The notes beneath the pieces were generated by a model, which worked only from the letters and a program-made list of their open reading frames with translations, ran no database searches and had not been told where the DNA came from. Below, piece by piece: positions 1 to 44,916 of a stretch of 44,916 nt of DNA (positions are counted from its first letter, which is position 1; the number at the start of each line of letters is the position of its first letter). A program made the position numbers and the translations under genes. The stretch lies in IMG/VR virus record IMGVR_UViG_3300037187_000017, positions 1-44,916 of that record. One strand, given 5' to 3'. The stretch comes from a virus.

Positions 1-294
1 CGCGCCCATCAGATAGCAGGCCGCCGCGGTGACGTTGGGGTCGATCATGTCGAACGGCTGGGAGATGAAGCTGGTGTAGACGCGGGCCTGTAGCAGCAGC
101 GTGCCGCTGGTAGCCGCCTGGCCACCGGCCCGGATCGGCTGAATCGACTGCGCCCAGACCGCACAGGTGACGCCGTTGCCGGGAGAGTTCTTCGGCTCGA
201 AGGCGTTGACGGAATCGAAGTAGCCAGAGGCTGCGGCGTGGCTGACCACCGAGTCGAAGATGCCGTTGATGGCGGCCTCGTTGAAGTTAGCCAT
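1..294 (-). CDS. Probable tail-completion/tail-terminator protein (partial, runs off left edge)
   Basis: The reading frame starts with MANFNEAAINGIF at position 294 and stays open through 98 codons to the window edge, so the C-terminus is missing. The start overlaps the stop of the upstream 52-residue gene. The protein is the third small gene after the head-tail connector, the place where siphoviruses encode neck and tail-terminator proteins that cap the tail tube. I see no catalytic motif or membrane segment; function is inferred from position only. The next genes expected on this strand (tail tube, tail assembly chaperones, start of the tape measure) are not in the window, although the tape measure itself enters from the right edge. 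Confidence 0.55.
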   Translation of the reverse strand, partial: MANFNEAAINGIFDSVVSHAAASGYFDSVNAFEPKNSPGNGVTCAVWAQSIQPIRAGGQAATSGTLLLQARVYTSFISQPFDMIDPNVTAAACYLMGA

Positions 295-445
295 CAGCGT
301 CTTCCGGCTCAGGTGCAGGCAGCACAGGCTTCGCTGGGGCGATCCTGAACTGGTCGATCATTGCCTTCCGCTGGGCGGCCAGCTCAGCCACCCGGGCCTC
401 GTACGCTTCCTGCACCGTGTTCGGCGGCCGGTTCTTGCGCGCCAT
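287..445 (-). CDS. Small hypothetical protein, 52 aa
   Basis: A short frame too small for many gene callers: it starts ATG at 445, overlapping the TGA of the HNH gene by one base (TGATG), and ends TAA at 287 inside the start of the next gene. The sequence begins MARKNRPPNT and continues with a helical, charged stretch (residues 11-34, EAYEARVAELAAQRKAMIDQ) and a Pro/Asp-rich tail. The tight coupling on both sides supports translation. In many actinophages a short helical protein lies between connector and tail genes; no function can be assigned. Confidence 0.6.
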   Translation of the reverse strand: MARKNRPPNTVQEAYEARVAELAAQRKAMIDQFRIAPAKPVLPAPEPEDADG

Positions 446-891
446 CAGTCGTTCATCTCCCGTGCTCTCGCTCGGTTCCGGGCGGCGTTGTCGGGACGCT
501 TGACCTTGCCGCGCCTTGAATCCGCGGACTTGCGTGCCCGTGCGGCGTCACTTTCAGAGCTGTGGTGCCGCTGCTCCAAGGGCGTTGCCCAACGGCAGTT
601 GTCCGGCCCGTAGCCTCCATTGCGATCCGGGTACCTGTCCAGCGTCTTGCCCTCAGGGCGCTCACCCATATCCGCGAGGAAGTTCTCGAACGACTGCCAG
701 CGCTCGCAGACCGTGACGCCGCGAGCCCCGTAGGCTTCCCAGTTATTGCTGTTGGGGTTCTGGCAGCGATCTTTCATCGAGGCCCATGAACGGTACGTCC
801 GGGAAGGGCCAGAGGTCGTGGTAGCGCCATGACCGTGCTTCAGGGCATTCCGGCTTCCCGGCTGCCCACCTGGGGTTCTAGTCATATACAT
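445..891 (-). CDS. HNH-like homing endonuclease domain protein
   Basis: 148 residues. The central part (about residues 33-105) matches a family common in phages and usually annotated as HNH or HNH-like endonuclease. Key landmarks are SWASMKDRC, then NWEAYGARGV with a following CERW, SFENFLADMG, TLDRYPDR and the terminal NCRWATPLEQ motif. The C-terminal third is Arg/Ala-rich and probably disordered or DNA-contacting. Such genes are often mobile introns-like insertions between structural genes, or act with terminase during packaging. Start at 891 (MYMTRTPGG) is taken; the second ATG at 885 is equally possible. The Cys-rich N-terminal module that often precedes this domain is absent here but a similar module is encoded alone at 18293-18856. 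Confidence 0.7.
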   Translation of the reverse strand: MYMTRTPGGQPGSRNALKHGHGATTTSGPSRTYRSWASMKDRCQNPNSNNWEAYGARGVTVCERWQSFENFLADMGERPEGKTLDRYPDRNGGYGPDNCRWATPLEQRHHSSESDAARARKSADSRRGKVKRPDNAARNRARAREMND

Positions 892-894
892 AGT

Positions 895-1365
895 CTAGTC
901 GTTCATCTCAACTATGTACGGCGCAAGCGCCTCATCCGCGATCTGCGTTGCGTCCCGGTCGAGCGCCTGAGCGGTGCGCCGGAAGCCGTGGTAGCCCTTG
1001 AACCGGGTGGACTGGTTGCGGCTGCCAGATCCCTCGAGCCAGGGGCCGTAGCTGGCCAGGTCGGTGGTGACGATCGTCTCTGCGGAGCGGTCGATGACGA
1101 TCGGCATGGTGTAGGTCTTGTGGCCGCTGTACGTGGCGAAGATCCGGCTGTCCTCAACGGTGGTGATGCTGGCCATGAAGCGGCCGTGGTTGTGCCGGAT
1201 CGAGCCGAGGAAGAATCCGCGCACCAGCCGCTCAGCTTCGGCGGCAACCGCATGGCGGGCAGCGGTTGTGCCGCGGTCAAGCTCGCGCTCCGCGTCCCCG
1301 TTGAACAGCGGCCCGGACAGCCGCACGCCGACGCTATACAACTCTGGTCCTCGCCTTGCGGCCAT
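895..1365 (-). CDS. HK97 gp10-like head-tail adaptor (neck) protein
   Basis: 156 residues when started at ATG 1365 (MAARRGPEL). The open frame extends upstream to 1539 but that part lies over the end of the connector gene in another frame and reads as low-complexity Arg/Ser/Pro, so it is not used. The C-terminal half carries the pattern YGPWLEGSGSRN, TRFKGYHGFRR and a final Ala-rich helix, which I recall from actinophage gp10-type neck proteins that sit between head and tail. It follows the connector gene with a 32 bp overlap and is followed by the HNH gene. Assignment rests on pattern and order; a BLAST/HHpred hit to the HK97 gp10 family would confirm. Confidence 0.6.
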   Translation of the reverse strand: MAARRGPELYSVGVRLSGPLFNGDAERELDRGTTAARHAVAAEAERLVRGFFLGSIRHNHGRFMASITTVEDSRIFATYSGHKTYTMPIVIDRSAETIVTTDLASYGPWLEGSGSRNQSTRFKGYHGFRRTAQALDRDATQIADEALAPYIVEMND

Positions 1366-2410
1366 GAGCGGCCCGGCAGCGGTCACGCAGATCGGGGATG
1401 CCCTGGCCAGGTGCCGGACCCTTCTGCTGGCCGTCCTGGTCTGGGCTGGAGCCTGAGCTTCCCGCGTAGGCGCCGGGCTCCTGGGTGACGCTGACAATCG
1501 CCTCGGCCACGCCCAGCTGCTTGACCAGAGCAGGCACAACGCTGATCACCAGAGCATCACCGCTGCTGTGTGCCGCGGCGGCGGTCCCCAGCTGGCCCCT
1601 GAGCACGCTTAGCAGCCTGCGGGCGTAGATGGTGCCTGAGCTGTGGGCGGTCAGGATGGAGCCGTCCCAGGCCCGCTTGAGCATCAGGTTGTCGCCGAGG
1701 ATGTTCTGGATCAGGCACCATTCGGTGTCGATCTGGAGCACCTCGCCCTGGGCGAACTTGGTGCCGTCAGGGACAGCGAGGATGTTGTCGGCCATGCTGG
1801 CCGTGGTCAGGCCGGTGAACGCTACTCCGGTGCTGACGTAGGCCGCGTCAATGACCAGCATCCGCTCGCTGGCAGCAATCAGCAGATCCCCGACGCCGAT
1901 CAGGCCGCCCGAGCTGACCGTGATGCTGGAATCACCGATCAGCACATTGGCGGCCAGCGTGCCTGCCGCCGCGGTCTTCAGCCAGTAGCCGTAGGTGCCG
2001 GAGATGGAGATGTCGCGCTGCGGCGTGCTGCCTGAGCCGAACGCTGCTGATGTGGAGCGGTCCAGCTCGAGGTAGGTGTATGGCGGCGCGTACCGCGGGT
2101 TGCCCCAGAGAATGTCAGAGGCAGGGATTACAGTCCCGCCGGTCGTGACCACGGGCGGGTTGACGGTGACATCCGCCAGCTCAGCGGCATCGAACCAGAT
2201 CCGCCAGGGGTAGGCCCTTTGGAAACTGGGCCAGTCCCACTCGTGCGTGGTGTCGTTCGGGTAGAACTTCCGGTGGCAGAGCTGCTCTACGGATTCCCGG
2301 GCGGCGTCGATGGCCCGGTCAATCTGGTCATCGTTCCAGGCGGCTTGCTTGACGGACAGCGCGCGGCGTACTTCCTCGCGGGTCGCCGGGGTCGGCAACG
2401 TCAGCGCCAT
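1334..2410 (-). CDS. Head-tail connector protein (gp6-like N-terminus with beta-rich insert)
   Basis: 358 residues. The N-terminus (residues 1-50: TPATREEVRRALSV, then DDQIDRAIDAARESVEQLC) is the helical layout of phage gp6-type head-tail connectors that bind below the portal. The middle (about 60-280) is beta-rich and contains the segments GTYGYWLKTAAAG and FAQGEVLQIDTEW; this looks like an inserted or fused beta domain of the type seen in actinophage connectors. The C-terminus is Gly/Ser/Gln-rich. It is the first gene after a structured 210 bp intergenic gap and starts at ATG 2410 behind a GGGGAC ribosome site. The downstream neck gene overlaps its end. Confidence 0.65.
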   Translation of the reverse strand: MALTLPTPATREEVRRALSVKQAAWNDDQIDRAIDAARESVEQLCHRKFYPNDTTHEWDWPSFQRAYPWRIWFDAAELADVTVNPPVVTTGGTVIPASDILWGNPRYAPPYTYLELDRSTSAAFGSGSTPQRDISISGTYGYWLKTAAAGTLAANVLIGDSSITVSSGGLIGVGDLLIAASERMLVIDAAYVSTGVAFTGLTTASMADNILAVPDGTKFAQGEVLQIDTEWCLIQNILGDNLMLKRAWDGSILTAHSSGTIYARRLLSVLRGQLGTAAAAHSSGDALVISVVPALVKQLGVAEAIVSVTQEPGAYAGSSGSSPDQDGQQKGPAPGQGIPDLRDRCRAAHGRKARTRVV

Positions 2411-2502
2411 CCCGTCCCCTTGCTTCCTTGGGCGTCAGCAGGGAAAGTCCCCGATGAAGGATTGCTCTCACCGAAAGCATAACCCCACCAGGACATATCG
2501 AG

Positions 2503-2616
2503 TATTTGCTCTAGATGAGAGCAAATAGCGGGGAGGCGTGCCTGGCAGCTGACGCGGCCCGGCTTCGCTGCCAGGCGCCGGGCAAGGCCACAGGAGGACC
2601 GGCTGCACGCCTCCCC
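2503..2616. other. Structured intergenic element: nested and tandem inverted repeats
   Basis: In the gap between the 102-residue protein and the connector gene I read three perfect inverted repeats. The outer stem is GGGGAGGCGTGC (2530-2541) with GCACGCCTCCCC (2605-2616). Inside it, CCTGGCAGC (2541-2549) pairs with GCTGCCAGG (2567-2575). Next to it TATTTGCTCT (2503-2512) pairs with AGAGCAAATA (2518-2527) across a five-base loop. Transcribed on the minus strand the order is long stem with internal hairpin, then the A/T-rich hairpin, then the connector leader. There is no U-tract, so it is not a classical intrinsic terminator; it may be an attenuator, RNA-processing site or operator. Confidence 0.6.
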
Positions 2617-2620
2617 GGCT

Positions 2621-2929
2621 CTACAGCAGGGGCGGCTGAACCAGCCAGGCGTCGTTCTGGATGGCGGTCACAGCACCTGCCCCCGTCCACTCAATGAACC
2701 ACGCCTGGTAGCCCGGCCCGGTGAATCCGGCGGTGGCCAGGTCTGCGTGATAGTTGCCTACCGAGTCCTTGACAATCGGTGACGTCGGATAGGTAACCGT
2801 GGTGGTCGCGGCACCGTCCAGCTTGTACTTGAGGGTGATCGTGGACGGGTCTGCTGCTGCCCCGGCCTCGTTGACGAACGCCGCGCTGGTGGTCACCAGG
2901 GCGCCCGACTCATAAACGGTGAGACTCAT
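2621..2929 (-). CDS. Small beta-sandwich-like structural protein, 102 aa
   Basis: 102 residues with alternating hydrophobic and Thr/Ser/Gly residues, typical of an Ig-like or BppU-like beta fold (LTVYESGALVTTSAAF near the start, then TITLKYKLDGAATTTVTY). It starts with TAATG overlap to the repeat protein upstream and has a good GGGAGG ribosome site. It is the last gene before the structured intergenic element. Its position in the block between capsid and connectors suggests a capsid-decorating or fibre accessory protein. No enzyme motif is visible. Confidence 0.55.
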   Translation of the reverse strand: MSLTVYESGALVTTSAAFVNEAGAAADPSTITLKYKLDGAATTTVTYPTSPIVKDSVGNYHADLATAGFTGPGYQAWFIEWTGAGAVTAIQNDAWLVQPPLL

Positions 2930-5900
2930 TAATCCTCCCTGAGGGTGACCTGATCGCCGCTCTGCCTATTCGTGACAGCGGCACTGCCTGCTGACCTGGA
3001 TGTGCGCGCTCCCGGGCTGGCCTCTCCCAGGCCAGCGGCGGATACCCGGCGTCCCAGTGTGAGCGGATCTTCCAGCCGCTCAGCGACCGACACAGAGCCG
3101 CGGACGTTGGAGGTGGCGCTGCCTGCCCCGCCCGCCGCGGTGAGCCGGGCAGCTGTGCCGTAAGCGTGTGCTGCCCCGCTGGGCGCCCCGCCGAGCACCG
3201 CGACCAGGACCACGCCAGCCTGGCCGGTTATGCCGGCCCCGCCGGACAGGATGCCAGCACCCCCGTGCGCGGTGATCTGCGCTGCCGTGCCGGTGACGCT
3301 GGCCGGGCTGGCACCCGCTGCTGCGCCATCGCCGCCCTGGACGGTGATCGCAGCTGCCGTCCCGGTGATGTTCTGGCCGCTGGACAGCGTGCCTGCGCCA
3401 CCTGTAGCCGTAATCAGGGCTGCTACGCCGGAGACGCTGGCTCCGGTAAACCCGGCCGGGGTGCCTATGCCGCCCTGGACCGTGATCGCGGCAGCCAGCC
3501 CGGTGACGCTCGCTGATCCGCTGGCCGTACCTGCGCCGCCTGCTGCGGTGATAGGAGCAGCTACCCCGGTAACAGCCGCTCCGCCGGCCGGCTGACCGGT
3601 TCCGCCCTGAACGGTGGCCGAGGCGGCGATACCGGCGATCGGCTGAGCTGCTGAGGTAGTACCTGCTCCACCAGCTGCGGCAATCGCTGCGGAAACACCG
3701 CTGACGCTGGCCGTGCCGCTGCCCGCAGGCGTTCCCTGGCCGCCCTGGACGGCTACCGTGGCAGAGAGCCCGGCTACCGGCTGGGAGGCACCTGGCGTAC
3801 CGGAGCTGCCTGCGGCCGTGACCGCGGCAGCAACACCGCTGACGTTGCCGGTTCCGGCTCCTGAGGCTGTGCCTATGCCGCCCTGGACGGTGACGGGGGC
3901 ACCGATGCCGGTGATCGGTTGAGCAGCTCCTGGCGTACCGGCTCCACCTGCCGCGGTGAGCGCTGTGGCCTGCCCGGCGACGGCGGCTGAGCCTGCTGGA
4001 GCTCCAATCCCGCCCTGGCCGGAGACGGGAGCAGCGAGGCCAGCAACAGCGGCGCTGCCCGCTGGAACGCCAGCGCCGCCGTGCGCGGTGATGGCGGCCG
4101 CGAGCCCGGCGACTGCGGCGGCCCCCGACAGCGTGCCGAGCCCTCCAGCTACGGCGACCGGCGCGGAGATCCCTGTGACCGGCTGAGCTGCCGAAGGAGT
4201 ACCGGCGCCGCCCGTTGCTGTGATCGGGGCAGCTACCCCGGTGACGTTCGCCGCTCCAGCGCCGGACGGCGTGCCTATCCCGCCGGCAACCGATACCGGG
4301 GCAGCGAGGCCGGTCAGGTTCTGGCCGCTGGACAGCGTGCCTGCTCCACCGGCAGCGGCTACCGAGGCAGAGAGGCCGGCAACGTTCGCTGCGCCAGCGG
4401 GGGCACCTATCCCGCCAGCGGCGGTGATGGGAGCAGCCAGACCGGTGACGCTAGCTGCCCCAGAGGGAATGCCCTGGCCACCAGCCGCTGTAATTGCGGC
4501 GGCAAGACCGGTTACGGTGGCCGAGCCCGAGGCAGCGCCTATCCCGCCTGCGGCAGTAACCGGGGCAGCGATGCCGGTGAGGTTCTGGCCGGTGGAGAGC
4601 GCGCCTGCTCCGCCTGCGGACGTGACGGCGGCGGCCAGCCCAGTAACGGCTGCGCCGCCTGAGAGCGTCCCTGCGCCACCGGCCGCGGAGACCGGAGCGG
4701 CTATGCCGGTTACCGCGGCTGCGCCAGCAGGCGTGCCTGCGCCGCCAGCAGCGAGCAACGGAGCGGCGAGGCCAGTAACAGCCGCGCCGCCAGCTGGAGT
4801 ACCGGCGCCACCCGCTGCCGTAACAGGGGCGGCCAGACCGGTTACGGCGGCCCCACCAGCTGGAGTACCTGCACCGCCAGAGGCCGTGACCGGGGCAGCC
4901 AGGCCAGTGACTGCTGCCCCGCCAGACAGCGTGCCCGCGCCTCCGGTAACGGCAACCGGGGCAGCAAGCCCGGTGACATTGGCGCTGCCTGCTGGAGTGC
5001 CTATCCCGGCTGCGACTGCGGCTGCAGCGGCCAGGCCGGTGACACTTCCGGTGATGCCGCTTGCCGGTGTCGAGTTGACGACCAGCGACACCGCATCGAC
5101 AAGCTCCTCATAGCCGGAGCCGCCCGGCTGGGTGCTGGTGATCCGGACCCGCAAAGTGGCCAGCTGACTGTAGCTGATCCCGGTGAAGGCGGCGAAGCTG
5201 ACGTTTCCCGGCGTCGAGCTGTCCGCACCCGGCTGGGTGCTGCCGATCTGTGCGCTTGTGCTGTCCCACAGCTGGATGGTGCATGGATTGGTGGCGGGCG
5301 GCGACTGGTACTCGGTGACTGCGACGGTGACGCTGTTAATCGTGTCGGCCGGACCGACCGTGGCGAAGGTGCCGAAGCCGTAGACCTCCAGGTACGGCGA
5401 AATGTCAGTGGCTGCCGCTGCCCCGGGAGCGCCCGCTGCGGTGACCTGAGCGGCCACTCCGGCGACGCTGGCGGTCGTGTTCGGGCTGACAGGGGGCGGG
5501 ATAGCGAACGGGATGCCGCCCGGGACCGCTGTGACCCTCTCACTGCCGGGGAACCAGAGCGGCGCGGCGCACGTGTATGGAGTGGGCGGAGATGCAGCGC
5601 CGCCAGCGCTTGCGACGATCTCAACAGCGGCCATCCCAGTAACCGCCTGGGCGGTGCTGGTGTAACCGAGAACCTGGGGAGTCGCGGCGGTGGTCAGGGC
5701 CGAACCCTCGAAGACCGCCATCGCCATGCTGCCAGAGGTCTGGCCGTAGATGGTGGTCGCCGCGTTAGCTGTGTATGCGGCACCGGTAGCGCCACTGCCT
5801 GATCCGCCGACAATCTTGCTGCCCGTGTAGGTGGGCGTCAGCGAGATGGTGTTGATGGTGCCTTCGGCGGTAGCCGTGTTGCCATTCTGGGAGGCTGCCA

Positions 5901-6255
5901 CCGCTGCCCCGGCGAACTGCCGGACGATCAGGCAGGTGTACTTCAGGGTGGTGGGCGCTGTGGTGACGGTGACCGTTCCAGCACCGGGAGCGGAACCGGC
6001 ATCCATCACCCAGACAGCAGCCAGGCCGGAACCGCCGGAGCCTGCGTAGACCTTCTTGATCGTCCAGGTGTTGCTGGCGGTGCCGGTAAAGGTGCTGGTG
6101 ATGGTGAAACCGGTGCCAGTGCCCTCAGCGCTGTTACCGCAAGCGGCAATGGCGACGATCAGGCTGTTGGCGGTGGGGGTGAACGACGCAGAAGTGGTCG
6201 TGTCGGTGGTACTTGAGCCGATGTAGGCAGCACCGGCAGATTCAACGAGGGACAT
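2929..6255 (-). CDS. Giant Gly/Ala-rich repeat structural protein (about 28 copies of a 22-residue repeat)
   Basis: 1108 residues from ATG 6255, which overlaps the upstream stop as TAATG; a TTG five codons earlier (6270) is the only alternative. Residues 1-215 form a beta-rich domain like many actinophage minor tail or decoration proteins (ANSLIVAIAACGN, YTGSKIVGG). A link with the motif AVPGGIPFAIPP and a second beta domain (about 280-400) follow. From about residue 400 to 1030 comes a tandem array with consensus AAVTGLAAPVTAAGGAGTPAGG, 22 residues per copy, diverged between copies. The C-terminus is short and Arg-rich. The repeat has no Cys and looks like an extended beta fibre or shaft. 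The gene lies between capsid and connectors, so a capsid fibre is at least as likely as a tail fibre. The same repeat recurs in the minor tail protein at 35016-39335. Confidence 0.65.
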   Translation of the reverse strand: MSLVESAGAAYIGSSTTDTTTSASFTPTANSLIVAIAACGNSAEGTGTGFTITSTFTGTASNTWTIKKVYAGSGGSGLAAVWVMDAGSAPGAGTVTVTTAPTTLKYTCLIVRQFAGAAVAASQNGNTATAEGTINTISLTPTYTGSKIVGGSGSGATGAAYTANAATTIYGQTSGSMAMAVFEGSALTTAATPQVLGYTSTAQAVTGMAAVEIVASAGGAASPPTPYTCAAPLWFPGSERVTAVPGGIPFAIPPPVSPNTTASVAGVAAQVTAAGAPGAAAATDISPYLEVYGFGTFATVGPADTINSVTVAVTEYQSPPATNPCTIQLWDSTSAQIGSTQPGADSSTPGNVSFAAFTGISYSQLATLRVRITSTQPGGSGYEELVDAVSLVVNSTPASGITGSVTGLAAAAAVAAGIGTPAGSANVTGLAAPVAVTGGAGTLSGGAAVTGLAAPVTASGGAGTPAGGAAVTGLAAPVTAAGGAGTPAGGAAVTGLAAPLLAAGGAGTPAGAAAVTGIAAPVSAAGGAGTLSGGAAVTGLAAAVTSAGGAGALSTGQNLTGIAAPVTAAGGIGAASGSATVTGLAAAITAAGGQGIPSGAASVTGLAAPITAAGGIGAPAGAANVAGLSASVAAAGGAGTLSSGQNLTGLAAPVSVAGGIGTPSGAGAANVTGVAAPITATGGAGTPSAAQPVTGISAPVAVAGGLGTLSGAAAVAGLAAAITAHGGAGVPAGSAAVAGLAAPVSGQGGIGAPAGSAAVAGQATALTAAGGAGTPGAAQPITGIGAPVTVQGGIGTASGAGTGNVSGVAAAVTAAGSSGTPGASQPVAGLSATVAVQGGQGTPAGSGTASVSGVSAAIAAAGGAGTTSAAQPIAGIAASATVQGGTGQPAGGAAVTGVAAPITAAGGAGTASGSASVTGLAAAITVQGGIGTPAGFTGASVSGVAALITATGGAGTLSSGQNITGTAAAITVQGGDGAAAGASPASVTGTAAQITAHGGAGILSGGAGITGQAGVVLVAVLGGAPSGAAHAYGTAARLTAAGGAGSATSNVRGSVSVAERLEDPLTLGRRVSAAGLGEASPGARTSRSAGSAAVTNRQSGDQVTLRED
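3200..5060 (-). repeat. Tandem 66 bp repeat array coding for 22-residue units
   Basis: Roughly 28 consecutive units of 66 bp (a few with two or three extra codons, for example before ANVTG and ASVSG) fill this part of the repeat protein gene. Units are related but not identical at the DNA level, so the array is an old expansion and not a fresh collapse or assembly artefact. Every third or fourth unit carries a variant lead (GQNLTG or AQPVTG), hinting at a higher-order period. The reverse strand shows long open frames rich in PAPPAAV purely because of this array. Confidence 0.85.
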
Positions 6256-7859
6256 TACGGAGCCGTCCAAGTTGAGTAGCTGCCGTCCGCCGGGCCCTCA
6301 GCATTGGGCGGATTTACCCAGGAACCAGCGCCGCTGCCCACGTCATAAGTGGTGGCATAAGCGGCCGGGGAATCCACTGCCGAAGACATGATCGCGGCCC
6401 GTGGAGGCAGGTAGAACGGTATGCCACCAGGAACCGCCGCCACCTTGTCCATGCCGGGGTACCAGCCAGGCGCCATGAGAAGGCTCGGGGGGATGGCTGC
6501 GGTGGACGGCGGCGCACCCCATGGGCCCAGATACCCGGTGTTGGAAGCCCCAACGGCGCCCAGGTAATAGGTCCATGTAGCTGTGCCGAGCCCGGGGTAG
6601 TTGGCGAACCCGACCCACTGGAGGTTGGCGTTTGGGATGGTCCATGTGGTGGGGCTGGTCAGCGTTGCGGTGGGGACAGTGCTGTCGGGGGTGTCGTACA
6701 GATTCAGCTGGGCCCCGCCCGAGCCTGTACCGGCCAGGAAGTACCCTTCCACCCGGCTCCACGCATTAAGCGGGATCGCATTGGTGCCGGTAATCGAGTG
6801 CCCAGAGTTGTCCTGCGCGTACAGGAAGCCGCTGGACGTGATGCCCACGAAAATTCCATCGTTATACGCGGTGCCGAACACTACTGCGGTACCGCCGGGA
6901 TTAGCGGCGGCGTACAGGTAGAACCGGAACCATGCCTGCGGCAGCGCCGCGCCCAGATTCCACGCTAGATAGGACTGGTTCCCGCTGTTGCTGACGATCT
7001 TCGCGGAATAAGCGCTGTGGATCGTGTGATCAGTTGAATAGGTAATCGTGTCGCTGCCGGCAATGTTTACAGTAAGAGCGGTCTCACCCGCACCTGCTGA
7101 GTTAGCAAAGGTGATCGTGGTGCCGTTACCGCCTGCTGCCGCGCCTTCAGCGAAGTCGTTGAGCGCCGGGTCGATGTAGGGCGGGGTGCCCGCTGGCAGG
7201 ATCTCCAGGGCCGACCAGAACCATGAATCGGATGCGGAGATCGTCCAGCCCAGCGTGGTGGCCCCAGGCGGCGTGACAGCGGCCGTCGTCTGCCCGAGGA
7301 TCATCTCCCGCAGCGCGCCTGTGTAGTCGTCAGAAATTGTGGAGAGGCCGTCAGCGGTCGGGGTGATGTTAGCTTCAGCAGCAGTCGATAGCAGCACCCA
7401 TGACTGATCTGTCGTCGTGGTGATCGAGTACTCAAGGTCGGAGCTGCCGACGTTGTAGGTCCAGGTCTCGGCTGCCCCAGTCTGGTCGGCGGCACAGCCG
7501 GTCAGCACCAGCGGGTAAACGGTTACATCCTCGCCTACGCCAACGACACCGCTCGCGTAGACCGTGATGGTGATGGCGCCGGGGGATGTTGCGTAATAGA
7601 AGTAGTAGGTGCCAGCGGAGACCTTCTTGTACTGGTATTCGTAGTAGTAGACGCCCTCTGCGTAGCTGTTGGACAGGCTGTCCGTGACCGTGGGCGCAGC
7701 AGTGGGTGCATCGGTAGCGGTGGCCGTCCCGGCGAAACCGAACTGCACGGCGACCAGCGAACCATCCGGCGGGGTGAAGCTCCCGGTGGTGAAGGTGCCC
7801 GAGGAGTTGTTGCTGAAATGCGACGGGCTCGGGGTGCTGATGTCCTGGGCAATGGCCAC
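6255..7859 (-). CDS. Lectin-like (concanavalin/LamG-type) structural protein
   Basis: 534 residues with a GTG start at 7859 behind GGGAGGCAGGTGA. The N-terminal 225 residues are a beta-rich domain paralogous to the start of the neighbouring repeat protein (phage decoration/minor tail type). Residues about 230-435 look like a concanavalin A-like jelly-roll: AYSAKIVSNSGNQSYLAW, then WFRFYLYAA, WSRVEGYFL and a final YYLGAVGAS strand. The C-terminus has the linker AVPGGIPFYLPP, repeated almost exactly in the next gene, and ends in aromatic residues. Carbohydrate binding is likely from the fold; no catalytic acid pair is apparent. It is placed in the capsid-to-connector block, so it may sit on the head. 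Confidence 0.6.
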   Translation of the reverse strand: MAIAQDISTPSPSHFSNNSSGTFTTGSFTPPDGSLVAVQFGFAGTATATDAPTAAPTVTDSLSNSYAEGVYYYEYQYKKVSAGTYYFYYATSPGAITITVYASGVVGVGEDVTVYPLVLTGCAADQTGAAETWTYNVGSSDLEYSITTTTDQSWVLLSTAAEANITPTADGLSTISDDYTGALREMILGQTTAAVTPPGATTLGWTISASDSWFWSALEILPAGTPPYIDPALNDFAEGAAAGGNGTTITFANSAGAGETALTVNIAGSDTITYSTDHTIHSAYSAKIVSNSGNQSYLAWNLGAALPQAWFRFYLYAAANPGGTAVVFGTAYNDGIFVGITSSGFLYAQDNSGHSITGTNAIPLNAWSRVEGYFLAGTGSGGAQLNLYDTPDSTVPTATLTSPTTWTIPNANLQWVGFANYPGLGTATWTYYLGAVGASNTGYLGPWGAPPSTAAIPPSLLMAPGWYPGMDKVAAVPGGIPFYLPPRAAIMSSAVDSPAAYATTYDVGSGAGSWVNPPNAEGPADGSYSTWTAP

Positions 7860-7908
7860 AAGTCACCTGCCTCCCGTAGGCCGCCTTCCTGCTCTCTGCT
7901 GCTGCTGC

Positions 7909-8217
7909 TTACGCGGCCGGGCCGATGATGACGCGCTGGCTGGTCGAGTAGTTGTACGGGCTGCCCACCTGCGGGTAGGTACTGGGAGCCTGGCCGGTGG
8001 CGTAGATCAGGTACACCGCATGCGCGTCCGCGACCGCGGTCAGCACCGACTGCGCGTCGGCTGCGTTGTAGCCGAGCGCCTCCAGGTCCGCAATGGCGTA
8101 CGCGGACATCCAGGTGAAGGTGTCGTTGACGGCTTCCAGCGCGGATCGCAGGTTGGCCAGCTGGGCCTGGGTGTTGCCCTGCACCTGAGCCAGGGTGACG
8201 GCGCCGAAGATCGCCAT
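7909..8217 (-). CDS. Small helical structural protein, 102 aa
   Basis: 102 residues, mostly helical (FGAVTLAQVQGNTQAQLANL, then ADAQSVLTAVADAHAVYLIY) with a short Tyr/Ser/Pro tail. Clear ribosome site AGGAGC six bases before ATG 8217. It lies among the beta-rich putative decoration proteins and is unlike them in composition, so it could be a connector or trimerisation helix for a fibre. Not recognised. Confidence 0.55.
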   Translation of the reverse strand: MAIFGAVTLAQVQGNTQAQLANLRSALEAVNDTFTWMSAYAIADLEALGYNAADAQSVLTAVADAHAVYLIYATGQAPSTYPQVGSPYNYSTSQRVIIGPAA

Positions 8218-8226
8218 AGTGCGCTC

Positions 8227-8814
8227 CTATCCGAGCAGCTCGCAGGTCAGCTCATCGCAGGTCATGGTGGCCAGCGCCGTGGTCACGTTCGGGAAGATGC
8301 CCACCGAGACCATCTGGCTGAGCTGTGTGTTCCCGCCGCCCGCGACCTGGGTGGCGGTGCGCAGTGCCAGCGTGATCGGAATGGCGAACGGCACGGCGTA
8401 GGCGGTGATGGCGGACGGGTTCCAGAACTTCCCGTTACCGAAGAACGTGGCGGTGCCCGCGGTCGCCGTGGACACGGTGCGGACCTGGCCGTCCCATTCC
8501 ATCGCCCACGGCCAGGACGCAGACCCGGTGTTGGCAACGGTGACGGCGCCGGTAGCTGCCAGCGGCAGCGACGTACCCGCCACCAGCGCCGTGCCAGCGT
8601 TGGACAGGTAGAACCCGAAGGTGGGCGTTGCGGTGGCCGCAGAAGAGACGTAGGAGCCGTACGCCCGGAGCCTGATCCGGGTGCCCAGGTTCAGCAGGCC
8701 GGCCAGGATGACGGTTTCCTGCGGCGAGTAGTCGGTCAGCGCCGCGGCGACGGCCGCCGAGTTGCTGGCCACGCCGAGCGGCGGGACCGGCGCGCTCCAG
8801 AGAGTGCCAGGCAT
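8227..8814 (-). CDS. Hypothetical virion protein, 195 aa
   Basis: The true start is ATG 8814 (MPGTLWSAPVPPLG), 11 bases after the preceding stop; the longer open frame up to 9372 runs over the upstream gene in another frame and is rejected. The protein is beta-rich, with NLGTRIRLRAYGSY and WPWAMEWDGQVRTV in the middle and an acidic Cys pair near the C-terminus (TCDELTCELL). This composition and the alternating hydrophobics resemble small actinophage virion proteins. Role inferred from neighbours only. Confidence 0.55.
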   Translation of the reverse strand: MPGTLWSAPVPPLGVASNSAAVAAALTDYSPQETVILAGLLNLGTRIRLRAYGSYVSSAATATPTFGFYLSNAGTALVAGTSLPLAATGAVTVANTGSASWPWAMEWDGQVRTVSTATAGTATFFGNGKFWNPSAITAYAVPFAIPITLALRTATQVAGGGNTQLSQMVSVGIFPNVTTALATMTCDELTCELLG

Positions 8815-8825
8815 ATCGTGCCTTC

Positions 8826-9341
8826 CTAGCTCATTGTCCAGTAGGCGAGGCCGTTGACGGCATCCTGGGTGTAGGTGAAGGCCCCGGCCGTGCTGACCAC
8901 CGAGGCGCCGAAGTCCGTGCTCCACGGGCACCAGGAGTTGCCGTCCGTGGTGTTCGGGTTGGTCGGTGACGTCTTGTCGTAGATGAACATGGTCCGGGCC
9001 GTGATCGTGGTGCTGGCCCCGAAGCTGATCGGCGCGGGGGCCGTGCAGTTCCAGTTGTAGATGTTGTTGGCCGACCCGAGCGCGAAGGTGAATGTGGTCA
9101 GCGCCTGCCGGTTCGACCAGCCCGAGGTGTAGCCGCCGCCCGTGGTGACCTCGGTGTAGGCCCCGGTGATGTCCGAGGCAAAGACGTACGCCCACTGAGT
9201 GGCTCCCCAGGTGGGCGCAGACGCAGCCGTGCAGAGACCCGCGGCGAAGGTGTTGGTGACCAGGCTGGGCGAAGCTGTCGGCCTCGTCCCGGTAACCAGC
9301 TTCAGCATGTAGTTGGGGTAGACGTGCGCAGTGACGGCCAT
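8826..9341 (-). CDS. Hypothetical virion protein, 171 aa
   Basis: 171 residues, starting at ATG 9341 with GGAGAG seven bases upstream. Aromatic- and Thr-rich beta protein (QWAYVFASDITGAY, SGWSNRQALTTFTF, RTMFIYDKTS). The style fits a capsid-decoration or appendage protein, and it forms a run with the genes on either side. No recognised family. Confidence 0.55.
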   Translation of the reverse strand: MAVTAHVYPNYMLKLVTGTRPTASPSLVTNTFAAGLCTAASAPTWGATQWAYVFASDITGAYTEVTTGGGYTSGWSNRQALTTFTFALGSANNIYNWNCTAPAPISFGASTTITARTMFIYDKTSPTNPNTTDGNSWCPWSTDFGASVVSTAGAFTYTQDAVNGLAYWTMS

Positions 9342-9343
9342 GG

Positions 9344-9616
9344 CTAAAGCTCTCCTCCTGCGCCGCTAGCACGGGCCGCGGTGCCGAATATGTTGGCGTC
9401 CTGGCGGTTGTCGGACGTCGTATAGACGAGATCGCGTTCCTCGTTGATGGTGACCTTGGCCCGCTTGCCGGCGTCGAGCTTGTTCTCGCCCAGCGCCGGG
9501 TTGCCGTGCTCCGGCCGGGTGATGACCTTCTCTTTGGCCTTGGTCCGGCCGCCGCGGATGTGCTGAATCGAGCGCATGCGGGCCAGGAACTCCTGCGGGC
9601 TCTCTCCGTCAGCCAT
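9344..9616 (-). CDS. Hypothetical basic protein, 90 aa
   Basis: Starts MADGESPQEFLARM at ATG 9616, overlapping the upstream TGA (TGATG); the longer frame to 9664 is unnecessary. Charged and helical N-terminus (QEFLARMRSIQHIRGGRTKAKEK), then a Thr/Asp-rich region. Mostly hydrophilic, no Cys. Possibly a scaffold or capsid-associated protein by location, but nothing specific is recognisable. Confidence 0.5.
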   Translation of the reverse strand: MADGESPQEFLARMRSIQHIRGGRTKAKEKVITRPEHGNPALGENKLDAGKRAKVTINEERDLVYTTSDNRQDANIFGTAARASGAGGEL

Positions 9617-9855
9617 CACATGCCTCCCATGATCTCTGCGTCCCAATCCCTGGGGTATTGCCATCCGTCGTGCGGGCAGTAGAGGATGCCTGGCTGGTTT
9701 GGCGGGCCATCCAGCAGCGGAGTTCCGTCGTTGGGGCAGGCCATTGGCAAGGTAGTGCGGTAGTACTCGTAGTCCGCCGCCTGCTCTTGCAGCGTGCTCA
9801 GCAGGTCGTATCCGGTCACGCCAGTCTTTGGCGGGACGTTCGTCGGCGTGGTCAT
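9616..9855 (-). CDS. Small CPNDG/CPHDG-motif protein, 79 aa
   Basis: 79 residues with two matched knuckle-like motifs, CPNDGTPL (C40) and YCPHDGWQYP (C60), separated by a Gly/Pro loop. With one Cys plus Asp/His in each half it is not a standard CxxC zinc ribbon, but the symmetric layout suggests metal binding. I recall similar tiny proteins next to actinophage capsid genes. The N-terminus is a polar helix (LLSTLQEQAADYEYYR). It is coupled to both neighbours by overlapping start and stop codons. Confidence 0.55.
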   Translation of the reverse strand: MTTPTNVPPKTGVTGYDLLSTLQEQAADYEYYRTTLPMACPNDGTPLLDGPPNQPGILYCPHDGWQYPRDWDAEIMGGM

Positions 9856-10169
9856 TACTTCTCCGTGCTCACTTCCGGCTCAGCGACTGCGGCCACTGCC
9901 TCGGCGAGCTGAGCCTTGGTGCCGGAGACGGGCAGGCCAAGATCCCTGGCCTGCTCCTTGAGCTCCACCTTCAGCACGACCGGCTCGGCGGCTACTGCAG
10001 CTTCCTCCGCGGCCGCGGCGTCTGCCGAGACGGGCTCTGCGGTGTCCTCAGCGGCGTTGCTTCCGCCGCCTTCGGTGGTGGTCTTCGGCATGTCGCGCTC
10101 CTTAAAGCACTGCGGGCAGAACGGGAGGTCAGCGGCAATCGCCTGGCAGCCACACTCGCAAGTCCACAT
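9855..10169 (-). CDS. Zinc-ribbon plus SAP-like domain protein, 104 aa
   Basis: The start ATG at 10169 is chosen because AAGGAGG lies eight bases upstream; two earlier in-frame starts (10175, 10214) have poor or no spacing. Residues 4-21 form a Cys cluster (CECGC and CPQC). An Ala/Glu-rich acidic linker follows, and the C-terminal 35 residues (LKEQARDLGLPVSGTKAQLA) match a SAP/LEM-like helix-extended loop-helix that binds DNA. A SAP motif beside the capsid genes is common in actinophages, sometimes in scaffold- or tail-like proteins. Role unknown. Confidence 0.55.
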   Translation of the reverse strand: MWTCECGCQAIAADLPFCPQCFKERDMPKTTTEGGGSNAAEDTAEPVSADAAAAEEAAVAAEPVVLKVELKEQARDLGLPVSGTKAQLAEAVAAVAEPEVSTEK

Positions 10170-10239
10170 CCGCATATCCTCCTTGTTGCTCCGGGGGCCT
10201 GGCCTAACGGTCACTCGCTGGCCAGGTCCCCGGCGCTTG

Positions 10240-10713
10240 TTACGCGCTCGGGATGCGCAGGTTCTGCGGCGTCCGCTGCACGGTCAGGTCGTAGAGAACC
10301 GCCGCCACCAGGGTCGCGCCCGAACCGCTGACCGTGACGTTGATGTAGTCGTACGTGTCGGCCAGCTCGCTGACCATGAAGTCCACGTAACTGATCAGCG
10401 CGGTCGTGGTCAGGGGGATGGTGAGCACGTTGTTCACCCATCCGGAGCTGGCGGCCACGGCGTTAGCCACCCATGCCGCGGTGTTCGCCGTCCTGGTGTA
10501 GACGGTGCTCGGCAGCCCGAACCCGTTGGCGGCGGTCCAGTTCTTCGCGCTGCCGGCGAACGACGGCTTGGCGACAACGGTCAGGATGGCTGCGGTTGCC
10601 GTTCCGTTGGAGGCAATGAAGCCGACACCCGAAGCATCCTTCAGGCAGATGTCAACGCCTGACGGGGAGGGGACGACATCGTAGACCCGTCCTAGGGCCC
10701 TCATTCCGGCCAT
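10240..10713 (-). CDS. Hypothetical virion protein, 157 aa
   Basis: 157 residues from ATG 10713, preceded by AGGAG. Beta-rich with small residues, and pairs such as STVYTRTANTAAWV and YINVTVSGSGATLV. It resembles the 115-residue gene upstream in style, and both lie directly after the capsid gene, so they are good candidates for abundant head-decoration proteins. No enzyme motif. Confidence 0.55.
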   Translation of the reverse strand: MAGMRALGRVYDVVPSPSGVDICLKDASGVGFIASNGTATAAILTVVAKPSFAGSAKNWTAANGFGLPSTVYTRTANTAAWVANAVAASSGWVNNVLTIPLTTTALISYVDFMVSELADTYDYINVTVSGSGATLVAAVLYDLTVQRTPQNLRIPSA

Positions 10714-10768
10714 TTCTGGCTCCTAACTGGTTCCTTGGAACCGGGCGTAAATGCGGTTTTGCTCACTC

Positions 10769-10796
10769 GGCCAGCAGGGGGTTACTGCCGCTGGCC
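10769..10796 (-). terminator. Hairpin after the first post-capsid gene (attenuator-like)
   Basis: GGCCAGC (10769-10775) and GCTGGCC (10790-10796) are perfect inverted arms, with additional internal pairing (CAG/CTG). It starts four bases after the stop of the 115-residue gene. Transcribed on the minus strand it is followed by GAGTGAGCAAAACC, without a U-tract. It could act as a partial terminator or mRNA-stabilising hairpin that keeps capsid and decoration transcripts more abundant than downstream genes. Confidence 0.4.
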
Positions 10797-10799
10797 TAC

Positions 10800-11147
10800 T
10801 CAGTACAGTTCGATCGGGCTGACAACCAGCTGCGCCGTGTAGACCGCGGCGACGCTGGCGTTGGCGACGGCAGTGACCAGGATCGCCGTCGCGGACGGGA
10901 CGTTGACCTTGACCGGGGCGTTCTGCCACTGCACGTTCGCAGTGCCCGCCATGGTCAGCGTCCCCAGCACCGTCGCGCCTACCTGGAGCTGGACATTGTT
11001 CATGTCCGTGGCGGCCACGACGGTAGCGATGGGAACGGTGACGACGGTGACCGTGTAGACCCCGGCTTCGAGCGCAGCCGTCGTCGCCACCGTGGCTCCC
11101 GCGAGCGGGGCTACTCCGGTGGTGTGGGTGACGAGGACATCTGCCAT
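10800..11147 (-). CDS. Putative head-decoration protein, 115 aa
   Basis: 115 residues, entirely Ala/Val/Thr-rich beta strands (GVYTVTVVTVPIATVV, VQLQVGATVLGTLT) with almost no charge. Directly downstream of the major capsid gene by 15 bases, the classical place for a capsid cement or decoration protein, and followed by a hairpin that would favour its abundance. Fold and role are inferred. Confidence 0.55.
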   Translation of the reverse strand: MADVLVTHTTGVAPLAGATVATTAALEAGVYTVTVVTVPIATVVAATDMNNVQLQVGATVLGTLTMAGTANVQWQNAPVKVNVPSATAILVTAVANASVAAVYTAQLVVSPIELY

Positions 11148-11162
11148 TGCCGGGGCTCCAGA

Positions 11163-12596
11163 TCAGGAAGTAGCGAGGCCGACGTAGGCCGACAGGGTGC
11201 TGGCTGATCCGTTGTGCGGGGTGAGCGCCGACTGCAACCAGGGGCGGCCGTCCACGCGCTCGATGATCCGGTACGCGGTCTGGTCGTTCTGGAAGAACGC
11301 CTGGTCAGACGCGGCCACAGAGACCGACTGCCGGTCCCCGATCAGGTAGTAGGACAGGTCCACGAACGAGATGTCCCCGACCGACCCGAGCGGGCCAACC
11401 TTTTCGGTGAAGTACACCGGGCGGCCAAAGATGCTGATCGGAGGCGCGTCACTGACTCCTGGCACGTTGTAACCGCCCATCCACACGCCAGGCGTGGAGA
11501 GCGTCATCTGCGCGAGCTGCGGGAACACGTCGATGGAGGCGATCCACACCGCGCTCTTGAGCGAGGTGGGCAGCATCCGTGCGTACATTCCCACAATGTC
11601 CGCGTAGGTGACGATGTTCGAGCCGCCGCGGGCCACCTGGACGTATGCCGGGCTGTTGATGACGCCCTGCGGGGTGCCTGCACCAGTCTCGGTGAGGAAC
11701 GCCACGTCCTCGGCCCAGGCCAGGCCCGCGGGGATACGCGAGTCGAACCAGCCGGAGAACGCCGGAGCGTCGGCGAGCAGCTCGTTGGGGACCTTGAAGA
11801 AGCCGGTCAGCTTCTTGGCGTCCAGGGTGACCTTGCCGAACTTGGCCTGAGATTCGGTGATGCTCGAACCTTCCTCGGCCCAGTAGAACTGCACCCCGCC
11901 GAACAGCGAGCTGACGTGGCTGGTGTCGTCCACCGTGGGGATCGGCACCCGCAGCGTGCTCATCGGGATCACCGTGGCACGGGAGCGGACGATCGTGTCT
12001 TCCAGCGCCAGCTGGAGCAGATCCGACCGCATGATCTCCGGAATCAGGAAGCCACCACCCGCCGGGTCCTCAGATCCGAACGAGTTCTGGAACTGGCGAA
12101 CGTTCTCCAGCTTCTGCAGGAGTTCCTTGCGGTTCTTGGTCGCGGTCGGCCGGGCTTCCTCGCGGATCGCCTGGCAATATTCCCCCATCGACGCGAAGCG
12201 GTCCTCGTCTCGGTAAGCGTTCTCAAACGCGGCGCCGGGAGCTGACCGGTTGTAGACCGCGCCGCGGCCCTTGCTGACCGAAGCCGAGCCGTCCGCGCTG
12301 AGCTGGAGGTTGGGCCGGCCACCGCTGAACCCTACCGAGTTGGCCAGGTCGAGCGCGGGCTTCCGGCCACCGCCGGACTCGCGCACCATGTCGAACAGCG
12401 CGCTCTGCACCTGAGTGCGAACGTCATCCTGGATTCCGGGGTTCTTCTTGGCGTGGAGGACGGCGTAAGCGTCCAGGAACTCCTTGGTCGTGCCGTCCGC
12501 GATGGCCTCGGGCGAGAAATGCGCCTTCAGCCGTGCCGGGTCGGACAGCAGCTCGCGCAGCCCGTCACCGTCAGTAGGAACCTTGAGCTTCGTCAT
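11163..12596 (-). CDS. Major capsid protein, HK97 fold, with N-terminal delta/scaffold domain
   Basis: 477 residues. Residues 1-170 are helical and charged, fitting a delta-type scaffold domain that the prohead protease removes; the FASMGEYCQAIREE segment (134-147) resembles the N-arm. GGFLIPEIMRSDLLQL (181-196) marks the start of the mature core typical of HK97 capsids, followed by PTVDDTSHVSS, FYWAEEGSSITES, KKLTGFFKVPNELL and the FLTETGAGTPQGVI loop. The start overlaps the protease stop (ATGA), so both are made together. It forms the icosahedral shell. Confidence 0.92.
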   Translation of the reverse strand: MTKLKVPTDGDGLRELLSDPARLKAHFSPEAIADGTTKEFLDAYAVLHAKKNPGIQDDVRTQVQSALFDMVRESGGGRKPALDLANSVGFSGGRPNLQLSADGSASVSKGRGAVYNRSAPGAAFENAYRDEDRFASMGEYCQAIREEARPTATKNRKELLQKLENVRQFQNSFGSEDPAGGGFLIPEIMRSDLLQLALEDTIVRSRATVIPMSTLRVPIPTVDDTSHVSSLFGGVQFYWAEEGSSITESQAKFGKVTLDAKKLTGFFKVPNELLADAPAFSGWFDSRIPAGLAWAEDVAFLTETGAGTPQGVINSPAYVQVARGGSNIVTYADIVGMYARMLPTSLKSAVWIASIDVFPQLAQMTLSTPGVWMGGYNVPGVSDAPPISIFGRPVYFTEKVGPLGSVGDISFVDLSYYLIGDRQSVSVAASDQAFFQNDQTAYRIIERVDGRPWLQSALTPHNGSASTLSAYVGLATS

Positions 12597-14329
12597 CGTG
12601 CCGCCCCTTCCAGGCCGGTGCTAAACAACGCGGCCAGCAGGCCGGTGTCGATGTGATCGTCAGGCTCCCCATCGGGGTCTACCTGCCGCATTGCCGTCTC
12701 CAGCGTTGCGCGTGCCTGCCCCTCGTTAGTCAGGCGCATGCCGGACAGCCGGGCCATGCAATCCCGGACGCCCTGGCTGTTGGGCGGCGCCTCCGGGCCA
12801 TAGCGGTACGGCAGCGCGTAACTCGCCTGGTCTTCCGAGCTACCCGGCCGCCTTCCGGCGCAGATCTGGGAGTAGTACCAGGCCGGGTCAGCGGATTCGG
12901 CGCCTAGTGCCCAGGCAACGGCGGGATCCCAGTCGCTGCCATCCACTCCGGGAGCGTCCAGGTGCAGTGCCGCCCGCAGTGATGCCGGGTCGATGCCGTC
13001 GTCAGGATCCCAGTCCGGGTTGACCTGCTTCATGGCCTTCTCCAGCGTGGACTTGGCCTGTGCCGCGTTGGTGAGGCCCTGGGTGCTGGACAGCCGGGCC
13101 AGCCCTGCACGGACGCCAGCGGCATTCACGGGGCTGGACGGGGTGTACCTGTACGGCAGCGCCCAGGCGTCCTGAGTGGCCGGATCTCCGGACTTGCGGC
13201 CCGCGCAGATGCCCCGGTAGAACGCGGCCGGGTCGTCGGAGGCCGCGCCGTTGTGCCATGCCCGGGAAGCGTCCCACGGGCTCTCGTCCACCTCATCGAG
13301 CAGGACGGGGAACATGGCGCGGTTGCCCTTCTGGCCCGGGGCGAGAGGCTTGCCCTGCTTACCGTCCGGGTCGGGCGGGATCGCCTTAATCTGCTTGCCG
13401 GAGGCGTCCCAGTAATCGTGGTCTTTGTCGCCCGCGGCCGTGCCGTCGTTGTCGCCGTCGTTGTCGGGGTCGAACACCCACTTGCCGCCGCGCTGCTGCC
13501 AGCCGCCGTTGCCTGCGTTCTGCACATGCTGGCCGGCTGCATCGGATGCGGTGGCGTGGGCGTGCTCATGGCTGAAGTCACCATCATGGCCGTGCTCGTG
13601 CGCGTGGGTGGCGTCGCTTCCCTGACCGCCGTACGCCTGGTGGGTGTGGCTGTGGGTACCGTTCATCACGCCGTGGCCGTCAGAGTTGACCGGAGCCACG
13701 CTCTTGCCGTACACCGACAGATCCCAGGAGTCCTGCGCTGGCTCGTCACCGAGAATCCTGTCAGCGAGACCGGCCTCAACCGCAGCCTTGTCGGTGAACC
13801 AGGTCTCGGCGGACATCATCTCCTGCCAGAACGCCACCGGCTTACCGGAGCGCTCGGCGTAGATGCTGGCGATTTCCGTGGTCACCATGTCGAGCAGGTC
13901 GGCGGTCTTGCGCAGGTCGGCCGCGTCACCGATGCCCATGCTGAAGCCGTTATGGATCATCATTTGCGAATGCGGGGACATCTCCAGCTTGCCGGGCGAG
14001 GCCGCCTGGGCGATGAAGCTGGCAGCGGAGGCGGCCAGGCCGTCGATGATGACCGCAACTACGCCCTTGCGCTGCTTCAGCTGGTTGAAGATGGCCAGAC
14101 CGTCATGCACATCGCCGCCAGGCGAGTTGATGTGCAGCTCGAGGTCGCCGTTGATGCCCTTCAGGTCGGCCATGAACTCACCGGCCGGCACACCGAAGAA
14201 CCCGATCTCGTCGTAAATGGCGACCTGCGTCGGCTGGCCAGCGGCAGAGTTGGTGATCGAGTACCACTTCGGCAGTGTGCTCGTCATGTTCTGCAGCCGC
14301 CGGGTTGACCGCATCGGCCTGGTTTCCAT
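12593..14329 (-). CDS. ClpP-like prohead protease with His-rich linker and duplicated C-terminal domain
   Basis: 578 residues. Residues 18-195 are a ClpP/SppA-type S14 fold: HINSPGGDVHDGLA, the nucleophile motif DGLAASAAS (Ser101), MMIHN (His126) and FTDKAAVEAGLAD. This is the usual head maturation protease upstream of an HK97 capsid. Residues 225-268 are extremely His-rich and 287-305 Asp-rich (DPDNDGDNDG), suggesting metal and calcium binding. Residues about 352-465 and 467-578 are two copies of one domain with landmarks WD, ICAGR, YALPYRY, GVR and ARL, common in single copy at the end of phage head proteins. Start overlaps the portal stop as TGATG; a second start lies at MTSTLPK 14 codons later. 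Confidence 0.85.
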   Translation of the reverse strand: METRPMRSTRRLQNMTSTLPKWYSITNSAAGQPTQVAIYDEIGFFGVPAGEFMADLKGINGDLELHINSPGGDVHDGLAIFNQLKQRKGVVAVIIDGLAASAASFIAQAASPGKLEMSPHSQMMIHNGFSMGIGDAADLRKTADLLDMVTTEIASIYAERSGKPVAFWQEMMSAETWFTDKAAVEAGLADRILGDEPAQDSWDLSVYGKSVAPVNSDGHGVMNGTHSHTHQAYGGQGSDATHAHEHGHDGDFSHEHAHATASDAAGQHVQNAGNGGWQQRGGKWVFDPDNDGDNDGTAAGDKDHDYWDASGKQIKAIPPDPDGKQGKPLAPGQKGNRAMFPVLLDEVDESPWDASRAWHNGAASDDPAAFYRGICAGRKSGDPATQDAWALPYRYTPSSPVNAAGVRAGLARLSSTQGLTNAAQAKSTLEKAMKQVNPDWDPDDGIDPASLRAALHLDAPGVDGSDWDPAVAWALGAESADPAWYYSQICAGRRPGSSEDQASYALPYRYGPEAPPNSQGVRDCMARLSGMRLTNEGQARATLETAMRQVDPDGEPDDHIDTGLLAALFSTGLEGAAR

Positions 14330-16167
14330 CAGCGCCTTCCCGTCTCAACTGGCACATGGCCATCGCTCAGTACGCGCCTCAGCAGGTTGGCCAACTCATC
14401 GTCTGCGGGCTGGGTGGGGCGCAGCTGCTGGGTGTGCATGGTTTCCCACTCGCCGTGCTCGGTGTCCACCGTGCCGATGAAAGCGCGGACGGGGACGCCT
14501 TCCTGCTTCTCGGCCAGGTATCGGTGGTGGCCGTCCACCAGCTTTGGCTTCGTGCCGCCGGGCGTCTTCACCAGGATCACCGGCTTGAGCTTCTTGCCGG
14601 CCTTGAGCAGCTTCACGAAGTCGGCCACGTGCTCGGGGACCGCCTCGTCCAGCCACTCCATGCTCGGGTCGATGTGGCTCACCGGAACCTTGACCGGGCC
14701 GGTCCAGCTCGCGTGATGCATCCACGCCATCGCCTCGGGCGGGTAGTCCGCGGCCGCCAGCTCGAACACCTTGGCCGCTGGGTCGCGCTTGGCGATCAGC
14801 CGGTAAGACTGGCGGTTGCTCGCGCCGTCGTCATCCTGGTTCGGCGTGCCGGCGGGCTTTTGCGCCGGGGCGCCGCCAGGTGCGGGTGCGCCTCCGGGGA
14901 CCTCAGGAACCCAGCCAGGCGGCAGCGCTGGCGCCTGGGTGGCCTTCTCCACGATGGCCATGTCCGGCAGGCCGACCGTCTCCAGCACATCCGCCGGGTC
15001 GAATCCTGCATTGACCAGAACTGCGGCGGCCGCGGATTTGGCGGCCAGCTCGCCGTTGTCCTCTTCGCGGTTGTCCGGCGACGGGTCCTCGTAGTCGAAC
15101 TCGACGCCCTGGCCGGTGGTGCCGAACAGCGGCAGCAGCTTGCAATTCAGGGTGTCCTTGCGGCGGTCGAGACGGGGGATCGTCTGCCAGGAGATGAAGA
15201 CTTCCTCGGCCGTCTGGGCGTTGGCCCGGTTAACGTCGTCAGCGGTGCCCAGCATGGACTTGTGGACGCGCCACGCCTCGCGCAGCTCATCGCGGTTGGC
15301 CATCCGGAGGTTGCCGTACTCAAGATCCTTGTTGGTGTGGCCGGACGGCAGCCAGGATGCGCCGTTCTCCAGCACGCCGACGCGACCGGCCCGGGCAACG
15401 CCCTGATGGCCCTCACGCCAGCGGTCGATCAGCTCATCCCACTCGGCGTCGGACAGCCGCTTGTCAATCGAGATGACGCCGCCCGGGTCGGCCCCGTTGT
15501 AGAACAGGTTCCGCTGGTACTGGGTGGCGTACTCCTGCTGCTCCACGTTGGCCATAACGCTGCCGACCGGGCCCGCACCACGGAAGCAGTCGAGCGGGTC
15601 GGGCATCTTCTCCAGGATCACTTCGCTGTTCTGGAGCGGTATCTGCTCGCCATTGGGGGCGTTGTAGATCCAGCCGAGCAGGAAGTCATTGGCGTCCGGC
15701 ACCGGCTCCATCCGGTCAGGACGGACGTACCACATCGACGTTGGGAAGGTTGTGCCCTCGCTGTTCAGGACCCAGAACGTCTCGCCGGTCAGCTCAAGGT
15801 GCTGGTTGGCGCCCTCGCGGAACTCGAACGCGCTGTGGAAGTCGTTCGGCTTGCTCCACAGCGACAGCGCGGCGTGGTTGACAACCTCTATGCGCTGGTC
15901 GCTGCCCTTGTCGGCGGTCGTGTAGCGCCGCCTGCCATCCACCGGCTGCTTCTTGTACAAGTGCCAGGCCGGGCCTGCGGGCGCCGACTGGAGCAGGCTG
16001 ACGATCGAGAAGACCGTGCCGGAGCGGCGGTACGCCCGGAGCTGCTGCTCCCGGGACTGCCTGCCAGCGCCCAGGTCGAACGTCAGCCCGCGGCCCCGGC
16101 CGGAGGTGGACATCGGGACAGGAGGTCCCTGGTTCTGGTTCTTGATGCGCCGCAGCCCGGACTTCAT
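14329..16167 (-). CDS. Portal protein (HK97 type) with C-terminal ParB/Srx-like domain
   Basis: 612 residues. The first 400 follow the HK97 portal pattern: a SAPAGPAWHLYKK strand, FEFREGANQHLELTGETFW, MWYVRPDRMEPV, the NGADPGGVISID motif and NRANAQTAEEVFISWQTIPRL. The portal forms the dodecameric DNA gate. After a Pro/Ala-rich linker (about 425-455), residues about 495-570 look like a ParB/sulfiredoxin-type domain: VPVSHIDPS, then KLKPVILVK and LVDGHHRYLAE (from residue 544), where the DGHHR motif is the nucleotide-binding box of that superfamily. A portal with this fusion is unusual. The gene overlaps the next two by ATGA-type junctions. Confidence 0.85.
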   Translation of the reverse strand: MKSGLRRIKNQNQGPPVPMSTSGRGRGLTFDLGAGRQSREQQLRAYRRSGTVFSIVSLLQSAPAGPAWHLYKKQPVDGRRRYTTADKGSDQRIEVVNHAALSLWSKPNDFHSAFEFREGANQHLELTGETFWVLNSEGTTFPTSMWYVRPDRMEPVPDANDFLLGWIYNAPNGEQIPLQNSEVILEKMPDPLDCFRGAGPVGSVMANVEQQEYATQYQRNLFYNGADPGGVISIDKRLSDAEWDELIDRWREGHQGVARAGRVGVLENGASWLPSGHTNKDLEYGNLRMANRDELREAWRVHKSMLGTADDVNRANAQTAEEVFISWQTIPRLDRRKDTLNCKLLPLFGTTGQGVEFDYEDPSPDNREEDNGELAAKSAAAAVLVNAGFDPADVLETVGLPDMAIVEKATQAPALPPGWVPEVPGGAPAPGGAPAQKPAGTPNQDDDGASNRQSYRLIAKRDPAAKVFELAAADYPPEAMAWMHHASWTGPVKVPVSHIDPSMEWLDEAVPEHVADFVKLLKAGKKLKPVILVKTPGGTKPKLVDGHHRYLAEKQEGVPVRAFIGTVDTEHGEWETMHTQQLRPTQPADDELANLLRRVLSDGHVPVETGRR

Positions 16168-16442
16168 TCGGGGTCCGCCAGCTGGAGCTCAAGCACCATG
16201 AGCGAGATGCCGGTGACGATCCAGCCCGCAATCGTATTGGCGGTGAAGACGCCGTAGTCGATGCAGCCGTAAGCGGCCAGCGTGAGCGGCATCTGGAAGG
16301 CGCGAACCAGGACTGAAGACGCCGGAGCGCGCTTCGTGCGGGTGAGGAAGCTATGCAGCGGCCGGTACCAGCGCGCGGGAAGGCCGCGGAGTGTGCCCTG
16401 CGGCCTGGCTTGTGGCTGCCAGGCGGCTTCCCGAAGTGTCAC
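16164..16442 (-). CDS. Small membrane protein between terminase and portal, 92 aa
   Basis: Best start is GTG at 16442 (VTLREAAWQPQ), after the terminase stop; the open frame continues upstream to 16592 only by overlapping the terminase. The N-terminal half is basic and aromatic (RGLPARWYRPLHSFLTRTKR), the C-terminal half is hydrophobic with one long or two short membrane segments (about residues 52-88). It ends in ATGA overlap with the portal start. It could be a membrane-associated packaging accessory or a small holin-like protein, but holins rarely lie here. Function unknown. Confidence 0.5.
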   Translation of the reverse strand: MTLREAAWQPQARPQGTLRGLPARWYRPLHSFLTRTKRAPASSVLVRAFQMPLTLAAYGCIDYGVFTANTIAGWIVTGISLMVLELQLADPE

Positions 16443-16509
16443 CGCGCCCCACTGGCTGTAGTTAGCGCCAGGATACGCCTTTATGCACTCGGGTAGAGCA
16501 AATGTCCGG

Positions 16510-17874
16510 TCAGCGGCTGAACGAGGCAGGGATGGAGCGGTAGCGGGGCCGGCCAACCAGGTCGATGTGCGCCACCATGTACCGCATGGCATCCATGCCG
16601 TGATCGTTCTGCTTCAGCGGGGCTTCCTTCGCAGTTTCCCCGGCAGCCCGGGCCACGGCAGGATCCCAGACGTACTCCACGGCCTCGGCCTCTGTGCAGG
16701 TTGGCTTATGCGCGTCAGCGAGCGCGGCATCCTGCTCCACCAGAGCGTTGCGGCAGATAACCAGCCCCGGCTTCCCGTTGCCCTGCACCTTCAGCCGTGC
16801 CTGGACAGCCTGGATACCATCGCTGACGCTCTTGTGGGCCGCTGTGGTGCCCATGTCCATGTGCCGCTCGAGAGTGGCCCGGTCCTCGGCATCGTGGTCG
16901 CAGATAATCGCGTGCGGCGGCCGGTCGGAGTTTCGGCCATCCCCGCGTGCCATGACCGCAAGTGCTTGCTTGGCAAGATCCTCAACAAGCTGACCTGTCC
17001 GGTAGATCTCCCTGTAAAGGATCAACTGGCCGTCCGGGTTCTCCGTCCACCACTGCAGGCACGCGGGATTTCTGAATCCGAAGTCCACGGACAGGTAGCG
17101 CGTCCACTCTGGCGGCGGCATGAGCAGCGGCTTGCGCAGGTGGATCGACGGATCGAAGCCCTCGTACACCAGACCCTCGGCAGCGGCCCACAGGCCCTTA
17201 CGCAGCCGCTGGTAGCGCACTCCGGTCAGGTTCTCCAGCCGCGTGATGTAGGCGGCGCCTTCGCCTGTCCAGCGCTCGCCGTCCCACAGCCGGGGATTGT
17301 CCTCGTGCCTGCACGGCACCATCGTGGTAAGGCCACGCAGAGCGCGCTGGTTCAGCCAGTGGCCAGGCGGCCCGGGGTTGGTGTCTGCCATGAGCTGCTG
17401 GAAAGACGAGACGCCGTTTCGCAGCCGGGTGCTGATCGCTTCCCAGTCATCCTCGTCCAGCTCGATCGCTTCCTGGACGTACGCAATGTCGTACTCGGAT
17501 GACATAATGCGCGACGCCTTGTCGATGCCCCCGATGGTGATGGTCGCGCCATTGCTGTATCGGAAGCATGCCGCCTCGACCCGGCTGCCGCCGTAGAACA
17601 CCACCTCACCGGAGACGATGGCCTCCCTGGCCACGATCTCCCGGTAGGTGACCAGCGCGGTGGAGGTGAGGCTGACCGCGGTCTTGCGGAGGACCAGCGC
17701 TCGGAGATCTGGATTGAGCAGGCACATGGCGTGGATCTTCTCCAGGCACGCGCGGCTCTTGCCAGTACCAGCCGCGCCGGACAGCAGCACCTCAGGATCG
17801 CGGCAGGCGAACAGCTCGCGGGCGCTGCCAACCGGCTCGTAGCGATGAGTCGGCCGCTCAGCGGTTACGGTCAC
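16510..17874 (-). CDS. terL: Terminase large subunit
   Basis: 454 residues, the normal size for the Terminase_3/6 type. Walker A GAAGTGKS is at 33-40 and the Walker B segment YDIAYVQEA at 128-136. The nuclease domain shows SVDFGFRNP (D264), the acidic CDHDAED (325-331) and NDHGMDAMRY (423-432), the three acidic positions of the RNase H-like fold. It pumps phage DNA into proheads and cuts it. The start overlaps the small subunit stop (ATGA). All key residues appear intact. Confidence 0.93.
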   Translation of the reverse strand: MTVTAERPTHRYEPVGSARELFACRDPEVLLSGAAGTGKSRACLEKIHAMCLLNPDLRALVLRKTAVSLTSTALVTYREIVAREAIVSGEVVFYGGSRVEAACFRYSNGATITIGGIDKASRIMSSEYDIAYVQEAIELDEDDWEAISTRLRNGVSSFQQLMADTNPGPPGHWLNQRALRGLTTMVPCRHEDNPRLWDGERWTGEGAAYITRLENLTGVRYQRLRKGLWAAAEGLVYEGFDPSIHLRKPLLMPPPEWTRYLSVDFGFRNPACLQWWTENPDGQLILYREIYRTGQLVEDLAKQALAVMARGDGRNSDRPPHAIICDHDAEDRATLERHMDMGTTAAHKSVSDGIQAVQARLKVQGNGKPGLVICRNALVEQDAALADAHKPTCTEAEAVEYVWDPAVARAAGETAKEAPLKQNDHGMDAMRYMVAHIDLVGRPRYRSIPASFSR

Positions 17875-18296
17875 CGGAGCGCTTCAAGGTCCACGTTGAT
17901 CACTACGTGCTGCACCGGCACGACAGCCATGGCCTGCTGCAGCTCGCCTAGCTCCTCGGCCGCCTGCTTGAGCAGCAGAGCCCGCGCCTTGATGTGCTCG
18001 TAGTGGTCGGCACGGGCGTTGCCCAGAGACAGCTCATAGTCGGCCTGATACGCGGACAGCCGGTTCTCCTGCGCCGTGATCCACAGGCCAACGATCTGCC
18101 GGCCGGCCTCACTGGCTGCCTGCTGCTTCATCTCAGCAATCAGGCGGGCGTGCCGGTGAGCGAACTGGGTGATCGCGCCACCGGTAACGCCGAACTGGCG
18201 GGCGATGTCAGTGCGCTTGACGATGCCTGCGGCCAGCAGACGGCACACCTCGGTCTTGCGGTGTGCCGGGATGCCCTTTACTGCGATCTCGCTCAC
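17871..18296 (-). CDS. terS: Terminase small subunit (HTH)
   Basis: 141 residues. A helix-turn-helix is seen at about residues 27-52 (KRTDIARQFGVTGGAITQF), followed by long helices (AASEAGRQIVGLWITAQENR, ARALLLKQAAEELGELQQ) that would form the oligomerisation core. It lies immediately upstream of the large subunit and overlaps it by four bases. Expected to recognise the packaging site, which may be nearby. Confidence 0.75.
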   Translation of the reverse strand: MSEIAVKGIPAHRKTEVCRLLAAGIVKRTDIARQFGVTGGAITQFAHRHARLIAEMKQQAASEAGRQIVGLWITAQENRLSAYQADYELSLGNARADHYEHIKARALLLKQAAEELGELQQAMAVVPVQHVVINVDLEALR

Positions 18297-18856
18297 GACT
18301 GCAAGCCTAGCCCGGCTTTAGCGGAGTCATTTAGATCCCCCAGAGCCTCTGTGCGCTCCCAGCGAGCCTGCCGGCCAGGGGTTAGCTGTCCAGACTCCCT
18401 GCGAGCCTCAGCGCGCTGCTGGCGCCTGCGCAGGGCCAGCCTGGCTGCTTGCTCGGGAGACGGCAGACAGCGGGCAAGCCGTTCGCGCTGCTTCGCCTGC
18501 TCCAGCATGGCCGCCGCCCGCTCCGGCTCCTTGATGATCGAGCAGCGGTGTCGAGCCCACCATGCCTTGCGCTCCGCCATCGGGATGCCGGCCAGCACCG
18601 TGTTCCTGAATCGCATCTGAGCGGCGACCGCCTCCTTGTGCAAGCACCCGCACGACCGGATGTGGTGCCCTAGGAACTCCGCGAGCCGCGGCACGAACTC
18701 GGTGCCGCACTCGCAGCGGCAGCGCAGCACGCGCTCAGTGGCACCGTCCGGCAGGATGGCCTGCTCCTCGGCCAGCACGGTGAGGCGGCCCTGTCTGGCG
18801 CCCGGCTCCAGCGTTACCGTTCTCCCGGCCAGGTTGGGTGTTCCTCGCTTGGTCAT
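18293..18856 (-). CDS. Cys-rich zinc-finger protein related to the N-terminal module of HNH/AP2-type phage proteins
   Basis: 187 residues. Residues about 20-75 have the pattern GRLTVLAEEQ, CRCECGTEF and RSCGCLHKE, a zinc module usually fused in front of the YGGRG-type HNH domain. Here the HNH half is missing and is replaced by a long, Arg/Ala-rich helical tail (RRQQRAEARRESGQ), which could bind DNA. The start overlaps the preceding stop (TGATG) and the end overlaps the terminase small subunit start. A packaging-linked nuclease partner is possible but not shown. Confidence 0.6.
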   Translation of the reverse strand: MTKRGTPNLAGRTVTLEPGARQGRLTVLAEEQAILPDGATERVLRCRCECGTEFVPRLAEFLGHHIRSCGCLHKEAVAAQMRFRNTVLAGIPMAERKAWWARHRCSIIKEPERAAAMLEQAKQRERLARCLPSPEQAARLALRRRQQRAEARRESGQLTPGRQARWERTEALGDLNDSAKAGLGLQS

Positions 18857-19074
18857 CAGATCTCCATCTCAAAGCTGAGCATGTCTTCCAGCTCCTGCCG
18901 CGACAGCACCGGAGCTTTTTCGGTGGGCAGCTCGGCGCGGAGGCAGTCCTCGTGCGCCCAGCCGTGCTTGCGGTGGCCGATCTGGTCGCCGGTCCTGATC
19001 GCCCGGCCGCAGAGCACGCAGGTTCCCGGGAACCGGGCCGTCATGGTCCAGAGGTCCAGCGGGTTGCCGGTCAT
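18856..19074 (-). CDS. Small zinc-finger protein, 72 aa
   Basis: 72 residues with CVLCGRAIRTGDQIGHRK followed by WAHEDC, a C-x2-C...H-x2-C arrangement like the treble-clef fingers often seen before actinophage terminase genes. The C-terminus is acidic. It is the first gene after the 258 bp regulatory gap and so leads the late (packaging and structural) transcription unit. Confidence 0.6.
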   Translation of the reverse strand: MTGNPLDLWTMTARFPGTCVLCGRAIRTGDQIGHRKHGWAHEDCLRAELPTEKAPVLSRQELEDMLSFEMEI

Positions 19075-19114
19075 GAGTCTTCCGTCCGCGCCGGGAGTGT
19101 AGGGATGTACCTTG

Positions 19115-19340
19115 TGCAGGGTCTACAGGTTTGTTCCCCTGTGTGCGCGTGTGCGCGCATGTGGGGGTAATAGAGGCGATGCTTAACAACTATGCACTGT
19201 GCATGGTGTGTATGGTCTACGGCAGTTCGACTGCTACTAGAGAAATGAAGGTCGGAATCATGCACACCATGCACTCGGCTACGCGGAGGGACGGCCCGGC
19301 TACCCGCTGCAGCCAAACCGCCCCTCCGCGCGCTATGCAC
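19115..19340. promoter_or_regulatory. Putative late-operon control region with TGCA-core inverted repeats
   Basis: The 258 bp gap between the primase/helicase and the late genes is less GC-rich than its surroundings. GTGCATGGTGTG (19199-19210) and CACACCATGCAC (19263-19274) form a perfect 12 bp inverted repeat. ATGCAC-T-GTGCAT (19192-19204) is a second palindrome, and further ATGCAC copies begin at 19260, 19269 and 19335. A run of alternating GTGTGCGCG lies at about 19138-19160. This looks like a binding array for a late activator, a packaging (pac) protein or an origin protein. I could not pick a convincing -10/-35 pair. Confidence 0.45.
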
Positions 19341-20745
19341 CGCGCATCCCCAGCCCGCGCCAGACGTACCCGGCACTGGTACGGCGCTTGTTGAATCCCC
19401 GGTTTTCCAGCTCAAGGCTGAACGCTTTGTTGGTTCCCTTCTCCTCGCCCTCGGCCTCGCACCAGCAGACCCACCGCCGGTACAGGTCTTCAGAACGGGA
19501 CTTGAGATCCGGGTCGAGCTCGCACAGCTCCTCGATGAACCGGGCCACGGCATCGGACTCGTCCCGGTACTCGGCGGTCGCCTGCCGGGCAGTCTCCGGC
19601 GGGTTGAGACCGCTGCTGCGGTAGTCCACGAACCCGCGCACCATGAACGCCAGCACTGCGTCCAGCTCGCCCTTGAGCTTGTCGTCCAGCTCCAGGTCGT
19701 ACTCATCCCGGGGGATGACCACATCCCACGGCACCAGCGCGATCCGCCGCCAGATGCCCTCGTCGGTGCCGGTGATCACCGGCTTGTGGTTGGTCAGCAT
19801 CAGGAAGGTGTGACTCGGCTCGAACTCCCAGAAGTCCTCGCGCATCCGCCGGGCCTTCAGCTTGTCCCCGCCAGTCAGCCGCTTGACGGTGGCCTCGGCC
19901 AGCCGCCTGCCGTTGTCCGACTCGTCCACCACCGCGACCCGCTTGCCGAACAGGTCGGCCACCCCGGTCGGGTGTGCGTCGAACGACCGGGCAACCAGCA
20001 GCTCCGGATCGGCGGGCCCGGCGTAGTCCCCGAGCGCGGCCAGCACGGCCCGGATGAAGGTGGACTTCCCGTTGCCGCCGATCCCGTAGAAGATCGGCAG
20101 GACGTGCTCAGCCACCTGCCCGGTCAGCGCGTGCCCGGCCACCCGGGCGATGTAGGCGCGCATGTCCGCGTCCGGCTGCACTCGCTCCAGGAAGGCGCTG
20201 AACACCCCGGCCGGAGCGTCCCGCCGCAGAGAGGCGCCGGTGATCTTGGTGAGCAGATCGGCCGGGTTGTGCGGCCGGAGCTGCCGGGTCCGCAGGTCCA
20301 CCGTCCCGGCCGGGGTGTTCAGCAGGAACGGGTCAGCGTCCAGCCGATCCGGCGCGGTGACCACCTCAAGCTCGGTGCTGGTCAGCTCCAGTACGGCCTT
20401 GATAGACCTGGCCGACTCCATGGTCCGTGCCTTGGCGATCTTCCAGGACTCCTCATCCGACTCGACCAGCGCTGTGGTCAGACGCCGGGCGATCAGCTTG
20501 GCGCAGCGGTGCGCCCGCCCGCTGTCGTCGTTCTCCCAGCGCCTGCCGTCCCAGGCCAGCCAGCGCTTCCAGGCGGGCACGTAGCGGATCTGGCCGCCGT
20601 AGACCGAGATCAGCCGCCGGGCGTATCCCAGTTCGGTCAGCGGCTCATCGGGCATCGGGTCCGCTGCCTCCGGCTCGGGCTGCACCACGCGAAGCGGCGC
20701 GACCGCCTGCTCGAACAGTTCGTCCTCGGTCGGCCGGGCGGTCAT
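19333..20745 (-). CDS. D5-type primase/helicase (phage P4-like SF3 helicase)
   Basis: 470 residues from ATG 20745, which overlaps the upstream stop (ATGA); the frame is open further upstream but that is the neighbouring gene. The N-terminal 200 residues follow the D5_N layout (WLAWDGRRWENDD, LNTPAGTVDLRT, AYIARVAGHALTG). Walker A GIGGNGKST is at 221-229, Walker B VAVVDES at 270-276, and the sensor-like motif FLMLTNHKPVI at about 313-323, with the usual GIWRRI box. It would unwind the phage origin. It ends with a winged-helix-like C-terminus (AFSLELENRGFNKRRT). The primase catalytic domain normally upstream is absent from this polypeptide. Confidence 0.87.
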   Translation of the reverse strand: MTARPTEDELFEQAVAPLRVVQPEPEAADPMPDEPLTELGYARRLISVYGGQIRYVPAWKRWLAWDGRRWENDDSGRAHRCAKLIARRLTTALVESDEESWKIAKARTMESARSIKAVLELTSTELEVVTAPDRLDADPFLLNTPAGTVDLRTRQLRPHNPADLLTKITGASLRRDAPAGVFSAFLERVQPDADMRAYIARVAGHALTGQVAEHVLPIFYGIGGNGKSTFIRAVLAALGDYAGPADPELLVARSFDAHPTGVADLFGKRVAVVDESDNGRRLAEATVKRLTGGDKLKARRMREDFWEFEPSHTFLMLTNHKPVITGTDEGIWRRIALVPWDVVIPRDEYDLELDDKLKGELDAVLAFMVRGFVDYRSSGLNPPETARQATAEYRDESDAVARFIEELCELDPDLKSRSEDLYRRWVCWCEAEGEEKGTNKAFSLELENRGFNKRRTSAGYVWRGLGMRGA

Positions 20746-21365
20746 CGCGGCACTCCATTCAGGAATCGTTCCATGGCCTTCTTCGCCGCAGCCAGCCAGC
20801 GCCGGGCGTCGTCTTCTGTCTGCGCCTGGCGGGCCAGCTGGCAGCACTTGACCAGCAGCCGCCCGATCCCCGGCGGTGAGCCCATGGTGAGGATCGCCGC
20901 GGCGGGGCGAGCTTCATCCCGGTCCCATAGGTACCGGTCCCCGGCCATGTCCTCGGCCGCGTTGAGAAGCGCGTGGATCAGCGCGCGGTGGTCCGGCCCG
21001 GCCGGTTCAGCCTCTACGGGCGCGCCGTCCATCAGCGCCTTCAGCTCTCCTGCCTTCGGCCGCAGGCCCAGCTCCCTGGCCAGGGCTATGGCCGCCTTGC
21101 CGCAGGTGGCGTCCGTGTACGCCGCCCACAGCCCTACCGGGTCGTAGTTCTTCTCGCAGCCGTAGCACCACGCCGTGTTGCTGTCGTGCACCTGCATGGA
21201 GCGCTGACCGTCCTCGAACAGGTCGCCTATCGAGCAGATGGGGCAGTCTGCCCGGCCGCCGCCGTTGCGCATGCGTCCACCGGCCAGCTCTATGGCCCGG
21301 GTGATGGAGGCGGCCCCGTTCAGCCATGTGATCCGGGCTATCGTCCGGTCGTATGTGACGCTCAT
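20742..21365 (-). CDS. CHC2 zinc-finger primase subunit
   Basis: 207 residues. Residues 41-70 carry CPIC, H60 and CYGC, the zinc-ribbon spacing of DnaG-type CHC2 domains, followed by VGLWAAYT and an Ala-rich helical region. No TOPRIM acidic motifs are visible and the remaining 130 residues are helical. It is translationally coupled to the D5 helicase, so the two probably make a split primase-helicase. Where primer synthesis resides is unclear. Confidence 0.7.
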   Translation of the reverse strand: MSVTYDRTIARITWLNGAASITRAIELAGGRMRNGGGRADCPICSIGDLFEDGQRSMQVHDSNTAWCYGCEKNYDPVGLWAAYTDATCGKAAIALARELGLRPKAGELKALMDGAPVEAEPAGPDHRALIHALLNAAEDMAGDRYLWDRDEARPAAAILTMGSPPGIGRLLVKCCQLARQAQTEDDARRWLAAAKKAMERFLNGVPR

Positions 21366-21571
21366 GCTGCATCACGGAGGGCGAGGAACTCCTCCAGCCC
21401 GGTGAATCCGAATGCCCGGCACTCGGCGTCCAGGACGGCCTGCATCCCAGCCATCCGCAGGTTCTCCATGAGAACCCAGTACTGCGGGTCCTCGCGGTCC
21501 TCGCCCAGGACGGCCGACTTGAGCATCCTGAGCGGAGTGACGTTGACAGAGGGGTCTGTTACGCTTTTCAT
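21362..21571 (-). CDS. Small hypothetical protein, 69 aa
   Basis: 69 residues, acidic, helical (REDPQYWVLMENLRMAGMQAVLDAECRAFGFTG in two helices). It overlaps the CHC2 gene start by four bases and starts just downstream of a strong leader hairpin (21586-21615). Possibly a replication accessory by operon position. Not recognised. Confidence 0.5.
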   Translation of the reverse strand: MKSVTDPSVNVTPLRMLKSAVLGEDREDPQYWVLMENLRMAGMQAVLDAECRAFGFTGLEEFLALRDAA

Positions 21572-21585
21572 GTCTGCTTCTTTCC

Positions 21586-21615
21586 GGCCCCGTCGCTTAC
21601 CTGAGCGGCGGGGCC
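21586..21615. terminator. Strong stem-loop, terminator-like on the plus strand and in the leader of a minus-strand gene
   Basis: GGCCCCGTCGC (21586-21596) pairs with GCGGCGGGGCC (21605-21615) across eight bases, with one G-U position. On the plus strand it is followed by AGTTTTAC, a weak U-tract. On the minus strand it sits 15 bases upstream of ATG 21571, where it would shape the ribosome-binding region. The 130 bp gap around it (21572-21702) otherwise holds only a TATAGA box (minus strand, near 21680) that might be a -10 element. Confidence 0.5.
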
Positions 21616-21702
21616 AGTTTTACGCCTGAATGATCATGTGCGCGGACCTCCGGGGTCTCTAGGGTCTGTCTCTCTATATCGGCACGAGCCGCTTAGGCCC
21701 GG

Positions 21703-21990
21703 TTAGGGCTCCGGGATCCACCGGGCGGCATCGGGGCCGGTGTCGTCCACCAGGCTGTCTGCGCATTCCAGGCTCAGGTAGCCGCCGGGCATCCTGACGA
21801 TCACGAACTCGGCCGAGTCGAACAGCCGCCGGACCTCATCCGCGGGCAGCGACTTGAGCACCGCCGGATCGACGGACTCGACGGCCGGGCCGTAGTCGCC
21901 GAGGACAGCCGGGAGCCGGTTCCAGCGCGCGGTCAGGCCAGCGGTCAGCTCATCGAAGGCGTCTACCTGGGCGCCACTCTGGTCAGTCAT
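21703..21990 (-). CDS. Hypothetical acidic protein, 95 aa
   Basis: 95 residues starting at ATG 21990 with AGGAGA upstream. Acidic throughout (PADEVRRLFDSAEFVIVRM, ADSLVDDTGPDAA). It is unlike any family I know; early position and acidity would fit an inhibitor of a host function, which is speculation. Confidence 0.5.
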   Translation of the reverse strand: MTDQSGAQVDAFDELTAGLTARWNRLPAVLGDYGPAVESVDPAVLKSLPADEVRRLFDSAEFVIVRMPGGYLSLECADSLVDDTGPDAARWIPEP

Positions 21991-22024
21991 CTGCTTCTCC
22001 TTCTAGTTGTTGCGCGGGTGCCGG

Positions 22025-22201
22025 TCAGTACCGGCTGTCCATCCGGGTGAACATGCGGGTGTACTTCCCGAAGTCCACGGGGGTGCCCTCGGTGACGTCG
22101 GTGATCATCTCCAGCAGGCCCTCCAGGATCAGCGTGCGGTCCTGGTTCTCGTCCTCCATCAGGTCGCTGGCCCACTGGTGAGCCCTGGCCAGGTCGGTCA
22201 T
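22025..22201 (-). CDS. Small hypothetical protein, 58 aa, coupled to an RHH protein
   Basis: Starts MTDLARAHQWASDL at ATG 22201, overlapping the RHH stop by four bases (ATGA). Acidic helical N-terminus, C-terminus with YTRMFTRMDSRY. The two-gene arrangement (RHH then a small protein) resembles a regulator or antitoxin pair, but the product has no toxin motif. Confidence 0.5.
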   Translation of the reverse strand: MTDLARAHQWASDLMEDENQDRTLILEGLLEMITDVTEGTPVDFGKYTRMFTRMDSRY

Positions 22202-22362
22202 GACTTCTTCTCCTGCCTGGCGAGCCACTGCGCAACGGCCTGCTTGATCATCGTGTTCATGGACACGCCGGTCTCAACCGCCAAGTGGCCGAGCTTGCGG
22301 TGGTCGCCCTTCGGCAGGCGCACGGTCATCGCCTGCTCTTCTTTGCTGTCTGCCTCGCTCAT
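22198..22362 (-). CDS. Ribbon-helix-helix (CopG/Arc-like) DNA-binding protein, 54 aa
   Basis: Too short for many gene finders. The strand MTVRLPKGDHRKLGHLA followed by helix ETGVSMNTMIKQAVAQWL is the ribbon-helix-helix pattern of chromosomal HicB/CopG or Arc-type proteins. It is the first gene of the leftward early unit and is divergent from the Cys-rich gene at 22425, so it could control the 62 bp between them. Confidence 0.65.
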   Translation of the reverse strand: MSEADSKEEQAMTVRLPKGDHRKLGHLAVETGVSMNTMIKQAVAQWLARQEKKS

Positions 22363-22424
22363 GGCTCCACTCTACCGTACAACCGTGGTAGTATCAAGGT
22401 GAGACAAGGAAGAAGGAACCAGAC
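22363..22424. promoter_or_regulatory. Divergent promoter gap between the RHH gene and the lipoprotein unit
   Basis: A 62 bp gap with direct repeats ACCGTAC and ACCGTGG ten bases apart (near 22374-22387) and an A/G-rich stretch ending in AAGGAA, which is the ribosome site of the rightward gene. Genes point away on both sides. The TAGTATC sequence at about 22390 may be a -10 box. Likely target of the adjacent RHH protein. Confidence 0.35.
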
Positions 22425-22559
22425 ATGTGGTGCGCTTACTGCGGAGTCCAGATCTACCTCACCGGCTGGCACATCTACCGTGCGCGGGACACGCGCTCGG
22501 TCACCTGCTACTGCAGCCCTGACGGCCGGCATCACAACTACAAGCAAGAGAGAATCTGA
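22425..22559 (+). CDS. Small Cys-rich protein, 44 aa
   Basis: Short frame starting MWCAYCGVQIY with AAGGAA seven bases upstream. Two Cys pairs (C3/C6, C28/C30) plus a HH near the end suggest a zinc knuckle. It ends six bases before the lipoprotein start and is probably co-transcribed. Similar tiny zinc proteins are common in actinobacterial mobile elements. Confidence 0.5.
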   Translation: MWCAYCGVQIYLTGWHIYRARDTRSVTCYCSPDGRHHNYKQERI

Positions 22560-22565
22560 GCCGCC

Positions 22566-23117
22566 ATGAGGACCAGCATCGTCAATGCTCTGTTCGTCGG
22601 AGGAGCAGTTATCAACGTCACCATCGCCGGGATGGCCCTAGCAGGGTGCGGTACTCCACCCGCCCACGCCGCCAGCCCGCAGGCCCCCGCCAGCGCGTCC
22701 CAGACGGCGCCTGCGGCCACGGCATCAGCTACCCCGGCCAGCCCGATCTCGGTGAAGATCCTGTACGCCGGGCCGCTCACCGTGGCACAGCAGAACCAGT
22801 ACGGCGCAGGCCCGGCGGGATCTGCCCCAGCCGCTCCCGCCGCCATCTACAGCGTCACTAACGTCAGCGGAGCGCCCGTCACGCCTGACGTCACCATCCA
22901 GTTCCTTAACGGGAGCACCGTCGTGTCTTCAGGCTTCGCCGGAGAGCAGCCGGAACTGATGCCCGGGCAGACCGAGACTGCCGCCGCTGGTGACTCCATA
23001 GACGGCGGCGGCACCGGCCAGACCTGGACGTCGGTCAACGCGATCTCCGTTGAGAATGAATCCCCGCCGGACGGCACTTACCAGCTGACCGGCGTTACCG
23101 CGAAAGCGGCTTCGTGA
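22566..23117 (+). CDS. Exported lipoprotein, moron-like
   Basis: 183 residues with an uncharged-to-hydrophobic signal peptide and a lipobox ALAGC (Cys28), then an Ala/Pro/Ser-rich linker and a beta-rich C-terminal domain (VKILYAGPLTVAQQNQ, DVTIQFLNGSTVVSSGF, TYQLTGVTAK) like a FxLYD or DUF4352-type Ig fold. It is the only exported protein in the leftward half and is on the opposite strand to its neighbours, as expected of a prophage-expressed moron. A role in superinfection exclusion or cell-surface change is plausible but unproven. Confidence 0.65.
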   Translation: MRTSIVNALFVGGAVINVTIAGMALAGCGTPPAHAASPQAPASASQTAPAATASATPASPISVKILYAGPLTVAQQNQYGAGPAGSAPAAPAAIYSVTNVSGAPVTPDVTIQFLNGSTVVSSGFAGEQPELMPGQTETAAAGDSIDGGGTGQTWTSVNAISVENESPPDGTYQLTGVTAKAAS

Positions 23118-23166
23118 TCCACCAGCTGGTCGCGTGCCGCGCCTGCGGGATCTGGCACTGCTGCTG

Positions 23167-23400
23167 TTACTGCCCGCGGTCCTTGCGGACGAAGGTGCCC
23201 ATGCCCGCCACCGTGCGGATCAGGCCCTCATCCCGCAGCAGCCGCACCGCCTTGCGGATAGTCACGGGAGCCAGCCCGAACTCCTGCTGAAGGGCACGCT
23301 CGCCGGGCAGCCTGGCGGTGATCTCCCCGGCCTCGATCCGGGCACGGAGAATCGCCGCCAGCTGCACGTACGGCGGGTCGGGCGACTCCCTGTCGATCAT
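23167..23400 (-). CDS. Short GntR-type winged-helix regulator
   Basis: 77 residues when started at ATG 23400 (MIDRESPDPPYVQLA); the frame upstream to 23559 crosses the operator and the divergent gene and is rejected. The sequence is only a GntR DNA-binding domain: PYVQLAAILRARIEAGEI, LPGERALQQEFGLAPVTIRKA, then LIRTVAGMGTFV. It lacks any effector domain. Such short GntR proteins sit next to the integrase in actinobacterial integrative elements, where they repress transfer or excision genes (KorSA of pSAM2 is a longer relative). It probably controls its own divergent promoter. Confidence 0.8.
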   Translation of the reverse strand: MIDRESPDPPYVQLAAILRARIEAGEITARLPGERALQQEFGLAPVTIRKAVRLLRDEGLIRTVAGMGTFVRKDRGQ

Positions 23401-23486
23401 GAAGCGCACAGTATCGTACCAGGCATAACACCGATCAGCCACTGTGCGCCATAGCGCGGAATGGCGCACTGCGTTATCGTGCCGGG
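23401..23486. promoter_or_regulatory. GntR operator/promoter region with inverted repeats
   Basis: Between divergent genes: GCGCACAGT (23404-23412) and ACTGTGCGC (23441-23449) are a perfect 9 bp inverted repeat. A third GCGCACTG copy starts at 23464, and TATCGTACC and TATCGTGCC occur as direct copies. Overlapping symmetrical sites right at the GntR start are typical of autorepression, and could control the small rightward gene and integrase indirectly. Confidence 0.55.
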
Positions 23487-23678
23487 ATGGATCAGGTACT
23501 ACGGCTGGAGCAATTCCGGCAAGCGCGCCCAGACGTTGACATCCAGCACCGCAGAACACCTGCCTGGCACTGGGAAGCCGTCTGGCGTGGCCCGGATGAC
23601 GCGACCATGGTCGTGACCGACTACGAGCTCGGCGGGCTGCTCAACCGGGTGGAGGCGGCCTTACTGCGCGATCGGTGA
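23487..23678 (+). CDS. Small conserved-type protein divergent from the GntR gene, 63 aa
   Basis: 63 residues: MDQVLRLEQFRQARPDVDIQ, then AWHWEAVWRGPDD and VVTDYELGGLLNRVEA. The WEAV...YELGGLLDKL-like pattern is one I associate with short proteins beside GntR regulators in Streptomyces genomes, with no known function. Its end overlaps the end of the convergent integrase by 38 bases. Confidence 0.6.
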   Translation: MDQVLRLEQFRQARPDVDIQHRRTPAWHWEAVWRGPDDATMVVTDYELGGLLNRVEAALLRDR

Positions 23679-24741
23679 GCCAGGAGCTGAACTCGCGGTC
23701 CAGCGCGGCCTGGGCCTGTTCCCAGGATGCCGGTATCAGGTGCCCATAGGTGTGAAATGTTGTCTGGATCGAGCGGTGCCCAAGCCACCGGGACACGTCA
23801 GTTACGGGCACCCCGGCCGACAGCGCAACTGAGGCATAAACGTGCCGCAGGTCGTGTGCCCGGAAGCCCTGCAGCCCAGCCGCGTCGGCCGCAGCCCTGA
23901 AACGGCCGCTGAACGTGCGGGTATTCGCCGCGAACAGGTAGCCGGGCCCGAGCCCTCCTACCGCCTCAGCGACGTACGCAGGTACCGGCACGTCCCGGAA
24001 ATCTCCCGCCTTGCGGGCTTTCAGCGGCGACCTCGGCCCGTGCCGGAGCTGCTGCTCGGTGATGCGCAGCCGGTCTCCGGTGAATCCCGCCCCGCCTGGA
24101 TACTCCGGCTCGCCGCGTACGGCCAGCACCTCACCCGGCCGCAGCCCGCAGCCGCGCATAATCCAGACGGCCGGCTCCAGCTCACCCAGCGCGGAGGCGA
24201 TCTGAGCGAGCTGTCTGTAGGAGGGGAACTGGAACCGTGCCGGGCTGGGCGCGTCTATCCTGATCCGCCCCAGCCGGTCCCCGTCGATCCGCCCGCTGGC
24301 CGTAGCCTCGGTCAGCATGGCGCGCAGCGCGGTGAAGGTGACGCGGGCCGTGCCCGCCGGGAGATCTCTCAGCAGCGCCTGCATCCCCTCCCGGTCGGCG
24401 GCGATCTCGGCCAGGCCGCGGCGGCCGTGCTGAGGCAGGACATGGTTCCGCAGAGCAGAGCTGTAGGCGCTGCCGGTGTTGACCGGCCCGCCCAGGCCGG
24501 CCAGCCACGCCTGCGCGTAGTCCTCGAGCGAGACCGGCGCTGGTGCTGGCGGGGGGTCGCCGCGATGGATCGACAGCTTGTCTGCTTCCACCCGCTTGGC
24601 GAAGTCCGCGGCAGCTTTGTGGTTCCGCTTGAAGGACTGCTGACGCTGCCGCCCGTCCGCGTAGTAGCGGACACACCAGGAGTGCTCGCACTTCCCCCAT
24701 TGACGGCGTGGGCAGTCACAGTTCTTCACGATCGTTGCCAT
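23641..24741 (-). CDS. int: Tyrosine recombinase integrase
   Basis: 366 residues. The N-terminus has a Cys cluster (CDC, C18, C23) typical of actinobacterial phage/ICE integrases, then an SAM-like arm domain (about 70-150). Catalytic residues are all present: R201 in GCGLRPGE, K241/K244 in PLKARKAG, H296 and R299 in HDLRH, H322 in WLGHRS, and Y332 in FHTYGHL. It should integrate and excise the circular element at an attP, probably in the adjacent 24.75-25.05 kb region. No excisionase was recognised. Confidence 0.93.
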   Translation of the reverse strand: MATIVKNCDCPRRQWGKCEHSWCVRYYADGRQRQQSFKRNHKAAADFAKRVEADKLSIHRGDPPPAPAPVSLEDYAQAWLAGLGGPVNTGSAYSSALRNHVLPQHGRRGLAEIAADREGMQALLRDLPAGTARVTFTALRAMLTEATASGRIDGDRLGRIRIDAPSPARFQFPSYRQLAQIASALGELEPAVWIMRGCGLRPGEVLAVRGEPEYPGGAGFTGDRLRITEQQLRHGPRSPLKARKAGDFRDVPVPAYVAEAVGGLGPGYLFAANTRTFSGRFRAAADAAGLQGFRAHDLRHVYASVALSAGVPVTDVSRWLGHRSIQTTFHTYGHLIPASWEQAQAALDREFSSWLTDRAVRPPPPG

Positions 24742-24805
24742 CTGCGGGCCTCTATCCGGTCAAATATCTGGCCTTCAGCCGGGCCGCTGTGTGTGGACTC
24801 GCGGT

Positions 24806-25018
24806 GACCTGCCGGTTTTGCAGCTTACGCCACTATCAAGCGGATGAAGGCTAGTTCGTCTCGTTGAACTGCACTAACCTGCCGCTTTGCCGCATAGGTG
24901 CAGCAAGAAACAGCCGGCAGGTTTGTCCGGCCGTGTCCGGGTTTTTATACGGAGCATGGCCAGCCAGCGGCACAGGCTCTGGCGAGACTCTGGCGTCTCG
25001 CAGCCAAAGGTCTAGACC
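24806..25018. other. Candidate attP / integrase-binding region
   Basis: The 383 bp non-coding stretch after the integrase start (24742-25124) contains three ACCTGCCG copies: 24807 and 24877 on the plus strand and 24914-24922 inverted, each next to a T-rich tract (GGTTTTGC, CTTTGC, GGTTTG). A perfect hairpin GCGAGAC/GTCTCGC (24982-25001) and the palindrome GGTCTAGACC (25009-25018) follow. Repeated short arms plus a symmetrical core are what an integrase attP looks like. No tRNA 3' end was recognised, so the core sequence is unassigned. A weak CCGG hairpin and a TTTTTA run (about 24927-24947) are also present. Confidence 0.45.
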
Positions 25019-25038
25019 CGAGATTTCATCTTTCGTGA

Positions 25039-25086
25039 CATCTGATCACCTAATCATCTGATCATCTGATCAGATGTGTGTATCAT
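25039..25086 (+). promoter_or_regulatory. Palindromic operator and promoter of the transfer operon
   Basis: CATCTGATCA occurs three times (25039, 25055, 25063), the last being part of a perfect 14 bp palindrome CATCTGATCAGATG (25063-25076). It is followed at once by TGTGTATCAT, with TATCAT (25081-25086) a good -10 box 38 bases before the first gene. Tandem sites overlapping the -35 region indicate tight repression, most simply by the ribbon-helix-helix protein encoded first in the operon. Confidence 0.6.
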
Positions 25087-25124
25087 CAAGTTATGACTTG
25101 CGCAGATACAGCGAGGGGGAAGGC

Positions 25125-25271
25125 GTGAAGCGAATCACGGTGGAGCTGGAAGACACGCTCCACGCGAAGCTACGTCAGGAGGCGTTCGACCGTGAGGTGG
25201 CCATGGCCGACATCGTGCGCGAGGCCCTGGAGGTCAAGCTGGCGACGAAGACCGGAGAGCCGCAGGCATGA
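25125..25271 (+). CDS. Ribbon-helix-helix regulator of the transfer operon, 48 aa
   Basis: GTG start at 25125 behind GAGGGGGAAGG. The body is KRITVELEDTLHAKLRQEA, then REVAMADIVREALEVKL, a clear CopG/Arc-type fold. As first gene after a repeated palindromic operator it is a likely autorepressor of the conjugation operon, like TraY/ArtA-type controllers. It overlaps the lipoprotein start by four bases. Confidence 0.72.
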   Translation: MKRITVELEDTLHAKLRQEAFDREVAMADIVREALEVKLATKTGEPQA

Positions 25272-25801
25272 ACGGCCGCCGGGTTGCTGGTGCCCTCGCC
25301 TCTGCCGCTCTGGCGGCTGCCGCGGTTACCGCCTGCTCCCACGCCGCTGCGCCCCCCCGGCCAGCGGCTCACCCGCCGGCCAGCACTCCGGGCATCTACG
25401 CGCTGCTCCCGTTCAGCCAGAACGAGCTGGCCCTGGCCCGCACCTCGGCCCAGCGCGCTGCTGCCGGTTACCAGACCTTCTCTTACGCCGACACTCCGCA
25501 GACCTACGAGGGCCGCCTGAGCCCGTACGTGACCGCGCAGTACGGCGCTTACCTGGAGCAGCTGTTTGGCAACCAGACAGCGACGGCTGCCCGGAACTCC
25601 GCGCACGAGAAGTCCACGGCGACCTCCGCGGTGCAGTCGATCCGCACCTTCGGGCCTACCTCAATCACCTTCGTCGTCTACATCGCCCAGCACGACCCGG
25701 ACACCAACGAGTCCGGCAGCTACGCCGTCACCGTGGCGACCACGGACGGCACCCAGTGGCAGGTCAGCGACATCGAGCCAGCAGCAGCAGGGAACTCATG
25801 A
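25268..25801 (+). CDS. Transfer-module lipoprotein (NTF2/TcpC-like C-terminal part)
   Basis: 177 residues with lipobox VTAC (Cys23) and an Ala/Pro linker. The C-terminal 110 residues are ordered as helix-rich then sheet (LARTSAQRAAAGYQTF, ITFVVYIAQHDP, SYAVTVATTDGTQWQVSDIE), resembling the NTF2-like fold of TcpC/VirB8 or Mce-associated proteins. TcpC is the wall-side scaffold component in Tn916/pCW3-type transfer systems. Overlapping ATGA junctions to both neighbours place it firmly in the operon. Confidence 0.6.
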   Translation: MNGRRVAGALASAALAAAAVTACSHAAAPPRPAAHPPASTPGIYALLPFSQNELALARTSAQRAAAGYQTFSYADTPQTYEGRLSPYVTAQYGAYLEQLFGNQTATAARNSAHEKSTATSAVQSIRTFGPTSITFVVYIAQHDPDTNESGSYAVTVATTDGTQWQVSDIEPAAAGNS

Positions 25802-26049
25802 TGCCCACTCAAAGCACCCGGCCCGAACCGGTGCAGACCTCTAAGCCCGTCCGGGCCAGGCCGGACTGGCCCACTTACCGGGGGTACCTGGGCATCGTGC
25901 TCGGCGCCCTGCTCGCGTTCGTCCTCACCGAGCGGGCGGCCGGCCTCGCCCAGCTGGTCTTCATCCTGATCTGGATCGCGCTCATCGCCGCGATCGTCAG
26001 CTTCACCAAATACGACCGGCGCCGCCGGCTTACAGGGAAGGACCGGTAA
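25798..26049 (+). CDS. Small membrane protein of the transfer operon, 83 aa
   Basis: Starts at the first of two adjacent ATGs (25798 or 25801). Hydrophilic N-terminus of about 27 residues, then two membrane segments (YLGIVLGALLAFVLT and LVFILIWIALIAAIVSF) and a basic C-terminus (KYDRRRRLTGKDR). Stop TAA overlaps the next ATG. Likely an inner-membrane accessory of the channel. Confidence 0.6.
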   Translation: MMPTQSTRPEPVQTSKPVRARPDWPTYRGYLGIVLGALLAFVLTERAAGLAQLVFILIWIALIAAIVSFTKYDRRRRLTGKDR

Positions 26050-26294
26050 TGGCCGCTAACGCTCTTGCTGCCGGATCGAGCATCGTGTCCGGGCTCGCAA
26101 CCTGGCTGACCGGCACGATAGGCACCGTTCTGCTGGTGATCATCTCAATCATGGTGGTGCGGTTCGCGGTCTCCCGCCGGTTCATGGAGCTGGGCGGCTT
26201 CCTCGTGCTCGCCGTCGTCGTCTTCCTCGTGTTCTTCCACCCCACGATCCTGGAGAACATCGCGGGCGAGATCGCTTCTGCGATGGGTGCCTGA
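26049..26294 (+). CDS. VirB2-like (pilin-type) small membrane protein, 81 aa
   Basis: 81 residues with two hydrophobic helices (GTIGTVLLVIISIMVVRFAV, and GGFLVLAVVVFLVFF), small polar loop and amphipathic ends. Size and two-helix layout are those of VirB2/TrbC pilins, although there is no clear signal-peptidase site, and many Gram-positive systems have such a protein without making a pilus. It precedes the TcpE/VirB3-like gene, as virB2 precedes virB3. Confidence 0.55.
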   Translation: MAANALAAGSSIVSGLATWLTGTIGTVLLVIISIMVVRFAVSRRFMELGGFLVLAVVVFLVFFHPTILENIAGEIASAMGA

Positions 26295-26296
26295 CC

Positions 26297-26935
26297 ATGG
26301 AACTCCCCACCTACACCGGCATCTGGAAGACGAAGCGGATCTTCTACAAGATCGAGGACATCAAGCTGCCCATGCCGGTGCCTGCCGACGTGCTGCTGAT
26401 GACCGCGGTCTGCTTCGCCGTCTGGGATCTGGTCTGGTGGGGAGCCATCGGGACTGCGCCGTTCAAGGCGGCGTTCGGGCCCAATGCCTGGTTCGCGGTC
26501 GCGTTCTGCTGGTACGCCCTGCCGCCGTTCTTTGCCGCCCGGCTGCTGGCCCGGCCGAACCGGGAGGGCAAGAACATCATCCAGGTGGTCAAGTCCTCCG
26601 CCCGGTACGCGCTGCGGGCTCACGTGCTTGACGGGTACGTGCCGCGGCGGCAGATCAAGCTGTGGCTGCGCGCCCGGTCGGTGCAGGCCACCTCTGGCGG
26701 GAAGCGCACCCGCCGGAGCGCCGCGCCCAGCCGGGCTCCCCGGCTCCCTGGTAAGAGCCTGCGTCCCGTGGCAGCCCGGCTCCGGGCACTGGGCGGCTGG
26801 GTTGTGCGGTGCCCAGGCCGCGCCGTTATGGCTCTTTTCTGCGAGGAGGACCTGGCGTCTTGTGTACGGCATCTGCTGGTCGGCGAGCGCACCCCGGATG
26901 AGGAGGAGGAAGGGTATGAAGACCCCACAGCGTAA
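26297..26935 (+). CDS. TcpE/VirB3-like conjugal transfer membrane protein
   Basis: 212 residues. The opening MELPTYTGIWKTKRIFYKIEDIKLPMPV matches the N-terminal signature of TcpE-family proteins; two membrane helices follow (PADVLLMTAVCFAVWDLVWW, WFAVAFCWYALPPFF). The last 100 residues are basic then acidic and overlap the VirB4 start. TcpE is the VirB3 counterpart and partner of the VirB4-like ATPase. Its order before virB4 is that of Tn916/pCW3. Confidence 0.75.
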   Translation: MELPTYTGIWKTKRIFYKIEDIKLPMPVPADVLLMTAVCFAVWDLVWWGAIGTAPFKAAFGPNAWFAVAFCWYALPPFFAARLLARPNREGKNIIQVVKSSARYALRAHVLDGYVPRRQIKLWLRARSVQATSGGKRTRRSAAPSRAPRLPGKSLRPVAARLRALGGWVVRCPGRAVMALFCEEDLASCVRHLLVGERTPDEEEEGYEDPTA

Positions 26936-29378
26936 CAGCGTTCCCGTCTGCTATTTCGATGGTCGGGTGCTGCTCACACTCACCGATGCGTGGGCGTATT
27001 TCGTGCTGCCGCCGGTCAGCTGGGCGTTCCTGTCCGACTCCGAGAACGAGCAGCAGATCGCGTCGGCCGCTTCCGCGTACGCGAACCTGCGAGCGCCGGA
27101 GGTGGAGCGGGCGAAGCTGACCGCTTTGTGGGAGGCCGCGAAGACCAGCAAGCTCTCGCCGGTAGCGGAGCTGCACATACGGACGGCCTGCAAGCGGCAC
27201 TCTGCGCAGGCGTGGGCGCGGCAGCTCGCAGCCTCCGGCCCGGCCACCCCGGGCTTCAACCGCCACCTGTCGCGGGTACTCGACGTGATCTCCGCCAGGG
27301 CCTACTGGGAGAAGGTCACCTACCTGGGAGTCCGGCTCGGTGCCCGGAAGCCTGGCCAGCTGATAGCCAGCCCCGGTTCGAGCGAGATCGCCAAGTGGGC
27401 GAACCTGGCCCACGGTGCCGGTATCACGCTTGGCGGTTCTGAGCTGCATGCCCGCCCCGCGGCCGCTGCTGAGATGGCCTGGCTTATCAGGCACACCAGC
27501 CAGGGCTCTTACCGGGACCTGGCGGCGCTGCCGCGGCTGTCCGCCTATGGCCCTGGCGACGTCGCAGAGCTGATGGACGCCACGCTGACCGAGAGCCGGA
27601 CGTCGCTTGCCCGTACCGCCGCCGGGAAGACCGAGCACACCACCGTACTCACCTTTGCCGGGTTCCCGAAGACCATGACCTACCCGAACGGTGGGCCGCC
27701 GTGGGCCGACCTGGCCGACTGGGCGTCCAATCCGGCGTTCCCGGCCGAGTACTCCGCGCGAATCAGGCTGATGGACCCCCAGCAGGTGGACAAGGACATC
27801 CGGCACAAGCTGATCAGCATTGACGAGGAGGCCGGCCACACAGCGTCCGCCGGCGCCCGGGTGCCGCTGGCGCTTCAGGAGCGGGTGACTGACGCGCAGA
27901 TGCTCCAGCACGCCCTGGCGACTACAGGCGACCCGGTGGCCTACGCTACCCACCGGCTGGTGATCACCGCCCCCGACGAGGGCGTCTGCAGGGACCGGGG
28001 CCGTGCGGTGACCGAGTACTGCAACCGGACGGGAATCAAGCTGGTCCGGCAGTCCTGTGACCAGCTTCCCCTGTACGCCGAGACGCTGCCGGGCGGCGCA
28101 CCGCGGCCCGCGCTGCACATGCAGCAGCAGCCGATGACCACCATTGCCGGGGGCATGCCGCAGGCCGCCGAGACGCTGGGTGACGGGACCGGGCCGTACC
28201 TGGGCACCGCCAAGACCCAGACCGCCAGCTCGGTGCACTGGAGCCCGTTCACCGCAGCGCGCCAGGATGACCCGACCGTTGCTGCGATCCTCGGTGAGCC
28301 CGGCGGCGGCAAGTCCTACCTCACGGGCCGGATCTGCCTGGACTCTGCGGTCACCCTCAACGCCACCGTCGTGATCATCGACCCGATCAAGAAGGAGATG
28401 CGCCAGCTGGCCCCGCTGCTCCGCCGGGCCGGGCGGCCGGTCAACGTGATCGCCATTGACGAGAGCCATCCTGGCCTGCTGGACCCGTTCCGGTTTGGCG
28501 GCCTCATGGGCGACAAGATCCAGCGCGCTGCTGAGGTGCTGATGATGCTGCTCCCGGACACGGTGGGAGACGCGGAGAAGGCATCCCGCCACGGCGCGGT
28601 GCTGCGAGCGGTGGATGCGGTCGCCGCCGCTCCTGACCCCTCGCTGCGCAAAGTGATCGACTGGCTCCGCAACGAGTCAGACGTCCGCCAGGGCGACGGC
28701 ACCAGGATCGAGGAGAACCTGGCCACCGAGCTCAACGTGATGTCCCGGATGCCGCTCGGCTCCCTGTGCTTCGCATCGGGGAACGCCGAGACCCTGGACA
28801 TCATGGGCCAGACCACCATCCTGACCTTCAGCGGCCTGGACCTGCCGTCCGCGACCACCGCGCCGGGGGCATACCGGATGGCTGAGCGGCTGTCCATCGC
28901 GCTGTACTACCTGGCCACCGAGCTGGTCCGCGGGCTGTTCGCCGCTGACCGGTCACTGCCGAAGCTGCTGGCGGTGGACGAGGCGTGGGCGCTGACCCGC
29001 GTCTCCCAGGGATCGCAGCTGATCGAGGCGACCAGCCGGATGGGACGCTCCCACAACATCGCCATGCTGCTCGCCTCCCACAACGTGGCCGACCTCCTGG
29101 ACGAGCGGATCACCGGGTGCATCTCCACCACCTTCGCCGTCCACTCCCGCGCTGACCGTGAGGTGTGCGCCGTGTTCCGGCAGCTGGGCATCGGCGACAC
29201 CCCCGGCAACCGCACCCGGCTCGGGGACCTGAAGACCGGTGAGGTAATCATGCGCGACCTGGCGGGCCGGATCGGCGTCGTGCAGGTCGATGACGGCGGC
29301 CCGGAGTTCATGGCCGGCATGGACACCAACCCGACGCGGTTCCGCGAGGCTGAGCGCGAGCTGGAGCGTGTGTCGTGA
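26916..29378 (+). CDS. VirB4-like conjugation ATPase (TcpF/Orf16 type)
   Basis: 820 residues from ATG 26916, with GGAGGA seven bases upstream and 20 bp inside the TcpE end; longer frames are shadow. The N-terminal 400 residues match the poorly conserved VirB4 N-domain (WAYFVLPPVSWAFL at the start). The AAA+ core has Walker A GEPGGGKS at 460-467 and Walker B LLAVDEAW at 684-691, with the intervening DPIKKEMRQLAPLL and the late SHNVADLLD motif typical of VirB4/TraC/TrbE. It would power assembly and substrate transfer in the cytoplasm-facing membrane complex. Confidence 0.85.
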   Translation: MKTPQRNSVPVCYFDGRVLLTLTDAWAYFVLPPVSWAFLSDSENEQQIASAASAYANLRAPEVERAKLTALWEAAKTSKLSPVAELHIRTACKRHSAQAWARQLAASGPATPGFNRHLSRVLDVISARAYWEKVTYLGVRLGARKPGQLIASPGSSEIAKWANLAHGAGITLGGSELHARPAAAAEMAWLIRHTSQGSYRDLAALPRLSAYGPGDVAELMDATLTESRTSLARTAAGKTEHTTVLTFAGFPKTMTYPNGGPPWADLADWASNPAFPAEYSARIRLMDPQQVDKDIRHKLISIDEEAGHTASAGARVPLALQERVTDAQMLQHALATTGDPVAYATHRLVITAPDEGVCRDRGRAVTEYCNRTGIKLVRQSCDQLPLYAETLPGGAPRPALHMQQQPMTTIAGGMPQAAETLGDGTGPYLGTAKTQTASSVHWSPFTAARQDDPTVAAILGEPGGGKSYLTGRICLDSAVTLNATVVIIDPIKKEMRQLAPLLRRAGRPVNVIAIDESHPGLLDPFRFGGLMGDKIQRAAEVLMMLLPDTVGDAEKASRHGAVLRAVDAVAAAPDPSLRKVIDWLRNESDVRQGDGTRIEENLATELNVMSRMPLGSLCFASGNAETLDIMGQTTILTFSGLDLPSATTAPGAYRMAERLSIALYYLATELVRGLFAADRSLPKLLAVDEAWALTRVSQGSQLIEATSRMGRSHNIAMLLASHNVADLLDERITGCISTTFAVHSRADREVCAVFRQLGIGDTPGNRTRLGDLKTGEVIMRDLAGRIGVVQVDDGGPEFMAGMDTNPTRFREAERELERVS

Positions 29379-30058
29379 TCGGCCAGCTGAAGGCCCGCCT
29401 GCCGAAGCTCGCGGCAGGGCTGGCGCTTGCCACCGTCGCTGCCGTGACCGGGCGGATCTCCTACACCCACATCTACAGCCTGACGCTCGCGCTGCATCAG
29501 CCGCACATGGTCGCCGTACTGATGCCGTTCGGTGTGGACGGCCTCATGGTGGTTGGCTCCGTCATCCTGCTGGATGCCACGGAGGTTGACTGGTGGCTCG
29601 GCTGGCTGGGCGTCGGCCCGGGTGCGGCGGTCAGCCTCTTCGCCAACGTGGAGTCCGGTATCAAGTACGGCTGGCTGGCCGCCGCGTGGGCTGGTGTTCC
29701 TGCCGTCGCGTTCGCGCTGTCCACCTTCATGCTGGAGCGCTGGCTGAAGGCGCAGGCGGCCAAGCCTGCTGCCGCCCTCGCTGAGGTGCCTGCATCTGAG
29801 CCCGCATCTGCTCCGAGTGCAGAGCTGGATGCACCGGATGCAGAGCTGGATGCACCGGATGCGCTTGCACCCGATGCACTCCCCGCCGCATCCAATGGCC
29901 ACAGCGCGGATGCACACCGGGTGCAGCAGGAGTGCAGCGGAGATGCAGTGCCCTCGCTGCGGAAGATCCAGGCCACTCTCGAGTGCGGCCAGAAGCGCGC
30001 CACACAGGTGCAGGCCGAAGTGCGCGAGATGCGTGAACTTGCCTTGGAGGCATCGTGA
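29375..30058 (+). CDS. DUF2637/SpdB-like membrane protein with Asp-Ala repeat and HTH-like tail
   Basis: 227 residues, GTG start overlapping the VirB4 stop. About four membrane helices (residues 11-125: LAAGLALATVAAVTG, PFGVDGLMVVGSVILL, YGWLAAAWAGVPAVAF) form the DUF2637 domain found next to TraB in Streptomyces integrative plasmids, where Spd proteins promote intramycelial spread. Then an acidic Asp/Ala-rich linker with a near-perfect repeat (AELDAPDA twice) and a C-terminus RKIQATLECGQKRATQVQAEVREM that looks like a helix-turn-helix. The linker is coded with unusual GAT GCA codons (see the TGCA cluster). Confidence 0.7.
   Translation: MIGQLKARLPKLAAGLALATVAAVTGRISYTHIYSLTLALHQPHMVAVLMPFGVDGLMVVGSVILLDATEVDWWLGWLGVGPGAAVSLFANVESGIKYGWLAAAWAGVPAVAFALSTFMLERWLKAQAAKPAAALAEVPASEPASAPSAELDAPDAELDAPDALAPDALPAASNGHSADAHRVQQECSGDAVPSLRKIQATLECGQKRATQVQAEVREMRELALEAS
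29791..30012. repeat. Dense TGCA / GGATGCA motif cluster inside the SpdB-like gene
   Basis: TGCA occurs 12 times in 222 bp (29791, 29818, 29830, 29839, 29851, 29866, 29875, 29911, 29922, 29933, 29944, 30009), with GGATGC six times in one orientation or the other. The 600 bp at 28261-28860 contains none. The Asp-Ala run could be coded with GAC GCC, the normal choice in this genome, so the codon choice looks selected or recently expanded. A cis-acting DNA site just before the translocase gene is possible. Confidence 0.5.
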
Positions 30059-31827
30059 GCACTCATGACCCGTCGCGCATCCTGCTGTTCGCGCAGCACT
30101 ACCCGCTGCTGACGATGGCCGCGCTGGCCGCGGCCGGGGTGTGGATCTGCCACGAGCGGGCTGCAGGTCTGCTGAACCGCGGACCACAGAACCAGGCCAC
30201 CGCCCGCGAGTGGGCTGGCGTACTGTTCCCGTTCCCCCTCGCGCTCGCCATTGGCGGCGCTCTGCTGCGCCCGGGACTGGCACTCATCGGTGCCGCTGTG
30301 CTGCTCCCTGCCGCCGCTGTGGCGTGGCCGGCAGCTCGCCGGTACCGGAGTCGCCACCAGCTTGACCGGGCCGTCCACCAGGCTGTGCGGGACAGCGTGG
30401 GGCACCGGGAGGGAACGCCTGCCCGGAAGTACCTGTCCCTCAAGCCTGACGGGTCCGTGCGGGTCCGGCTCACGCCCGAAGCCGCCAGTCACGAGAGCAA
30501 GGTCAAGCACATCATGCACGCCGTTCCGCAGGCTGCCGGGATGGGTGAGCACGTGGTCGAGCGCGCTCTGGACGGGCGCTGCCCGGTGCTTACCTTCCGC
30601 CTCAAAGAGAAGCCTGTGCCTATCGCGCGCAAGCTGTCCATCCGGGAGATCCTGCCGAAGCTCGCGGCCTGCGCCGGTCCTAAGACGGTCGTCGTCGGTC
30701 TGGCCCGGGGCGCGTCGGCCGTAGAGATGGACTTCGCCCGCGTCGTGCACATGCTGATCAGCGCCGCCACCGGCATCGGCAAGTCCAACCTGGTGACCTT
30801 CGTGCTCATGCAGTTCCTGTTCAAGGGCGCGGTCGCCGTCATCGTGGACCCGACCGGTATCTCCTACCCGTGGGCGCAGAGCCTGCCCAACGTGTTCTAC
30901 GCCCAGGACGACGAGGACATGCGGCGGGCCTGCTACTGGATTGACCGGGAGATCAAGCGCCGCACCAGGCTCGTGAACGCCAATGCCGACATCAGCGGCT
31001 TTGTAGAGGGCGGCTTCGGCCCGGACATCATCGTCGTGCCCGACGAGAAGAACCTGGCCGAGCGCCGTCTCACCGCTGACTGGCAGGCCCGCGGCGGCAA
31101 AGGCCGTGACCCCGCGCTGCGGATTCTGGACGACGTGCACTTCGCCGGCCGGAAGATCGGCGTGCACGCCGTCATGGCGATGGTCCGGGCCGACGCGGCT
31201 GCCTCCGGTGGCGGGACCGTGCGCGGGCAGGCCGGCCTGATCGCGTTCGGCGCCTCACCTAAGTCGTCCGAGTGGAACATGCTGTTCCGCGGCGAGCCGG
31301 TCCCGGTGTGCTCGGACAACCCGGTTCCGCAGGGGCGTATGCAGATGTGCGCGCTGGGCGAGGTGCACGAGGTGCAGGTCCCGCACTGCCTGGAGGTGCC
31401 CCGTACCGCCGCTGAGCGCCCTGCCGCGATGGAGCTTGCCCGCCAGGTCAGGGACTACAGCCAGTCCGGCACTATCACCCCGGTCCCGGCGGACCTGCTG
31501 GAGTCGGCAGCCCCGCAGCCCGGTGAAGATGAAGATGAGTACGTCGATTGTGGTGCTGGCCTGGGAGAACGTCGTACTCATACTCATCGTGCTCACGAAA
31601 ACGTGACGCTGCGGGAGGCCATCGATGAAGGGCTGATCGCCGGGCTCGACCTGAGCCAGCTTCGGAACAAGACCCGCAGTGGCTTCCCGGAACCTGCCGG
31701 GGAGCGCGGGAAAGAGAAGACCTACCTCCGCCCGGCCCTCCTCGCCTGGGAAGCCCAGCGCACCGGCCAGGAGCCAGAAGCCGACATCATCCCAATCAAC
31801 CGGGTGTCCCGGAAGGAAAACGCATGA
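30055..31827 (+). CDS. FtsK/TcpA/TraB-like DNA translocase (coupling protein)
   Basis: 590 residues. Residues 15-33 and about 55-95 contain membrane helices (LLTMAALAAAGVWIC, ALAIGGALLRPGLALIG). Motor core: Walker A SAATGIGKS at 236-244 after LISAAT, Walker B IIVVPDE at 325-331. Final Arg/Gln-rich region (LRNKTRSGFPEPAGERGKEK) could contact DNA. Neighbours are those of TraB/TcpA in Gram-positive systems: it would pump DNA through the channel, as single strand with a relaxase or as double strand in the TraB manner. Overlaps both adjacent genes by four bases. Confidence 0.8.
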   Translation: MSTHDPSRILLFAQHYPLLTMAALAAAGVWICHERAAGLLNRGPQNQATAREWAGVLFPFPLALAIGGALLRPGLALIGAAVLLPAAAVAWPAARRYRSRHQLDRAVHQAVRDSVGHREGTPARKYLSLKPDGSVRVRLTPEAASHESKVKHIMHAVPQAAGMGEHVVERALDGRCPVLTFRLKEKPVPIARKLSIREILPKLAACAGPKTVVVGLARGASAVEMDFARVVHMLISAATGIGKSNLVTFVLMQFLFKGAVAVIVDPTGISYPWAQSLPNVFYAQDDEDMRRACYWIDREIKRRTRLVNANADISGFVEGGFGPDIIVVPDEKNLAERRLTADWQARGGKGRDPALRILDDVHFAGRKIGVHAVMAMVRADAAASGGGTVRGQAGLIAFGASPKSSEWNMLFRGEPVPVCSDNPVPQGRMQMCALGEVHEVQVPHCLEVPRTAAERPAAMELARQVRDYSQSGTITPVPADLLESAAPQPGEDEDEYVDCGAGLGERRTHTHRAHENVTLREAIDEGLIAGLDLSQLRNKTRSGFPEPAGERGKEKTYLRPALLAWEAQRTGQEPEADIIPINRVSRKENA

Positions 31828-33884
31828 TCCGCCGTCTTGCTCTGCTCGTCGTCGCGGTGACGCTCACCATCCTGGGTACCGCCGGGATGGCGCTCGCGTC
31901 CACGTCGGCCCCGGCCCGGCCTGCCGCGACCCCCATCACCCAGTGCAGCCAGCTCCAGTTCCTGGGACCGCAGGCGGTGGCCGCCTGCAACCTTGGACCC
32001 CCGGCGAACAGCGCAATCAGCGGCCTGCTGCATGACCTCAACCCGGCCAACCTGGTCAACGGTGCCAACAACACCTGCCAGCCAGGGGTACCGATGCCGG
32101 AGTCCGCGGCTGACTCCACGCTGCTCGCGCCCTCCCCGGTTCCGGCGGCTCAGCGGACGCTGTGGACCTCCTACGGCACGTCCGGGCTGTTCTGGGCCCC
32201 CTACAACCTGCAGTGCTCCGAGTGGGAAGACCTGCTCGGCAACAGCTGGGCCAATGGGCTGTTCACTACCGCCAAGGTGATCACCTCGGTGACGCTGACG
32301 GTGGTGCACGCCGCCACCACGCCGAACCTGCTGCGCGGAATTCAGGGCACCATCGACAAGGCGATCGTCGCTGTCGGCAACGTTGCCAGGCAGTGGATGG
32401 TGGTCATCATCCTCCTGGGCGGCGCGTACATGGCGTGGGCGCTGCTGCGCCACCGGTCCCGCGAGGTGCTCACCTCCGTCCTGCACATGGTCATCTTTGC
32501 GGTGCCTCTGCTGCTGCTGATCGCCATGCCGCAGCTGTGGACCGGCATCCCGGCGTGGGTGGTCAATACCTCCACGTCGGTGACCAGCGACATCTTCTCC
32601 ACCATGCCGAAGGTGGGCGCCAGTACTTCCTGCCTGGCCGTCCAGCCGGGCGACCCGCAGTCCGCCGGGGAAGGAGCCACCGCTGCGGACCACGGCCAGG
32701 ATGCGCTGTGGGGCTTCATGGCGTGCCGCCCGTGGCTGGCCGGGGAGTTCTCCGACCCCGCGCTCCAGACGTCTTACGGCCGGGCGCTGCTGTGGAGCCA
32801 GAGCTTCGCAGCCGGTGAGCCGCAGACCACTGCTACCGCCAGCCTGAAGGCGCAGCTGTACGGCGGGATCGACAACGAGATCAACAAGAACGACCCCGGC
32901 TCGGTGGATCTGTTCGAGGGCAACCTGTACCAGCAGCGGATGATGATCGCCACTCTCGCCATCGTCATGGATCTGGTGCTGGCGGTCCTGTTCATCGGGC
33001 TGGCGTGCACGCTGCTGTTCGCTCAGGTCGGCTTCTTCCTGCTGATGGTCGCCGCCCCGGTCTTCCTGCTGGTTGGCATGTACCCGGGCACCGCTGGCCG
33101 GGTGTTCTGCCTGCGCTGGTACGAGCGGATGCTGGGCCTGCTGGTGAAGATGGCCGTGGCCACCGTCCTGCTGACCGGGATGCTGTGGGTGTTCGGGCTG
33201 CTGGTTGGCCTGTCCAGCTCGTGGCTGATCCAGGGCCTGCTGATCGTCGGGGCCGGAGTCACCCTCATCGTCAAGCGCAAGAAGATCATCACGGGCGCGG
33301 TCACCGCCAAGGGCAGCATGGCTGCGAAGGTCACCGGCACTCCTGCCGCAGCGCAGCCCGCGCACGCCACTGCGCCGAAGCGTGCTGTGGCCGGAGCGGG
33401 TGTGCTCGGGGCAGCGGCCGGATACGAGGCCGCCCGCCACCACGCATCCCGGCCTCCGGAGCAGAGTGCATTTCACAAGACGGTGAAGGCCGGCCAGCAG
33501 GTAGCGGCGGCGTACTCCACAGGCGGTCTGTCCGCTGCGGGTGCATCCGCATCCGGGCTTGCACACGGCCAGGTGCAGAAGCGCCGGGATGCGAAGCGTG
33601 CATCCGCTGAGCAGATGCAGGCGGATGCAGCCGCGAAAGAGCAGCAGTGGCGGGATGCACTCCCCGGCAAGGTGCACCAGCAGGCTGCATCCGAGCAGCT
33701 GCGCGGGAACTTCCCGAACGGGAAGGCAGCCCCGGTGCAGTGGGAGAACCCCGACTCTGCCAGGCACCGCCGCCGGGCACAGGAGCAGCTGGACGGCCAG
33801 TTCCCGGAGTGGAAGACCGCACCTCCGCCTGAGGAGCACCACGAGAACGGCAACGGCAGCCATCAGGACCGGGAAGAGGCGTAA
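31824..33884 (+). CDS. VirB6-like polytopic membrane protein (TcpH/Orf15 type)
   Basis: 686 residues with an N-terminal signal-like segment (LLVVAVTLTILGTAGMALA, to about 26), an extracellular Cys-containing domain (residues 40-150) and about six membrane helices (around 145-165, 190-210, 220-240, 375-395, 395-420, 440-485). The topology and the long C-terminal hydrophilic domain match VirB6/TrbL proteins of Gram-positive transfer systems. The tail contains two related motifs (QLRGNFPNGKAAPVQW and QLDGQFPEWKTAPP) and many basic residues. The DNA for this tail again carries dense TGCA and GCATCC. Confidence 0.78.
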   Translation: MIRRLALLVVAVTLTILGTAGMALASTSAPARPAATPITQCSQLQFLGPQAVAACNLGPPANSAISGLLHDLNPANLVNGANNTCQPGVPMPESAADSTLLAPSPVPAAQRTLWTSYGTSGLFWAPYNLQCSEWEDLLGNSWANGLFTTAKVITSVTLTVVHAATTPNLLRGIQGTIDKAIVAVGNVARQWMVVIILLGGAYMAWALLRHRSREVLTSVLHMVIFAVPLLLLIAMPQLWTGIPAWVVNTSTSVTSDIFSTMPKVGASTSCLAVQPGDPQSAGEGATAADHGQDALWGFMACRPWLAGEFSDPALQTSYGRALLWSQSFAAGEPQTTATASLKAQLYGGIDNEINKNDPGSVDLFEGNLYQQRMMIATLAIVMDLVLAVLFIGLACTLLFAQVGFFLLMVAAPVFLLVGMYPGTAGRVFCLRWYERMLGLLVKMAVATVLLTGMLWVFGLLVGLSSSWLIQGLLIVGAGVTLIVKRKKIITGAVTAKGSMAAKVTGTPAAAQPAHATAPKRAVAGAGVLGAAAGYEAARHHASRPPEQSAFHKTVKAGQQVAAAYSTGGLSAAGASASGLAHGQVQKRRDAKRASAEQMQADAAAKEQQWRDALPGKVHQQAASEQLRGNFPNGKAAPVQWENPDSARHRRRAQEQLDGQFPEWKTAPPPEEHHENGNGSHQDREEA
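33467..33739. repeat. Second TGCA / GCATCC-rich cluster inside the VirB6-like gene
   Basis: TGCA begins at 33467, 33542, 33560, 33574, 33599, 33616, 33626, 33656, 33673, 33686 and 33736; GGATGC/GCATCC occurs eight times. A 13 bp word GATGCACTCCCCG is shared with the first cluster (29874 and 33655). Both lie in hydrophilic, low-constraint coding regions, so the DNA may be the functional unit. Confidence 0.5.
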
Positions 33885-34945
33885 TGAAAGCCGCCGCTGC
33901 CGTCGCGGTAGCGCTGGCTGCCCTGCTCGTGCTCCCGCTGCTGGGGGTGATGTTCCTGGGTGCCCCGCCGCCGTTCATCCAGCACGGCTCATCCAGCAGC
34001 TGCGGGAAGGCCGTCACAGCCACCACCGTCTCGGTGACCACCGGGGGCGGTGGTGGCTCGCTGCCGCAAAACTGGAACGCTGTCGCGCAGTTCCTGATGT
34101 CCCATGGCTACAGCAAGAACGCGGCCGCCGGGATTGACGGGAACATCGAGTCCGAGTCCGGCGGGAACCCGGAGCAGCTCGAGATCGGAGGCGGAGGCGG
34201 CACCGGGCTTATCCAGTGGACCCCGGCCAGTTCCGCCGCCCCGCTTCAGCCGATCGTCACCGGGAATGTCAGCGCCGACCTGACCACCCAGCTGACCGAC
34301 CTGCTCGCTTACAACGCCGGGCGGGGACAGGCCGCAATCGCCACCCTCAACGCTGAGCCGACCGCCGGAGCGGCCGGTGCCTACTACGAGTCCGCGTTCG
34401 AGGCCCCGGCGAGCCTGGCCGACGCTGGCACCCGGTCGGGCAACGCCACCGCCGTGCTCACCGCGCTGGACAAGGGCACGGGCGGCGGTGGCACGGTGAC
34501 GACGGTGAGCACGACCACGCCGTGCGCCAGCCCGAAGACCGCCACGGCAGGCTCAGTCACTCCCCTCGCCACCGGCAAGGCGGCGGCCGCAATCGCGTAT
34601 GCGAAGCAGCAGCTCGGCAAGCCGTACCTGTTTGGCGGCACCGGCCCGGATGCGTTCGACTGCTCCGGCCTGGTGATGATGGCCTGGCGGGCCGCTGGCG
34701 TGGACATCCCCCGGACATCGGAGGCTCAGTACGCCGCGCTGCCGCACATCACGGCCGCACAGGCCCAGCCGGGTGACCTCATCTTCTACGCAGGCTCTGA
34801 CGGCACCCTGTCCAGCCCCGGCCACGTGGTGATGTACCTGGGCGGCGGGATGGTTATCCAGGCATTCATGACCGGCACCAACATCATGATCAACCCGCTG
34901 TCGTTCCTGACCTCCAGCGGCCTGGTGGGATACGCCCGGCCTTAA
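33884..34945 (+). CDS. Two-domain cell-wall hydrolase: lysozyme-like plus NlpC/P60 (TcpG/Orf14 type)
   Basis: 353 residues with a signal/anchor (AVAVALAALLVLPLLGVMF). The first domain (about 60-180) begins WNAVAQFLMSHGYSKNAAAG and contains NIESESGGN and GLIQWTP, the phage-tail-lysozyme (lysozyme2) pattern. The second (about 230-353) is NlpC/P60: C260 in AFDCSGLVM, H314 in GHVVMYLGG, preceded by GKPYLFGGTGPD. This exact pairing is the conserved wall hydrolase of Tn916 and pCW3. It opens peptidoglycan for the channel; it might also stand in for a phage endolysin. The start overlaps the previous stop (TAATG). Confidence 0.85.
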   Translation: MKAAAAVAVALAALLVLPLLGVMFLGAPPPFIQHGSSSSCGKAVTATTVSVTTGGGGGSLPQNWNAVAQFLMSHGYSKNAAAGIDGNIESESGGNPEQLEIGGGGGTGLIQWTPASSAAPLQPIVTGNVSADLTTQLTDLLAYNAGRGQAAIATLNAEPTAGAAGAYYESAFEAPASLADAGTRSGNATAVLTALDKGTGGGGTVTTVSTTTPCASPKTATAGSVTPLATGKAAAAIAYAKQQLGKPYLFGGTGPDAFDCSGLVMMAWRAAGVDIPRTSEAQYAALPHITAAQAQPGDLIFYAGSDGTLSSPGHVVMYLGGGMVIQAFMTGTNIMINPLSFLTSSGLVGYARP

Positions 34946-35019
34946 CGGGTGCCGGTCCCCGCGCGTCGGGCCGTGCAGCTCTCCAGCTCAGCGATCCGGA
35001 GCTCCAGGTCTTCGCTCAC
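34942..35019 (-). pseudogene. 25-codon remnant or micro-ORF at the phage/transfer-module junction
   Basis: GTG at 35019 overlaps the minor-tail stop (GTGA). The peptide begins VSEDLELRIAELESC, a coiled-coil start typical of small phage proteins after the tail genes, but stops after 25 codons in TTAA, the same four bases that end the hydrolase gene on the other strand. It may be a real micro-protein or the head of a phage gene cut when the transfer operon was inserted. This also marks the convergent end of both operons; no strong terminator hairpin is visible in the gap. Confidence 0.4.
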
Positions 35020-38000
35020 GCCACTCCGTTGGACGTGACAGTGGCGGTGATGTTGCCGGGGACGTAGTAGGGGATAGTGCTCCAGGGCGTTTCAGGTACG
35101 CAGTTGAGGGTGATGGTCCATATCCCTGACGGTCCCAGGTTCTCGCTGTACCCCCAGACCAGCTGGTTGATGGGGGCACCTCCGGACAGGAACGAAGGCG
35201 TCGCGGATATCTGCAGGAAGTCGCCTATCCGCATCGACGGGATGGCCGCGAACAGCAGCGCGACTTCAGGCCGGGCCATGTCGAACTGGATGCCCGGGTA
35301 CCTGTACTCGCTTACCCCGCCGACGCCCAGCAGGAATGCCGCGACCTCCGCGACAAAGGAATCATTGATTATGTTGATGGCCCGGGTCTGCTGGTAGCCG
35401 GTGCCGACGCCGGCAGGCGGGTCCAGGATTGACCGCGCGCCCGTGACCAGTACTGCCTCGATCGCGTAGCCGTCGTAGTTGGTCACGATGACGTCGTTTT
35501 TTATCAGCTGGTCGTCAAAGGCCGGCGTCAGGGCTCCGGCCAGCGCGCCTGACGTATAGCTCACCGACACCAGAGGATTCTGGAGCTGCATGGAAGCCTG
35601 GGTTCGGTAGCCGATCCCCATCTGGTCCCGGCACTCGTACAGCAGCCCGCAGTCGGAGTTCTCGATGGTCTGGAGAACAGCGGTGATCGTCCCGTCCACC
35701 TGCGGGCCCATCTCAACCCCGCCCGTATTGCCCTGGAGCGTGTCTATGACTTCGTAGGCGATGCCCTGCTCGGTGCACAGCCGCTCAAACCGGGGTACCG
35801 CGTACTCGCCTATGTTGCCGCCCATCGCTATCGACGCAGGACCCATATCTAGCGTGAAGTTGCTGACAGACAGGTGGCCGACTGCCGTGTCTACCAGCTC
35901 CCCGGCCCCGTTGAACTCGATGAAATAGACGCCCTCGACGGTACCGCCGCCATCGACAGCGAAAGAAATGTACTCCAGGGCGGTATTGGAGTTCGCCTCT
36001 ATGGTCTGGATGAGCACTGCAAGGCCGCTCCCGTAGTTGTACACCTGCATTGACAGGTAGACGGGCAGGCCGCTGTAGTCAAACTCCAGCCCTGCGTTGA
36101 ACAGCAGGCCAGCCCCGGTACCGCCAGTGCTGGACTGGTTGCTGTACCCGTAGAACCGCAGGCCGCCGTTGTCCTGGATGTAGCACTGGAACGAGGCCAC
36201 CGTCCCGGTGCTCTGCACGTTGACGAGGCCCACCTGGGGCTGGCCGACAGACTGGAATCGGGAGTTAACTCCGCTGTCGTTGCCTGCCGGGATGCTGAGC
36301 AGGAACCGGGCTGCGATGCTTGCCGGATTTTGCTGCTCGTAGGTGGGGAAGAAGGAGAACGAGCTGCCGTTGAACGCAGGCAGCGCGTTGGAGCCCGGGA
36401 ACGCCGTGTTTGAGGCAAACGACGGGGTTGTCACGGGGGACTCGTTCGCCCAGGTTCCCGGAGTATTGCTGAGGTCAAAGCCGCCTTCTGTGATTTCGCC
36501 TACCGGCAGGAAACTGGCGAAGCTCATAGATCCGGTGGCGTCTTCCATCGGCCAGTAAGCTATCGGGGCCACGCCCTCCTGGACAAGATTGATCGTGTGG
36601 TACCTGCGGAATGCGCTGCCGATTGGCGTGGTGGCCTGGGAAAGCCGCCGCCAGATCCCGGATACGGTGACCTGCGCATAGATGTCGCTCTGGGTTGGAT
36701 CCCAGGCCAGCGGCCACTCGCTTATCTCGCCCCAGAAGCGGTAGCCGGAGTAGAGGGTCAGGCTCGCCGATTCGGAGTTCACCGCGATCCGCAGCTCGGT
36801 GTTCAGGCCGAGGTACGGATAGTAGACACCGGCCGGGTTGAGCGGCGAGAAGCGGCCGTCCCGGTTGTCCAGGGTCAGCGTCATCTGGCTGGCCTGGATG
36901 CTGCTCTGCTCGTTCGAGCGGCCCATGCCTGTGATGGCGATCGGGTCGCGCTGGTAGACGTAATCAGTGATGTCCACCCAGTTCCCGTTGACCATCAGAT
37001 CCACCACGATGCCCAGCGGCTTCTCAGGGAAAGGCGCGTAGAACGCGACCCCGGTCCCGCCCTGAACGCTGACCGGGGCAGCCGACCCGGCCACGTTGGT
37101 AACACCGGCCGCTGTACCAGCGCCTCCGGCCACGGTCACCGATGCCGCTGTCCCGATGACCGCCGCACCGTACGGCGCCCCCAGCGCGAACGTGGCGATG
37201 CACGCCTCATAGTTGCTGGCACTGCCGAACGTCCCCGAGTAGGTGGCCACTCCCGTAGCGTGCGCGCCCTGGTAGCCGCTGATGGCCGCATTGGCCTCAG
37301 CAGGCTCGTTCAGCCATGGCGTGCTGGGGCCGGCAATCGAGCTCGGGCTGCTCTGGCCGTAGACCACGCCCACCCAGAACTCGGCACTGTAGAGGGTCGC
37401 GGCGGTGGAGACTGTAAACGTGGTGCCGCCTGACGTGACGCGGGCGGTCGCCACCTGGTCCAGGAGGATCGGGCCGGGCACCTCGTAGGCGTACAGGGCA
37501 GCAGCCCCGGAGGCCAGAGAAATCGTGGCCCCCGGGCTGGCTCCGACACCGGAGTAGTAGTAGATCCAGGTGTAGCCGCCCGCGCTGATCTCGGCGAGGC
37601 TCAGCACCTGCCCGTTGCCCGCGAGGGTGACCGGGGGAGTTGCCCCGGTGGGCCGGGACATGGCGAGGATAACGCTGTTGCCCGGCGTGATCGGATTCGG
37701 GAATGTGATGGCGCCTGCGTTGAGCACCGGCACGGCGATCTGGACGATGCCGTTGGATACTGTCTGCCCGGTGCCCCCGGCCGCGGCCACGTTCGCCGCG
37801 ACACCGATGACTGCTGCCGCCGCGCCGCCTGGCGCCGCTTCCATCAGCAGGAGTGCGGCGTCCTCAGAGAACAGGTTGCCTCCCACCTCGTCGGTGAGGG
37901 GTATGGACGCGGCAGTCGCCCCCGTGCCGCCCTGGGCCGTGACGGGAGCCGCCACCCCGCGGACGCTGGCAGGTGCCACCTGAGCCACCCAGATGCCCGC

Positions 38001-39335
38001 ATAGGCGCCTGCCGCGGCGTTCGACTCCACCAGCGGAGTCCAGGTCAGGCCGCTACTGTCGGCCAGGGCCATCGTGATGACGCCGCCCGGCAGGTAGTTG
38101 GAGTTGCACACCACCGAGGCGACCAGCAGCGAGCCGGTGGGAGCCCCCGAGGGGAAGATCGCGGTCTGCTGGACATTCGGTGTGGTGAAGTCCTCGGGGT
38201 TTTCCCCGAGCGCGGTGAGCGTCTTCGTCACCGATATGCCGCTGCCCGCCAGGATCTCGGCCATCGCGTAGTTGACCCGCGTGTTCGACGGAGCGGAGGC
38301 GCCGAGGAAGACCGCGCCGCCGCTGTGCGACACCAGGGACGTGGAGTGGAATGTGCCGTAGGCCGCCAGGTTCACCGCGTCGTAGACGTTCTGGCTGAAG
38401 GTGGTGGCGCCGGTCGGTGTATAGGTGGTTCCCGGCTGCCACTCCATCAGCGCGCCGGTCAGCCGCGAGTTAGTGCCGTTGGGTGTGATGGAGTAGTTCG
38501 GCAGGTCTGAGGCACCGCCGGAGTAGGCGGCGAAGGTCTGGGCGCCCGCCAGGATCGACGCCACCGACGCTGCTCCAGCCAGGGCCTCAACCGTCAGGGC
38601 CATGCCGATCGTGGGGACGCCCTGGTACCCGGTGGTGCCGGTGGTGCCCAGGACCCCGCCGCCCGCGGTCGCGGTGATGGCCATTGCTGCTGACGGCACG
38701 GGGATCGTCAGGACCAGGAACCCGGTGTAGAAGGTGGAGCTTTCCTGGCTGGTGATCACCGGGTTGGAGGTGGGCCCGGTGTATTCGCACAAGCCGACGC
38801 AGGTGGCCTGGTAGCCGCCGCCGATCGAGTTGTCCGGGCCGATCGGCGGGATGACCGTAGTCCAGGTGGCGGGCAGGGTCTCGGTGTGCAGGCCGGACGT
38901 GAACCCGCTCGCCCCGTAGTCGATGCCCCCGGCGAGCAGCACCACCGTCTGGCCGGAGGTCACCCCGCCCGGGAACGTGGGGCTGTAGGTGACAACCCCG
39001 CCACTGCTGTTTGAGAACGAGCTGGCCGCTACCGTGGCCGGGGGATAGGCAGCCACCGTGACAACCGCGACACAGGTGCCGCTGAAGGTGACCGTGTACG
39101 CGCTCTCGCTGCCCGCGGTCTTGGTGAAGACCCCGAACGGCGCGGACCCTGCAGACTTCGCGGACCAGCCGGACGGCGTTGACGGGTACACCGTGCCAGC
39201 GGACGGCACGCCACCGAACGCGCACATGACCAGCAGGTCGCCGGAGTTGTACGCCGGAGGCGGCTGTACGGTTACGGTCGTCGCAGTCCCGGTCTGCGGT
39301 GTGGCCCCGAAGCTCCAGGACAGCGCGTTGGTCAT
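35016..39335 (-). CDS. Large minor tail protein (tip/fibre-like) with shared 22-residue repeats
   Basis: 1439 residues starting at ATG 39335 (TGATG overlap). The N-terminal 440 residues are beta-rich decoration-type domains (SGDLLVMCAFGGVPSAG, VVTVAAYPPATV). Four copies of the repeat of the 2929-6255 protein occur at about residues 450-760 (VRGVAAPVTAQGGTG, VIGVAANVAAAGGTG, GTAASVTVAGGAGTAAG, GSAAPVSVQGGTG). The C-terminal half begins VDLMVNGNWVDITDYVYQRD and includes LTLDNRDGRFSPLNP, typical of actinophage distal/minor tail proteins, with a probable lectin-like insert. It likely contacts the cell surface. Confidence 0.75.
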   Translation of the reverse strand: MTNALSWSFGATPQTGTATTVTVQPPPAYNSGDLLVMCAFGGVPSAGTVYPSTPSGWSAKSAGSAPFGVFTKTAGSESAYTVTFSGTCVAVVTVAAYPPATVAASSFSNSSGGVVTYSPTFPGGVTSGQTVVLLAGGIDYGASGFTSGLHTETLPATWTTVIPPIGPDNSIGGGYQATCVGLCEYTGPTSNPVITSQESSTFYTGFLVLTIPVPSAAMAITATAGGGVLGTTGTTGYQGVPTIGMALTVEALAGAASVASILAGAQTFAAYSGGASDLPNYSITPNGTNSRLTGALMEWQPGTTYTPTGATTFSQNVYDAVNLAAYGTFHSTSLVSHSGGAVFLGASAPSNTRVNYAMAEILAGSGISVTKTLTALGENPEDFTTPNVQQTAIFPSGAPTGSLLVASVVCNSNYLPGGVITMALADSSGLTWTPLVESNAAAGAYAGIWVAQVAPASVRGVAAPVTAQGGTGATAASIPLTDEVGGNLFSEDAALLLMEAAPGGAAAAVIGVAANVAAAGGTGQTVSNGIVQIAVPVLNAGAITFPNPITPGNSVILAMSRPTGATPPVTLAGNGQVLSLAEISAGGYTWIYYYSGVGASPGATISLASGAAALYAYEVPGPILLDQVATARVTSGGTTFTVSTAATLYSAEFWVGVVYGQSSPSSIAGPSTPWLNEPAEANAAISGYQGAHATGVATYSGTFGSASNYEACIATFALGAPYGAAVIGTAASVTVAGGAGTAAGVTNVAGSAAPVSVQGGTGVAFYAPFPEKPLGIVVDLMVNGNWVDITDYVYQRDPIAITGMGRSNEQSSIQASQMTLTLDNRDGRFSPLNPAGVYYPYLGLNTELRIAVNSESASLTLYSGYRFWGEISEWPLAWDPTQSDIYAQVTVSGIWRRLSQATTPIGSAFRRYHTINLVQEGVAPIAYWPMEDATGSMSFASFLPVGEITEGGFDLSNTPGTWANESPVTTPSFASNTAFPGSNALPAFNGSSFSFFPTYEQQNPASIAARFLLSIPAGNDSGVNSRFQSVGQPQVGLVNVQSTGTVASFQCYIQDNGGLRFYGYSNQSSTGGTGAGLLFNAGLEFDYSGLPVYLSMQVYNYGSGLAVLIQTIEANSNTALEYISFAVDGGGTVEGVYFIEFNGAGELVDTAVGHLSVSNFTLDMGPASIAMGGNIGEYAVPRFERLCTEQGIAYEVIDTLQGNTGGVEMGPQVDGTITAVLQTIENSDCGLLYECRDQMGIGYRTQASMQLQNPLVSVSYTSGALAGALTPAFDDQLIKNDVIVTNYDGYAIEAVLVTGARSILDPPAGVGTGYQQTRAINIINDSFVAEVAAFLLGVGGVSEYRYPGIQFDMARPEVALLFAAIPSMRIGDFLQISATPSFLSGGAPINQLVWGYSENLGPSGIWTITLNCVPETPWSTIPYYVPGNITATVTSNGVA

Positions 39336-40036
39336 CAGGAGAAGTTGTTCCAGGACATGGTGAACGCGCCGCCGGAGTACGCACTAGGCGTCTGGTCGGT
39401 GAGCACGTTGACCGTGGTGATGTAGTTCAGGTCGAAGGTGTTGATAGCGGGAACGGTGGCGATGTTGCTGAAGGTGAGCGTCCCGTAGTCAGGCAGGTCG
39501 TTGGAGCCTTCCTTCTCGATGATGATCTCGGCCGTGTTGTACGGGTAATTCCACTGGCCAGTGCAGACGCCCACCGACTGGACCGGGGTTGAGCTCGTTA
39601 CCGACCAGCCTTCGGTGTGGTTGACCTGCGTAGCCACCCAGTAGTTGCCGGTGATGGCAAGCGTCAGCGTCAGGACATCCCCGGCGGCCAGCGGGTAGAC
39701 CGAGATGTCCCAGAACTCGCTGCCAGCGCCCCCGGAGCCTGAGATAAACCATGTCCAGGACGACAGGGGATTGTTGTTGCCGGAATGCCCGGTGTCGTAG
39801 ATGGAGTAGATCCCCGTCTGCATGACGTTGCCGATGCCCACCCAAATGCTTGAGTAGGCCCCGGCATCCCCGGACAGCGCGGGAACCGTGAAGGTAGCCG
39901 TGACCGAGGTGACCGGCGCGCTGGTCGCCTGGTAGACCAGGCCGCCCCAGCCGGTCTGCGTGGAGGTGCCCGGAACCGGCGGCCAGTCACCGTCCCAGGT
40001 GTTAGTCCGCTCCAGAAGTCCCGCAGGCAGGCTCAT
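39335..40036 (-). CDS. Tail protein with peptidase G1 (eqolisin)-like domain
   Basis: 233 residues; nearly the whole chain is one beta-sandwich. The landmarks SSIWVGIG then VMQTGIYS (Q73), SSWTWFIS, LAAGDVLTL and TAEIIIEKEG (E170/E174) with PDYGTLTFSNI match the order and spacing of fungal and bacterial glutamic peptidases (scytalidoglutamic type: WVGI, LQTG, ysaWyEW, GD, AEWIvE, fgtvtF), including a Gln and a Glu at the catalytic positions. The fold can also be a non-catalytic lectin-like module. It sits between GH16-like and minor tail genes, overlapping each by a few bases. Confidence 0.6.
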   Translation of the reverse strand: MSLPAGLLERTNTWDGDWPPVPGTSTQTGWGGLVYQATSAPVTSVTATFTVPALSGDAGAYSSIWVGIGNVMQTGIYSIYDTGHSGNNNPLSSWTWFISGSGGAGSEFWDISVYPLAAGDVLTLTLAITGNYWVATQVNHTEGWSVTSSTPVQSVGVCTGQWNYPYNTAEIIIEKEGSNDLPDYGTLTFSNIATVPAINTFDLNYITTVNVLTDQTPSAYSGGAFTMSWNNFS

Positions 40037-41109
40037 GGGATCGTGAATGTGACGCTGGAGACGGTCATCGCCACGAACGGGAAGGTCTGGCCGCTGGACG
40101 GGTAGCCGGTGGCTGGCGGTGTCACGGTGTCACCCACGCAGACGTTCAGGATGATCCCGAGCGGCTGGCTGGCGCTGAACGGCCAGATGGCCGCGCTGTG
40201 GCCGGCCCCGGACGCCTGCGCCAGCCATGCCGTTTTAGTGATCGGCGTGTTGGCGTACGCGGTGCCGTCCATCTTCATCGTGATCGTGTCGTAGGTGCTG
40301 TTCAGGGACATGGAGTAGGTGTGGAACGCGCCGTCATTGATGTTGGCCGGTGTCTTGGTGGGCAGCGCGCCGGTCTGCCAGTCGTAGCCGTTGTAGTCGT
40401 TCGGGTTGGCCGGGCCGATCACGTTGCCGTACCCGAGCGCCAGCGTGCCGGTGCCGCCCCCGAAGTTCTCGAACAGGTCGATCTCGCCGCAGCTCGGCCA
40501 GTGCCCTATCCCCAGCATCCAGATGGCCGGCCAGAAGCCCAGCGCCGTGTTCATCTTCGCTACCACGGTCAGCGTGCCATAGGTGGCCTGAAACCCGGTG
40601 AACCCGGCCCGCGCGATCGACCACGGCTTCGCGCCCTGCACGCCGTTGTTGGTCCCGCAGCGGTCGATGAAGGTGGACAGCCTCGGGGCGACGTAGTTGC
40701 CGCGGGCCTGCGTGGTGGTCGTGCCGCCGCCGTTGACGGTGACCGCCATCACCAGAGCCGGGGTGCTGCCCGGCCCGGCCGTGGTGTTGACGTAGCAGTT
40801 CTGCACGTCATCCTGGTACCACTGCGCGCCGTTGGTCGGATCGTCTACTGGAGCGCCGCAGGCCAGGGCCCAGTTCTGTGCGGAGGGAAACTGCCCGTTG
40901 GGGATTCCGGCCCACGTCTCGGAGAACCCGGCCGGGTTGAGCGGGTTGCCGGGCATCCCGAGGTTGGTCATCCCGGTCATCAGCTGGCTGACGGCCAGCT
41001 TCTTGTCCGTGCCGGTGGAGGCCATCGACGTGTCATGCACGTCCACGTCAACCAGCAGATCGTCGCTGTGCAGCGTGCCAGCCGCAGTCAGGCCGCTTAT
41101 CTTGCTCAT
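40033..41109 (-). CDS. Tail-associated GH16-like glycoside hydrolase
   Basis: 358 residues from ATG 41109. A short virion-attachment N-terminus (ISGLTAAGTLHSDDLLVDVD) precedes a jelly-roll domain with YGTLTVVAKMN, GFWPAIWML and GEIDLFE (E209, D211, E214), the ExDxxE catalytic box of family GH16 endoglucanases. Downstream FHTYSMS and MKMDGTAY strands fit that family. It probably degrades beta-glucan or another capsular polymer during adsorption. All three catalytic acids are present. Confidence 0.8.
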   Translation of the reverse strand: MSKISGLTAAGTLHSDDLLVDVDVHDTSMASTGTDKKLAVSQLMTGMTNLGMPGNPLNPAGFSETWAGIPNGQFPSAQNWALACGAPVDDPTNGAQWYQDDVQNCYVNTTAGPGSTPALVMAVTVNGGGTTTTQARGNYVAPRLSTFIDRCGTNNGVQGAKPWSIARAGFTGFQATYGTLTVVAKMNTALGFWPAIWMLGIGHWPSCGEIDLFENFGGGTGTLALGYGNVIGPANPNDYNGYDWQTGALPTKTPANINDGAFHTYSMSLNSTYDTITMKMDGTAYANTPITKTAWLAQASGAGHSAAIWPFSASQPLGIILNVCVGDTVTPPATGYPSSGQTFPFVAMTVSSVTFTIP

Positions 41110-41113
41110 TGAC

Positions 41114-44100
41114 TCATCCCATCCCCGGGTTCCCGAACGCTCTCTGCGCCGACCCGCCGCCCTTGACCCGGACACTCTTCTTGACCCAGGCCAGCATGAA
41201 CGCATCGAAGTCGCCGTTGCCCGAGCCGCCGACTTCCAGGGAGATGTTCAGGCCGCCCCCGCCCCCGGCCATCGCTGCAGAAGCACCGGCTGGGTAGACC
41301 GTCGCGCCGCCGGGCAGCTTCACCAGCTCGCGGCCGTGCTCCCCGACCATGTGCCAGCCAGCTGAGGCAGCACCGCCGCCCGCATAGCCGTGGCCGCTTC
41401 CAATGCCCATCCCGCCGGACTCCAGCGACGGCCCGTAGCGATGCCTGGCGTAGTTGAGGGCGGCGTCGATGTTGGCCTGCGGGTCGTAGATGTTGTTCGA
41501 CGTGCCGGGCCAGTGATAGGCGTCGAACGTGGTCATAATCACCTGCATCAGCCCGCGGGACGGGTCTCCGGCGGCGGCGTTGCTGTCGGTGTTGTTGATG
41601 GCGTTCGGGTTGCCGCCGGATTCGGTCTGCATCTGGTACAGCACGTTGTTCTTCAGGCTGGACGACAGGCCCTCCGCGGACAGTCCCGCGAGAACGTCGC
41701 TCCCCCACCGCGCGACACCAGACCCGATATTGCCTACCTGGGTTGACGTACCTGCTGCCGACGCCGCGGTCGCGCCGCTCTGCACGGCCTTCTCGATAGC
41801 CGCCCAGGCTGCCTTGACGCCCGCGCCTATCATGCTGCCCGGGGCGTCGCCCATGACCGTGGCCAGGATGCCCGCTGCTCCGCCGGTTCCCTGTTTGCCC
41901 AGCAGGCCGTCCAGCGCGTTGCCCAGCGCCGCGGAGTTGCCGGTGGCCAGCGCAGCACCGATCTTCGTGGCATCCACGGCGTTACTGATCAGGCCGCTGA
42001 CCCAGCTGCCCAGCGAGGTCACGTCATGGAACAGGTTGTCGGCCGCGCCGATGATCCCGCCCAGCTGGAAGCCGGGCACTCCTGCCGCCTTCATCTTCCT
42101 GTTCTCGGCGGCCGACAGGATCCGCTCACCGCGGCTGACCCGCACCAGCACGTCGTCGGCGGTCTCCGTCGTGCCGGCGGTGATCTCGCCGCCCCTGGCC
42201 AGCCCGGACACGTTCGGCATCTTCGGGCCGCCCAGCGCGCCCACCGTGTCGTTCCACAGCTTCTCGATGCCGCCTGTGTAGACGGTATTGATCAGGAAGT
42301 TGATGGGTGTCTTGAAGTCGTTCTCCAGGCCGGCCCACGTGTTTTTCAGCCAGGTGACCGCGGCGCCGAAGCCGTTCTCCATCTTGGTGATGACGCCGCT
42401 GATAGCGCTCCAGATGCTGTTCCAGACGCTTTTGACCGTGCCGTAGATGCTGTTCCAGCCAGCGGAGAAGACTCCCTCGGCGGTGGAGATAACCGACCTC
42501 CAGCCGCCGATCTCGCTATTCCAGAAGGAACTGAACCAGCCGCTGATCGCGCTCCACACCGACCTGACCGTGCCGTAGATGCTGTTCCAGGCACCGGAGA
42601 AGATGTTCTCTACGGTGGACAGTTCGGTCTTGAAGAAGCCCTCGATGTCTCCCCAGATCGACTTGAAGAAGCCGAGGATGCTGTTCCAGATGCCCTGGAT
42701 GAAGGACCAGATGTCCTCGTGGTATTTGACGATCAGTCCGCCCGGGCCGAGCAGCAGCGGCCACCACTGCTCCGCGAAGCTCAGGATGTCGTTCCACAGG
42801 CCCTCGACAAAACTCGCAACGTCGTGCCAGATCTTCTGGATGAAGTTCCAGATGTCGGTGTGGTACTTGACGACGATCGCGGCCAGGATGATGATCGCGG
42901 TCACGATTGCCGTGAACGGGTTGAACAACGCCCCGATTTTCAGTGCCAGGAATATGGCCGTGATTCCGACCGCGATGGCTTCCAGGACGTCCGGGGGCAC
43001 CTGCTTAACAAGCCAGGCAAGCGCGTTGATGACACCGGAAAGCACAGTCGCAACCGAAGGAGCTATTCCCGCGATAGCTGAGGCCATAGTCCCAAGCGCG
43101 CTTGCAATAGCCCCGATGACTGCCGGGGCGACTTTAGCGATCAATATGGCCAGCTGCGTAACCAGGTCGGTGATGGCCTTGACGAACCCAGGCGTGGACA
43201 GCGCCTGGGCGATGGCTGACAGCGCGTTCGCAATCGCGTCGATAATCGTAGGGGCGACCTTCGCCACTATCTGGACGAGCTGCACGACCAGCCCGGTGAT
43301 GGCGCTGATCAGTCCCGGCGACAGCAGCGCTTTAGCCAGTGCGACGAACGCCCCGACCACGGACGGAAGTACCTTGGCTACCGCCGCGAGGACCGTGGTA
43401 GCCAGCGTGGTCAGCGGCGGCAGGAGCGCCCCGAGCGCTGAGACCATAGCGTTCGTGAGGATGCCCGCGAGCTGGCCGATCAGGCCGAAGATCGTTGGCA
43501 GGATCGGGGCAAGTCCCTTGGCCAGCGCGATGATCAGGCTGGAGACTGGTGTTGCGAGCGACTCAAGCGCATTAGCCAGATCCGCGAACACCCCGCTGTT
43601 TTCCAGGGTGGTGAATACCGAGCCGAACGCCTTGCCCAGCGTGGTCAGCGCGGGAGAGACGTTGGTCAGGATGGTGGCTAGCGCGGTAAGCGCCCCGGAC
43701 AGATCCGAGAGGATAGCCCCGGCCAGCTTCGAGAAGATACCCGCCAGTATGGTGAACAGCGGTGTCATCGCCTGAATCGCGGAGCCGATCGCCCCGAGCA
43801 CAGGGGCCAGGGCCGTGGCGAGCTGCCCGGCGAGCGTCCCGACAAGCGGCAGCAGCTTGTCTAGAACATCGAAAAGGTCCCCGAGGATCTTCATGGACGG
43901 GCCTATGGCCGGTGCCAGCGCCGCAAACGTGCTGCCGATGGCCGAGCCGAGCTTCCCGAGAATCCCGGAGAACTCAGCGATGAACGGGGCCATCGCCTTG
44001 ATGATCGTCTGAATCCCGGGCAGGATGTTGGCGACCAGCGCCTCCAGGCCCTCAACTACCGGGCCGAATGCGGGTGCGGCTGCCTGCAAAATGCCGATCA

Positions 44101-44916
44101 CCCCGGTGATGATCGGCTTCAGTCCGTTGAAGATCCCCTGAAGCTGCCCGGCGACCGTCTGCATGATGCCTGTTATCGCGGGGGTGATCGAGCTCATCAG
44201 CGCCGGGACCTGTCCCACGATCGACTTGAGCGCGGGCACCAGTGGAGCAGTGACGCTGTTGATGAAGCTCTGCATGACCGGCTGAAGCCCGTCGAACAGC
44301 GCCTTGATCTTCGGGTTGAGTTCCGCGAGCTGATACGTCAGCTCCCCGACCATCAGCACGCCAGCAGCAGTTCCAGCGACACCAGCTAGAGCCGGGACGG
44401 CGGACAAGCCGGTGGCGATCCCGCCGATGGCCGTGGCCATCTTGGTGCCTATCCCTGCGATCCCCGGGCCAGCACCGGACATCAGGTTCGTGCCGAAGTC
44501 CTTGCCCATGCTGGAGCCGGCATTGCCCAGGTTGCTGTTCCCTCCACCGCCGCCAGATCCGCCCCCGAGCAGCTTTGCGAGGTCACCCGGCTTGATCGTC
44601 GTCTTCAGCGCGTCGGCGAATGCATTGCCGTAGCTGGTGGCATCCTGGGCAGCTGCGGCCTTGATCCCGGAGTCGTCTATCTTCTCTTTAATCGTGTCGG
44701 TGGTGGTGGTGTTGCCCGGCCCTTTGCCGGTGAGCACCTGGCGGATGGTGTCCACCGTGCTGGCATTCTTCGCGCCCTGACCGGCGAGTACCTGCTTGAT
44801 CGTGTCCGTGGTGTTCTGGTTCTTCGCTCCCGTGCCAGTCAGCACCTGCTTGATGGAGTCAGTGGTCTGCTGGTCTTTCGCGCCGACGCCGGTCAGCACC
44901 TGCTTGATCGTGTCGG
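41114..44916 (-). CDS. Tail tape measure protein with C-terminal lytic transglycosylase domain (partial, runs off right edge)
   Basis: At least 1267 codons with no start in the window; reading continues beyond 44916 through the repeat DTIKQVLTG. The chain has long hydrophobic helical repeats (for example PTIIDAIANALSAIAQAL) and tryptophan-rich segments (WNSIYGTVKSVWNSIWSAI) typical of tape measures. The C-terminal 250 residues hold an SLT-type transglycosylase motif, ESGGNP with NNVLYQMQT before it and GLMQV after, and a final ALNYARHRYG. It fixes tail length and helps to breach the wall. A valine GTG at 44899 reads as a start only because the window ends. Confidence 0.88.
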   Translation of the reverse strand, partial: DTIKQVLTGVGAKDQQTTDSIKQVLTGTGAKNQNTTDTIKQVLAGQGAKNASTVDTIRQVLTGKGPGNTTTTDTIKEKIDDSGIKAAAAQDATSYGNAFADALKTTIKPGDLAKLLGGGSGGGGGNSNLGNAGSSMGKDFGTNLMSGAGPGIAGIGTKMATAIGGIATGLSAVPALAGVAGTAAGVLMVGELTYQLAELNPKIKALFDGLQPVMQSFINSVTAPLVPALKSIVGQVPALMSSITPAITGIMQTVAGQLQGIFNGLKPIITGVIGILQAAAPAFGPVVEGLEALVANILPGIQTIIKAMAPFIAEFSGILGKLGSAIGSTFAALAPAIGPSMKILGDLFDVLDKLLPLVGTLAGQLATALAPVLGAIGSAIQAMTPLFTILAGIFSKLAGAILSDLSGALTALATILTNVSPALTTLGKAFGSVFTTLENSGVFADLANALESLATPVSSLIIALAKGLAPILPTIFGLIGQLAGILTNAMVSALGALLPPLTTLATTVLAAVAKVLPSVVGAFVALAKALLSPGLISAITGLVVQLVQIVAKVAPTIIDAIANALSAIAQALSTPGFVKAITDLVTQLAILIAKVAPAVIGAIASALGTMASAIAGIAPSVATVLSGVINALAWLVKQVPPDVLEAIAVGITAIFLALKIGALFNPFTAIVTAIIILAAIVVKYHTDIWNFIQKIWHDVASFVEGLWNDILSFAEQWWPLLLGPGGLIVKYHEDIWSFIQGIWNSILGFFKSIWGDIEGFFKTELSTVENIFSGAWNSIYGTVRSVWSAISGWFSSFWNSEIGGWRSVISTAEGVFSAGWNSIYGTVKSVWNSIWSAISGVITKMENGFGAAVTWLKNTWAGLENDFKTPINFLINTVYTGGIEKLWNDTVGALGGPKMPNVSGLARGGEITAGTTETADDVLVRVSRGERILSAAENRKMKAAGVPGFQLGGIIGAADNLFHDVTSLGSWVSGLISNAVDATKIGAALATGNSAALGNALDGLLGKQGTGGAAGILATVMGDAPGSMIGAGVKAAWAAIEKAVQSGATAASAAGTSTQVGNIGSGVARWGSDVLAGLSAEGLSSSLKNNVLYQMQTESGGNPNAINNTDSNAAAGDPSRGLMQVIMTTFDAYHWPGTSNNIYDPQANIDAALNYARHRYGPSLESGGMGIGSGHGYAGGGAASAGWHMVGEHGRELVKLPGGATVYPAGASAAMAGGGGGLNISLEVGGSGNGDFDAFMLAWVKKSVRVKGGGSAQRAFGNPGMG
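44675..44916 (-). repeat. 54 bp tandem repeats in the tape measure gene, at the window edge
   Basis: Units such as TDTIKQVLTGKGAKNQNT (18 residues, 54 bp) occur at least four and a half times and the array is cut by the window end. Copies are very similar at the DNA level (TGATCGTGTC...TCAGCACCTG). Such arrays vary in number and can break assemblies, which may be why the sequence stops here. Confidence 0.7.

What the first reader, a model, noticed from the sequence alone, without database searches (positions are those of the whole stretch)
14329..16167. Portal protein fused to a ParB/Srx-like domain
After a normal HK97-type portal, residues about 495-570 include KLKPVILVK and LVDGHHRYLAE, the nucleotide-binding box of the ParB/sulfiredoxin superfamily, in which CTPase or nuclease activity is known. 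A domain like this on the DNA gate might process DNA ends, sense nucleotides, or tether the virion genome.
Basis: partly seen in the sequence, partly recalled or inferred. Interest (0 to 1): 0.55.

Follow-up and report, generated by a model that had tools for sequence, protein, structure and literature searches.

The report
Phage portals carrying ParB-like effector domain
The DNA-gate (portal) protein of this bacterial virus carries an extra ParB/sulfiredoxin-type domain that recurs, with an almost unchanging DGHHR motif, on the portals of many uncultured phages, so it is probably a nucleotide-binding enzyme carried inside the virus particle and used when infection starts.

Summary
Residues 51-388 are an HK97-type portal; residues ~463-581 are a ParB/Srx-fold domain (AlphaFold2 pLDDT 86; VIA Z 9.8 to sulfiredoxin, 9.3 to ParB) between a Pro-rich linker and a short conserved tail. 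It is not a one-off: one IMG/VR scan confirmed 223 loci (best 80 returned). Of 94 contigs examined, 77 carry it in one reading frame with a portal, over four PHROG portal families and often with MuF or NUDIX; ten appear to encode it as a small separate gene. GHH is invariant in 83/83 distinct domains, the arginine in 82/83; DGHHR is the motif reported for Tox-ParB toxin domains. The nearest readable portals (74-83% identical) lack the domain, so it is an accessory. Best reading: a capsid-internal, portal-tethered nucleotide-binding/phosphoryl-transfer effector acting at DNA entry. Activity, ligand, location and release are untested. Portal/MuF effector fusions are a published theme; I found this ParB/Srx branch on portals neither in my literature searches nor, with eight queries, in 50,697 cultured-phage records. 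New variant of a known kind.

The parts
14332..16167 (-). Portal-ParB/Srx fusion gene, 612 aa (stop codon at 14329-14331)
15004..16017 (-). HK97-type portal body (residues 51-388)
   Evidence: PF04860 E 7e-46; phrog_2662 E 8e-57 over residues 32-386
14788..14958 (-). Pro/Ala/Gly-rich linker (residues ~404-460), low confidence in the full-length model
   Evidence: sequence; pLDDT <50 over 398-474
14425..14787 (-). ParB/Srx-fold domain (profile match residues 461-581)
14602..14637 (-). Helix (residues 511-522) at the place of ParB box I / C motif, followed by loop 523-529
   Evidence: predicted secondary structure; box definition from PMC12704722 section 9; the equivalence is my inference
14521..14535 (-). 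DGHHR motif (residues 545-549), the P motif / box II GxxR
   Evidence: GHH 83/83, R 82/83 distinct domains; position checked
14425..14448 (-). Conserved W574..H578..Q581 helix, near the place of ParB box III but without ENxQR
   Evidence: W574 82/83, H578 75/83; Q581 25/27
14332..14400 (-). C-terminal tail peptide (residues 590-612), also found in portals that lack the domain
12596..14329 (-). Next gene: ClpP/S14-like head maturation protease with long C-terminal extension
   Evidence: PF00574 E 2e-30, phrog_2976 E 7e-64
11166..12596 (-). Major capsid protein
   Evidence: PF05065 E 4e-46
16513..17874 (-). Terminase large subunit
   Evidence: PF04466 E 8e-8; phrog_2 E 1.5e-31

Best explanation
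The C-terminal domain is an accessory effector module of the ParB/Srx superfamily, like the DGHHR 'Tox-ParB' toxin domains in its motif. It hangs by a flexible linker on the C-terminal tail of the portal, which in known portals points into the capsid, so up to 12 copies would sit around the DNA channel inside the head. It most likely binds a nucleotide through box I and the DGHHR P motif and uses it in phosphoryl transfer or hydrolysis on nucleotides or nucleic acid in the first moments of infection (host take-over or counter-defence), either while still tethered or after proteolytic release and ejection with the DNA. Shown here: the predicted fold, the conserved motif, the fusion, its recurrence, its absence from near relatives, and purifying selection in close pairs. 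Inferred: location inside the head, copy number, nucleotide binding, catalysis, time of action. Not known: ligand, substrate, whether the domain is cut off the portal.
For: Fold: pLDDT 86 model and Z 9.8/9.3 to Srx/ParB. Motif: DGHHR in 80 of 83 distinct domains, EGHHR in 2, DGHHH in 1; Tox-ParB domains have 'a strongly conserved DGHHR motif' (PMC3482391 section 25). A predicted box I helix of 12 residues and a ~7-residue loop agree with the ~12 and ~6 of CTP/ATP binders, and several phage ParB-fold fusions bound CTP or ATP in vitro (PMC12704722, passages and section 9). Context: portal in the same ORF in 77 of 94 contigs, with MuF in 9 and NUDIX in 19 of the 62 ORFs of the last scan; published surveys place such domains on portals/MuF and read them as injected effectors (PMC5512222, PMC9503650, passages). 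Ten contigs appear to have it as a separate gene of about 135-163 aa; a head or connector gene lies nearby in L047, L089 and L116. Selection: dN/dS 0.095 (L014/L025) and 0.14 (L036/L040), the two closest pairs. Accessory: absent from portals 74-83% identical; portal tree forces at least 3 changes of presence. No ParA: 0 of 16 records, 14 of 14 controls positive. P22: portal C-termini putatively form an inward barrel and ejection proteins cluster there (PMC4992974 abstract).
Against: No ligand, activity or virion data. Portals normally stay in the virion (recalled), and no cleavage site was shown. The strong bias to portals over other head proteins could mean that the job is done at the gate, not in the host. 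Not every ParB-fold protein binds nucleotides: in the 2025 survey 11 of 28 purified proteins did. One domain (L041) has lost the arginine. The four more distant pairs give dN/dS of 0.34-0.43, much like their portals, so constraint on the domain is not stronger than on the portal. Sequence relation to real Tox-ParB proteins was not measured; only the motif as described in print was compared. No immunity gene was sought. The full-length model is poor (pLDDT 49), so the placement relative to the portal is unmodelled. Upstream ORFs of the separate genes in L097 and L129 matched no family.
Confidence: 0.5

Rival explanations
1. The domain works in place, at the gate: a nucleotide-gated ring of up to 12 ParB/Srx domains around the channel that holds, senses or trims the DNA during packaging termination or ejection, and is never delivered.
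For: Strong bias to portals (77 of 94 contigs) across four PHROG portal families (phrog_2662/12, 145, 146, 64); the conserved short tail peptide keeps it on the portal. Canonical ParB is a CTP-dependent DNA clamp (PMC12704722, passages).
Against: Close relatives make do without it (portal 83% identical in G016). Ten contigs appear to encode it as a separate gene. It often sits beside NUDIX and MuF, which look like delivered cargo. No HTH or other known DNA-binding part was found in the window protein.
Confidence: 0.22
2. The domain is a binding module without enzymatic role: a structural cap, or a shield/decoy that alters recognition of the portal by host sensors that detect portal proteins.
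For: Some bacterial immune proteins bind phage head proteins, for example SpbK with SPbeta YonE (PMC12847820, only the start of its abstract in a search listing; that YonE is the portal is recalled); presence varies between close relatives.
Against: The putative active-site residues are among the most conserved (G546, H547, H548 83/83), which a shield would not need.
Confidence: 0.1
3. A sulfiredoxin- or serine-kinase-like metabolic enzyme carried in the virion.
For: Best sequence match among solved structures is SerK (E 7e-6); best fold match is sulfiredoxin (Z 9.8).
Against: The sulfiredoxin active-site cysteine (GGCHR, recalled) is replaced: the motif is GHH in 83 of 83 domains; SerK Glu30 falls in an insertion relative to the family profile.
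Confidence: 0.06
4. A ParB partition protein for a phage-plasmid or lysogen, fused to the portal.
For: Weak matches to ParB partition models.
Against: No HTH or dimerisation domain found, no ParA match in 16 of 16 records, several of them fragments, fused to a late virion protein; the window carries an integrase.
Confidence: 0.02

Closest known systems
Tox-ParB domains of polymorphic toxins (PMC3482391, section 25 and passages read)
   Same: ParB fold with a strongly conserved DGHHR motif; effector-like placement at the end of a delivery protein
   Different: Carried on phage portals or as small late genes, not on RHS/haemagglutinin toxins; no immunity gene sought; conserved W482, W488, W574 not compared with Tox-ParB
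DdrB-like ParB domains of phage polyvalent proteins (PMC5512222, section 15 and passages read)
   Same: ParB/Srx domain in phage late genes, predicted NTP-regulated DNase/nucleotidase packaged in the head
   Different: Theirs are described as having one conserved Arg, a D/N at the end of strand 2 and an extra helix with Tyr; ours has DGHHR and a W..H..Q helix. The passages seen report portal fusions for PBECR, 2H and InPase, none for ParB
Portal/MuF effector fusions: PBECR, 2H, InPase, NudE-like Nudix, ART/VIP2 (PMC5512222, PMC9503650, PMC7302621, passages)
   Same: Enzyme domain in one protein with a portal or MuF protein, often mixed with other cargo
   Different: Different catalytic fold; this ParB/Srx branch is not named in the passages seen
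SerK / SbnI free serine kinases
   Same: Nearest solved sequences; SerK shares VDGHHR-W
   Different: Catalytic Glu30 of SerK not aligned; the solved proteins are about twice as long (242-256 residues)
Canonical ParB/Noc CTPases
   Same: Fold, box I position, GxxR P motif
   Different: No HTH or dimerisation domain found, no ParA match, no ENxQR box III

Membership tests
ParB/Srx superfamily | ParB/Srx alpha+beta fold | tested here: met
   AF2 pLDDT 86; Foldseek 21 PDB hits E<=0.001; VIA Z 9.8 Srx, 9.3 ParB
ParB/Srx superfamily | Box II P motif GxxR | tested here: met
   G546 83/83, R549 82/83
ParB/Srx superfamily | Box I helix of ~12 and loop of ~6 residues | tested here: met
   predicted helix 511-522 and loop 523-529 against PMC12704722 section 9; lengths only, contacts not modelled
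ParB/Srx superfamily | Nucleotide binding | not testable with these tools
   needs protein
Canonical ParB (partition) | HTH and C-terminal dimerisation domain after the CTPase fold | tested here: not met
   31 residues follow the domain; Pfam finds only the portal in the window protein; TIGR00180 below cut-off
Canonical ParB (partition) | ParA partner gene | tested here: not met
   PF13614 in 0 of 16 records, several of them fragments; controls 14 of 14
Sulfiredoxin | Catalytic cysteine in GGCHR (motif recalled) | tested here: not met
   GHH in 83 of 83 domains, no cysteine in the motif
SerK serine kinase | Catalytic Glu30 | tested here: inconclusive
   the residue mutated in 5x0e (E30A) lies in an insertion relative to the profile
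Tox-ParB | DGHHR motif | tested here: met
   80 of 83 DGHHR, 2 EGHHR, 1 DGHHH; motif from PMC3482391
Tox-ParB | Sequence relation to Tox-ParB members; toxin delivery and immunity gene | not tested
   no Tox-ParB sequences were fetched
DdrB-like ParB | Match to a DdrB-ParB profile | tested here: inconclusive
   no Pfam family matched the domain at E<=10; that the library holds a DdrB-ParB model is recalled, not checked
Portal-borne effector fusions | Effector-like domain in one ORF with portal or MuF | tested here: met
   77 of 94 contigs with portal
Portal-borne effector fusions | Packaged in the virion and delivered | not testable with these tools
   needs virion proteomics or infection assays
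HK97-type portal | PF04860 domain between terminase and protease/capsid genes | tested here: met
   same order in Streptomyces phage Dagobah

The most novel reading that the evidence does not exclude
A large family of DGHHR ParB/Srx domains, with no Pfam model that matches it, has been attached to the portal independently or by repeated recombination in at least four PHROG portal families because its job is done at the portal: up to 12 nucleotide-switched domains around the DNA channel act on the genome end, or on nucleotides, as DNA leaves or enters, a DNA gate with an enzyme ring.
Probability: 0.2. Interest if true: 0.8.

Novelty: new variant of a known kind. Interest (0 to 1): 0.55.

Why it matters
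It adds a widespread, strongly conserved, probably nucleotide-binding fold to the list of domains that phages carry on the portal, the one protein every outgoing and incoming genome must pass. Presence/absence between portals up to 83% identical gives natural comparison pairs, so whether the domain acts during packaging, ejection or after entry is directly testable. It also links the DGHHR ParB domains known from bacterial toxins to phage virion genes.

Tried and rejected
Chance motif: rejected. Partition protein: rejected. Sulfiredoxin: rejected on the missing cysteine.

Cultured phages: eight domain sequences from eight members were compared with 50,697 phage records by tblastn. Seven gave nothing at their limits (1e-3 to 1); one search gave 6 records at E 6e-4 to 0.7, among them ParB/methyltransferase proteins of Rhizobium phages and a ParB-N protein, none annotated as a portal. 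The tool says records near the window's genome may be left out. Plasmids: P0002 matched 186 records; the 20 listed are portal matches that do not reach the domain; one domain query gave 7 records at E 0.07-0.1, not followed. Genome contigs: two scans with narrow peptide patterns confirmed no relative; this says little, as the patterns were specific to the window's subfamily. Prokaryote genomes by kinship could not be searched from a virus record.

Full-length model: mean pLDDT 49, not used for placement; no structure search was made with it. Discordance of portal and domain identity (L015/L026 81% vs 51%; window/L012 48% vs 67%) suggests shuffling, but overall the two correlate (r 0.81 over 153 pairs), so much of the history may be joint descent. 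On the 16-row portal tree 'domain present' is neither clustered nor dispersed beyond chance (205 of 500 shuffles as low). MuF-like regions in L015 and L027 were seen by eye only; PHROG matches support L021 and, weakly, L026 (phrog_595, E 4e-7 and 0.0016).

Counting limits: one search confirmed 223 loci but returned the best 80, so the 94 contigs are the best matches, not a random sample; 62 new contigs were classified. The 94 are not independent: 89 ORFs were analysed (L033-L035 and L045-L046 left out as copies), 85 distinct proteins, 83 distinct domains. The 17 contigs outside the portal count are: separate genes L043-L047, L080, L089, L097, L116, L129; 5'-truncated L013, L038, L039, L085; L093 (861 aa, no portal match); L109 (not scanned against a library); L119 (phrog_104 at E 5e-4 only). 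L083 and L128 are counted as portal on short pieces. L033-L035 were counted as copies of L032 from equal ORF length and identical printed parts, L040 by its 96% identical portal. That L043-L047 are separate genes rests on an inferred start codon; the frames run on upstream. The lengths 148-163 aa are stop-to-stop. Neighbours of the separate genes were scanned in 4 loci (L047, L089, L097, L116) and in L129; L097 and L129 gave none.

Portal relatives that could not be read to the end: L006 (in-frame stop), L008, L010 (truncated). The nearest domain-bearing portals are 69% (L015) and 68% (L057) identical to the window's.
Full report
What is there. The ORF is on the minus strand, 14329..16167, 612 aa. 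Gene order on that strand is terminase (16513-17874), a small gene with weak matches to membrane-protein families (16167-16592), the portal fusion, a ClpP-type head protease (12596-14329) and the major capsid protein (11166-12596). Streptomyces phage Dagobah, whose portal is the best cultured match (39.8% identity), has terminase, two small genes, portal, Clp protease and capsid in the same order, and its portal (445 aa) ends without the domain. The window's portal body is residues 51-388 (PF04860 E 7e-46). After a Pro/Ala/Gly-rich linker comes a domain at ~463-581 and then a short tail peptide.

The domain is ParB/Srx. PHROG phrog_1033 matches residues 509-555 at E 1.3e-7. No Pfam family matches it. 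A profile of 15 relatives finds SerK at E 7e-6, SbnI at 0.012 and ParB at 0.34 among solved sequences. AlphaFold2 on 9 relatives gives pLDDT 86.2 and pTM 0.81; Foldseek and VIA-align place it with sulfiredoxin, Noc, ParB and SerK (Z 9.8, 9.7, 9.3, 7.9).

It is a family. Successive scans of IMG/VR gave 94 contigs, the window included, in which I read the ORF carrying the domain; the last scan confirmed 223 loci and returned the best 80. A profile finds the domain in all 89 ORFs analysed. A portal lies in the same ORF in 24 of the first 32 contigs and, of 62 later ones, in 49 by phmmer against labelled portals and in 4 more by PHROG: 77 of 94. The portals belong to phrog_2662/12 (window), phrog_145 (L030, L042), phrog_146 (L101, L114, L117) and phrog_64 (L064). 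MuF or NUDIX domains are often in the same protein (L018, L029, L039; MuF in 9 and NUDIX in 19 of the 62 later ORFs). Ten contigs appear to have a separate gene: L043-L047 (135-136 aa from an inferred start) and L080, L089, L097, L116, L129 (148-163 aa ORFs); a connector or major head protein gene lies nearby in L047, L116 and L089, while the upstream ORFs tested in L097 and L129 matched nothing. L093 is an exception: 861 aa without a portal match.

Conservation. In 83 distinct domains, W482, P529, G546, H547, H548 and A552 are invariant; W488, R549 and W574 occur in 82, D545 in 81, H578 in 75. The motif is DGHHR in 80. Six pairs were tested for selection: the two closest give dN/dS of 0.095 (L014/L025) and 0.14 (L036/L040); four more distant ones 0.34-0.43; portals of the same pairs range from 0.11 to 0.45.

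An accessory module. The portals nearest to the window's that could be read to the end, 83% (G016), 80% (L001, L002), 75% (L003, L004) and 74% (L005) identical, lack the domain and run from the Pro-rich linker to a short tail; the tail peptide is alike in the window, L001, L005 and, less closely, G016. The nearest portals with the domain are 69% (L015) and 68% (L057) identical. L016 has the domain and its sister L009 does not. On a portal tree of 16 rows at least 3 changes of presence are forced by starred branches. G+C of the domain (0.682) is close to that of the portal (0.667), so there is no mark of recent foreign origin.

Mechanism. Portal C-termini putatively form an inward barrel in P22, and ejection proteins cluster there (PMC4992974, abstract); that this portal does the same is inference. 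The box I helix and loop lengths and the GxxR motif agree with nucleotide-binding ParB-fold proteins; [quoted passage not shown] The DGHHR motif is described for toxin ParB domains and predicted to be part of a metal-binding active site (PMC3482391, section 25); in the held library no other paper holds the string DGHHR. Surveys report PBECR, 2H, InPase, Nudix and ART domains on portals or MuF and read them as injected (PMC5512222, PMC9503650, passages); portal-MuF and MuF-VIP2 fusions are known in Microbacterium phages (PMC7302621, passages). Together these favour a virion-borne effector over a partition, sulfiredoxin or serine-kinase role. Whether it works in the host after release or in place at the gate is open; the bias to portals keeps the second alive.

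Novelty. My searches for ParB with portal, MuF, Srx, toxin or NUDIX listed no paper that, in what I saw, reports this fusion; only open-access papers are held. The main text of the 2025 ParB-fold survey contains neither 'portal' nor 'capsid'; its supplements could not be read. Cultured phages show no portal-fused member with eight queries (see Tried and rejected). As the kind of thing (enzyme domain on portal or MuF) is known, I rate it a new variant of a known kind.

Noticed in passing
window 26484-34945 (+): Conjugation-like block inside a phage genome: VirB4-like AAA_10 ATPase, DUF2637 protein, DUF87/HerA-like protein, TrbL/VirB6-like membrane protein, NlpC/P60+lysozyme. A second phage contig (G016/L049) with an 83% identical portal carries the same VirB4-like gene (73% aa identity over 811 residues), so at least that gene belongs to this phage lineage; none of 15 other records with the ParB domain has a match above the family's cut-off.
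   Followed up: partly
L027:1-3840: Intein (PF14890) inside the MuF-like part of a portal-MuF-ParB fusion protein.
   Followed up: no
L081, L108, L077 (ORFs of 1740, 1525, 1731 aa): Very long portal proteins combining portal, MuF and the ParB/Srx domain, with NUDIX in L081 and L108.
   Followed up: partly
window 14332-14400 (-); tails of L001, L005, L015, L021, L026, L057: Short conserved portal C-terminal peptide (like LLRRVLSDG-x-x-P-x-E) kept whether or not cargo is inserted before it; may be a docking or targeting tail.
   Followed up: no
window 12596-14329 (-); L001:3696-5456: Head protease has a very long C-terminal extension; in L001 it holds a His-rich stretch and a twice-repeated segment (by eye).
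   Followed up: no
L093:3248-5830: Domain in an 861-aa ORF without portal match, followed by a long region with no PHROG family: the one clear non-portal fusion seen.
   Followed up: no
window 35016-39335 and 40036-41205 (-): Tail-region proteins with matches to a phage phosphodiesterase family (phrog_24476) and to glycosyl hydrolase family 16.
   Followed up: no
L021, L026, L057, L059, C-terminal part of the portal fusion: Cys-rich module (C..C.MF....C.LVKG......VC) between ParB domain and tail peptide (by eye).
   Followed up: no

Follow-up and report, generated by a model that had tools for sequence, protein, structure and literature searches.

The locus examined here, positions 25125-34945 of the IMG/VR virus record IMGVR_UViG_3300037187_000017, raises the question of whether genes for a conjugation-type channel belong to the siphovirus in which they are found and, if so, what they would do for it. 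The window, i.e., the stretch of DNA that was analysed, is the whole record, with a length of 44,916 bp and no end repeats. The analyses support the assignment of the operon to the MPF_FA/pCW3 type of T4SS and its status as a real part of the phage genome. With a probability of roughly 0.55, we propose that this temperate siphovirus carries a resident DNA-export machine that would carry double-stranded phage DNA from one cell or hyphal compartment to another independently of the virion.

Gene map of the phage and its T4SS operon

The window contains the gene set of a temperate member of the Caudoviricetes (siphovirus), including the terminase, portal, HK97-type major capsid protein (MCP), tail, tape measure, and integrase. 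The tyrosine integrase gene of the phage (23641-24741) is located on the minus strand and is divergent from the T4SS operon; beyond it, on the same strand, are a GntR regulator, a D5-type replication helicase/primase (19333-20847), and the head genes encoding the terminase large subunit, portal, protease, and MCP (11163-17874). To the left of the MCP, a head-tail adaptor, an HNH nuclease, and a tail-terminator-like gene (1-297, assigned from a homologous contig) are also encoded on the minus strand, the last of them running off the left end of the window. On the other side of the operon, the minus-strand tail genes (35016-44916) begin, from right to left, with the tape measure, which the right end of the window truncates, and go on to proteins of the lectin/GH16 and A4-peptidase kinds, followed by a large tail protein. 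The flanks described in the initial annotation, with the integrase and head genes on one side and the tail on the other, were thus recovered. Since joining the two ends gives a normal phage gene order, we infer that the record is circularly permuted and lacks part of the tail region, a gap of ~4 kb according to the homologous contig; the missing part is present in a contig (G044) of the second phage described below. Regarding phage-plasmid traits, the integrase and the D5 helicase are present, and a ParB-like match was obtained solely inside the portal protein. Neither a tRNA nor a T-loop motif was found when the window was searched for an attP.

Among the other structural genes, the one at 2929-6270 contains about 16 copies of a 66-nt (22-aa) repeat. 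In the second phage (contig G002), a protein at the other of the two positions (2929-6270 and 35016-39335) is matched by one domain of the window's large tail protein (35016-39335), suggesting a domain exchange. A Peptidase A4 (glutamic peptidase) domain (39335-40036, Pfam 3e-17; 65% in the second phage) is located among the tail genes.

The operon is composed of ten tightly packed plus-strand genes with start/stop overlaps; it is flanked by the integrase gene and by the tail genes and is convergent with the latter. Nine of them had been listed before, all of which are present, and one (25798-26049) had been missed. Four 8-bp direct repeats, CATCTGAT CACCTAAT CATCTGAT CATCTGAT (25039-25070; 0 matches in 100 shuffles), immediately precede the first gene, which encodes a ribbon-helix-helix (RHH; Arc/CopG-like) regulator (25125-25271, with a GTG start at 25125 in an ORF that opens at 25074). 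The matches behind this label are weak (PHROG Arc-like repressor, E = 0.0015; Pfam RHH_1, E = 0.026, under the cut-off), but the repeats back it. They probably constitute the operator of the RHH regulator and could alternatively be a candidate binding site for the FtsK motor; as for a TraB-type clt, 8-bp repeats do exist, but beside the RHH gene.

The next gene (25268-25801) encodes a product previously described as a lipoprotein, and a lipoprotein-type signal is indeed present, although the predicted fold corrects its identity to a VirB8 homologue. The AlphaFold model (pLDDT 85, 32 aligned sequences) matched DotI/IcmL, VirB8, TcpC, and TraH structures in Foldseek with E values down to 4e-5, and the profile search against the PDB returned OmamC (1.6e-5) and, weakly, TcpC (TcpC-like 3ub1, 0.05). 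On this predicted fold, the protein is a VirB8 subunit, namely an NTF2-like, TcpC-type subunit of the channel in the cell wall. It is followed by the gene that had been missed, whose translation is a small protein of 83 aa with two hydrophobic stretches and for which the family search gave no confident match, and by a gene (26049-26294) encoding an 81-aa protein with two TM segments. The earlier VirB2-like label of the latter is weak (TrbC, E = 0.16); the protein is homologous (about 30-45% identity) to the product at the same place in the chromosomal clusters described below, and that chromosomal homologue matches TcpD at E = 0.05, so that it could equally be a VirB2-like or a TcpD-like small membrane protein.

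The gene encoding TcpE (VirB3-like; 26297-26935; PF12648, 6e-11) is adjacent to and upstream of the VirB4/TcpF ATPase gene (26916-29378; AAA_10, 5e-51; NCBIfam TcpF of pCW3, 3e-49; PDB VirB4 4ag5), whose start, set from the alignment, falls inside the TcpE gene and whose Walker A (GEPGGGKS) and DEAW motifs are intact. Then follows a DUF2637 membrane protein (29375-30058; PF10935, 4.9e-6), which we take to be the equivalent of Spd from its gene neighbourhood and from our knowledge of such modules. Its gene overlaps by 4 nt with that of an FtsK/HerA/TcpA-like DNA motor (30055-31827), composed of N-terminal TM helices, a P-loop ATPase, and a C-terminal winged-helix-like domain (about 515-570). 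The HerA/FtsK P-loop domain of the motor matched at 1e-5, near the Pfam cut-offs, its profile matched the structures of FtsK (7e-6) and TcpA (0.002), and its P-loop and DE motifs are conserved with its homologue; the TraG/VirD4 C-terminal domain (PF12696) had no match. The AlphaFold model of the motor, built from two sequences, is poor as a whole (pLDDT 44) and was not submitted to a fold search; within it, the C-terminal 55 residues form an H-H-E-E-H block that scored about 70-79. Given this block and an HTH_17 match (4e-4) in one homologue, the C-terminus looks like a winged helix.

The last two genes encode a VirB6/TrbL channel protein (31824-33884; PF04610, 1e-5; NCBIfam CD3337/EF1877 family, 3e-17) and a VirB1-like wall hydrolase with lysozyme and NlpC/P60 domains (33884-34945; NlpC/P60, 5e-23; Phage_lysozyme2, 1e-19), whose membrane anchoring is read from its hydrophobic N-terminus. 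The matches for TcpE, AAA_10/VirB4, DUF2637, TrbL/VirB6, NlpC/P60, and Phage_lysozyme2 all exceed the Pfam curated cut-offs, and the labels TcpE, VirB4, SpdB-like, FtsK/TcpA, VirB6-like, and lysozyme-NlpC/P60 given at the outset agree with the Pfam/NCBIfam matches. The features of an MPF_FA channel found in the operon are a VirB4 of the TcpF/Orf16 kind, TcpE beside it, VirB6, a VirB8/TcpC-type subunit, and a VirB1-like hydrolase, with the FtsK/HerA P-loop protein as the coupling ATPase (VirD4 or TcpA); the DUF2637 gene would correspond to the spd-type gene that forms one unit with the motor in TraB/Spd modules.

The operon in a second phage genome and its locus in related prophages

Searching 2.9 million viral contigs with VirB4 returned one other contig, IMGVR_UViG_3300014838_000687 (35,124 bp), which was also retrieved with the capsid protein. 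Its head genes resemble those of the window (MCP 77%, portal 83%), and its right end carries VirB8, VirB2/TcpD-like, TcpE, and VirB4 (74%) genes, divergent from a tyrosine integrase unlike that of the window, before the contig ends inside the DUF2637 gene. A search with VirB6 led to IMGVR_UViG_3300014838_000586 (25,187 bp), from the same metagenome, which starts in the DUF2637 gene and continues with FtsK (52%), VirB6 (76%), NlpC (70%), and convergent tail genes through the tail terminator. The two contigs overlap at both ends, by 71 identical bases (a 30-bp tandem repeat) and by 88 bases (a hexamer repeat), and both joins follow the arrangement of the window. The evidence that they close a ~60-kb circle, comprising the T4SS and every virion gene, is strong without being absolute, since each overlap consists of a simple repeat; the continuity of the window across both places adds backing. 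The 30-bp repeat that broke the assembly is an in-frame tandem repeat of the DUF2637 gene, and the repeat at the other break is the hexamer GGCTCA. A VirB4 is also present in Enterococcus phage Efs records.

The junction sought in other genomes was therefore found in a second phage from another soil metagenome, which has the T4SS at the same position as the window, an unrelated integrase, and a different replication module. The dN/dS pairs between the two phages were.22/.70 for VirB4,.20/.64 for VirB6,.20/.57 for NlpC,.38/.95 for FtsK, and.45/.90 for VirB8, compared with.18/.77 for the MCP,.15/.79 for the portal, and.27/1.09 for the terminase. The T4SS genes show about the same synonymous divergence as the virion genes, and most of them evolve under purifying selection, FtsK and VirB8 being faster (dN/dS about 0.4-0.5). 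Because the operon has a silent rate similar to that of the virion genes and is mostly constrained, it is, on this sequence evidence, old and maintained in the phage lineage, in which the integrase and replication genes have been exchanged. Phage genomes known to carry the full operon number two; the 42 other MCP-related records, many of them short fragments, have no VirB4.

MCP homologues (43-55%) were also present in 10 of 347 Streptosporangiales genomes. The prophage was flanked by direct repeats of 30-45 bp in five of the seven contigs fetched, the repeats being tRNA-like in four, with one tRNA-Arg confirmed. Inside the att repeats of four prophages (G053, G087, G133, and G359), DUF2637 and FtsK genes lie in the interval from att to the tail end; they are convergent with the tail genes and have GntR-type regulators nearby, the DUF2637 match of G359 being under the Pfam cut-off. 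A weak DUF2637 match was obtained in G233 and an FtsK in G225; as the FtsK profile was made from three of these prophages, the independent matches are G359 and G225. No VirB4 was found inside these Streptosporangiales prophages. In G027, an IMG/VR relative, an FtsK of the same type as in the window (3e-86) occurs together with DUF2637; this relative surfaced only via the profile, a search of IMG/VR with the single FtsK sequence having given no match. Based on the pairs at the same locus in the prophages and on G027, the DUF2637-FtsK pair at the T4SS locus is a recurrent trait of this phage family, to which the lineage of the window adds the VirB channel. The tail-bearing prophages G087, G133, G053, and G359 reside mostly in tRNA genes and could be miscalled as AICEs. 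Streptomyces phage Dagobah, an S. coelicolor isolate (MCP 41%), encodes a short ATPase (43826-44755) related to the FtsK of the window and annotated as hypothetical.

These comparisons bear on the origin of the arrangement. A chimeric assembly, or a prophage next to a T4SS of the chromosome, was conceivable given a single metagenomic contig and the existence of chromosomal homologues, and both had been named in advance as grounds for dismissing the locus. Neither applies, since the operon recurs with the same junctions in an independent phage genome from another metagenome; besides, in the circularly permuted map the T4SS separates the head genes from the tail genes, and the chromosomal homologues are just 37-41% identical. 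The second genome refutes an assembly join in practice, and we regard this explanation as negligible. There is a precedent for the insertion of an ICE into a phage genome, namely Streptococcus phage IPP61 (KY065497), in which an entire Tn916, its integrase and excisionase included, is inserted between early and late genes. In the window, however, no second integrase, excisionase, or relaxase accompanies the operon, the two phages have the operon in common but unrelated integrases, T4SS and virion genes have similar dS, and the position of the operon is the DUF2637-FtsK locus of other prophages. An insertion of this kind retains only a slim chance and was rejected on account of the same-locus pairs, the similar dS, and the unrelated integrases.

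Chromosomal and plasmid relatives of the channel

A single-sequence VirB4 search of bacterial genomes gave no match, and an alignment-based search led to a chromosomal family. The closest chromosomal homologues (37-41% identical) belong to the Streptosporangiales, where they occur in 340 of 347 genomes and nearly always as a single copy, in clusters composed of VirB4 with TcpC-like, VirB2/TcpD-like, TcpE, VirB6, VirB8-like, and SLT/NlpC genes. No FtsK or DUF2637 was found within 10 kb of VirB4 in 80 such loci. In the chromosomal clusters (L063:8058-9992 and L053:7307-9862), TcpE is fused to a long Ala/Pro-rich tail, which in L063 extends to a motif resembling the MinD/ParA P-loop; Nocardiopsis plasmids have a separate MinD/ParA gene. 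Parts of these kinds occur on plasmids as well: those of Nocardiopsis carry TcpC, TcpE, VirB4, VirB6, and SLT genes, a Pseudonocardia plasmid carries VirB4, a C40 peptidase, and a distant FtsK homologue, and pRL2 has a DUF2637 gene followed by pRL2-11. In the VirB4 tree, the phage proteins group with those of uncultured soil Streptosporangiales (support 80/100, on a very long branch), which is suggestive of a host in this group.

Possible function and comparison with known systems

The relaxase families Relaxase, TrwC, and Rep_trans (PF03432, PF08751, and PF02486) had no match in the window or in either contig of the second phage (G002 and G044), and Pfam searches of the larger unassigned ORFs of the window and of most larger ORFs of the two contigs revealed no relaxase. 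No clt or oriT was identified. As no relaxase of these families was found in either phage genome, we do not class the operon as a complete conjugative element, and of the initial description of a complete-looking Tn916/pCW3-type transfer operon, the homology of the channel stands, whereas a relaxase and an oriT are absent from the findings. This lowers the case that the operon is a conjugative module, not the case that it may work like one. MPF_FA systems usually operate with a relaxase (PMC12857230), and Streptomyces TraB transfers double-stranded DNA without one, via 8-bp clt repeats and accompanied by spd genes (PMC12857230, PMC3218068); TcpA is FtsK-like enough that double-stranded DNA transfer has been proposed for pCW3 (reviewed in PMC12857230). 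The Spd-like/FtsK pair fits relaxase-free actinomycete (TraB/Spd) transfer, so that the designation as a Tn916-type transfer operon is just partly right.

The proposed export of double-stranded phage DNA is based on the gene set and folds, the second phage genome, the similar dS, the DUF2637-FtsK pairs in prophages, the lack of a relaxase, and the TraB/TcpA precedent. In lysogens or in cells with the excised phage, an FtsK hexamer would bind phage DNA sequence-specifically through its C-terminal winged helix, like Streptomyces TraB, and would pump the double-stranded circular DNA, relaxase-free, through a channel of DUF2637, VirB6, TcpE, and VirB8. VirB4 would power assembly, the lysozyme-NlpC/P60 protein would open the wall, and the DNA would reach a neighbouring cell or cross a hyphal cross-wall, where the integrase would insert it. 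We give about even chances to the more specific proposal of a hybrid machine, in which a TraB/Spd-type double-stranded DNA motor within a VirB-type channel sends phage genomes between cells or hyphal compartments as a second, particle-free route. Two routes of spread, by virions and by a conjugation-like process, are plausible for this phage.

Other functions have to be weighed against this proposal. The operon could secrete proteins or alter the wall or surface of lysogens, e.g., in superinfection exclusion or competition, with no movement of DNA. The near-universal chromosomal cluster (340 of 347 genomes), with no FtsK or DUF2637 nearby in the loci inspected, suggests that a channel of this type may serve a function unrelated to DNA, and the lack of a relaxase match is in line with it; but the phage operon, unlike the chromosomal one, has a dedicated FtsK/DUF2637 DNA-motor pair, an effector-like cargo gene is not evident, and DUF2637-FtsK alone is the element common to other prophages of the family, which makes a purely secretory role unlikely. 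Ordinary single-strand conjugation would accord with the normal use of a relaxase by MPF_FA systems (PMC12857230), if the relaxase had diverged beyond recognition, were encoded in the segment that the window lacks, or came in trans from a host plasmid or ICE, and some small ORFs carry no assignment. We consider it distinctly unlikely, given that the three relaxase families are absent from the window and from a second genome whose two contigs span the whole circle, and that the Pfam searches of larger ORFs point the same way. There is a small chance that some of the operon's products serve the virion or lysis, for instance the hydrolase as an endolysin, the remainder being a decaying passenger. 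The hydrolase does combine a phage-tail-type lysozyme with an NlpC/P60 domain, but the second phage (G044) encodes a GH25 lysin of its own as well as wall-active domains in its tape measure, and the T4SS frames compared are intact, with dN below dS.

Judged from its genes, a phage-resident, relaxase-less T4SS of the MPF_FA channel type with a DUF2637/FtsK motor is real and unusual. A literature search, with most subscription journals and preprints outside its range, found no report of a T4SS resident in a phage. Phages and conjugative elements are classed by their mode of movement, and a full set of virion genes together with an export channel of its own crosses that line; phage-plasmids swap one mode of movement for the other (PMC10879196). 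Here, the DUF2637-FtsK pair and VirB4/VirB6 stand in one operon. If the export reading is true, the phage may spread from cell to cell without virus particles. The DUF2637-FtsK pairs in tRNA-integrated prophages suggest a wider actinophage habit that blurs the border between AICEs and prophages.

When compared to the MPF_FA T4SS of Tn916, ICEBs1, and pCW3, the phage operon has in common TcpE, VirB4/TcpF, VirB6, VirB8, and NlpC/P60 homologues and an FtsK-like (TcpA-like) coupling ATPase, and differs in having no relaxase or oriT found, in its Spd-like DUF2637 gene, and in being resident in a phage with no ICE excision genes of its own. The order logic of Tn916 claimed for it does not hold, as VirB8 comes first and DUF2637-FtsK is located between VirB4 and VirB6. 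In Streptococcus phage IPP61, T4SS genes are also inside a phage record, but there they belong to a complete foreign ICE that has an integrase of its own. The Streptosporangiales chromosomal cluster contains homologous VirB2/TcpD-like, TcpE, VirB4 (37-41%), VirB6, VirB8-like, and NlpC/P60 genes and, unlike the phage operon, a TcpC-like gene, a long TcpE fusion, another gene order, and no FtsK/DUF2637 nearby. Prophages G053, G087, G133, and G359 share their virion gene family with the window phage and carry the DUF2637-FtsK pair at the same locus in the same orientation, but have another FtsK subtype and no VirB4 channel. Finally, in the Streptomyces TraB/Spd modules (AICEs and the linear plasmid pRL2), DUF2637 is followed by the FtsK/HerA motor, as in the phage operon, and a relaxase is not needed; those systems are devoid of VirB channel genes, whereas the phage embeds the DUF2637-FtsK pair in a T4SS operon.
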